Below, piece by piece: positions 1-38,042 of a DNA stretch of 38,042 bases. The first letter of the stretch is position 1. Each line of letters opens with the position of its first letter. The notes under the pieces were generated by a model. The model was given only the letters and a program-made list of their open reading frames with translations. It ran no database searches and was not told the DNA's origin. Source of the stretch: Acidobacteriaceae bacterium. Lineage in GTDB: Bacteria; Acidobacteriota; Terriglobia; Terriglobales; Acidobacteriaceae. Made by a program: the position numbers and the translations under genes. The stretch lies in assembly GCA_003151985.1 (NCBI GenBank), contig PLZC01000169.1, positions 11,657-49,698 on the forward strand, given 5' to 3'.

Positions 1-81
1 GCACTGCGCGGAGCCAGTTTCGCCAACAAAGATCAACTCCGTTCCGCCATCGAGTCCTTCTGGCAATGGCAGTTTTGCTGA
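1..81 (+). pseudogene. Possible C-terminal tail of a transposase-like protein, cut by the window edge
   Basis: The frame is open from base 1 to a TGA at 79-81 and encodes 26 residues beginning ALRGASFANKDQLRSAIESF. The pattern of RGxSFA followed by a short helix is reminiscent of the extreme C-terminus of IS630-type transposases. This rests on memory of the family and on very little sequence. I see no inverted repeat or target duplication next to it. It could equally be the end of an unrelated gene. Confidence 0.22.
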
Positions 82-361
82 GTCCATCGGCGGGCAACAG
101 AGCGGCGCGCGACTGCACGGCTAATGCCCGTCCCCCTCTTGGACGGTTTGCCCCAGGCGACAAGCTAAGCGCGACCTTCGACGGAGATGGACGACACGGT
201 GAGTGGACGGCTCTTCCGCATGGGGCTTCCTCCCACTCCATCTAATGCCATGGCTCCTCATAATCACGATAACTATTTTAGATACAGGACGCTCGCTGGA
301 TAAGACAAGTAACAACCGCACCTTACCTTCACAAATAAGACAATCCTGCGAGGAGTACCCG

Positions 362-403
362 ACTTATGCAAACGACTAGTGCATTAGCTGCAAACTTATG
401 CAA
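362..403 (+). promoter_or_regulatory. Direct repeats upstream of the sigma-54 activator gene (candidate activator sites)
   Basis: ACTTATGCAA occurs twice, 32 bp apart (362-371 and 394-403), and TGCAAACTT lies between them at 389-397. The repeats sit about 127-168 bp before the transcription start predicted from the element at 503-519, a usual place for upstream activating sequences of sigma-54 activators. TGCAAACTT recurs on the minus strand at 36523-36531, and related TGCAAATT sequences occur at 25013-25043. That these are binding sites is inference. Confidence 0.3.
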
Positions 404-502
404 CTCGAGCATTTCACTTGCGAGCCAAGGGGCCGCCGTAGCCTTATTCCTGAACAATTTCGCATAGAAGAGCAACGCCGCACCGATCCCGCCGAATTGA
501 CT

Positions 503-519
503 TTGGCCCTTGTCGTGCA
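503..519 (+). promoter_or_regulatory. Weak sigma-54 (-24/-12) promoter candidate before the activator gene
   Basis: The sequence TTGGCCCTTGTCGTGCA has GG and GC separated by exactly 10 bases, as in the consensus TTGGCACG-N4-TTGCA, with mismatches at positions 6, 8 and 13. The predicted start of transcription is near 530, just before the coding region. It would make the activator autoregulated, but the match is imperfect and chance cannot be excluded. Confidence 0.35.
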
Positions 520-534
520 CTCACACAGTTGTAG

Positions 535-1611
535 GTGCAGATCGCATATTCAACTATGTCAGAACCGAAGAATAACTTTCGCATAGATCCGGCCGACTTA
601 CCTGATGACGAGATCATCTTCGGTGCGACGCCCGCCATGAAAGATGTGCGCAACACGATTGCACGCGTATGTGAAACGGACCTTCCTGTACTTATCCGAG
701 GGGAGACCGGCTCGGGGAAGGAGATTATCGCTCGTTACGTGCATACACGGTCGCGATTGCGGGATGCCCCGTTTGTCAAACTGAACTGCGCCGCGATACC
801 TGTCCACCTGCTTGAAAGCGAACTGCTCGGCTATGAGAAGGGCGCCTTTACGGGTGCGAATGAGAGTAAACCTGGCCTGGTGGAGATCGCCGATGGAGGC
901 ACTCTCTTCCTCGATGAGATTGGCGACATGGCCCCGTCTCTGCAAACAAAATTGTTGCATTTGTTGCAGGATGGCCGTTACTCGCGCATCGGGGGACGCG
1001 AAGACCGCCAAGCACATGTCAGGATTATCTGTGCCACGAACTGCGACTTGGAGGCGGCTGTCAAAACGCGCACTTTCCGTTCGGATCTTTTCTATCGGAT
1101 CGACGTCATCAGCCTGCATCTTTCGCCACTAAGGGAGCGCAAACAGGATATTCCCCAACTCTGTCAGCATTTTCTTGACAAACTCGGCAAGAAATATAAG
1201 AGACGCGTGCCGCCTCTGACCGAATCAACCTTACATTTGCTGTCGCAATGGAATTGGTCCGGCAATATACGCGAACTTGAGAACTGGATGACGCGTAATA
1301 TCGTCCTCGGACTCCACGAAGCTCTGAGTGCCGAACTCAGTCGGCAGGTGGCGAAGGCGAGTAATGCGATCAGAGAGCAGGCGTGGGGATGTCATCTGAA
1401 AGATGCATCGCGTCAATCGGTCCGGGCAGCGGAACAGGCCATCATCCTGAGAAGGCTCGAAGCAAATCAAGGGAATCGGCGCAAAACCTCAAAGGATCTC
1501 AACATGAGTTATCGATCGTTGCTCTACAAACTTCGTGATTTGGGTATGCCCACACGCCGCAGTGGCAAGCTTGGGAACGAGAGAGAGCAACGTTTTGGAG
1601 AAATCCGCTAG
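535..1611 (+). CDS. Sigma-54-dependent transcriptional activator without receiver domain
   Basis: Bacterial enhancer-binding protein that would use ATP hydrolysis to open promoters bound by RNA polymerase-sigma54. The 358-residue product (counted from GTG 535) has a Walker A motif GETGSGKE at 56-63, the sigma-54 contact loop GAFTGA at 103-108, Walker B GGTLFLDEIGD at 121-131, and a Fis-type helix-turn-helix near 311-345. Only about 25 residues precede the AAA+ core, so there is no receiver, PAS or GAF domain. Its activity must be controlled by another protein, by its amount, or not at all. An ATG at 556 is an equally good start, because neither start has a strong ribosome binding site. The gene lies 9 bp before the aminotransferase gene with no gap for another promoter, so it is co-transcribed with EPS genes. 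It is the obvious candidate to act on the -24/-12 elements found elsewhere in this locus. Confidence 0.93.
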   Translation: MQIAYSTMSEPKNNFRIDPADLPDDEIIFGATPAMKDVRNTIARVCETDLPVLIRGETGSGKEIIARYVHTRSRLRDAPFVKLNCAAIPVHLLESELLGYEKGAFTGANESKPGLVEIADGGTLFLDEIGDMAPSLQTKLLHLLQDGRYSRIGGREDRQAHVRIICATNCDLEAAVKTRTFRSDLFYRIDVISLHLSPLRERKQDIPQLCQHFLDKLGKKYKRRVPPLTESTLHLLSQWNWSGNIRELENWMTRNIVLGLHEALSAELSRQVAKASNAIREQAWGCHLKDASRQSVRAAEQAIILRRLEANQGNRRKTSKDLNMSYRSLLYKLRDLGMPTRRSGKLGNEREQRFGEIR

Positions 1612-1620
1612 GGAGAACCG

Positions 1621-2763
1621 ATGGACGCGACTAAAGAAGGGCGCAAGCACAATCTACCGATCGTCGACCTGAAAGCGCAGTATGAGAGCTTGCGCGATGA
1701 GATTACCAGCGCAATCGCAGGCGTTTTGGAAATGCAGCACTTTATTCTCGGACCAAATGTTGCGGCTCTCGAGAGGGAAATAGCAGAGCTTTGCAGTTCA
1801 CAATTTGCAGTCGGAGTAGCTTCGGGAACAGATGCATTGATCCTGGCACTGCGCGCCGCCGGAGTGGGAATCGGAGATGAAGTTATTGTTCCTGCATTCA
1901 GTTTTGTCGCTACAGCCGATGCGGTGAGCATCTTGGGCGCTGTACCGGTCTTCGCCGACATTGACCCGCTGACGTTCAATATCAATGCCACGCACGCTGC
2001 CACGTTAGTTACAGATCGGACGAGGGCGATCATCCCCGTGCATCTCTACGGACAGTCGGCGGACATGGATGAGATCTCTGCGCTGGCTTCGCGCCATCGG
2101 CTCATCGTGATCGAGGATTGTGCTCAGGCGCTGGGGGCCACATGGAAAGACCGGCCAACCTGTAGTCATGGAGATTACGGCTGCATCAGCTTTTTCCCCA
2201 GCAAGAACCTTGGAGCCTATGGCGATGGCGGAATGATTACGGTTCGAAGCGCGCAAGAGGCGGCCAGCCTGAAGATGTTGCGCAGTCACGGTAGCGCACG
2301 AAAATATCACTCCGATGTGCAGGGAATGAACAGCCGCCTCGATGAATTGCAGGCTGCCATTTTGCGTGTGAAACTCCCGCATTTGCGCGACTGGAATGAA
2401 CGCCGGCGTCACGTCGCGGCGATGTACAGGGAGGCGCTTGGACAACTGGAAGAAGTAACTCTGCCCTTCGAATCCTCCAATGTTCGTCACGTGTACCATC
2501 AATTTACGATTCGTGTAGCGAGGCGCGATGAAGTGCAGAAAGCACTTTTCGCTTCAGGGATACAGACATTTGTCTACTACCCCGTGCCGCTTCATTTGCA
2601 GCCCATGTATGCTCACCTCGACTACAAGAGGGGAGACCTTCCAACGTCGGAGAACGCGGCGAAAGAGGCACTCTCCCTTCCGATGTTCCCCGAGATGACC
2701 GAGGAAGACGTCATGCGCGTTGCCGGTTGTTTAAGGGAATGCCTTGCTGCTCCCGTCGTGTAA
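1621..2763 (+). CDS. wbpE: DegT/DnrJ/EryC1-family sugar aminotransferase, WbpE-like
   Basis: PLP-dependent aminotransferase of 380 residues, expected to add an amino group to a 3-keto nucleotide sugar using glutamate. Visible motifs are the N-terminal VDLKAQYESLRDEI, the substrate/cofactor segment ASGTDALILALRAAGVG, EDCAQALGA, and the PLP lysine in SFFPSKNLG (Lys195), followed by YGDGG. The lysine motif and the later YYPVPLHLQP segment fit the WbpE/WlbC branch that makes 3-amino sugars. The start has a good ribosome binding site (AGGGAG, 6 bp before ATG). The WbpA-, WbpB-, WbpD- and WbpI-type enzymes that would share this pathway are encoded more than 30 kb away at the other end of the locus, which supports the assignment. 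Another 3- or 4-keto sugar substrate remains possible. Confidence 0.85.
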   Translation: MDATKEGRKHNLPIVDLKAQYESLRDEITSAIAGVLEMQHFILGPNVAALEREIAELCSSQFAVGVASGTDALILALRAAGVGIGDEVIVPAFSFVATADAVSILGAVPVFADIDPLTFNINATHAATLVTDRTRAIIPVHLYGQSADMDEISALASRHRLIVIEDCAQALGATWKDRPTCSHGDYGCISFFPSKNLGAYGDGGMITVRSAQEAASLKMLRSHGSARKYHSDVQGMNSRLDELQAAILRVKLPHLRDWNERRRHVAAMYREALGQLEEVTLPFESSNVRHVYHQFTIRVARRDEVQKALFASGIQTFVYYPVPLHLQPMYAHLDYKRGDLPTSENAAKEALSLPMFPEMTEEDVMRVAGCLRECLAAPVV

Positions 2764-2793
2764 TATCAAGCCGCCAATGGAGAACTGCTGAAG

Positions 2794-4122
2794 ATGAGAG
2801 TCTTTGGAAAAGCTTTGCCCCCAAGTGCCGCCACCCTGCTCGGAACGAACATCGTCCTCCTTGGACTTTGCGTTCCAATATTCCTAACGCACCACGGATG
2901 GTCCACCGCCTCAGACTCTGCAGGCCTGGCGGCTGCGCTCAAGGTTCTTATTCGACTCATTGCGGTGGGCTTGTTCTGCCAGACCGTTTTCTATTATCAC
3001 GAGCTCTACAATCTTCAAGTGGCTCGCAATGTTGCGGAACAGTTGTCCCGTCTGCTCAGTGCGATTGGGATCGCCATGCTCATTCTCGCCGGTGTGTATG
3101 CCGTGGCTCCGGCATTGAGTCCGGGAAGAGATGCTCTGTTAGGTCTGGCTCCAGCTTTGATTGTTGTCATAGTTATCACGAGATTGATTACCGTCCCGCG
3201 ACGCCGGACCCGAGTAGCGATTATTGGACCCGAGTTGAGCCGTCATGCGGTACAAGAGACCATCGAGAGTTGTTCCGAATGGAATATGGAATTGGTTCAA
3301 CGGTATGATGTCAATGACGGACCGTCACCGGCGATGGCCAGTCATCTTGACCGCGTGATCGTGTGCGCGGACGCCGGCCAGACTCCTCACTTGATTGAAA
3401 GGCTCACTGACTTGAAGATGCGCGGTGTCCGCGTGGAAACCTCAGCGCGCTTCTATGAGGAAGCCACTGGTCGAGTCCAAGTGGACGAAATTCGGCCGGA
3501 ATGGTTCGTATTCTCAAGTGGCTTTGAAAATGGCCGTTATAAGCGACTGGTCAAACGTTGCTTCGATGTTTTCGCGGCCAGTCTGCTGCTGATTATAGCC
3601 TTGCCATGGATGCTATTGGCAGTCGTGATAATTACTATCGAAGGGAAAGGGCCAATTTTGTTTCGCCAAGACAGAGTCGGTCTGTACGGAAAGACTTTTC
3701 GCATTTTGAAATTCAGAACGATGGTACCAGCGCCGCCGGATGCGACGCCTCAGTGGGCAGCAAGCAATGATAAGCGAATTACGGCTGTGGGGAGATTGAT
3801 GCGTACCTTCCGGATCGACGAGTTGCCGCAACTACTGAATGTACTTCGCGGCGACATGAGTCTAGTGGGACCACGGCCGGAGCAGCCGTATTTCTGCCAA
3901 TTGTTGGCGGACAACATCCCGTTCTACCACCAGAGACATACAATTCCGCCGGGACTCACAGGCTGGGCGCAGGTTAGGTATAGATACGGTGCTACGATCG
4001 CGGAGTCGAAGCGAAAACTGGAATTCGATCTCTTCTATGTCAAGCATCTCTCGATTTGGCTCGACCTGGCGATCCTCTTCGAGACTGTCAAGGTGGTTCT
4101 GGTTGGCCGGGGGGCTAAATAG
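2794..4122 (+). CDS. Polyprenyl-phosphate sugar-1-phosphate transferase that starts the EPS repeat unit
   Basis: Inner-membrane enzyme of 442 residues that would transfer a sugar-1-phosphate from a UDP-sugar to undecaprenyl phosphate. The N-terminal half has four hydrophobic segments (roughly residues 12-32, 47-68, 88-108 and 110-130), then a CoA-binding-like cytoplasmic domain. The C-terminal half is the bacterial sugar transferase domain: KRCFDVFAASLLLI, then GPILFRQDRVG, FRILKFRTM, RTFRIDELPQLLNVLRGDMS, VGPRPEQP, and PPGLTGWAQVRYRYG. The architecture fits the subgroup (EpsB-like) often found with XrtA/PEP-CTERM systems. The ATG at 2794 follows GGAGAACTGCTGAAG. The gene is last in its operon and ends 28 bp from the convergent beta-helix gene. 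I see no clear terminator hairpin between them. Confidence 0.93.
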   Translation: MRVFGKALPPSAATLLGTNIVLLGLCVPIFLTHHGWSTASDSAGLAAALKVLIRLIAVGLFCQTVFYYHELYNLQVARNVAEQLSRLLSAIGIAMLILAGVYAVAPALSPGRDALLGLAPALIVVIVITRLITVPRRRTRVAIIGPELSRHAVQETIESCSEWNMELVQRYDVNDGPSPAMASHLDRVIVCADAGQTPHLIERLTDLKMRGVRVETSARFYEEATGRVQVDEIRPEWFVFSSGFENGRYKRLVKRCFDVFAASLLLIIALPWMLLAVVIITIEGKGPILFRQDRVGLYGKTFRILKFRTMVPAPPDATPQWAASNDKRITAVGRLMRTFRIDELPQLLNVLRGDMSLVGPRPEQPYFCQLLADNIPFYHQRHTIPPGLTGWAQVRYRYGATIAESKRKLEFDLFYVKHLSIWLDLAILFETVKVVLVGRGAK

Positions 4123-4150
4123 TGGGCGAAGGCAAGTGCAATTTTGACGC

Positions 4151-5746
4151 CTATTCGAACGCGCCTACCGAACATTTCCCGATGACTGCCCTGCTCGCAC
4201 CTCTCAGATCATACGCTACGCCGCAATCATAGCCAGCGTGTTTGGCCGGGCTGCTGGCGGAGAGAGCGAAGCCATTTTCGTCCTGCGACAGATCCGGATT
4301 CTTTGTCAGGTTGTGATCGGTTTGCTGAGGCGCTGGCCCGCCACCAAACCATAAATTATTGCTTCCATTAACATGATCCATCGCCGTTCCCGAGGTAAAA
4401 TACGCTTCCCCTTCGGCTTGGTCGATCAGGTTGTTCTTGAGCATCAACTCCGGAGAATGGATTCCGACCGAAAATGCGCCGGCAGACGGCCCCCTGTGCT
4501 TTCCGCAATCTGAAAGCGTGTTATTGAAAATCTCCACCGTCCCGGAACCCGCAGGTCCGTGATTCACGATTCCCGGCGAACTAATACAGGCATAATTCGA
4601 TTCGCCGTCAGGCGGAGCTGGACCTGTGCCAACATGGCGAATCAGGTTATTGAAGACCATGATACGTCCTCTGGACGGATCGATTGTCGCGAGATTCAAC
4701 CCGTCGCACACTTGGCCTTCGATTTGGTTATCATGGATCAGCAAATCATATTGATTGAAGCCGGAGCTGGCATCAACCGGTGAAGAATGAAACTGGATTC
4801 CTCGGCAGGAACGGTTGTTCATGATATGGTTCCAGCCTGCGTCAATGTGGTTGCTGTCTGTTGTGAAGTAGACCGATTGATAACGCTTGCTTCCGCGGGG
4901 TTTACCGGTGTCGTGCACTGTATTGCCCAGAAACGCTATGCTGGAACTGCCCGTGACCTCGACGCAGCCTGATGCGCCATCTCCAAACGGACAAGAGAAA
5001 TCGTTATTAACGACACGCCAGTCATTTACCCCATCCAGCTTGAGTGCAGTGTTTGCGCCGCGGATTGTGAATCCTGCAAGCACCCACCCACTGAACGGAC
5101 CACTGTGAATTGCAGGCGTGCGCACACCAAACTCTTGTCCGGTCGAATCGCCAATCACGGCTCGCGCTTCCGGATATGCCACAAGGGCAATGGGGCTGTG
5201 GGTAGTACCTGCACTCTGAATCGACAGAGCAGCATGGTAGTTATCCAACCCTGCAAGCTTGACCCCATCCATCACGTAGGTAATATCCCCGGGACGCATC
5301 ACTTGTGCCGCATGAGCGATCGAAGCCCAGGGGGAGAGGAAGGCGCCTGACTTTCGATCTCGCCCGACGGTCGAAACGAAATAGACGTGTCCAGCGGCAA
5401 CCTCAAAAGGGATGGCATTCGATCTTCCCTTGCCCACTACTTCGAACTCGATCGGTCCGCTCCGCGAAGATGAATCAATTTGAACCACGATCTTATGTGC
5501 GCTCCATTGAACTATGCGCTGAATTGGAGAGCCTGCGAGCGTTGCCGTGGATGCTCCTTGTGCGTCGCCAAAACCACTTCCCATGATCGTGATGAAAGCG
5601 CCTCCGCCGCTCGCTCCGCCAGACGAGGGCCCGCTCACAATATCGGAATAGAAGATCCGTGGCTGCTGCGCCTGGGCGTGTTGCACATGCAGCACGAAGG
5701 ATAGAGTGGACACGACCAGAAATCGGATCAGGTTCGAGTGAATCAT
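4151..5746 (-). CDS. Secreted right-handed beta-helix protein with IPT/TIG domain
   Basis: Predicted exported protein of 531 residues. A signal peptide runs from MIHSNLIRFLVVSTLSF to an AQAQQ cleavage region. An immunoglobulin-like IPT/TIG domain follows (about residues 35-120, with ITIMGSGFG and SAHKIVVQI). The rest is a pectate-lyase-like parallel beta-helix rich in short N-N-turn repeats such as VVNNDFSC, FLGNTV, IHDNQIEG, VFNNLIRHV, IFNNTLSDCG and LKNNLIDQA. Such proteins often are polysaccharide lyases, epimerases or surface carbohydrate binders, so action on the EPS made by this locus is a fair inference. I cannot name catalytic residues. I prefer ATG 5746 over the GTG at 5776 because GAGG lies before it and the signal peptide then has normal length. 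It is the last gene of the long operon, 53 bp after the formyltransferase gene. Confidence 0.8.
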   Translation of the reverse strand: MIHSNLIRFLVVSTLSFVLHVQHAQAQQPRIFYSDIVSGPSSGGASGGGAFITIMGSGFGDAQGASTATLAGSPIQRIVQWSAHKIVVQIDSSSRSGPIEFEVVGKGRSNAIPFEVAAGHVYFVSTVGRDRKSGAFLSPWASIAHAAQVMRPGDITYVMDGVKLAGLDNYHAALSIQSAGTTHSPIALVAYPEARAVIGDSTGQEFGVRTPAIHSGPFSGWVLAGFTIRGANTALKLDGVNDWRVVNNDFSCPFGDGASGCVEVTGSSSIAFLGNTVHDTGKPRGSKRYQSVYFTTDSNHIDAGWNHIMNNRSCRGIQFHSSPVDASSGFNQYDLLIHDNQIEGQVCDGLNLATIDPSRGRIMVFNNLIRHVGTGPAPPDGESNYACISSPGIVNHGPAGSGTVEIFNNTLSDCGKHRGPSAGAFSVGIHSPELMLKNNLIDQAEGEAYFTSGTAMDHVNGSNNLWFGGGPAPQQTDHNLTKNPDLSQDENGFALSASSPAKHAGYDCGVAYDLRGASRAVIGKCSVGAFE

Positions 5747-5799
5747 CTGAGGTTTATCCTCTTCACGGAATGGCACCTTGTAATCTTCAGAAAGCGTTG

Positions 5800-6585
5800 C
5801 TAAATTGCACGTAATCCCCGCCGGCGAAACGCCTCGATCTGTTCAATTGTGGGAAACGTGAAATAGCTGCCCTCTTCAGCCACGTCGACGGGCACGGGAG
5901 GCGAGCCATCAGCAAACTCCTTCAGCACCTGCAGCATTGCATGTGCCCCGTGGCGTTTGGATCGTCGGATCAGCTGGTGCATGGTCTCCCCAGGCAGGAT
6001 CGGTATCGAATCCTGGTGCAGAATCTCACCCTCATCGAGCTTTTCTGACATGGTATGCACAGTGACACCTGCCGATTTCTCTCCATGGAACATCTGCCAG
6101 AAAGTTGGCATCATTCCCTTGTATCTGGGCAAAGGCGCATGGTGGATATTAAGCGCGGCCCGGACGGGCAGGTTTAGCAGAGCGGCCTTGAGAATGAAGG
6201 GGCAAGCTACGGACGCGAGCACGTCCGGGCGGTGTGCAGCGATGCGCTCGACGTTCTCCGGGTGGTTTGGGTTATCAATGCGTTGATAGGGCACTCGATG
6301 GCCTGCGGCGACTTCCTTCAGAGAATGACTCTTACGCAAGATCACACTCGATCTTGACATTGCCATTAGTCGTTCCCGGGTCTGCAAAGCAAGCAGCTTT
6401 GCGAAGCCCGCGGCGCCATAGAGCGATACCAATTCTCGTAGCAGTTTCATACGCTTGCGATTGCCCATTGACCGGCATGCAAAGATACCCGTCACCTTGA
6501 TTGGCTCAATGTTGAGGGCAAACAAGCTTTCGAAGAATGGCAAGATGTACAGCGGATCATCCTGTGTGAGAAATACTACGCGCAT
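5800..6585 (-). CDS. Formyltransferase-family protein (methionyl-tRNA formyltransferase-like)
   Basis: Cytoplasmic protein of 261 residues with the formyltransferase catalytic fold, which uses 10-formyl-tetrahydrofolate. The core motif NIHHAPLPRYKGMMPTFW gives the Asn and His of the active site, and the later SEKLDEGEILHQ provides the expected aspartate. It is shorter than methionyl-tRNA formyltransferase and lacks its C-terminal tRNA-binding domain. In an EPS operon the likely substrate is an amino sugar nucleotide or lipid-linked amino sugar, giving an N-formyl sugar. ATG 6585 is chosen because GGAGGTAGAGTCA precedes it; the longer frame running further upstream lies inside the previous gene. 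It begins 5 bp after the GT2 gene. Confidence 0.85.
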   Translation of the reverse strand: MRVVFLTQDDPLYILPFFESLFALNIEPIKVTGIFACRSMGNRKRMKLLRELVSLYGAAGFAKLLALQTRERLMAMSRSSVILRKSHSLKEVAAGHRVPYQRIDNPNHPENVERIAAHRPDVLASVACPFILKAALLNLPVRAALNIHHAPLPRYKGMMPTFWQMFHGEKSAGVTVHTMSEKLDEGEILHQDSIPILPGETMHQLIRRSKRHGAHAMLQVLKEFADGSPPVPVDVAEEGSYFTFPTIEQIEAFRRRGLRAI

Positions 6586-6590
6586 TGACT

Positions 6591-7769
6591 CTACCTCCGT
6601 ACTGGTTGCCACACGTTGTATTGACGGCCTCGGATCACACAGAATATACCCAACAGAAATGCAGTATTGATGGTGCAAAAGTAGAGCGGCAAGCTCAACA
6701 CGCGCGACCGCTTAATTGACGGTACAAGCATGGACGCGAGCGCAAAACCGTAGAAGGTAACTTGCACCAGCAAGAGGCCCCTAAAGATCGGCTCAGATGC
6801 CAGGAGGCCACAACCAACAAGAACCAATAACAAGAAGATTGGAATGCACCAACGCACGATCTTATGTGACCACAGCTGAAAGGCAATCGAGGGATAATTC
6901 CACGGAGCCATAAGAGAAGGAACTGACAGTAGCCCCTTCATGCCGCGTGTGGCCACCCGGATCCGCATGCTAAACTCTTCGCCGGCAGTCCGTGTTGCTT
7001 CTTCCCATGCCTGTGCACCTTCCTGAAAGGACACTCGATGGTGTTTGAGCAAGACGTGCAGTGGTTGCACCAGATCGCTGATGATCTCCGGTGCCAATTC
7101 GCTATAGAGGTCGCGGCGCACCGAGTAGATGCAGCCACAGCAGCCTGACAGAGAGTCGATTCTCCACTGCATCCGTTTGATCCAGTTTTCCAGATTCCAA
7201 AAGGCGGCCGAGCCGGAGCCAGCTGGCGACCCGTCCGTAGGATCGTAGTAATCGTATCGGCCGCTGGCCGCGCCAACGTGAGGATCGCGATATGCGCCCG
7301 CAAGGTACCGCAACGCCTGGGAATCATATACCGTCGTGGCGTCTGAAAAGACCAGGATTGAATTGCGCGCCTTCCGCACCGCGACATTCTGAGCATTTGT
7401 TTTGCCGAGCCTCTCTTCGACGACGACCAGTTCCACACCTTGCTCGGCGAACTCCCGCACGATCTCAATGGTGCCGTCGGTCGATCCATCGGATGCGACG
7501 ATAATCTGAAGCTTTTCCCGCGGGTAGTCGAGCGCCACTGTCTCTTCAAGTTTCTTCCGGATATTCGCCGCCTCATTGTGCGCTGCGATAATCATGGACA
7601 ACGACAACTCGTCGGAGGGGATGCTTGGTTTGGCTGGCCGGAATTGAGAGATCAACCAGAGTACAAACGGATAGCCTATATACGCATAGCCGATTCCAGC
7701 CGCGCCGATACTGATGAGCGCCGTACCCACCCACAAGCCAAGGTTAGTCCCCGCGAAGAGCTGATTCAT
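6591..7769 (-). CDS. Membrane-bound family 2 glycosyltransferase
   Basis: Processive-type or membrane-anchored GT2 enzyme of 392 residues. One hydrophobic segment at the N-terminus (LWVGTALISIGAAGIGYAYI) is followed by the GT-A domain: MIIAAHNEAANI, SDGSTDGT, FSDATTVYD, an EE acceptor-side motif in AWEEATRTAGEEF, and RIRVATRG, which replaces the classic QxxRW. Three further hydrophobic segments end the protein. It adds a sugar to the lipid-linked repeat unit at the inner membrane; donor and linkage cannot be told. ATG 7769 follows GGAAGGTGTAT, and a GTG at 7775 is less likely. It overlaps the preceding GT4 gene by 26 bp. Confidence 0.9.
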   Translation of the reverse strand: MNQLFAGTNLGLWVGTALISIGAAGIGYAYIGYPFVLWLISQFRPAKPSIPSDELSLSMIIAAHNEAANIRKKLEETVALDYPREKLQIIVASDGSTDGTIEIVREFAEQGVELVVVEERLGKTNAQNVAVRKARNSILVFSDATTVYDSQALRYLAGAYRDPHVGAASGRYDYYDPTDGSPAGSGSAAFWNLENWIKRMQWRIDSLSGCCGCIYSVRRDLYSELAPEIISDLVQPLHVLLKHHRVSFQEGAQAWEEATRTAGEEFSMRIRVATRGMKGLLSVPSLMAPWNYPSIAFQLWSHKIVRWCIPIFLLLVLVGCGLLASEPIFRGLLLVQVTFYGFALASMLVPSIKRSRVLSLPLYFCTINTAFLLGIFCVIRGRQYNVWQPVRR

Positions 7770-8967
7770 ATACACCTTCCAGTTGTGTGATCATGCGGTG
7801 CAGGCTAAAGTGCTGTTTGACCCGCCGGAGGGCAGCAGTTGACATTTCACCGGCGAGTCGGTCAGACACCAACAATGCGCAGATTCTGTTGGCCGCCATC
7901 TTTACATCTCCAGCATCGACCAGGAATCCGGTATCGCCATCAACGACTAATTCTCCCGTGCCTCCAACATTTGTGGCGACCACCGGTCGTCCTGCCGACA
8001 TCGCCTCCAACACCACGTTGGGCAGACCTTCCGTGTGGGAGAGCAGACAGATCACCGAAGCCAGTTGATAAAGTGGCGCCGTCGAAATAACGTCACCCAG
8101 ATAATGAAAGCAATCATCGAGTCCGAGCATGTAGCGCAACTGCATCAGGCGGGAAAACAGTGCAGAATCCGAAGGTGCCCCAGCGACCACAAAGTGTGCA
8201 TCTGGATGTGCTGCATATACGAGTGCCGCGGCCTGAAGGAACTCCGTGTGGCCCTTCCACGACAGGATATTGGCGACCTTGAGCACAATCGGTGCGCCAA
8301 GCGGAAGATCCATACTCCTGCGCAACTCAAGATTCATTTCTTCGCTAGCTTTCGTCACAGGTGCAACACCGGTATACAACGTCATAACTCGGCTTGGGTC
8401 CAGACGGTCCTTACGGACTACAAGACTGCGTACCGCATCCGATACAGTCAAGACGCGGTCGCACATGCGGCCGGCAAGACGGTAGGCCAGGCGGTGTTTC
8501 GCGGAGCGCAGATGCCCCATATCACGGCGGCTGGAAATCAACACCTTTGTCCCGGACAGCTTGGCAACGAGCCCTCCCCAGATGTCGGCTGTCTCGAAGA
8601 ACGTATGAACAATATCGACTTCTTCGTCTCGAATAAAACTCCTCAGTTCAAAAGCAGATGACATTGCATGTGGTGTATAAGTGCGTGATAAAGCGATCAC
8701 CTTCACCGGAATTTGTAACAGCCGGTAGACATCGGGATGCAGGTTGCCGCGAAAGGTAGCTACGCTGCACCGGTATCGTGGCGAGAGGCTGCGAACCATC
8801 TGCATCATCGCACGCTCGCCGCCGCCGAGCGCTGAAAGCTGATCGATCAGAAACAGGACGTGAACCTGTTTCGGGGTTGATGCGCACACCGACGCTCCCG
8901 TCCCTGCATCTTCGGATCTTTGAAGCATCAAGGGAGTCATTGTGTCCCTGGGCTGCTGCGTGCTCAT
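7744..8967 (-). CDS. Family 4 glycosyltransferase
   Basis: Retaining GT-B glycosyltransferase of 407 residues. The N-terminal Rossmann domain carries LIDQLSALGGGERAMMQMV, a typical acceptor-side glycine loop. The C-terminal domain has VANILSWKGHTEFLQAAALV, a nucleotide-sugar-binding segment, and HTEGLPNVVLEAMSAGRPVV, the E-x7-E region that binds the donor. The first roughly 33 residues are unconserved-looking, and a later start is possible. The start codon overlaps the stop of the upstream O-antigen-ligase-type gene in an ATGA junction, so translation is probably coupled. Donor and acceptor are unknown. Confidence 0.92.
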   Translation of the reverse strand: MSTQQPRDTMTPLMLQRSEDAGTGASVCASTPKQVHVLFLIDQLSALGGGERAMMQMVRSLSPRYRCSVATFRGNLHPDVYRLLQIPVKVIALSRTYTPHAMSSAFELRSFIRDEEVDIVHTFFETADIWGGLVAKLSGTKVLISSRRDMGHLRSAKHRLAYRLAGRMCDRVLTVSDAVRSLVVRKDRLDPSRVMTLYTGVAPVTKASEEMNLELRRSMDLPLGAPIVLKVANILSWKGHTEFLQAAALVYAAHPDAHFVVAGAPSDSALFSRLMQLRYMLGLDDCFHYLGDVISTAPLYQLASVICLLSHTEGLPNVVLEAMSAGRPVVATNVGGTGELVVDGDTGFLVDAGDVKMAANRICALLVSDRLAGEMSTAALRRVKQHFSLHRMITQLEGVYESALRGD

Positions 8968-10370
8968 GTTGGAACCTCTTCCTTGATTGCCGTGATGCGC
9001 GTCCCCGCCATCTCTCTGCGCCTCCCGGCCCGTTTATGTGCACCCGGCTCGACCGCCGTAATTCGATGATTTTGTTCGATGATTCTGGCGCGGCATACGA
9101 GACCCAGAAACGTCCACATGTATGCCGTCACCTGCTGATACATCCATCGATCCCCGAAGACATTCACGAACGCGGAACAAACCATGAGTGCCGCAAAGGC
9201 AAGGCCGATGCCGCCAAAAAACGGGTCGTTGCTCGAATGAAAGAGGCGTATCCCCTCCCGTGTCATGATCCATAACAGGTAGAGGAACAGGCCAAGACCA
9301 ACAAAGCCTGTTTCGACTGTGACCTTCACATAGTAGTTATGGGTATCAAGGTAGTCTGCACTGCGGCCTAAATACCGATAAGTATCAAACCCGGTACCTA
9401 GAATCGGATGCTCGGGGATGATGGTGAACGCGTCTTCCCAAAGCTGCAAGCGCTCGTTCGCCGAGCTTTCCACTCCATTGCCGTCGTAGGTCATTAAGAT
9501 GCGTTCGCGAACCGCATTGGGCACGACTGTTTGCCAGGTAGCCAGTAACACCGCGACAACGACAAGATACTTGCGCTCTTTCATCACACCCAAAAAGATG
9601 AGGCCGGCTACAGTGCCGACATATGCTCCCCGAGAGAAACTGAGAAGGACGCAATAAGCTGCCAACAGAATCGAAGCATACACGAGGGCCTTGTACCAGA
9701 AATTACGCACTCCGGAGGCGAGGGCCAGAAGGAAAATCAACAATTCCGCCATGAATGCTGCTAACCCATTCTGCCCCGCATAGCCAAAGACCCCCGAATA
9801 GCGGAGGTTGTTGCTAAAGTGAGTAAAGTCTCTGCTCGATACCGTGTGATAGAAGCCCAAATTTGCTCGCAACACTGTAATCATCATCAGCGCCAACAAA
9901 GTCATCATCTGCTTTTTATCTTTGACGGCGGCAGTCACAACAATGAAGAAGAGTGGCATCTCCACTGTGTTTTTCCATACCGCGAACCTATCGTTTGAGG
10001 GCAGGATCGGCAATGGGAGCTGGCGCATGAAGGACCCCACCCACAACATGACATAGAGGAAAATGCAGAACCAGAGAAGATATCGATTCAGCGGGGTTGT
10101 GGGAAGCACGGCGGCGCCGTTTCTGTGCAAGAACAATCCCAGGAGCACCGACAATAGCAATGCGTCCACCAGTTTGTCGCCGAACGGCAGGGCCTGCAAG
10201 TGGTAACGCATCGTCTGGAGAGGCATCAGGGGGATGAGCATATACAGACCCACGATCGGTCGCCAGATTATGGACAGTGGTATGACACACGCGGCCATCA
10301 GGTAGACCAACAGGGAGGTGACACCAAGGCCGCCCCCCAACGCGACCATCGCTAGTGCATGGGGATGCAT
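8964..10370 (-). CDS. O-antigen ligase/polymerase family membrane protein (Wzy/WaaL-like)
   Basis: Polytopic inner-membrane protein of 468 residues with about ten hydrophobic segments and a large periplasmic loop. The loop holds the family signature region (SFSRGAYVGTVAG, then ERLQLWEDAFTIIPEHPILGTGFDTYRYLG, and HNYYVKVTVETGFVGL). In this locus, which has Wzx and a separate chain-length regulator, it is most likely the Wzy-type polymerase of repeat units. Sequence alone does not separate polymerase from ligase. The tail after about residue 435 is charged and cytoplasmic. It begins inside the last 19 bp of the preceding GT4 gene; GGGGG lies 7 bp before ATG 10370. Confidence 0.88.
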   Translation of the reverse strand: MHPHALAMVALGGGLGVTSLLVYLMAACVIPLSIIWRPIVGLYMLIPLMPLQTMRYHLQALPFGDKLVDALLLSVLLGLFLHRNGAAVLPTTPLNRYLLWFCIFLYVMLWVGSFMRQLPLPILPSNDRFAVWKNTVEMPLFFIVVTAAVKDKKQMMTLLALMMITVLRANLGFYHTVSSRDFTHFSNNLRYSGVFGYAGQNGLAAFMAELLIFLLALASGVRNFWYKALVYASILLAAYCVLLSFSRGAYVGTVAGLIFLGVMKERKYLVVVAVLLATWQTVVPNAVRERILMTYDGNGVESSANERLQLWEDAFTIIPEHPILGTGFDTYRYLGRSADYLDTHNYYVKVTVETGFVGLGLFLYLLWIMTREGIRLFHSSNDPFFGGIGLAFAALMVCSAFVNVFGDRWMYQQVTAYMWTFLGLVCRARIIEQNHRITAVEPGAHKRAGRRREMAGTRITAIKEEVPT

Positions 10371-11608
10371 GATGGACCCCCTACCGTCGATCGCATTTGT
10401 TCTCTACGAGCGATCCGTTGTTGGATCTCAAATAACTGGACGGCGCGAGATTGCCAGTCGAATTCCGCGCGGGCCCTGGCCAGTCCTGCTTTGCCCATGC
10501 GCGCCCTGAGGTCAGCATTGCGCAGCAACAGAAGCAGACATGAAGCTGTCTGTGCGACGTCTCCCGGTTCGCATAACAGTCCTGTTTCTCCGTCGACAAT
10601 AGATTGAGCTGTTCCTCCCGACCGGCCTCCAACCACGGGCTTGCCGGCTGCATTTGCCTCGATGAACACCATCCCAAAAGATTCAATGTCACCTGACTTG
10701 TCGCTTTGATTGACCATGCAGAAGATATCTGCTGAGCGGTAATAATCGCCGAGTTCGGCGTGCGGTATGTTGCCAACAAAGGTGACTGTTTTTGCCAGGC
10801 CGCTTTGCCGCACGGTCTCCTCGAGGTGGATCCGCTCCGGACCATCTCCCACGATCAGGTAACGCAGGTTCGGGAATTTCTTCAGGACAAGGGGCAAGCT
10901 GCACAATACAGTTTCGTGCCCTTTCTTTTTCACCAGGCGCCCAACAGTTAGCAGCACCGGGTCTGCGCGAAGCGAGAACTTTGACTCGATCCATTCGGGA
11001 CGTGGCCCAGGTGAAAAAGTCTTGAAGTCCACGCCAGGAGTAATCATCGTGACACGCGAAGTCGATCCCAGAATCGACGCCAAACGATCATGAGCAAAGC
11101 TGTTCGCAGCGACCAAGGCGTCGGCCGTTCGATAGATAGCGTCTCTCAGCTTGGGTTGCAGTCTCCTGCCGTCGGTCTGACTGATCTCGTCCCCGTGCAC
11201 AAAAACGAGTAGAGGGAACCTGGCGATCCGACGCAGGATCGCGCCCGCAGCGTCCTGCGGGAAAAGATCGCCGCAATGCACCGCAAGCGGGCTCGACCGA
11301 GCAGCCACGATGCCTGTGTGAACGAGCTTTCTGACTAGTGCGGGAGCGCGTTTCATCTTCCAGTCAGGCAACCGCTCATCGCGCCGGCGGATGCACAAAT
11401 TGGGATGAGAGGCCTCCCGATCGAAGGATTGCTCGCCCGCACAATGACTTGTATTGACCATGACCCTGCAGCCGAAGTCTTCTGCAAGCCGGCTGTAAAG
11501 GTTGTGGTAATAGGTGCGAGATCCGCCGGACCATGGAAGATAGGCGTCAACCTCAAGCAGCACATCCCATCGAGTTCGCGTTGGCTCCTCTGACCTATGC
11601 ATTCTCAT
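10352..11608 (-). CDS. Family 4 glycosyltransferase
   Basis: GT-B glycosyltransferase of 418 residues. Key segments are VDAYLPWSGGSRTYYHNLYSRL near the N-terminus, VFVHGDEI, LLTVGRLVKKKGHETVLCSL, LIVGDGPER, and ESFGMVFIEANAAGKPVVGG near the donor site. The frame stays open for 157 further codons upstream, but that stretch lies entirely within the Wzx gene and reads as low-quality, arginine- and histidine-rich protein. The true start is the ATG at 11608, which overlaps the Wzx stop as ATGA. It is expected to add one sugar to the lipid-linked repeat unit. Confidence 0.92.
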   Translation of the reverse strand: MRMHRSEEPTRTRWDVLLEVDAYLPWSGGSRTYYHNLYSRLAEDFGCRVMVNTSHCAGEQSFDREASHPNLCIRRRDERLPDWKMKRAPALVRKLVHTGIVAARSSPLAVHCGDLFPQDAAGAILRRIARFPLLVFVHGDEISQTDGRRLQPKLRDAIYRTADALVAANSFAHDRLASILGSTSRVTMITPGVDFKTFSPGPRPEWIESKFSLRADPVLLTVGRLVKKKGHETVLCSLPLVLKKFPNLRYLIVGDGPERIHLEETVRQSGLAKTVTFVGNIPHAELGDYYRSADIFCMVNQSDKSGDIESFGMVFIEANAAGKPVVGGRSGGTAQSIVDGETGLLCEPGDVAQTASCLLLLLRNADLRARMGKAGLARARAEFDWQSRAVQLFEIQQRIARREQMRSTVGGPSCIPMH

Positions 11609-13104
11609 CGTGATTCCTCCGCTGCGGCTAGAGTGTCGGATTTGCTGATCCGCGGCTGGCGATTCATGAGCACTCTTCTGCGAAGTTCCGGTCGCAACAA
11701 GGCGATGCCGGCGGAATAGAGACAAATCGCGATGGGCGCCTTGATCAGAAGATCGAGCCAGGCGGACGGAATCGCAATGAGTCTCAGCGCCGCTTGAATG
11801 ACGGTGACCAACGCGATACAACTGAGGAACGTATTGACAGGAAGCCGGAAGCGCAAATAGCGCCTGGATACCACGGCAAGCCCAGTCACCAGCAAAATAT
11901 AGCTGAGCAGGGTTGCCAAGGCGGCTCCCATGATGCCGATCCGGGGCAATAGCAGGACGTTCATGGCGAGGTTGGCGACGCAGCAAACGGTGGTCACGCA
12001 AGTGAGTACAATCGATTTCTTGTGGATCAGCAAAGGTGCATTGAAGAAGATGTGAAGCGCGTAGACCAGTAGCCCGCATACCAGCACTGGAAGCAGCGAG
12101 TGCGCAGCGGCAAATTGCTTCGACGCCAGAATGCTGACAAGATCGTCGGCGCCGACATATACCAGTAGTGCGACCATCCCACAGCCCAGCAGGAACATAT
12201 CTAGCGCCTGCGATAGAAAACGGGCAGTCGCCATCTCGCCCTGTTCAACCCATATCTTCATATACGCCGGGAACAGTGCCATGTTCACCGGAGTCATCAG
12301 TGCCTCTTCAGCATAAGTCGCTATGGCATAGGCTGCTGAGTATAGCCCGAGCTGACCAAAGCCGAGGTAACGGCCAATCAGTATACGGTCTCCGGAGTCC
12401 AACACTACGCTTGTAAGTTCATATGCAATCAGAGGAACGGAGAACCCAAGAGCGTTCATCGCGAATCGTGGTTGAAAGCTGGTGAAGGAGAAGAGTCCGG
12501 CGTTGTGAAACCAGATTGCCACGGCAGCAACGACCGCGCCTTCCGCGAGAACCAAACCGGCAAGAAAGTAGTGCAGGTCGATCGCTATGAGACTGAGGGC
12601 GCCAACCGAACAGACAATGCCAAGAGACTTCCCAGAGAGCTCACAAATGTTGAACAGCCAAGTGCGTTTCTCTGCACGAAGTAATCCGGAGAATACCGGT
12701 TGAATGGCGCGCACCGCCACGAGCGAGACTAGAAGAGGCAGAAGGTCGGTTATCTCACGTCCCAGGTTGATAACATGCGCCCGCACGAGGGCGAAGCCGA
12801 GTCCTGCGCACGTCAACGCCAACAACACGGAACTGACAATGAGAGTCGAGGCGCACGCGCGCTTGTTTTCTGGTGACAGCTTGCTTTGTTCCGGGAAGAA
12901 GCGCAAAGCGGCATTCTGGAGACCGCACTTGCTCAGAACGGTCCATAGCAGACCGATCTTGAGGAGCAGGCTGAGTTCACCATATTGCGCAACCGGCAGG
13001 ATCCGTGTCAATACAGGAAAGGATAGAAAACCAAGCATCATCAGGCCGGCTCGTCCGGCCAGATAATGGCTTGCGTGGGTTACAAGTTGTCGAAGGTCGC
13101 TCAC
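11605..13104 (-). CDS. wzx: Wzx-type polysaccharide flippase (oligosaccharide translocase)
   Basis: Integral inner-membrane protein of 499 residues with about 12-14 hydrophobic segments, in the MOP/MATE-like polysaccharide transporter family. The N-terminus ends its first segment with PVLTRILPVAQYGELSLL, and the middle carries DRILIGRYLGFGQLGLYSAAYAIA, both typical of Wzx. It would flip undecaprenyl-linked repeat units to the periplasm for polymerisation. The start is GTG 13104, overlapping the stop of the DUF2079 gene as GTGA, which indicates translational coupling. Confidence 0.92.
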   Translation of the reverse strand: MSDLRQLVTHASHYLAGRAGLMMLGFLSFPVLTRILPVAQYGELSLLLKIGLLWTVLSKCGLQNAALRFFPEQSKLSPENKRACASTLIVSSVLLALTCAGLGFALVRAHVINLGREITDLLPLLVSLVAVRAIQPVFSGLLRAEKRTWLFNICELSGKSLGIVCSVGALSLIAIDLHYFLAGLVLAEGAVVAAVAIWFHNAGLFSFTSFQPRFAMNALGFSVPLIAYELTSVVLDSGDRILIGRYLGFGQLGLYSAAYAIATYAEEALMTPVNMALFPAYMKIWVEQGEMATARFLSQALDMFLLGCGMVALLVYVGADDLVSILASKQFAAAHSLLPVLVCGLLVYALHIFFNAPLLIHKKSIVLTCVTTVCCVANLAMNVLLLPRIGIMGAALATLLSYILLVTGLAVVSRRYLRFRLPVNTFLSCIALVTVIQAALRLIAIPSAWLDLLIKAPIAICLYSAGIALLRPELRRRVLMNRQPRISKSDTLAAAEESR

Positions 13105-14966
13105 TTCCCTGCACCTTCCAGACGCATGGAGGCCAGAGGAGCTCCGATCAGCCGATACACCGTGTAATTGTCGCTTGAGTAAATTGCAGTGAATCGCGTC
13201 GAGTCCTGGAGCTGCGTCAAGAGTTCATCGTAATGATTCTGCCACTCGCTTGTAACTCCCATCCTTCGGGGATCGCGGTCCACAACCACGAATTCCGCGG
13301 AGGGGTGATGATAATCCAGCAGCCGCAATGTCTGGTACACCTGGTCACGATTGGCCGCGAGTGGCAGCATGTACCGGGGGACCGCTATGGCCGCAGTGAC
13401 GGGCAGCGTTTCAATAACCCGCCTTGCTTCAGTCTGCCAGGCTGCGGTGTTCCACCAACTCAATTCGGCATCTCCGAAAGAGAGCAGCGTCGTTCCAGCG
13501 CTTGCCAGCAATAGTGTAAAGGCCAGCAAGGATTGGCTCAAAGAGCGGAATGACGGCCGCATTCCAATCCATCGCACCGCGAAGACTGTGCCAGGCAGCA
13601 GAAGGATGAACGGAATAAGCGAGTAGTGACGAAATATGATGGCGGCATTGCAGCCAGGATCGCCTGCCAGATTGATCAGAATAAACGGTAGAGACACTAC
13701 GCTTACGGGCGAGAAGAAAGGCAGCACAAGACCAAACGGGCTGAACATCTGTTTCAAATAAACAATCGCCTTGTGCGTCAGGATCATTTGAGGGTGCAGG
13801 AACATCGTCCGCAGCATCTCTCCCGGCGATGCCCCCAAATACGAAAAGCAGCTCTCGACCGCTGACACCGCGCCCTGCTGAAAGTGCGGCAGCAAAATCG
13901 TCCAGGTAAACAATGTCCAGACAATTCCGATTGCAAAAGGTGGTACGAACCACTTGCGCTCGCGCCGTCCCAACATGGCGATCACTCCCATGCCAAAGAC
14001 AAGCAGGACCAGGTCTTCCCTGACAAACAGGCACAGGAGGAGGGAGGCGAGATAGGGAACGTACTGTCTCCGATAGAAGAAGAGGAGACTGAATAGGAGT
14101 GGTGGGCCGACCATGCTCAACGGCGCGTAGTCATAGAAATTCTGGAAGAGAATTGCGGGCGCACATAGGAAGGACATCGTCACCAAAGCTGACGGAAGTG
14201 GGGCGAGGCGATAGCGCGCAAGTTGGTAAGCCGGATAAGCCGAGAGGGCAAGGCATATATTGCGCACCACGAAGAGTGTTTCAGCATGGGGATATAGCCA
14301 ATAGATCGGCAGGAGAAAAAAGAGTGCAGGCTGGTTGTGGCTGGCGAAATCGCTGGAGACCGTCCTGGTGTAAAGCAGGTCGTGATACTGATTGCTAGAG
14401 AACAGTCTTCCGTGTAAACCCGTGTAGAGACACTGCATGAAATAACCAATATCTTGTCCTACATAGCCGAAGGCATGGAGCTTGGCGATGGCCAGCGCTG
14501 TTACAACCAGGCAATACACCGTGACGATTCCAGCAAGCCAGGCGGCAGGATGCAGGTGACGAGCATAAGGGATCAGTGTCTTATTTAGGTGGTCATGCAG
14601 TGTTTGTGCCAATAGGCAGATGATAGCTAACACCAGGGGCAGCAAGTGAGGCATGACTATCTTTGCAGACCCTGTCAGGTGTTCGGGCAAATACAAACCG
14701 AGCAGGTAAATCCAGAGTGCGGGCGAGCGTTCGCTGGATGGTCTCGCGAGGCGAAGACCAAGTACGACGACCCTTGGAAGCAAAAGGCAGGAAGCAGCCA
14801 AAAACAACAGAACCGAGTGCCTCCCGTGGTCCAGGAAATAGCGCCCAGCCCCCGCCATCCATAGTGCGCTGATGAGCATCTCAGCTGCGGTTGGTATTAG
14901 GTACCGCCGCAGTGAGCCTTGCGGGCGCGTATCGACGTTATTAATGGTGGATGTCTGAGCGCTCAT
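13101..14966 (-). CDS. DUF2079-family polytopic membrane protein, probable GT-C-type glycosyltransferase
   Basis: Inner-membrane protein of 621 residues with about 12 hydrophobic segments and a soluble C-terminal region from about residue 500. The first large periplasmic loop carries YVGQDIGYFMQCLYTGLHG, matching the DUF2079 signature of an acidic residue followed by GxFxQ. Later segments include HNQPALFFLLPIYWLYP and VREDLVLLVFGMG. DUF2079 belongs to the GT-C-like membrane glycosyltransferases that use lipid-linked sugars in the periplasm; the actual reaction is not established. Together with the dolichol-phosphate-mannose-synthase-like GT2 and the SMR pair encoded further up the locus, it could decorate the polymer outside the membrane. 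It starts 21 bp after the giant protein gene. Confidence 0.85.
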   Translation of the reverse strand: MSAQTSTINNVDTRPQGSLRRYLIPTAAEMLISALWMAGAGRYFLDHGRHSVLLFLAASCLLLPRVVVLGLRLARPSSERSPALWIYLLGLYLPEHLTGSAKIVMPHLLPLVLAIICLLAQTLHDHLNKTLIPYARHLHPAAWLAGIVTVYCLVVTALAIAKLHAFGYVGQDIGYFMQCLYTGLHGRLFSSNQYHDLLYTRTVSSDFASHNQPALFFLLPIYWLYPHAETLFVVRNICLALSAYPAYQLARYRLAPLPSALVTMSFLCAPAILFQNFYDYAPLSMVGPPLLFSLLFFYRRQYVPYLASLLLCLFVREDLVLLVFGMGVIAMLGRRERKWFVPPFAIGIVWTLFTWTILLPHFQQGAVSAVESCFSYLGASPGEMLRTMFLHPQMILTHKAIVYLKQMFSPFGLVLPFFSPVSVVSLPFILINLAGDPGCNAAIIFRHYSLIPFILLLPGTVFAVRWIGMRPSFRSLSQSLLAFTLLLASAGTTLLSFGDAELSWWNTAAWQTEARRVIETLPVTAAIAVPRYMLPLAANRDQVYQTLRLLDYHHPSAEFVVVDRDPRRMGVTSEWQNHYDELLTQLQDSTRFTAIYSSDNYTVYRLIGAPLASMRLEGAGK

Positions 14967-14987
14967 CTCTGTCCTTAGGGTTGAATG

Positions 14988-17900
14988 TTAGTAGCTAACT
15001 ACGCTTACGTTGGAGAAAGCTACTGGCTGGCTTGACACATCCAACGCTATGGCTCCGGCAGAGTAAGTCGAGTCAGTAATCGAGAGAACCTGCACATAGT
15101 CGACGAAGGCCGTAATTGTCGTTCCCTGTATGTCGATGCGGATGTGATGCGTGCCTACCGGCAGGTTGACCTTGGAGATGGTCGTCAGTGTGGAGCTATT
15201 TGTGTTGATGTTCCAGTTTGGCGCTTTCAGCAATTTGACCTGGCTGGTACCGGGATAGAGCCACAGCGCATACCCAGTTCCAGTGGCCGTATTGAGACGG
15301 AAGCGCAAGCCGCCCGGGAAGTTGCTTGCCGTCGTGAGTGTCATGTCGGCTTGCAATGTGTAATTCGTCCAGGACGAGTTGCCGGCATATTGCTGCGTAG
15401 CGCCGCCGCCGTTGTAGGCGTAGGTGTTGTTGATGATTGTCCAGTTTGCGGCAAGACCCTGCGGCGAAGGTGTCCAATTCGAATTCGAAGCGAAGTTATC
15501 GCCGAAGAGCAACGGACCGACTCTTAGAGACACCGGAATCTGCAAGGGCGTCGCACCGCTGCTCCCTGCAGGCACCAGAGAGAAGGTGTCGGTATAGGTC
15601 CCGGAAGTCATTCCTGATGTGATTGCCGCAGCCTGGATGGTCGATGGGGCCGTTGCTGAAGTCGTCGATGGACTGAACCATGTACTGGCGTGGGAGCCAT
15701 TCCACGTAATCGCTCCACCGGTGCTGGTAATGGTCAGGTTCTGAGTCGGGGCGTTTGTAGTAGTCGAACCAACGAAGTTCAGCGAGGTTGGCGCGGCAAC
15801 CAGTCCAGGATTTGTCACCGTCATTGTGACTGTTACGGTTGAGGTCGGGTTTACCGCGCCCGGAGCGGAGATGGTGAGATGGCCGGTGTAGGATCCAGCT
15901 ACCAGGCCGGCCTGGTTGACGGTTATTTGCGGTGAGGCAGGCGTAGTTCCGGATGAAGTGCCAGTCAGCCACGCAGAGTCGCTCGTCATTGTGAAGGAAA
16001 GACCCGCGTTCGTAGAAGTGAGGCTCAGGTTTTGTGCAGCCGGCGTCGCACCGCCGCTTGCAGCACTGAAGGTGAGCGACGCCGGGTTGATGGTTAGTTG
16101 ATTGGTGGATGGCTGAGTAACGATCGCGGAGATGGGGAGACTGACCGGCCCATTGATGGCGCCGAAGGAACTCAGATTAAGCTGACCGCTGTACGTTCCT
16201 GCAGTCAGCGCTGACGCATTTACAAGAACGGTTGCACTGCCGGGGGTCTGCCCGGTGGGCGCGGTTACGCTCAACCATGGCAGCCCCGACAGGGCCGACC
16301 ACGCGATCACGGTTCCGTCGCTAGTAGAGATTTGCAGCGGTTGCGTGGCGCTGGAACTGCCGGCAACGACCGTAAAAGTGTAGCTGGCCTGCGCTGAGTT
16401 CAGTTGCGCGGTGACTCCTTGATTTCCTGTTACCAGAACGTTCTCGAACTTGACTGGCTTGCTAGAGACATCAAGCGCAATCATCCCGCCGCTCAGGGTC
16501 GTGTCTGTAGCGGTCACCGCCGTAGCACCGTCGTAGGCCACGACGATCGTGCCATTGTTCATCGCCAGTGAAAGCGTGTGCCAGTTCACACTGTCCATCG
16601 TCAGGTGCGCAGATGTTCCGAGCAGCGCCGGAGTGGTGTTGATGTTCCATGCCGTCGTTCGCCACAACTTGATAACACCTTCTGCCGGATAGAGCCACGC
16701 CGCATAGGAAGCCCCAGTGGTCGGATTGATATAGCCACGAATGCCTCCCGGGTAGTCTGTAAGTGCGGATAGCTGAATGCCTGCTGAGACCGTGTAATTC
16801 GCCCAACTGTTGTTTCCGGCATAAATCTGTGTGGCGCCCCCACCGTTGTAGGAAACCACACCGTTGCTCAAGCTCCATCCGGACGCCAGACCAAGAGGGG
16901 AATAAGCCCATCCATCCAACGTTGTGCCAGGGAATGAATCCTGCATCAATGTTACCGGCGGTGTTAGTGCGATGTTCAGCGTTACAGTGACTGTCGAGCT
17001 TGGGTTCATCGCGGCCGGCGCGGAGATGGTGAGATGGCCGGTGTGAGACCCCGCGGCAAGGCCGGCCGTGTTGACGGTCACTTGCGTCGACGTTGGCGTG
17101 GTACCTGATGCTGTGCTCGTTAGCCAGGCTGGATCGCTGGCGATGGTGAAAGCCAGACCTGGCGTAGTGGAAGACATGGTGAGTGACTGCGCGGCTGGAT
17201 TGCTGCTGCCGACTGCTCCGGCAAAGGCGAGCGAAACCGGATTGATGGTGAGTTGATTGGTCGAGGGCTGCGTAACGGTCGCGGTGATGGGAAGACTGAT
17301 GGGCCCATTCGTGGCGCCGAACGAATTAAGGTTGAGTTGACCGTTGTATGTTCCTGCGGTGAGTGCAGAGGCATTTACCAGTACCGTTGCGCTGCCGGGG
17401 GTCTGCCCGGTAGGCGGAGTTACGGTCAACCATGGGAGCCCGGACAGCGCTGACCATGCGGCTACGGTCCCGTCGTTGGCCGAGATTTGCAATGGTTGTG
17501 CGGCGCTGGTGCCGCCGGCGGCGACTGTGAAGGTGTAGCCCGTCTGGACTGAGTTCAGTTGAGTGGTAACTGCTTGATTTCCGGTTACCAAAACATTGTC
17601 AAACTGGACGGGTTTGCTCGACACGTCGAGCGCAATCATGCCTCCGGTCAAAGTGGTGTCAGTCACAGTGACGGCAGGAAGACCGTCGTAGGAGACCGCA
17701 ATCTGACCGGCGTTCATCGACAGTGCCAGCGTGTGCCAGTTCACGTTGTCTATGATCAAGTGGGGCGATGTACCCAACAGGACGGGGGTGGTATTGATAT
17801 TCCACGTAGAGGTGCGCCAAAGTTTGACAACTCCCTCGGCCGGATAAAGCCATGCCGCGTAGGAGGCTCCCGTGGATGGATTGACGTATCCACGAATGCC

Positions 17901-20684
17901 GCCCGGATAGTCCGACACGGTTGATAAGAGGAAATCCGCCTGCACGGCGTAGTTGGTCCAAGTGCTGTTTCCTGCGTAGATCTGAGTCGCCCCGGCACCG
18001 TTGTAAGAGAGCGTGCCATTGCTCACACTCCACCCGGTCGACGAGCCTTGTGGCGAATAAGCCCACCCATCCAGAGTCGAGCCAGTGAAGGTGCTCTTCA
18101 TCATGATGCCGGTGAGCGTGAGGGTAACACCGATCACTTGCGGCGAACCGGCGACAGCATTCGAAGAGCTGATCGTTATGGTTCCGGTATAGGCTCCCGC
18201 ACTCAGACCGGAGGTGTTCGGAGTCACCGCCAAGGTGTAAGGCGCGCCGGCAGCGATGGACCCGGAACTGGCTCCCAGCTGGAGCCACGGCACACTGGAG
18301 ACGGCCGTCCAGTTCAAGCTTCCAGCACCATTGTTTGAGATGACGACATTTTGCGCGGCCGGATTGGTGCTGGCGGCAAAGCCGCTGAAGATGAGCGAAG
18401 TCGGCCCCAAGCCGAGCGTCGGCCCCTGGACGTTGAACGTGACATTGATCTGCTGCGGGGTGTTGATGGCGCCAGTTGAATCGATCTGCACGGAACCTGT
18501 GTACACGCCGGCTGCCAGACTACCTGGATTTACGGTAACGGTGAGGGTATCGGGCGCGGTTCCGGTTCCCACGGTCGCAGTCATCCACGGAACATTCGAG
18601 TGCGCGGTGTAAGCAAGAGTACCACTGCCAGTGTTGCTTACGGTTACCGTCTGGCTGGTCGGAGTCGCACCGGGAAGGCTACCAAATACTAGGTTCGCGT
18701 TGCTAAGGCCGATCGCGGGAGGCGCGGCATTCGGAGTCGTGTAGACAAAGCCGCCTTTGAACCCGGGAACCTGCTGCTGAATTCCCTCATTGTCCCCGTA
18801 GAATATGTAGACATTCGTCGGAATCAGATTGCCGTCCATATCCGTTGCATTGCCGGAGAAGTTCAGGCTCAGTGTGGACGGTGTCGCCTGTGCAGTTGCG
18901 AGGACGGAGGAGACGCGTGCGCACATATAGGAGCCCAGATTCTCCATGAACAGATGCTGCACTCCCTTGGCATTTAGGAAGGATGATATCTGTGCGATCG
19001 CTTGTTGCCGTTCGGGTTCCGTGCTGACTTCGAAACTGCCGCCGTCATGGTTGTACATCTGCACCGGCGCCATACCTGACCAGAACCGCCATGCATACTC
19101 AGTAAAGTTATTCACGCTTTCCTGCACTGCGATCGCCTGGTTGTCATTGGGCCAACGCGCGTCAAAGCTGGGAAACTGGTCTCCTAGCAGTTGGGTGGCG
19201 AATGCAAAAAACTTGACTGGCGGCAAGCTTGTCGTGCTTCCCACGGTCAGATAATCTGCGTAGTAGAGGGTGTAGAGTTCGTTCGGATTGACTCCGGTCG
19301 GAGGCAGTTCGTAGACGCGAAACGGATGCAGGAAGAGACGCATACTGTCCGGCTTCGGAGGGCCATAGCCGTAGTAGGCACCGGGCTGCTGAATCTCGGT
19401 AATATAGCGGGTACCAAGTGAATTCCATATGTCGTAGCCCACGTTATTGCTCAGGTTCCAGAAATGAGGCACCATGGATTTCGAGAGCGGGGGAAGCTTA
19501 TCCGAACCTCCGTTTCCTTGCAACACCTGGAGAGCATATGCGAGGTTGGTCTGCCACTGGGCATCGGTCAACGCGTCTGGTGATTGCGCGTTCCAGTAGA
19601 GATCGCCTTCGGAGATTCCTGTGTTTGTGTGGAAAGCGATTTTCAGGTTGCCCGAATTCACGTCCGCGATCGCATCGGTGCGATCTTGGCCGCCGGCCTG
19701 CAGGTTGACCAGTTGCGCCATTGCAGTTATCTTCCACGGGCCACCGGTGCCGTTGCTGTTGACAGTACCCGTGTAGGTCGGGTTCCACAAATCCTGCAGC
19801 CGCTGGCCCCATCCCACGACTTCGTCATCCATTTGAGAGGCGAAGAATCGTGGATAACCACGCAGGATAAAAGGCTTTCTGGCAGCCCATACCAGGCTCC
19901 GCCAAACCAGGTCATCGATTCCCATCATGAACCCGAATCGGTCAGCGTGCATGAAATCGTATGTGGTAAAGTCGACCGCTCGCCCACCGCTGGTCTGCGT
20001 TGCAAGGATAAGCGGAGAACTTCCGATCCTGGCGATGACCGTTCCTTGCGCGCCTTGGAGGATGGTCGGAGTCGCCACCTGTTGCCTATTATTGCTGTCT
20101 TCATGAAAGGAATAAATCAGGTCGCCTGCCGGTGTGTCCTGAAAGTGAATCTGCATCGCAGCAATGTAGTGTGGGCTGCTCCCATCGGGCATAACTGCGG
20201 CAGGAACGTCGATAAGTGTCGCAGTAGGTCCGACGCTGGAGTTCGTAGCGCCAAAAATCCCCTGCATATGAGTGTTGGTTCCGATGAGGGAATCCGCGTC
20301 AAAATTAACAAAGCCCGCACCACCCTGCACTGCCTGGAGGATGGCCTGCTGCCAGCTTGCGGAAAGCGACAGTCCCGTATGTGCAGCGACAATCAACTGA
20401 ACCGAACCAAGGTTCGCGGGCGGCCCTTGCGCAGATGTATCGATCACGCGATAGGGAATCTGCAGATGCTCCAGATAGCGCTCAACATAACGCTGATACT
20501 CACCGGGGGAACCCGCCACGGTGCTGTAGCCAGCGTCGTTATTGGAGTTTACAAGCACATCCATGGTGAGGTCATACGTCTGCCCATTCGCCGCTACGGT
20601 GATGAACGCCGATATCAGTATCCCCAAGGCTTTCAGGAAAACCCGGGAGGCACTCGTCAAACTTCTAACTCGAAAGAAAGTCAT
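14988..20684 (-). CDS. Giant secreted modular protein: hydrolase-like N-terminus, BACON repeats and three LamG-like domains
   Basis: Predicted exported protein of 1898 residues. A signal peptide (FLKALGILISAFITVAANGQ) is followed by a region resembling class-I glutamine-amidotransferase-like folds (about 36-270). A region of about 280-620 has FFASQMDDEVVGWG, HTNTGISEGDLYW, YNHDGGSFEV and HLFMENLGSYM, faintly like a polysaccharide-deacetylase-like fold. From about 655 come seven Ig-like BACON-type modules with VPWL or LPWL motifs and AGxYxG strands, and three LamG-like modules (about 860-1033, 1245-1418 and 1730-1898). There is no PEP-CTERM, LPXTG or type-9 signal at the C-terminus (ends SNVSVVSY). 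ATG 20684 is chosen because GTAGGAACA precedes it and it directly yields the signal peptide; it overlaps the kinase gene by 20 bp. Its place inside the export operon suggests an EPS-binding or EPS-modifying surface protein. The enzymatic role is a guess. Confidence 0.88.
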   Translation of the reverse strand: MTFFRVRSLTSASRVFLKALGILISAFITVAANGQTYDLTMDVLVNSNNDAGYSTVAGSPGEYQRYVERYLEHLQIPYRVIDTSAQGPPANLGSVQLIVAAHTGLSLSASWQQAILQAVQGGAGFVNFDADSLIGTNTHMQGIFGATNSSVGPTATLIDVPAAVMPDGSSPHYIAAMQIHFQDTPAGDLIYSFHEDSNNRQQVATPTILQGAQGTVIARIGSSPLILATQTSGGRAVDFTTYDFMHADRFGFMMGIDDLVWRSLVWAARKPFILRGYPRFFASQMDDEVVGWGQRLQDLWNPTYTGTVNSNGTGGPWKITAMAQLVNLQAGGQDRTDAIADVNSGNLKIAFHTNTGISEGDLYWNAQSPDALTDAQWQTNLAYALQVLQGNGGSDKLPPLSKSMVPHFWNLSNNVGYDIWNSLGTRYITEIQQPGAYYGYGPPKPDSMRLFLHPFRVYELPPTGVNPNELYTLYYADYLTVGSTTSLPPVKFFAFATQLLGDQFPSFDARWPNDNQAIAVQESVNNFTEYAWRFWSGMAPVQMYNHDGGSFEVSTEPERQQAIAQISSFLNAKGVQHLFMENLGSYMCARVSSVLATAQATPSTLSLNFSGNATDMDGNLIPTNVYIFYGDNEGIQQQVPGFKGGFVYTTPNAAPPAIGLSNANLVFGSLPGATPTSQTVTVSNTGSGTLAYTAHSNVPWMTATVGTGTAPDTLTVTVNPGSLAAGVYTGSVQIDSTGAINTPQQINVTFNVQGPTLGLGPTSLIFSGFAASTNPAAQNVVISNNGAGSLNWTAVSSVPWLQLGASSGSIAAGAPYTLAVTPNTSGLSAGAYTGTITISSSNAVAGSPQVIGVTLTLTGIMMKSTFTGSTLDGWAYSPQGSSTGWSVSNGTLSYNGAGATQIYAGNSTWTNYAVQADFLLSTVSDYPGGIRGYVNPSTGASYAAWLYPAEGVVKLWRTSTWNINTTPVLLGTSPHLIIDNVNWHTLALSMNAGQIAVSYDGLPAVTVTDTTLTGGMIALDVSSKPVQFDNVLVTGNQAVTTQLNSVQTGYTFTVAAGGTSAAQPLQISANDGTVAAWSALSGLPWLTVTPPTGQTPGSATVLVNASALTAGTYNGQLNLNSFGATNGPISLPITATVTQPSTNQLTINPVSLAFAGAVGSSNPAAQSLTMSSTTPGLAFTIASDPAWLTSTASGTTPTSTQVTVNTAGLAAGSHTGHLTISAPAAMNPSSTVTVTLNIALTPPVTLMQDSFPGTTLDGWAYSPLGLASGWSLSNGVVSYNGGGATQIYAGNNSWANYTVSAGIQLSALTDYPGGIRGYINPTTGASYAAWLYPAEGVIKLWRTTAWNINTTPALLGTSAHLTMDSVNWHTLSLAMNNGTIVVAYDGATAVTATDTTLSGGMIALDVSSKPVKFENVLVTGNQGVTAQLNSAQASYTFTVVAGSSSATQPLQISTSDGTVIAWSALSGLPWLSVTAPTGQTPGSATVLVNASALTAGTYSGQLNLSSFGAINGPVSLPISAIVTQPSTNQLTINPASLTFSAASGGATPAAQNLSLTSTNAGLSFTMTSDSAWLTGTSSGTTPASPQITVNQAGLVAGSYTGHLTISAPGAVNPTSTVTVTMTVTNPGLVAAPTSLNFVGSTTTNAPTQNLTITSTGGAITWNGSHASTWFSPSTTSATAPSTIQAAAITSGMTSGTYTDTFSLVPAGSSGATPLQIPVSLRVGPLLFGDNFASNSNWTPSPQGLAANWTIINNTYAYNGGGATQQYAGNSSWTNYTLQADMTLTTASNFPGGLRFRLNTATGTGYALWLYPGTSQVKLLKAPNWNINTNSSTLTTISKVNLPVGTHHIRIDIQGTTITAFVDYVQVLSITDSTYSAGAIALDVSSQPVAFSNVSVVSY
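15820..16950 (-). repeat. Second copy of a 1155-bp tandem duplication inside the giant protein gene
   Basis: This unit encodes one LamG-like module and two BACON-type modules, and repeats the unit at 16975-18105. Matching landmarks are exactly 1155 bp apart: GCCCAYCCATCC at 16906 and 18061, GGCCCATT at 16147 and 17302, and the GGTCTGCCCGGT block near 16245 and 17400. The period equals 385 codons, so the frame is kept. The copies have diverged at many third positions and some residues. Confidence 0.9.
16975..18105 (-). repeat. First copy of the 1155-bp tandem duplication inside the giant protein gene
   Basis: Encodes the LamG-like module beginning LDGWAYSPQGSSTGWSV and the two following BACON-type modules. 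It pairs with 15820-16950 at a constant 1155-bp offset. The third LamG-like module (14988-15495) is clearly related but more diverged and is not part of the recent duplication. Confidence 0.9.
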
Positions 20685-21453
20685 TGTTCCTACCCCTGTC
20701 TTGTTCAATGCTTTTGATATAACCGCGGTCATACGCCGAGTAACTGAGGGTTCCGCTGTCATTCAACACGACGTAGTGGATGCGGCCTTTGAGCGCTTCA
20801 ATTGCCATCTTCACCAAGGGTGCCGGGGTCTTTCGCGCACGCACGATCAGGATGCCGATGGATGCATGATTGGCAATTTCGAGCGTATCTGCGATGGGAA
20901 ACGCGGGCGGGGTGTCCAGGATTACCCATCCAAACTTTCGTTGGGCCCAGTCCAGGAATCGCTTCGGACGTCCACTTACCATCAGATCGAGGACATCCCT
21001 TCCTTTCCCTTTGTTCATAGCCACACAAAGCCTTGTCCCCGGAATCGACTGCACACAGGCCTCAGGCGGTTGCTCTTCGGAAAGAACGTCTTCGACTCCT
21101 ACCTTCACAGGAGCCAGCCCTAATTTGTGGCGCAGAGTCGAGCGCCGTGTGTCGAGGTCTACCAACAATACAGGCGCGCGCTCTGCCAGGCACAAGGACA
21201 GGTTCAGAGCCGTCAACGTCTTGCCGTCATCGGGCGCGGGACTGGTCACCATGACCGTACCGCCCGCCGGATGATGATTCACCATCCGAGTTCCGATGCG
21301 GCGGAATTGTTCTGCGGACGCGCCGTATTTCTGATGGAGAAAAACGATCTTCCTGTCGCAATCCGCAAGCGTAAACGCCGCCTCGGGAAAAGCAACGTGC
21401 GGGATTATCGCCTGCTTGACGCGCCCGCCTTCGAGTGCTGCCTCGGGTACCAT
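20665..21453 (-). CDS. CpsD/Wzc-type bacterial tyrosine kinase domain protein
   Basis: Cytoplasmic BY-kinase of 262 residues that would autophosphorylate on tyrosines and so control polymerisation by its membrane partner, encoded just upstream. Visible motifs are the P-loop in SPAPDDGKTLTALNLSLCLA, Walker A' VLLVDLDTRRSTL, and Walker B WVILDTPPAFPIAD. Three tyrosines lie near the C-terminus (SYSAYDRGYIKS). The P-loop has DDGK where PGEGK or PGDGK is usual. The FRRI segment before the P-loop fits the kinases of XrtA-type EPS loci. ATG 21453 is preferred because AAGGAGG lies 5-6 bp before it; earlier ATGs at 21471 and 21495 have no such site. The kinase is encoded separately from its activator, unlike fused Wzc of Escherichia coli. 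Confidence 0.88.
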   Translation of the reverse strand: MVPEAALEGGRVKQAIIPHVAFPEAAFTLADCDRKIVFLHQKYGASAEQFRRIGTRMVNHHPAGGTVMVTSPAPDDGKTLTALNLSLCLAERAPVLLVDLDTRRSTLRHKLGLAPVKVGVEDVLSEEQPPEACVQSIPGTRLCVAMNKGKGRDVLDLMVSGRPKRFLDWAQRKFGWVILDTPPAFPIADTLEIANHASIGILIVRARKTPAPLVKMAIEALKGRIHYVVLNDSGTLSYSAYDRGYIKSIEQDRGRNNDFLSS

Positions 21454-21498
21454 AACGGCCTCCTTTCTCATACTCCAAGTCCCAACTTGTTCCATCCG

Positions 21499-22929
21499 TT
21501 AGTGTCCGTGGGCGGGTTCTATCGCATAAATCCTGGAAACAACTCCCAACAGCTCTAACTCGGCGGGAAGAATCTCTAGTAAGTCCACGTCCGATTTGAT
21601 ACTGCTGTCGATCTGCTCACGGCAAAATGCTGCTACGAGCCCGCCGATCAAGCCGAAAAGTACTGACAGAGCACACAAAAGCCGCCGGTTTGGCGCCGTT
21701 GGATGGTCTGGAGACGTGGCCGGATCAAGCACTTCAAATCGGTCTGCGTCCTGTTTGGACTCTAGTTCGCTCGCCATCTGCGCCGAGTAGTGCTTTTCCA
21801 GCAATGAACGGTAGTGGTCGCGCGCCGTCTCATAATCGCGGGTCAGGCTGCTTAACTGCTCCTGACGCAGCGGCACAGCGTCGACTTTTGCTTGATAGGA
21901 ATTCAAGCGCTCTTTGATCCCCGACTGGTCTCCGAGTAAGCGCTCACGCTCCTTGTCGAGTACCTGAATCCGCGCTTCGACCGCATGATCCATCAGAACG
22001 GGCTTTTCTTCATTTGGTAGCCTCTCCAACTGATGTTTCAACTCTGTGATCCTCGCCTGGCATGCAACAACGTCGGGATGGGCTGGGGTCATGTGCGTAA
22101 GCAGCGTACTCAATCGGCTCTCCTCCTGGAGCAAGTTGCTTCGTAACATCGAAACGGGCAGCGGAGTGCCCGAAGAACGAAGTGTTAAATCCGCCTCGGG
22201 GGTGTCCTCAATAAGAAGTTTCTGTTCTTCCAACTGAGCCAGCTTGTCTGACGTTGCCTGGTATTGCACCTGCAACTGGCCGACCGCCTGCAAATTGGCC
22301 GACATTTGTTCAGGCATCTCACCTAGATGGCTCATGCGATAAATGCGAAGTTGCGTTTCCTGCGACTCCAGACCAGCCCGCGCCGTTTCGAGTTCCTCGC
22401 TCAGAAAATCGGTGGTTCCTTGCACCTGCTGTTGCCGGTTGGAGAGGTTCTTCAAGATGAAGCTATTCGCAAGTTCGTTGGCAACCGCAGCTACAAGTCG
22501 CGGGTTGTCGCCGGTGAAGGTGAGCGTAAACGCACTTGCCCCGCCTCCTCCGGCATGGTTTGTCTGAATCTTGATTTGTTTGCGCATTAACTGAACCGCG
22601 GCGTCCCGGCCCTGTTTCTGCACAAGCTTTCCATAGAGACCAAACTTGTTGATAACTTCCAGCAGCCGTGTGTAGCTCAGAACTTCCTGTTGAAGCAGAT
22701 TGAGACGATCGCTGGGTTCGTCCATGACCGTGGTAGCCACGTACTTCTCCGGCACTTTCCGCGGGTAAGCGACAATCGTCGTTGTCCCTTCGTAGATGTC
22801 GGGAAGAAACTCAACCACGGTAATCAGGGCGAGAGCCAGCCCCGACGCGACGAGGACGATGAACCGCCACCGGTAGAACAGGATCATCCGGTATTCGGCA
22901 AGCCGTTCCACTATGGAGTACATGGACAT
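21499..22929 (-). CDS. Chain-length determinant / GumC-type membrane protein (kinase activator without kinase domain)
   Basis: Inner-membrane polysaccharide co-polymerase of 476 residues. It has a transmembrane segment at about 24-43, a periplasmic Wzz domain, long coiled-coil stretches (about 170-240 and 310-395, rich in E, Q, L and R), and a second transmembrane segment near 425-445 (LLCALSVLFGLIGGLVAAF) after a proline-containing lead-in (SPDHPTAPNRR). It would set chain length and link the periplasmic polymerase to the outer-membrane exporter. The cytoplasmic tail is short, so the kinase function is provided by the next gene. GAGGAAAAT precedes ATG 22929. It starts 7 bp after the barrel gene. 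Confidence 0.93.
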   Translation of the reverse strand: MSMYSIVERLAEYRMILFYRWRFIVLVASGLALALITVVEFLPDIYEGTTTIVAYPRKVPEKYVATTVMDEPSDRLNLLQQEVLSYTRLLEVINKFGLYGKLVQKQGRDAAVQLMRKQIKIQTNHAGGGGASAFTLTFTGDNPRLVAAVANELANSFILKNLSNRQQQVQGTTDFLSEELETARAGLESQETQLRIYRMSHLGEMPEQMSANLQAVGQLQVQYQATSDKLAQLEEQKLLIEDTPEADLTLRSSGTPLPVSMLRSNLLQEESRLSTLLTHMTPAHPDVVACQARITELKHQLERLPNEEKPVLMDHAVEARIQVLDKERERLLGDQSGIKERLNSYQAKVDAVPLRQEQLSSLTRDYETARDHYRSLLEKHYSAQMASELESKQDADRFEVLDPATSPDHPTAPNRRLLCALSVLFGLIGGLVAAFCREQIDSSIKSDVDLLEILPAELELLGVVSRIYAIEPAHGH

Positions 22930-22936
22930 ATTTTCC

Positions 22937-24223
22937 TCAACGAGCCGCGGGTCCGTGAAGGTCCGCTGGGGGGCGGTTCCCGGAAGTCCAGGACAACGAT
23001 CCCATCACTAAGGTTCTTGCTGGCGCGATGTTGGCAATACCAGACCAGTTAAAGTGTTGTGCGGACAGAGAAACGTACAGGCCGCGTGGAAGCATGTGCT
23101 CGATTGTCCCGGCGAAATATTCCCCATGGAAAGGAGAGACTTGGGCAGGCACAGTGCCCGTGATAAAACCGCCCCGCGCTTTCACCCAGGCACGCATCCC
23201 AATCTGCTGATTAACTCCGCCTTGAACGGTGTCTTCATAGGTGAGCGCCACAAACTCGGAGTCGTTGAGCTTGCGGTAGGCCGAGAAGTACAGGTTCGTC
23301 AGCCTCCACGGCTGTGCAGAGACAGCCGCAAACAGGTTGGCTGTCACTTTGGTGACACAACTCGCGGTTCCCGCGGTTGGGCCGGCCGCGACTTCCGCGA
23401 TAACGTTGGGAGATAATCGTCGATCGTAGGACACCCCGATGCTTTGCGTGGTGCACTCGACGCTGCCCTTCTCGCTTGCTGTCTCTTCGTAGAGTCCAAC
23501 TCCAGCGCGAGAGGATGGCTGAAAATGGAATTCTGCTCTTCCGTGAATGGTATTCACTTGAGCCTTGTCATCGAAGAATTCCCGCAAGTCATTGCGCACG
23601 GAGAGGCTCCACCACCGATTCTCCGCGCTTTGGTGGAAAAGTCGGGCGGTTGCCTGGTTATCCAACACATTGCCGGAATGAATTCCATAGGATCCTGCCT
23701 CGACCGAATCGCTACTCAGGGGGGGAATGATGCGAATGGCGTCATTCCCATAGGAGCTCTCTACATCGAGGCTCAAAGCCGTTTGCGCGGAGTGCATTTT
23801 GTTAAACGAGAACGACGTGGTATTGAGATATTGCATTGAGCCTTGGCCAATGTGGTAGGCGATCCCCGTGATGGTGTTCTCGAGCATTGTGTAGCTACTG
23901 TTCCTGTGGAACAGCGCACCCACATATAACTGGCCGCCTTCGAGTTTCGCTCCCAGCGCTGCACGGCTATCAAAGGCCGTGTCATAGCCGCCCAATGCAG
24001 TTGTGGACAAAAACAAATGGTTGCCGCCGTCGCTCATGTTGCTGCTGCGAGAAAGGACATTGCACCGCGCTGCGGATTCTGAGGGCACTTGATTCATCTC
24101 AGGACAGCTCTGCGCGGTACTCGCAGGCGATTCGGGAACTTGCGTCGGGATCTGTCCCATCGCCCAGGTGCAACTAAGCGTCAGCGTTACGATTGCCTCG
24201 ATCTTCCAGTGGATGCGGGTCAT
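22937..24223 (-). CDS. Predicted outer-membrane beta-barrel protein of the EPS export operon
   Basis: Exported protein of 428 residues with a signal peptide ending near TWAMGQ. After a proline- and serine-rich linker, the sequence alternates short amphipathic strands with polar turns through to the C-terminus (for example GAKLEGGQLYVGALF, TALSLDVESSYG, AGVGLYEETASEKG, IGVSYDRRL, NLYFSAYRKL and GLYVSLSAQHFNWSG), as in outer-membrane barrels. I do not recognise a named family. A barrel of this kind between the export protein and the chain-length regulator is reminiscent of XrtA-associated EPS loci, so a role in moving the polymer through the outer membrane is plausible. The start overlaps the stop of the export gene as ATGA. 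Confidence 0.75.
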   Translation of the reverse strand: MTRIHWKIEAIVTLTLSCTWAMGQIPTQVPESPASTAQSCPEMNQVPSESAARCNVLSRSSNMSDGGNHLFLSTTALGGYDTAFDSRAALGAKLEGGQLYVGALFHRNSSYTMLENTITGIAYHIGQGSMQYLNTTSFSFNKMHSAQTALSLDVESSYGNDAIRIIPPLSSDSVEAGSYGIHSGNVLDNQATARLFHQSAENRWWSLSVRNDLREFFDDKAQVNTIHGRAEFHFQPSSRAGVGLYEETASEKGSVECTTQSIGVSYDRRLSPNVIAEVAAGPTAGTASCVTKVTANLFAAVSAQPWRLTNLYFSAYRKLNDSEFVALTYEDTVQGGVNQQIGMRAWVKARGGFITGTVPAQVSPFHGEYFAGTIEHMLPRGLYVSLSAQHFNWSGIANIAPARTLVMGSLSWTSGNRPPADLHGPAAR

Positions 24224-24879
24224 GGCACCACCACCGTATCGCCGGGTTGAAGCGGCCTTTCGTCTTTGACCTTGCCTTTGATCGTGTTGGTGTAATCGAA
24301 CTTCGCCATCGCCTGGTTTTTCGTGTCGAGAATCACGATCCCCTTCCTGTGCGCATACTGAGTCAGCCCGCCGGCACTCGCGATCAATTGCAAGACGCTG
24401 ACGGATCCCGTCAGGGGGTATGAACCCGGTCTCTGCACCTGGCCGGTAATAAAGACCTGCCGGCTATGAATTTCCAGGACCGAAACGGTTACCTGCGGGT
24501 CGGTGATGAACCGGAGCAGTTTGCTGCTCACGAGCAATTGCGCCTCGACAGCAGTTTTGCCGGCCACGGGAATTTCACCCGCGAGCGGCAATGAAATCTT
24601 GCCATCGGGACGCACGACTGCCGTCTGGGTTAGTTCCTGCTCGTGCCAGACCGAGACATGAATCAGGTCGCCCGGTCCGAGCTCATAGTCTCTGGCCGCT
24701 TCCGCATCCGTGCCCTTCACCGAGCCAACGGATGAATCCGGTGACGAAGCCGTGGCCGTCATCACGTTGGCTGGCTGTTCTGCCGCCTGGCTTTGCTCTT
24801 TCGGCGTCTGCGCCTTCGATTGTTCTGAGAGGGCGAGTACCAAGAGCAGCAATATTGAACAACTGATTTTCCAGCTCAT
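24220..24879 (-). CDS. Polysaccharide export protein (Wza/BexD family, short form)
   Basis: Periplasmic or outer-membrane-associated exporter component of 219 residues. A signal peptide (MSWKISCSILLLLVLALSEQSKAQ) has no clear lipobox cysteine at the cleavage site. A Poly_export domain follows (YELGPGDLIHVSVWHEQEL, VRPDGKISLPLAGEIPVAG), then one SLBB domain (VFITGQVQRPGSYPLTGSVSVLQLIASAGGLT) and a C-terminal LQPGDTVVVP. It is much shorter than E. coli Wza and lacks the C-terminal amphipathic helix that forms the outer-membrane pore, which fits with a separate barrel protein encoded next. AGGATCCACA precedes the ATG. It is the first gene of the second long operon, after a 193-bp gap holding a sigma-54-type promoter candidate. 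Confidence 0.92.
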   Translation of the reverse strand: MSWKISCSILLLLVLALSEQSKAQTPKEQSQAAEQPANVMTATASSPDSSVGSVKGTDAEAARDYELGPGDLIHVSVWHEQELTQTAVVRPDGKISLPLAGEIPVAGKTAVEAQLLVSSKLLRFITDPQVTVSVLEIHSRQVFITGQVQRPGSYPLTGSVSVLQLIASAGGLTQYAHRKGIVILDTKNQAMAKFDYTNTIKGKVKDERPLQPGDTVVVP

Positions 24880-24937
24880 TGTGGATCCTGTTCAGTGCTT
24901 GAGTTCAGTTCTAAAGAACGAATCTCGACCAGTCAAT

Positions 24938-24954
24938 TGCAATTGGCAGGCCAA
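24938..24954 (-). promoter_or_regulatory. Sigma-54 (-24/-12) promoter candidate for the export operon
   Basis: Read on the minus strand the sequence is TTGGCCTGCCAATTGCA, which matches TTGGCACG-N4-TTGCA at all but positions 6 and 7 and has the required GG-N10-GC spacing. The predicted transcription start is near 24927, giving a 48-base leader before the export gene. It lies in the only large gap of the minus-strand gene series, where an internal promoter would be expected. Confidence 0.6.
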
Positions 24955-25012
24955 AGCCGCCGCTCTCCATGGCTGCTTTGTGCACGCTCCTTGTTAGTAG
25001 CGGAACGGAAAA

Positions 25013-25043
25013 GTGCAAATTGCAGGTTGAGTGTGTGCAAATT
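25013..25043 (+). promoter_or_regulatory. Direct repeat GTGCAAATT, candidate activator-binding site
   Basis: GTGCAAATT occurs at 25013-25021 and 25035-25043. The 22-bp offset is about two turns of the helix, so both copies face the same side. They lie roughly 86-116 bp upstream of the start predicted from 24938-24954, the usual distance for a sigma-54 activator site. Similar TGCAAACTT sequences occur before the activator gene and in the divergent region at 36523-36531. Function is inferred. Confidence 0.35.
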
Positions 25044-25072
25044 AATGCATCTCGGTAGCTTTTGGATGGGAA

Positions 25073-26344
25073 TCAAGCAAGAACTGCCGCGTAGATTGCC
25101 GCGGTGCGTGCGCCGATTTCAGACCACGGCGTCGGCAAGATGCCGTTTTTGCTGCTCCCATCCCTCAGTCCCTGGTACAGTTCGTCCCTGCCGCATAGCG
25201 CATCCAGCGCTCCCTCCAGGGCCTGAACGTCTTCCGCCGGAACCAGGAGCGCGTTATGGCCTTGCCGCAGATAGTCTCGGAACGGTAGCAAATCGGATGC
25301 AATGATAGGTTTGCAGTAGCTTAGTCCCGTCAGGAGCGCTCCACTGGTCGTTATCTTCCGGTAGGGGTAGAGCAACACATCGGCCGCACCGAAATAGAAG
25401 GGCACCTCCTGGGCTGCCGAGTAGCGCAGGTCCATTCGAACAACACCGTCGTCCAGCCTCAAGGCGGCTGCTTCTTGGCGGAGAGCACGCACTTCTGACT
25501 CATCGCCGTGCCCTGCAATCAACAGCAGAGGCCGTTCGCCGCCTGACCATCGCGCCATCAGCTTCGCCCATGCGCGCAGAAGCAGATCGGTTCCTTTATA
25601 AGGACGAAGTACTCCATGGGCGAGGAAAACTTGTCGCGTTGGATCGAGCCCGAAATGTGCTCTGCACTCCTCTTTGCTACGGACGGGGCCATCTGCAAAC
25701 AAAGGTCCGTGCGGCACCACGTAAATGCGTTTCGGGGCAACGGAAAATAGTGCTTGAAGGTCGCGCGCAGTTTGCTCGCTGTGGCACACAAGAGCATCGG
25801 ATAAGCCGTAGAGCTTGGCAAAGTGCGTAGCGAGAAACTCACTCTCCCCATGCGGGAGCAGATTGTGAACCGTGTGAATCACGCGGGTACCGCGCCGCTT
25901 ACACCAGCGCAGGAAACTCAACTCCATCTCATAGCCGTGCTCGAGCAGCACGCACTGTTGCTGGTGCAGGATATCCGGCGGCCTGCGTGTTGCCTCCAAC
26001 GCCAGCGAGGCGGTGTCGATCAGGTATTCTGTCAAGCGAGCCCCCTTCAGCAGCCGGCCAGGGCCCAATCCACCACGTGTTGATATATCGAGCGGCCCAG
26101 GTCGCGTGACAAGCCCCTCCTCTTGGAAATAGAGCGGTTCAAGCTGGTAACGGGGACATACCAGCCGCACATCCATTCTCTGGCGGAGAAGAGCGCGTGT
26201 GAGGGCAGCCGTGTACCACGGTGTGCGGCACCAGGGATCGTACATCCACACTCTGATTTGCGCTTTGGTTTGAGTCTCGATCGTGTTTTCGCTCCGCCTC
26301 GTGCGGTCGACCAAAGGCGCGAGCGGCATCTGCTCCGTCATCAC
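25073..26344 (-). CDS. Family 4 glycosyltransferase
   Basis: GT-B glycosyltransferase of 423 residues. The acceptor-side domain has HTVHNLLPHGESEF and DALVCHSEQTARDL. The donor-side domain has FLAHGVLRPYKGTDLLLRAW, LLIAGHGDE, and DVLLYPYRKITTSGALLTGLSYCKPIIAS. The last lacks the usual EAMA-type helix, so the donor loop is somewhat unusual for the family. The start overlaps the stop of the upstream GT4 gene (GTGA junction at 26341-26344); an in-frame ATG follows at 26341. It is the last gene of the upstream operon, before the 193-bp gap. Confidence 0.9.
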   Translation of the reverse strand: MMTEQMPLAPLVDRTRRSENTIETQTKAQIRVWMYDPWCRTPWYTAALTRALLRQRMDVRLVCPRYQLEPLYFQEEGLVTRPGPLDISTRGGLGPGRLLKGARLTEYLIDTASLALEATRRPPDILHQQQCVLLEHGYEMELSFLRWCKRRGTRVIHTVHNLLPHGESEFLATHFAKLYGLSDALVCHSEQTARDLQALFSVAPKRIYVVPHGPLFADGPVRSKEECRAHFGLDPTRQVFLAHGVLRPYKGTDLLLRAWAKLMARWSGGERPLLLIAGHGDESEVRALRQEAAALRLDDGVVRMDLRYSAAQEVPFYFGAADVLLYPYRKITTSGALLTGLSYCKPIIASDLLPFRDYLRQGHNALLVPAEDVQALEGALDALCGRDELYQGLRDGSSKNGILPTPWSEIGARTAAIYAAVLA

Positions 26345-27468
26345 CGGCTCATTTCTCGATAGAGAGTGGCGTATTGGAGCGCCATCCTTTGCCCGGAGTG
26401 ATGCGCTAACACCTCATTGCGCGCCGCTTCCCCTAACTGGCTAAGTTTTTCGCGGCTTGAAGCCAGCGCCAGCATTGCCGATGCCAGCGCGGCACTATCG
26501 CCCGGAGCAATTAGCCGTCCGAATAACTCGTTGCGAACAACCCTCTCAACGGAACCTACTTTCGTTGCAATCACGGGCCGGCCTTCCGCCATCGCCTCCA
26601 GCAAGGCGATGGGCATGCCTTCGTCCAATGAGGGCAGCACGAAGACGTCAAGCGAAGCATAGAAGTTCGGCATCGTGCCGCATCGTCCAAGAAATCTGAC
26701 TTTCCCACCCACTCCGAGATTGCGAGCGAGTTCGTGATACTCCTCGGCTTTTGGTCCATCGCCTGCGATCAGGAATCGCGCCTCTGGCAGTGACTCCGTC
26801 ACAACCTTCGCAGCGCGAAGCAGCACATCCACGCCCTTGGCGCTCACCTGTCGGCAAGCGGCGCCGAAGATGAACGCATCTTTGCCGAAAATGGATCGAA
26901 ACTCCGGTTTTCCCGCGCCGAACCTCTCGGCGGAAATCTGATTGGGGATGAGCGCCAGTTTCTCGCTCGCGATTCCGGCCTTCTGTAATTCATCCAGAAT
27001 CGGTTGCGAAACCGCAACCACTTTGTCGAAGCGCCGCAACATGAGTGCGTCGATGCGCGCATATCCGCGCAGGGCCCATGTGGCTCGAGTCCAAAGGTGG
27101 CAGGTAGAGAGCATTGGAAGCCCCGCCATTTTTGCGGCAACTCCGCCATAGACATCCGGTTTGTAGCCGTGGCTGTGAATCGCATCAATGCCGAGCCGTT
27201 TCATTTCTGCCCTGAGCCGGACCACGAAACCAAAATCCATCCGCCTTTCATGCTCCAGGGGGATCACCTCACATCCGTCGACATGCTCCTCCAGTCGGAA
27301 GCTCCGGCGCGCGGCCGCGTATCGCATGTGACCAACACACGTTTCCACACCAAGCGCTGGCAAAGTGCGCGCCAGAGTGGCAACCACTGCCTCCGCACCA
27401 TAAAACCCGGTACTGCCAATCAAATGCAAAACGCGCATGCTCTTACTTTCCCGGTCGAGTGAATTCAT
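26341..27468 (-). CDS. Family 4 glycosyltransferase
   Basis: GT-B glycosyltransferase of 375 residues. The N-terminus has MRVLHLIGSTGFYGAEAVVA, followed by IDAIHSHGYKPDVYGGVAAK in the acceptor domain. The donor domain has CRQVSAKGVDVLLRAAKVV, FLIAGDGPK, and PSLDEGMPIALLEAMAEGRPVIA, with the E-x7-E pattern that binds the nucleotide sugar. An ATG at 27438, directly before RVLHLIG and preceded by GGGAAAGTAAGAG, is an alternative start that would remove ten residues. A 74-bp gap separates it from the deacetylase gene, with no convincing promoter. Confidence 0.92.
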   Translation of the reverse strand: MNSLDRESKSMRVLHLIGSTGFYGAEAVVATLARTLPALGVETCVGHMRYAAARRSFRLEEHVDGCEVIPLEHERRMDFGFVVRLRAEMKRLGIDAIHSHGYKPDVYGGVAAKMAGLPMLSTCHLWTRATWALRGYARIDALMLRRFDKVVAVSQPILDELQKAGIASEKLALIPNQISAERFGAGKPEFRSIFGKDAFIFGAACRQVSAKGVDVLLRAAKVVTESLPEARFLIAGDGPKAEEYHELARNLGVGGKVRFLGRCGTMPNFYASLDVFVLPSLDEGMPIALLEAMAEGRPVIATKVGSVERVVRNELFGRLIAPGDSAALASAMLALASSREKLSQLGEAARNEVLAHHSGQRMALQYATLYREMSR

Positions 27469-27542
27469 GCTTTCTGCGAGACACTCATCGCTGGAGACGC
27501 TTTATCGGTAGCTTGATCGAGCGGGTAGCAAGTGAAGCCCCA

Positions 27543-28268
27543 TTACGATCCGTAGGCCCCGGATCGGGCCGCCTTGCGCCACAATCGGTGGTAAAGAGAA
27601 TCGCCAATTAGCGCTTTCGCCACGGTCTTCATCCTGGACTCCATTTCGAGCCGCCGGCATACGAAAGGATCTCCATCAAGATACGCGGCCAATGTGCGAT
27701 CGCTCGTCCCGCCCCGCACAATGTAACGGCCTATCACCTCTGGCAAATTGCCTGTGGATCGTTTGCGTTCCGCCACACGCGAGGTATAGACGCGCTTGTA
27801 TCCCGCTTCCCCGCAGGCCATGAGCACTCGCTCATTGATTCGCCCTCCGGGCATTGAAATTGAATCCACTTCGACCCCAAGCCGTTGTTCGATGATCTCT
27901 TTTGAGACTGTCATCTCATTGCGCAGTGCAACTGGGCCACATGCGGTGAGCATCGGGTGCGTGTGTGAATGGGAACCGACAATTTGTCCAGCCTGTTGGA
28001 GTTCGCGCAGATCACGCCAACACATCACGCTGTGCAGAAAACCCACCCACGCCGTGGTGATGAAGAAGATACCGGCCAGCCTCATTTCATCGAGAATCGG
28101 CGCCGCGAAGTCGAACTGTGACCGATGGCCGTCATCAAACGTTATGCAACTCCGCGCGCCCGATAGCCCGTCAACCAGACGTGCGTGCCGCCTGAATGTC
28201 TCTGACGGAAGTGAATACACATCGCGTTCTGGGGTTCTTGAAAACTCGTGGTAAGCAAGCATCGTCAT
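27543..28268 (-). CDS. Polysaccharide deacetylase (NodB-like), second of a tandem pair
   Basis: Carbohydrate esterase family 4-type domain of 241 residues that would remove acetyl groups from N-acetyl sugars using a metal ion. Visible motifs are SCITFDDGHRSQFDFAAPIL (motif 1 with the catalytic and metal aspartates), GSHSHTHPML (motif 2 metal histidines), and MPGGRINERVL (motif 3 with the arginine). No signal peptide is seen at the chosen start. ATG 28268 overlaps the stop of the previous deacetylase gene as ATGA. A longer open frame to 28469 lies wholly in that gene and is rejected. A cytoplasmic location would suit an action on a lipid-linked intermediate. Confidence 0.88.
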   Translation of the reverse strand: MTMLAYHEFSRTPERDVYSLPSETFRRHARLVDGLSGARSCITFDDGHRSQFDFAAPILDEMRLAGIFFITTAWVGFLHSVMCWRDLRELQQAGQIVGSHSHTHPMLTACGPVALRNEMTVSKEIIEQRLGVEVDSISMPGGRINERVLMACGEAGYKRVYTSRVAERKRSTGNLPEVIGRYIVRGGTSDRTLAAYLDGDPFVCRRLEMESRMKTVAKALIGDSLYHRLWRKAARSGAYGS

Positions 28269-29425
28269 GCCACCATAACTCCCGGCATGGTGAACGACAC
28301 CTCTGGCCCTGCCGCGGCAACATCTGTCCTCCACTGCCTGAATGGAATGAATTGATAGCTCGCAAGAAGTCGAGTCAACTTCAGCTCGAAGGATTCGAGT
28401 CCCCAATATTGCCGTAGCCTCGACTTCCATGGACCGTTCAGCCGCGGCTGTCCGGGGTCGATCTCCCAAGGGTGCAAATAAACGACCGGCAGGTGCGTGC
28501 GCCGGGAAAGTTGGTCGATCGCCATCCGCGAGTAACCGAGTGGGAAAATTCGCAGATAGCCTCCACCAGCCGCCGGCAGGGTCATGTTACCAATGGAAAA
28601 CGTTGCCGGCGGAATCTCAATCATGTCGTTATGGCCTGTCTTCCATACATATGGCGCGGCGCTTGCACCTGGAATTCCATAGAGATCGTGATGCACCGGA
28701 TAAACGCTGGAGTCGTATTCGAAACCCTCCTCTGCCAGCACGTTGATCGCCCATAGACTCTTGCGGGTGATGGACCAGGTGGGCGCTCGATAGCCGCTGA
28801 CCCTGACACCGGCCGCATCTTCAATTGCCCTCACCGCGTCGCGGGTGTCTTGTCGAAAGACTTCGGGCGTTATCGAATAGATAGTACGGTGCCAATAACT
28901 ATGACAGGCCAGTTCGTGACCTCGGACAGCGATTTCCCTCACCAATTGTGGGACGCGATCGGCGATCCATCCCATCACGAAAAACGTTGCCTTTGCGTTG
29001 TGAGTATCAAAAATGTCCAAGAGCCTTTTGGTGTTGTCCACGACCCGCAGAGGATAGTTATCCCATTCTTCACGCGGCGCGACCGCCGAAAATGCTTCTG
29101 TTTGAAAGTAATCTTCCACATCGACGCTGAGAAGGGGCCGCGCTATGGCCATTCGCGGCTTCTCAGCATGCTCATCGATTCTCATCGACATCAATTCGAC
29201 CGCAGGATAGTCAGATCGTGCCGTGCCATGATCTTGCACGTCTGACTCGCGATCGGTGTGGACCCATCTTTTCAGCCCTTGCACCAGCAGCGAGAGCAGC
29301 AACGACCCGACGCCCAAAATGAGCAACAACAAAGAATCGCTGCGCGTGCTATTTATTTGTGCCAGCGGCGCCGGGTTAGTCTGCATCAAGGCTAGAGCGA
29401 ACGCTGCGCCTGGTATAAAGATCAT
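28265..29425 (-). CDS. Membrane-anchored polysaccharide deacetylase with DUF3473-type C-terminus (XrtA-associated type)
   Basis: Protein of 386 residues with an N-terminal hydrophobic anchor (SLLLLILGVGSLLLSLLVQG, about 31-50), then a deacetylase domain. The domain has LLSVDVEDYFQ in place of TFDDG, ATFFVMGWIADRVPQLV, and HELACHSYWHRTIY with metal-binding histidines. RAPTWSITRKSLWAINVLAEEG comes next, and the closing YLHPWEIDPGQPRL region is characteristic of the DUF3473 subgroup commonly found in XrtA/PEP-CTERM EPS loci. It probably acts on the polymer in the periplasm. It starts 6 bp after the FAD oxidoreductase gene, with GAGGTAAG about 9 bp before the ATG. Confidence 0.9.
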   Translation of the reverse strand: MIFIPGAAFALALMQTNPAPLAQINSTRSDSLLLLILGVGSLLLSLLVQGLKRWVHTDRESDVQDHGTARSDYPAVELMSMRIDEHAEKPRMAIARPLLSVDVEDYFQTEAFSAVAPREEWDNYPLRVVDNTKRLLDIFDTHNAKATFFVMGWIADRVPQLVREIAVRGHELACHSYWHRTIYSITPEVFRQDTRDAVRAIEDAAGVRVSGYRAPTWSITRKSLWAINVLAEEGFEYDSSVYPVHHDLYGIPGASAAPYVWKTGHNDMIEIPPATFSIGNMTLPAAGGGYLRIFPLGYSRMAIDQLSRRTHLPVVYLHPWEIDPGQPRLNGPWKSRLRQYWGLESFELKLTRLLASYQFIPFRQWRTDVAAAGPEVSFTMPGVMVA

Positions 29426-29431
29426 AGCAAC

Positions 29432-30820
29432 TTACCTCACTTCCATCCGATGTTGTCCCGCATCCACCAATAAATCCAGGCAACTCGTCCCTGCGCGTAA
29501 TCGTGCCTGCCGCTCGAGATCATTCATCACGAGCTTGCAAGCGATCCGCGCGATTCCAACCATGGCGTTGTTATTCAACGTGTCATTCACGATTTGTGTG
29601 GTGTTGGCTACAAACAAGTGCGGCATACTTGTTGCCGCCGTCGGCGCGTGCGCGGAGTAATTGAGCGTGGGGACCGGCTGAACGTACCGTTCACGAAAGA
29701 TCTGAGTAGACAGGATGTCTTCGCACCGCAATTGAGGGTGAATCTTGAACAGTGCCGGCGCGAATCTCTCCCACACATCATGGTCCGTTAAATCGAACAG
29801 AGGATCCGAAGGGGATGTGTACTTGGGCAGATAGACGAGAGCGTGTCCATTTGTCTCCCGCGCGCAATCGATCAGGTTGGTCATCTCGACAATGCCGGTG
29901 AATGGCGCCTGTTGCGTCACGTTGATCAAGTAATAAGGGCTCACGGCTCGCTTCAAAACGAGAACCACGCAAACCATCCCCAGATATTGCGGCATCGTTA
30001 GCCTTGAGCGATATTCCTTGCTCAAAGAGGGGACGCACGAAAGAATGGCTGGCGCAGGTACTGTCATGATGCATGCATCGAACTCGCGAAATCCATCATT
30101 CGCAGTGAGTCCGACGCCAAGTTCCGTCTGTTCGACACTTTTCAGGGAGATGCCGGTTAGGATCTTCCCTCCCATAGCATGGATCTCGTCGACGAGACGA
30201 TCCATGACAACCCGGTAGCCGCCTTCTACATAACCGAGTTGCTCCTCCTTGCTGACGCTGTCGGATCGGGTGGAATACAGTCTCCGAATCGTCGCCCAGA
30301 GAAACGCGGCGGATGCTTGGGAGCGCATATCGCCTAACTTGCAGCGCAGGAGCGGTTCCCAAAGCTCGCGATAGAGTGTCTTACCGAATACACGAAGAAT
30401 CCAATCCTTGAGTGGCACCGCTTCCAGGCCGGCGCCGTCACACATTCGAGCGGCATAGAGGATGCCCAGCCCAAAACGAATCTTGGCCCACAACGGCAAG
30501 CACGGAAACCGCAACAGGTCCGCAGGCCGCGTCATCGTATGCAAACTGTCCCTGCTGTAGAAGCCCACTTCTGTCTTGCGCCAGCGCAGTTTCTCTTTGA
30601 GCCCAAGGTCGTCAATCAGCCCAAGCAGGGACGTGTCTGAAGTGAGAATGCAATGATAGAAGCGGTCCCAATGGAAGTCGCCGAAATCGTGGCTGGTGGC
30701 CAGGCCCCCAACCGTTTTCCGGGCCTCGATCACCGTAACTTGCACGCCTGCTTTGAGCAGCGTATGTGCTGCCGTCAGGCCCGTAATACCCGCTCCGACA
30801 ATGGCTACACCCGCACTCAC
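29432..30820 (-). CDS. NAD(P)/FAD-dependent oxidoreductase (amine-oxidase/UDP-galactopyranose-mutase-like fold)
   Basis: FAD-binding protein of 462 residues. The N-terminus is a dinucleotide-binding fold, VAIVGAGITGLTAAHTLLKAGVQVTVIEA, followed by the second FAD motif KTVGGLATSHDFGDFHWDRFYH. A C-terminal segment (HLFVANTTQIVND) contacts FAD in related enzymes. Its substrate is unknown; similar proteins often sit beside glycosyltransferases and small transporters in surface polysaccharide loci. GTG 30820 is preferred because it overlaps the upstream stop as GTGA and places the FAD motif at the N-terminus. An ATG-type start at 30907 would add 29 unstructured residues inside the previous gene. 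Confidence 0.83.
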   Translation of the reverse strand: MSAGVAIVGAGITGLTAAHTLLKAGVQVTVIEARKTVGGLATSHDFGDFHWDRFYHCILTSDTSLLGLIDDLGLKEKLRWRKTEVGFYSRDSLHTMTRPADLLRFPCLPLWAKIRFGLGILYAARMCDGAGLEAVPLKDWILRVFGKTLYRELWEPLLRCKLGDMRSQASAAFLWATIRRLYSTRSDSVSKEEQLGYVEGGYRVVMDRLVDEIHAMGGKILTGISLKSVEQTELGVGLTANDGFREFDACIMTVPAPAILSCVPSLSKEYRSRLTMPQYLGMVCVVLVLKRAVSPYYLINVTQQAPFTGIVEMTNLIDCARETNGHALVYLPKYTSPSDPLFDLTDHDVWERFAPALFKIHPQLRCEDILSTQIFRERYVQPVPTLNYSAHAPTAATSMPHLFVANTTQIVNDTLNNNAMVGIARIACKLVMNDLERQARLRAGTSCLDLLVDAGQHRMEVR

Positions 30821-31149
30821 CGGTTCACTCCCACCATCACCACTCCCGCGGTGATCATCAGAACTGCGATCCAGCGCCGTCTTGAAATTCGTTCGCGTAA
30901 CAACCACCTTGCCAGCAGCGTAACGAGCACATATCCCGCGCCCAAAAGCGGATATGCATAGGAGATATCGGACTTACTTAACGCGGCGAGCCACAATGCA
31001 GTGGCAACGGCAAAGCACAGTCCCCAGAGTGCGGTCCATCGCCACGCGCCCGACGGGCAACTGGTACGCAGCGATGCCCCGTAGCGTAAAGAGATCTGCG
31101 CACAAGCGCCGAGCCCAACACTTCCCAGCAATGGAACCAGCGCAGTCAT
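30817..31149 (-). CDS. Small four-helix transporter of the SMR/EamA type (ArnF-like), second of a pair
   Basis: Inner-membrane protein of 110 residues with four hydrophobic segments. The third has YAYPLLGAGYVLVTLLARWLL and the last IAVLMITAGVVMVGV, which is the small-multidrug-resistance pattern shared with the ArnE/ArnF lipid-linked aminoarabinose flippase subunits. It overlaps the upstream partner as ATGA and the downstream oxidoreductase as GTGA. A heterodimer that flips a polyprenyl-phosphate sugar is a reasonable inference from the pairing and from the locus; a drug exporter would be out of place. Confidence 0.8.
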   Translation of the reverse strand: MTALVPLLGSVGLGACAQISLRYGASLRTSCPSGAWRWTALWGLCFAVATALWLAALSKSDISYAYPLLGAGYVLVTLLARWLLRERISRRRWIAVLMITAGVVMVGVNR

Positions 31150-31604
31150 GCAGCACCTCGCTCACCGCTCGCAGCCATCAACGCCACGCCGAAAGTGGTC
31201 AAGGCGATACCGGCCCAACGCCACGGATGGACAATTTCGCCGAACAGCACATGGCCACAGATGGCCACAAGGGCGTAACTGCCGGCGCTGAGCGGGTAGA
31301 GATAGCTGATCGGCGCACGAGATACAGCTTTGATCCAGAACCAGGTTCCAACTGCGTAAATGCACAGTCCAAGAACAATGCCTGCGGCACACATGAGACG
31401 TGGATCGCCCGTCGCAGCGGTGTCAATAGGATGAGGGCTCAAAAGAAGCAGCGCTGCCTTCAGCATGAGTTGACCGGCCGCACCCAGGACCACAGAGATC
31501 ACCACCAGAAGCTCGACTCGAACCCTTCCCGGTTCCGCGGATTCAGACCCGCGCGCAGTCCCTTGAAGAGCTGCAGCGGGGATTAATGTCCCCGGAGTAC
31601 TCAT
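31146..31604 (-). CDS. Small SMR/EamA-type membrane transporter (ArnE-like), first of a pair
   Basis: Protein of 152 residues with four hydrophobic segments after a polar N-terminal stretch of about 28 residues. Motifs include LGAAGQLMLKAALLL in segment 1, WFWIKAVSRAPISYLYPLSAGSYALVAICGHVLFGE in segments 2-3, and WAGIALTTFGVALMAASGE in segment 4. The AxSYxYPL sequence is shared with its partner. The start overlaps the epimerase stop as ATGA. A start nearer segment 1 cannot be excluded because the N-terminal stretch looks poorly conserved. Confidence 0.8.
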   Translation of the reverse strand: MSTPGTLIPAAALQGTARGSESAEPGRVRVELLVVISVVLGAAGQLMLKAALLLLSPHPIDTAATGDPRLMCAAGIVLGLCIYAVGTWFWIKAVSRAPISYLYPLSAGSYALVAICGHVLFGEIVHPWRWAGIALTTFGVALMAASGERGAA

Positions 31605-32635
31605 GCGCGCACTCCTTCGACCATCGTCGAAGTTTCAGCCTCAGGTCCCACCGATTGGCCGAGCACCAATGGCCGCTGCCACTCGATCGTCTTTTGCAGG
31701 CCCTCATCGAGAGTAACCCTCGCCTCGAAGCCCAGGGTACGCTTTGCTTTCGTGATATCCGGAACACGCCGGCGAACGTCTTCATACCTGCGCCCGCTGA
31801 TCTCGTTGTATGGCAGAATTTGCAGTCGCAATGGCCACGGCACCGCACACAGCCGATGTATCTCTTGTGCCAGTTCCAAGATCGTAATCTCGACATTGTT
31901 GCCGATGTTGATGATCTCGCGATTCAGGCAATCAGCCTTTCCCACGGCCGCGATCCCGCGCACCGTGTCGGACACATACGTAAAGCTGCGCGTCTGCAAC
32001 CCATCGCCGTGAATCGGTATCGTCTGGTTCCGAAGAACCGCATCAATAAAGACGGCTTGCGGCCCTCCCCACCAGCTCAGGTGCTGCCTGGGCCCGTACG
32101 AACCGAATATCCGGATCACCGTGGCCGGAATCCCATGCTCCTCTGACATTGCGAGCACCAGATGCTCATCGAAGAGCTTCGACGCCGCATAAGCCCATCG
32201 GGAAATCGTGGGAGGTCCGAGCACTGAGTCGCTCTCCTCCGAGAACGGCAACACGGGATTCTTGCCATATACATCCGAAGTTGACGTAATCACAAACTTT
32301 GCGCTGTGCTCAACTGCCAGTTGGAGAGCGTTGAGTGTGCCATCTGAATTGATTCGCAGGGTGTCCGTTACTTTGCCGTAACGAGGAATCTTGAATGCCG
32401 CCAAATGAAGCACGAGGTCCAGCCCGCTTCCGGCGGCTTTCCGAAGCGCCTGCCGATCGCAGACGTCTCCAAAATGGAAAATGAAATTGGGGTGCAGCCG
32501 CGCGTTCTCAAGGTTACTGAGATTTCCGTGCGATAGATTGTCGTAGCCTATGACGCGGTAACCTGTTCTCAACATCTCATCCACTAGATGCGATCCCAGG
32601 AACCCCGCTGCGCCGGTTATGAATGCAGTTTTCAT
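31601..32635 (-). CDS. NAD-dependent nucleotide-sugar epimerase/dehydratase (extended SDR)
   Basis: Cytoplasmic extended short-chain dehydrogenase of 344 residues. It has the NAD-binding motif TGAAGFLGSHLVDEML, HLAAFK, a TSTSDVYG active-site serine/threonine segment, and the catalytic WAYAASK (YxxxK). The later IHGDGLQTRSFTYVSDTVRGI and DITKAKRTLGFEARVTLDEGL are typical of UDP-glucose 4-epimerase/UDP-glucuronate decarboxylase-type enzymes. Exact substrate and reaction are not readable. Starts and stops overlap both neighbours as ATGA. Confidence 0.88.
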   Translation of the reverse strand: MKTAFITGAAGFLGSHLVDEMLRTGYRVIGYDNLSHGNLSNLENARLHPNFIFHFGDVCDRQALRKAAGSGLDLVLHLAAFKIPRYGKVTDTLRINSDGTLNALQLAVEHSAKFVITSTSDVYGKNPVLPFSEESDSVLGPPTISRWAYAASKLFDEHLVLAMSEEHGIPATVIRIFGSYGPRQHLSWWGGPQAVFIDAVLRNQTIPIHGDGLQTRSFTYVSDTVRGIAAVGKADCLNREIINIGNNVEITILELAQEIHRLCAVPWPLRLQILPYNEISGRRYEDVRRRVPDITKAKRTLGFEARVTLDEGLQKTIEWQRPLVLGQSVGPEAETSTMVEGVRA

Positions 32636-33729
32636 TGCGATTCCCCTCGAAGAGAATTCAAAATTGTTTTCACGCTGGCTTCTCCGGCTCTCCCGGAGCC
32701 GAACTGCTCCAGGTCCGGCACCCCTTTCGGAAGAGAGCCATTGCCGCGCAGCAGGCTATCCACCACCGGAAGCACGACATCCGGGTTCATATCCAATACC
32801 CGGTTCCAACCGCCTTCAAGCGTCTCTTTCCACTCCGTCTCGGTACGCAGAGTGAGGCACGGAACACCAAGAAAGTAGGCTTCCTTCTGCACACCGCCAG
32901 AATCGGTCAGGACCATGCACGCGTCCCGCTCCAAAGCCAGCATCTCCCCGTAATCACAGGGTTCAAGAACTCGCACATGCGAAAGTCTTTCAATCCGTGC
33001 CAGATCATTGGCCGGCAACTTGGCGCGCAGCCTGGGGTGCATCGGCAATATCGCCGTCAGCGGTAGTCGCTCTAGCAGCGTGATGAATCTTCCCATCCGC
33101 GCCGGAGAGTCCGTGTTTTCAGCCCGATGCATTGTGACCAGCGCGTAACTGTCTTTGGCGAGTTCATGCGGATCCAGTCCTGCCGCATACTTGAGCAGCA
33201 AGTCGAGCATCACGTCGCCGGTCAGATAGCTCTTGTCGCCCAGACCTTCCCGTTGTGCGTTTTCAATCGCCGTTGCTGTCGGGCAAAGCAATACATCCGA
33301 AAGGTGGTCGGTCGCAACGCGATTGATCTCCTCAGGCATGCGGCGATTGAAACTCCGCAAACCCGCCTCCAGATGAATCACGCGTACATGCAGCTTGGCG
33401 GCTGCGAGTGCGCCAGCGACCGTCGAGTTTGTGTCCCCGTAAACGATCACGGCGTCCGCGCGCCACTCGCTGAGCACCCGTTCGATGCCAGCCAGCATCG
33501 CGCCCGTTTGCGCACCGTGATTTCCAGAGCCGATGCCCAGATGAAAGTCTGGATCAGGAATGCTCAATTGGCGAAAAAAACAGTCAGACATCCGCGGATC
33601 ATAGTGTTGACCGGTATGCAGAATCCGGTGCTCAATCTCCGCGCCTTCGGGCAGAGCTTTGAGTGCTGCAGCAATCACGGCCACTTTCATAAACTGCGGG
33701 CGCGCGCCAACGATGGAGAGGAGCCTCAT
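32632..33729 (-). CDS. wbpI: UDP-N-acetylglucosamine 2-epimerase family protein, WbpI-like
   Basis: Cytoplasmic GT-B-fold non-hydrolysing epimerase of 365 residues. Motifs are IVGARPQFMKVAVIAAAL, GDTNSTVAGALAA, HLEAGLRSFNRRMPEEINRVATDHLSD, TGDVMLD, TMHRAENTD, and LTDSGGVQKEAYFLGVPCLTLR. GARPQFMK and the NRRMPEE form are those of the WbpI/WlbD branch, which converts UDP-GlcNAc3NAcA to UDP-ManNAc3NAcA, rather than the GTRPEAIK form of WecB. The start overlaps the stop of the acetyltransferase gene as ATGA. The neighbouring WbpB and WbpD homologues strengthen the substrate assignment. Confidence 0.87.
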   Translation of the reverse strand: MRLLSIVGARPQFMKVAVIAAALKALPEGAEIEHRILHTGQHYDPRMSDCFFRQLSIPDPDFHLGIGSGNHGAQTGAMLAGIERVLSEWRADAVIVYGDTNSTVAGALAAAKLHVRVIHLEAGLRSFNRRMPEEINRVATDHLSDVLLCPTATAIENAQREGLGDKSYLTGDVMLDLLLKYAAGLDPHELAKDSYALVTMHRAENTDSPARMGRFITLLERLPLTAILPMHPRLRAKLPANDLARIERLSHVRVLEPCDYGEMLALERDACMVLTDSGGVQKEAYFLGVPCLTLRTETEWKETLEGGWNRVLDMNPDVVLPVVDSLLRGNGSLPKGVPDLEQFGSGRAGEASVKTILNSLRGESQ

Positions 33730-34472
33730 ATCTGATGCTCCAGGAGCTGCTCGGCAGGAACCGGGCGACGCTCCCGCGCCGGCGATCCAATCACTGTCAT
33801 GCGGTCCGTCACGTCATGCGTAACCACAGACCCGGCGCCCACCAGCGCGTCGGCTCCGATCGTAATACCCGGCAAGATCGTCGCATTGGCGCCTATCCGC
33901 GCTCCCTGCATCATCGTCACGCCGCGGTGGTGCTTGAAACGTTCAAGCGTGCGGCCTAGGAATCGATCATTGGAAAATGTAACCTCGGGCGCGATGAAGC
34001 AGTCGTCATGAACCGTTGATAAAGCGGTAATGTAGGCGTTTGTCTCGATCTTGCATCGCGCGCCGATCTCCACTTTGTTCTCTACCGCTACGTTGCGCCC
34101 GATGATCGTAAATGGGCCGATGGTTGTCTCTTCCCTGACTGTTGCCAGGTCGGCCACCATCACGCCATCCTCGATCAATGCGCCGCGGTAAATAATGGCG
34201 TTGGTGCCTATCATGCAATCGTCCTTGATGATGCAGGGCGCAAGCTCTGCGCGCGTCGTAGTTGCGCTTCGACTGGAGCGCATCGGCAACTTGCCGAGCA
34301 CTGCGTTGTCGTCGATGCGGACTCGATCTCCTATCTGGGTGCCGGCATGAATAATGACTCCATGCCCAATTTGACAGCTCAAGCCGATGCGAACATTCGC
34401 TTCGACAACGACGTTATGCCCGCAGAGCAGACCAGCATCGATCTGCGCGCTCGGATGCAGCGTGATATTCAT
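33726..34472 (-). CDS. wbpD: Left-handed beta-helix N-acetyltransferase, WbpD-like
   Basis: Hexapeptide-repeat acyltransferase of 248 residues. Nearly the whole protein is built of isoleucine/valine-led hexapeptides, for example IDAGLLCGHNVVVEANVRIG, IGDRVRIDDNAVLG, and IGANATILPGITIGADALVGAGSVVTHDV, ending with GSPARERRP. Enzymes of this type next to a Gfo/Idh oxidoreductase transfer acetyl from acetyl-CoA to the 3-amino group of UDP-GlcNAc3NA (WbpD/WlbB). It is longer than the roughly 190-residue WbpD, with two extra stretches around residues 65-80 and 150-165. ATG 34472 follows AGAGGG; the open frame upstream overlaps the WbpB-type gene. The true overlap with that gene is about 59 bp. Confidence 0.85.
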   Translation of the reverse strand: MNITLHPSAQIDAGLLCGHNVVVEANVRIGLSCQIGHGVIIHAGTQIGDRVRIDDNAVLGKLPMRSSRSATTTRAELAPCIIKDDCMIGTNAIIYRGALIEDGVMVADLATVREETTIGPFTIIGRNVAVENKVEIGARCKIETNAYITALSTVHDDCFIAPEVTFSNDRFLGRTLERFKHHRGVTMMQGARIGANATILPGITIGADALVGAGSVVTHDVTDRMTVIGSPARERRPVPAEQLLEHQI

Positions 34473-35487
34473 CATTCCCTCTAAGTCCGACTGGAATTCC
34501 ATCTTGTTCCAAAGAACGTTGTGCCGCTTCGAGGATTCTAACGACCCGCAATCCATCGGCTGCATCGCTGCGGGGACGAGTGCGATTCGCCACACAATTC
34601 AGGAAGTGCTGGCACTCCAACTTAAGCGGTTCGGCAGCGGACACCCTGGGAATACGAATGTCGCCAAATCGTACTTGAATTGCCTCTCCGTAACTGCGTG
34701 CCTGCTGCGGTGTAGCGCAGCTATCGTAAATACGTAACTTTTCAGTCACCGCCACGTCATCGAAAACAGCCATTCTCTTGCTGCCGACAATGGTGGTTGT
34801 GCGGGTCTTGTGCGGATCGAGCCAGCTCAGGTGGATGTGCGCCATGATGCGGTTGTCAAAAAACAGGCTCAGGAAGACGACATCCTCGATCCCCTTTTGA
34901 ATAAAGCTCTGTCCGCGCGCACTCACGTCAACCGGGTCAACTCCCAGCATGTAAAGGATCTGCGAAATGTCGTGCGGCGCGAAGCTCCAAAGCGCGTTCT
35001 CATCGCCGCGGATGCGGCCCAGGTTCACTCGCTGGGTGTAGATGTAGTAAATGTCGCCCAGTTCCCCGGATTGGATTAGGTTGCGCAGTTCCTCAACCAC
35101 AGGATGGTATTCAAGGAGATGACCAACCATCAGAACGCGTGAACGCGCCGTGCCCAGGTGCATTAGCTCTTCGGCATGCTCCACATTCAGGGTGAAGGGC
35201 TTTTCAACGAAGACGTCGTAGTCTGCCAGCAGCGATTTGCGAACCAGAGGATAGTGGGTGACGGCCGGGGAACTGATCACCACGGCCTCAATGTCGGCCC
35301 CCGTGAACATCTCATCAACGGTCGCGTAAGCTCTTACGCCGGACCAGTTCTTCTCAGCCGCGTTCCGTCGCGACTCGCTCAATTCGCAGCAGGCCACCAA
35401 CTCACAATCCGGCAACTCATAGAAACACCGGCCCACGTTCCATCCCCAAGCACCAAGGCCGATCACTCCAACTCTTACTCGCCTCAT
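34414..35487 (-). CDS. wbpB: Gfo/Idh/MocA-family oxidoreductase, WbpB-like
   Basis: NAD-dependent oxidoreductase of 357 residues, expected to oxidise C3 of UDP-GlcNAc-uronic acid. The Rossmann motif is VGVIGLGAWGWNVGRCFYEL. The catalytic-site EKPFTLNVEHAEEL contains the family EKP lysine, and GHLLEYHPVVEELRNLI and WSFAPHDISQILYMLG follow, the latter with the HD pair near the active site. The last roughly 25 residues overlap the start of the acetyltransferase gene and look less conserved. It begins 13 bp after the GT2 gene, with AGGAG upstream of the ATG. Confidence 0.87.
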   Translation of the reverse strand: MRRVRVGVIGLGAWGWNVGRCFYELPDCELVACCELSESRRNAAEKNWSGVRAYATVDEMFTGADIEAVVISSPAVTHYPLVRKSLLADYDVFVEKPFTLNVEHAEELMHLGTARSRVLMVGHLLEYHPVVEELRNLIQSGELGDIYYIYTQRVNLGRIRGDENALWSFAPHDISQILYMLGVDPVDVSARGQSFIQKGIEDVVFLSLFFDNRIMAHIHLSWLDPHKTRTTTIVGSKRMAVFDDVAVTEKLRIYDSCATPQQARSYGEAIQVRFGDIRIPRVSAAEPLKLECQHFLNCVANRTRPRSDAADGLRVVRILEAAQRSLEQDGIPVGLRGNDEYHAASERADRCWSALRA

Positions 35488-35500
35488 TCTGTCTCGCTCC

Positions 35501-36355
35501 TCAACTAGTCGTTTGGTCTTTTTCCATTGCTGTGAAAGCGGAGTTAATCCTGGCCGGGCTATCCATACTCACGGGCATTCGCACAAAAACCGGCTCTCGG
35601 CGAGCAAAAGTTGCCACCAGTGATGTTCGCGCTGCGTTCCATAGCACTGCCAGATGCGCCCCGATCGTCGTCGCAATCCTGATCTTGCTGTACCCATGCT
35701 GCCGCGCATAGAGCACCATCGGAACCTCGCTTACCCGGTACCCCTTACGCTGGGCACACAACAAGATCTCAACCGCAGAGACAAAGCCATCGCTCTTAGA
35801 CTTCACTTCTTTGGCTGCCGCCCTGCTGTATGCGCGGAATATGCTGGTGTAGGTGTACAGTTTCAGTGGACTAACCAGGCGGTAGAGGGCCGAACACTGC
35901 CGGCTAAGAATCAGCCGCCAGGGTTTAACTCCGATAACTGCGCCTTGAGGATGATAGGGAGAAGCGACCGCAATATCGGCATGGCCGCTCTCCACCATCT
36001 CGATTAACTCGCAAAGCTTCTCGGGCGGGTAGCTGCAGTCCGCATCGATTGTGCATACAATTACGCCAGAAGCCTCGTTGAGCCCGGTGCGAATCGCCGC
36101 ACCCAGTCCCCGATTGTGCTCATGGTGCAGGCAGACACAACGCGCATCCGGAGGCGCAACGGCGGCCATGAGACTCCGCGTCCTGTCGGTGCTGCCGTCA
36201 TCGACCAGGCAGTATTCAACTTCATACCGCGAGGACACACTCTCATGTAGGCGAAGAAGCTTTTCGCTCAAAAGCGCAATGGACTCCTCTTCGTTGCACA
36301 TCGGCACAACAATTGAGAGTCGACTCTTCTCGTTCTGGACGTCGGGAATTAACAT
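35501..36355 (-). CDS. Family 2 glycosyltransferase, dolichyl-phosphate-mannose-synthase-like
   Basis: GT2 enzyme of 284 residues that would move a sugar from a nucleotide donor to a lipid phosphate or growing glycan on the inner face of the membrane. Motifs are IVVPMCNEEESI, LVDDGSTDRT, the donor-metal TIDADCSYPPEKL (DxD) and YARQHGYSKIRI near the C-terminus. The GYSK segment and overall length match DPM1-like GT2 proteins without transmembrane helices. It is the first gene of the minus-strand operon. Little ribosome-binding sequence precedes ATG 36355, and the predicted leader from the nearest sigma-54-type element is only about 17 bases. Confidence 0.9.
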   Translation of the reverse strand: MLIPDVQNEKSRLSIVVPMCNEEESIALLSEKLLRLHESVSSRYEVEYCLVDDGSTDRTRSLMAAVAPPDARCVCLHHEHNRGLGAAIRTGLNEASGVIVCTIDADCSYPPEKLCELIEMVESGHADIAVASPYHPQGAVIGVKPWRLILSRQCSALYRLVSPLKLYTYTSIFRAYSRAAAKEVKSKSDGFVSAVEILLCAQRKGYRVSEVPMVLYARQHGYSKIRIATTIGAHLAVLWNAARTSLVATFARREPVFVRMPVSMDSPARINSAFTAMEKDQTTS

Positions 36356-36382
36356 AGGTTCGCTCGCTGCCGCATAGGTTTA

Positions 36383-36399
36383 TGCAACTAGCGTGCCGA
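36383..36399 (-). promoter_or_regulatory. Strong sigma-54 (-24/-12) promoter candidate for the 36355-25073 operon
   Basis: On the minus strand the sequence is TCGGCACGCTAGTTGCA, which matches TTGGCACG-N4-TTGCA at every defined position except the second, with GG-N10-GC spacing. The predicted transcription start is near 36372, 17 bases before the GT2 start codon. Confidence 0.72.
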
Positions 36400-36495
36400 A
36401 GTGAAATATGTTGTCAATGTCGTGAAAACTGCGCCAAATTGATCAAAGGTCGAGGTTCCTAATGCACTTGGCGCGACGACTTCGGACGTAGATCA

Positions 36496-36512
36496 TGCAA
36501 AACACCTGCCAA
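36496..36512 (-). promoter_or_regulatory. Second sigma-54 (-24/-12) promoter candidate for the same operon
   Basis: On the minus strand the sequence is TTGGCAGGTGTTTTGCA, matching TTGGCACG-N4-TTGCA at every defined position except position 7, with correct GG-N10-GC spacing. The predicted start is near 36485, giving a leader of about 130 bases. It lies 113 bp upstream of the first element, so the operon may have tandem sigma-54 promoters. Confidence 0.65.
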
Positions 36513-36522
36513 ATAACACAAA

Positions 36523-36531
36523 AAGTTTGCA
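36523..36531 (-). promoter_or_regulatory. TGCAAACTT motif shared with the activator gene upstream region
   Basis: The minus-strand sequence TGCAAACTT is identical to 389-397 before the activator gene and close to the GTGCAAATT pair at 25013-25043. It lies about 150 bp upstream of the start predicted for the first minus-strand element and about 125 bp upstream of wbpA. A nine-base match can arise by chance; the role is speculative. Confidence 0.25.
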
Positions 36532-36608
36532 CATCCGAGTTGTCGGCAAGCGGTAACTTCGCAGCCCGTATTTCCTATGCTCAATAAACATCGGTTGGGA
36601 AATCGGTC

Positions 36609-36626
36609 GAAAACCAGCTGATTTTC
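36609..36626. promoter_or_regulatory. 18-bp near-perfect palindrome, possible operator
   Basis: The sequence GAAAACCAGCTGATTTTC equals its own reverse complement at 16 of 18 positions. It lies directly before the plus-strand -24/-12-like element and about 100 bp upstream of the -24 region of the element at 36496-36512. It could bind a dimeric regulator, for instance the Fis-type domain of the activator. No second copy was found by eye at the other promoters. Confidence 0.35.
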
Positions 36627-36629
36627 TGT

Positions 36630-36646
36630 TTGGCATACGGACTGCT
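36630..36646 (+). promoter_or_regulatory. Sigma-54-like promoter candidate for wbpA, predicting a leaderless mRNA
   Basis: The sequence TTGGCATACGGACTGCT has GG-N10-GC spacing and matches the TTGGCA and TGCW parts of the consensus, with mismatches at positions 7, 8 and 13. The predicted start of transcription is at about 36657, one base before the wbpA ATG. No ribosome binding site precedes that ATG, which is consistent with a leaderless transcript. A fortuitous match remains possible. Confidence 0.42.
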
Positions 36647-36657
36647 ACAGCATCGGC

Positions 36658-38022
36658 ATGGCTACGCAAACAGTAACTATCCCCGAACCCGTTCTATCTC
36701 GACTCGATCGAATCCAAAACAAGACTGCCAATGTGGGCGTGATTGGACTCGGCTATGTCGGGCTCCCTCTCACACTTCTACTGTCCGAAGCAGGGTTCAA
36801 AGTCACTGGGTTCGATATCGATCAGGTCAAGGTCGCCCACCTCGAAGCGGGCCGGTCGTATATCCACAGGATTCCTCAGACAGAAGTTGTCCGGGCCCGC
36901 GAACAAGGATTCCGGGCCACCTGTGACTACGCAGAACTATCTCTACAGGACGCTATGATCATTTGCGTCCCCACGCCACTCACAGAGCATCGCGAGCCCG
37001 ATCTCAGCTTTATTCGGATGACGGCGGAGTCCATTGCGCCATGGCTCGTCGAAGGCCAGATCGTGATCCTTGAAAGCACGACCTACCCGGGGACCACTGA
37101 AGAGGTGCTTGTCCCAATCCTTGAAAAAGGAAACGCCAAGGGACTCATGGCGCGTCGCGCGAGCATGGACCCCGACGCGCGAACCTTCCAGATCGCCTTC
37201 TCGCCGGAGCGCGAGGACCCAGGCAATGATTCCGTCGCCCGCCGGGACATCCCCAAGGTGATCGGTGGTCTCGACCCCGTGGCGTCTGAAATGGCCTCGG
37301 GCGTTTATGGCGCCATCTTTAACCGCACTGTGCCTGTCTCTTCAACTTCCGTCGCAGAGATGACCAAACTTCTTGAGAATATATATCGTTGCGTCAATAT
37401 TGCCATGGTCAACGAGCTCAAGATTCTTTGCCTGAAGATGGGAATAGATATCTGGGAGGTAATCGGCGCCGCAGCTACAAAACCTTTTGGCTTTCATCCC
37501 TTCTATCCGGGACCAGGCCTGGGTGGTCACTGCATTCCAATCGACCCATTCTATTTGAGTTGGAAGGCTCGCGAATGGGACTTTCATACGCGATTCATCG
37601 AGCTCGCCGGCGAAGTGAACGAAGCCATGCCCGAGTTTGTCGTGCAGTCGGTGGGCGCGGCGCTTAATCGGCAAAGCATCGCCCTGCGAGGCGCTCGCAT
37701 CCTTGTGCTCGGAATTGCGTACAAGAAAGACGTGGATGACCTTCGCGAATCGCCTTCGCTCACCATCATCGAAAGCCTTCAAAAGCAAGGAGCCGAGGTT
37801 TCCTTCAACGATCCATATTTCCCAACAGTCGGTCGCGGCCGTCACTACAATCTCAACATGACCTGCGCGCCGCTTACTAACTTGAGCCAATACGACTGCG
37901 TTCTGATTGTCACCGATCACTCCGACTACGACTTTGATGCCATCGTTCGGGAATCTCGCCTTGTAGTCGACACCCGCAACGCAACCAACGGGATCCGCTC
38001 TCCGAAGATCGTCCGTTGCTAG
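36658..38022 (+). CDS. wbpA: UDP-N-acetylglucosamine 6-dehydrogenase-type nucleotide-sugar dehydrogenase, WbpA-like
   Basis: NAD-dependent dehydrogenase of 454 residues that would oxidise C6 of UDP-GlcNAc to UDP-GlcNAc-uronic acid, the first step towards diacetamido-mannuronic acid. The N-terminal Rossmann motif is VGVIGLGYVGLPLTLLLSEAG, then CVPTPLTEHREPDLS, ESTTYPGTTEE, and FSPEREDPGN. The catalytic cysteine is in PGPGLGGHCIPIDPFYL (Cys292). The C-terminal UDP-binding domain begins near ILVLGIAYKKDVDDLRESP. ESTTYPGTT, the FSPEREDPG loop and IDPFYL suit the WbpA branch rather than UDP-glucose dehydrogenase. It is transcribed away from the minus-strand operon and ends 20 bp before the window edge, where no further gene can be judged. 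Confidence 0.9.
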   Translation: MATQTVTIPEPVLSRLDRIQNKTANVGVIGLGYVGLPLTLLLSEAGFKVTGFDIDQVKVAHLEAGRSYIHRIPQTEVVRAREQGFRATCDYAELSLQDAMIICVPTPLTEHREPDLSFIRMTAESIAPWLVEGQIVILESTTYPGTTEEVLVPILEKGNAKGLMARRASMDPDARTFQIAFSPEREDPGNDSVARRDIPKVIGGLDPVASEMASGVYGAIFNRTVPVSSTSVAEMTKLLENIYRCVNIAMVNELKILCLKMGIDIWEVIGAAATKPFGFHPFYPGPGLGGHCIPIDPFYLSWKAREWDFHTRFIELAGEVNEAMPEFVVQSVGAALNRQSIALRGARILVLGIAYKKDVDDLRESPSLTIIESLQKQGAEVSFNDPYFPTVGRGRHYNLNMTCAPLTNLSQYDCVLIVTDHSDYDFDAIVRESRLVVDTRNATNGIRSPKIVRC

Positions 38023-38042
38023 TACCATGACCGCATGAATAG

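Follow-up and report, generated by a model that had tools for sequence, protein, structure and literature searches.

Sigma-54 has been connected with slime-polysaccharide (EPS) genes in several bacteria. In Vibrio fischeri, the accessible portions of two reports describe four syp promoters under the control of SypG and sigma-54 (PMC3843225, PMC10162802). EPS-linked activators appear in the available text on EpsI/Nla24 of Myxococcus xanthus (PMC4877007) and on BerB/RpoN of Burkholderia cenocepacia (PMC5552954). A study of multiple genomes connects the factor with genes related to EPS (PMC3162934), and a paper on PEP-CTERM proteins ties sigma-54 to PEP-CTERM genes in Proteobacteria (PMC1569441), both as far as their accessible sections go. 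With these cases published, sigma-54 control of an EPS locus is a kind of regulation already known. Among the open-access matches listed (in part the best 15 of 55 and the best 10 of 830), we found no account of sigma-54 control of acidobacterial EPS genes, of the enhancer dyad described below, or of receiver-defective activators in this setting. On tandem sigma-54 promoters, the open-access matches listed came to a single paper on a synthetic circuit, which says little either way.

The window analyzed here is a stretch of 38,042 nucleotides, part of a 49.7-kb contig in a 6.03-Mb draft genome that is 73% complete. It carries an EPS locus of four transcription units. A plus-strand unit encodes EBP2 (535–1611, start at 535 or 556), an AAA+ activator with a GAFTGA motif and a Fis-type HTH and without a receiver, together with a DegT-family aminotransferase (1621–2763) and an EpsB-like initiating sugar transferase (2794–4122). 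The second EPS operon (4151–24879, minus strand) begins with the export gene and also encodes a 428-aa unknown protein, chain-length and kinase-like proteins, a 1924-aa protein, a DUF2079 protein, a flippase, Wzy, transferases and a TIG protein. The 428-aa protein (22937–24223), located between the export and chain-length genes, has no match in Pfam or NCBIfam. The 1924-aa protein (14988–20762) contains BACON_2 and 3-keto-disaccharide hydrolase domains, and a relative of it is present in 10 of the 14 related clusters that we read. The first EPS operon (25073–36355, minus strand) runs from GT2 to GT1 with about 12 genes, and is divergent from the gene for a UDP-sugar dehydrogenase, UGDH (36658–38022, plus strand). 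A second GAFTGA-containing activator, EBP1 (L043:9154–10689), which has a receiver-like domain, lies about 1 kb before the window; both activators adjoin the EPS locus. The genome also contains rpoN, whose product reads RRTVAKYRE near its end, which we take to be the RpoN box. Near EBP1 (L043:1–9000), transposase-like and reverse transcriptase-like frames were recognized by eye, along with runs of unknown residues; the mobile-element-like frames and the patchy spread of the EPS cluster hint at a mobile locus.

We judge syp to be the closest precedent for this locus. Both are large EPS loci with several sigma-54 promoters, those in the window being predicted in silico only. Both also encode an enhancer-binding protein that acts through a defined enhancer sequence, described for syp in the accessible parts of the reports and predicted here (PMC3843225, PMC10162802). 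SypG, according to the same portions, needs phosphorylation of its receiver, whereas the receiver of EBP1 is degenerate and EBP2 has none. The enhancer motif, the phylum and the gene content also differ between the two loci. The first-pass annotation regarded tandem sigma-54 promoters on a main EPS operon as unusual; syp, in the available text, is already a case of a main EPS locus with several sigma-54 promoters (PMC3843225, PMC10162802). For the M. xanthus activator, binding of c-di-GMP has been shown, in the part of the paper open to us (PMC4877007). BerB, as presented in the accessible sections, resembles EBP2 in having no N-terminal input domain and in adjoining an EPS cluster, but it acts on the regulator gene berA, whose product then activates the EPS genes (PMC5552954).

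Two sigma-54 (-24/-12) sites are found on the minus strand in front of the GT2 operon. The proximal site (36383–36399) reads TCGGCACG-CTAG-TTGCA from 36399 to 36383, and the distal site (36496–36512) reads TTGGCAGG-TGTT-TTGCA from 36512 to 36496. They are 113 bp apart, and each differs at one position from TGGCACG-N4-TTGCW while keeping the exact GG-N10-GC spacing, just as the first-pass annotation had described them. The transcription start is reckoned near 36372 for the proximal site and near 36485 for the distal site, 17 nt and 130 nt before the ATG at 36355. Both orientation and distance before a gene are right for sigma-54 promoter sites, and the tandem is real in the sequence. The sites do precede the operon to which eleven genes had been assigned, but the operon has 12 frames, and 11 only if the 110-aa frame at 30817–31149 is left out.

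The significance of the pair was analyzed by scanning the window and shuffled controls, a check that had been proposed from the outset. Using an approximate sigma-54 matrix, the distal and proximal sites are the best and second-best positions in the window on both strands, and none of 30 shuffles contained such a pair. Among 600 dinucleotide-shuffled versions of the window, a single one contained two same-strand sites with no more than one mismatch each inside 130 bp, in agreement with the earlier claim that such a pair is unlikely to arise by chance. When the 302-bp intergenic region was shuffled and its minus strand scored with the same approximate matrix, one site of that score appeared in 26 of 20,000 trials and two in none. 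A single match of at most one mismatch is weak evidence: the whole genome contains 64, compared with 46 in a reversed control. Sixty-one of the genome's matches lie outside the window; among the 49 examined, 33 are within genes and 8 are upstream of a gene. There are two other close same-strand pairs in the genome. One is wholly intragenic, and the other consists of one intragenic site and one without a gene within reach. A scan for sigma-70 promoters gave none, a result that says little as only 0.6 were expected.

Relatives of the cluster were collected with two anchors. GT2 matched 20 relatives, of which nine were read and eleven, at 33–43% identity, were left out; GFO matched 13, five of them new, giving 14 read in all, including Terriglobus albidus and Granulicella mallensis. 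One of the 14, G225, belongs to the same family as the window's genome and shares sequence with Terriglobus albidus DSM 26559. GT2 is a poor anchor within the genus (best same-genus match E 6e-23, 33% identity), a GT2 scan of named genomes found no relative, and the GFO gene is absent from every same-genus genome searched. Within the genus, G008 does contain a related EPS cluster, accompanied by an activator and preceded by a site.

Nine of the 14 relatives (G225, G301, G205, G197, G237, G177, G355, G650 and G608) have a divergent UGDH/GFO layout. In all nine, UGDH, GFO and the export gene are each preceded by a sigma-54 site that reaches 9 or higher on a matrix built from the clade, and by an upstream dyad that reaches 11 or higher (27 of 27 promoters). 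The dyad consensus is GTRTGCA-N6-TGCAYAC, and UGDH and GFO share one dyad. The distance from the end of the dyad to the -24 element is 57–61 bp at GFO in seven relatives and 126–127 bp in two, 67–70 bp at export in all nine, and 105–111 bp at UGDH in eight relatives and 223 bp in one. Dyad-like sequences of 17–20 bits were also seen within GFO in five relatives. The position of GT2 varies: it follows UGDH in the nine relatives and precedes GFO in the window, G213, G486 and G649. These three share the GT2-GFO order of the window, but GT2 is not the first gene of its unit.

Sites are mostly missing from the five relatives whose layout differs. At the genes tested, G083, G486 and G649 contain nothing that scores 9 or more as a sigma-54 site. 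G213 has such a site at export, where no dyad accompanies it, plus a weaker site at EBP2, and G561 reaches no more than 8.0 in its 3.5 kb. In G486, where all three genes tested lack a site of 9 or more, the EBP1 homologue has no GAFTGA, a concordance that speaks for sigma-54 control. TIGR03006 was also used to select XrtA-type EPS loci, giving 13 in 12 genomes, one of which (G083) is also among the 14 relatives. They have few upstream sigma-54 sites and none at the export gene, indicating that the pattern belongs to the cluster type of the window and not to XrtA-type loci in general. The genes most like EBP1 or EBP2 are found in 4 of the 13.

The clade matrix was built from 19 unique sites, one from G213 and the rest from seven of the nine divergent-layout genomes, with no input from the window; the dyad matrix was built from 13 sites of the same seven. 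For sigma-54, each training site was the top-scoring one in a relative's promoter region, which makes the conservation seen across those genomes partly circular. G650 and G608 were withheld from training; G650 is the clean case, and G608 is closely similar to G355, which was used. Over 40 kb of G650, the UGDH, GFO and export promoters take precisely the top three places for sigma-54. The sites in G608 are weaker, with GFO at rank 6, export at rank 13 and UGDH scoring 9.5.

Applied to the window, the clade matrix places five promoter-placed sites, which together precede all four transcription units, at ranks 1, 2, 3, 8 and 9 of 76,054 positions. The distal site at 36496 is first. The second is the site of the second EPS operon, before its export gene (24938–24953, minus strand; rank 5 with the approximate matrix), which has a counterpart in all nine relatives with the divergent layout. 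The third (504–519, plus strand) precedes EBP2-DegT-EpsB and is only rank 25 with the approximate matrix. The proximal site is eighth, and the UGDH site (36631–36646, plus strand; rank 6 with the approximate matrix) is ninth. Ranks 4–7 fall within genes. The export, EBP2 and UGDH sites are additional to the pair in the first-pass annotation, and transcription from them is reckoned to start at 24927, 530 and 36657, respectively. In shuffles of the 302-bp region scored with the clade matrix, the best score was reached in 5 of 5000 and the second score in 1 of 5000. For the other promoters, shuffles reached the best score in 10 of 5000 cases at export, 29 of 5000 at EBP2 and 87 of 5000 at UGDH; thus, taken alone, the UGDH site is the weakest.

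A predicted activator-binding site, an enhancer dyad at 25033–25052, scores 17.0 with the dyad matrix. It is the best of 38,023 positions in the window, the next scoring 10.5, and its score is reached in 4 of 5000 shuffles. It lies 79 bp upstream of the export site at 24938, about one helical turn further than in the relatives. A second dyad (386–405), 98 bp upstream of the 504 site, retains the TGCA-N6-TGCA core and scores 5.9 (rank 17). We regard it as weak, since three such cores occur in the window compared with 0.92 expected. In the window's own genome (G000), dyad-like sequences with up to two mismatches number 45, compared with 10 in the control, an excess suggesting that the activator may have further targets.

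At UGDH, the sigma-54 site in the window is separated from the ATG at 36658 by only 11 bases, and an in-frame ATG follows the site after 12–13 bases in all nine relatives with the divergent layout. Initiation by sigma-54 polymerase is conventionally placed about 12 bases past the C of the -12 element. With such a short gap, the 5' end of the UGDH transcript would fall only a few bases from the ATG, leaving the mRNA nearly leaderless. GTG codons further into the gene are possible starts in the window; they are absent at those places in the relatives compared.

How the two GT2-operon sites are to be read depends on the comparison with GFO promoters. The proximal site is 232 bp from the UGDH site and the distal site 119 bp; in the relatives, the GFO-side and UGDH-side sites are 182–191 bp apart in six, about 250 bp in G355 and G608, and about 300 bp in G225. 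Measured from the UGDH site, the proximal spacing fits better, which makes this site the likelier equivalent of the GFO promoter in relatives. A further GFO-directed site scoring 9 or more is missing from all nine relatives, which each have a single one with a dyad upstream. Between 36356 and 36657 no intact dyad is present, the dyad matrix giving 2 at most anywhere in that divergent region. What is found between the divergent promoters is a degenerate enhancer-like stretch (36515–36534) with the half-site TTTGCACAT; it contains only half-sites and no full dyad, and lies 96 bp from the UGDH site, 116 bp from the proximal site and about 3 bp from the distal site. We also considered the distal site itself as an intact enhancer dyad, a candidate not supported by the dyad matrix. 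The distal site is the best match, but it could be either a second promoter peculiar to the lineage or a site without activity. It is a serious possibility, falling somewhat short of an even chance, that only the proximal site is a promoter, the distal one being left over from the enhancer region or being an inactive sigma-54 site that merely looks like a promoter. The single GFO-directed site in the relatives argues for this, as does the location of the distal site near the expected place of the dyad, where only a half-site is left. Against it, two matrices name the distal site as the best sigma-54 match in the window, and dyad scores across the divergent region stay at 2 or below. That both promoters of the tandem are active has about an even chance. 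Of the tandem sigma-54 promoters proposed by the first-pass annotation, then, sigma-54 control stands on conservation, dyads and matrix ranks, but the activity of both sites finds no backing in the relatives or in an intact dyad.

Two alternatives would remove the locus from the regulon proposed here. The sites could be chance matches, with the operon driven by an unrecognized sigma-70-type promoter; the abundance of matches of at most one mismatch in the genome, mostly intragenic (33 of 49), is consistent with this. The pair statistics (1 of 600 window shuffles), the position and orientation of all five sites, and the conservation of sites and dyads in relatives make it improbable. More improbable still is membership of the PrsK/PrsR regulon of PEP-CTERM/exosortase EPS loci, the parallel drawn in the first-pass annotation. 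The published regulon does resemble this one, in the accessible text, in linking a -24/-12 site and an upstream activator motif to EPS-type loci (PMC1569441), and the deacetylase of our locus passes the XrtA-system model TIGR03006 (332.4 over a cut-off of 276.2). The chain-length, export and kinase proteins resemble the XrtA type below the cut-offs of the corresponding models, and EpsB is under the cut-off of TIGR03013 and over that of TIGR03025. However, the 73%-complete genome yielded no exosortase (PF09721) and, among 30 matches to PrsK (TIGR02916), none over the cut-off. The two neighboring activators, the only ones of the genome that were scored, reach 286.5 and 281.5 against a PrsR (TIGR02915) cut-off of 502.6. 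On these results the locus does not look like that regulon. The predicted targets also differ, being the EPS genes themselves in the window; in Aquincola, by the available portion of the report, the EPS synthesis genes seem not to be RpoN-regulated (PMC9850573).

We consider sigma-54 control of the EPS locus very likely, and there is a high probability that the sites are promoter elements of a locus-wide EPS switch run by EBP1 and EBP2. Weighing against it are the missing dyad in the divergent region, the few sites in relatives of other layouts and in XrtA-type loci, their weakness in G608, the dyad-like sequences inside GFO and the lack of a site of 9 or more before EBP1. Computation on the genomes establishes the sites with their conservation, the dyads with the spacing found in relatives, and the presence of rpoN and the activator genes. 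Every transcription unit of the cluster appears to be under the same sigma factor and activators, an arrangement kept in several relatives. In the proposed scheme, EBP1, with a degenerate receiver, and EBP2, with none, both encoded beside the locus, would bind TGCA-type dyads. Their GAFTGA loops would serve to open the sigma-54 polymerase at each unit's promoters, located at 36383 and 36496 for the GT2 operon, at 36631 for UGDH, at 24938 for the export operon and at 504 for EBP2-DegT-EpsB. For this scheme we infer the binding, the promoter activity, the assignment of activators to promoters and the signal.

The receivers are a distinctive feature of the scheme. The receiver-like domain of EBP1 varies among relatives; in an alignment read by eye, it has Glu where the receiver of G213, which looks intact, has Asp. 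With Glu for Asp in EBP1 and no receiver in EBP2, we found a phosphorylatable receiver in neither activator. No sigma-54 site of 9 or more was found upstream of EBP1 in its own genome or in eight relatives. An extended reading, tentative and rather unlikely in all its parts, would give the divergent region three sigma-54 promoters, a true tandem pair and the nearly leaderless one of UGDH, with receiver-defective activators controlling every unit including EBP2's own operon. EPS synthesis would then run as a feed-forward switch that has no kinase of its own.

Acidobacteria abound in soil, and for this member of the group the analysis predicts an EPS regulon with activators and an enhancer motif at the DNA level. 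The nearly leaderless sigma-54 promoter at UGDH, which nine relatives share, would, if true, represent an unusual promoter geometry. The regulon is also predicted in culturable species of Terriglobus and Granulicella.
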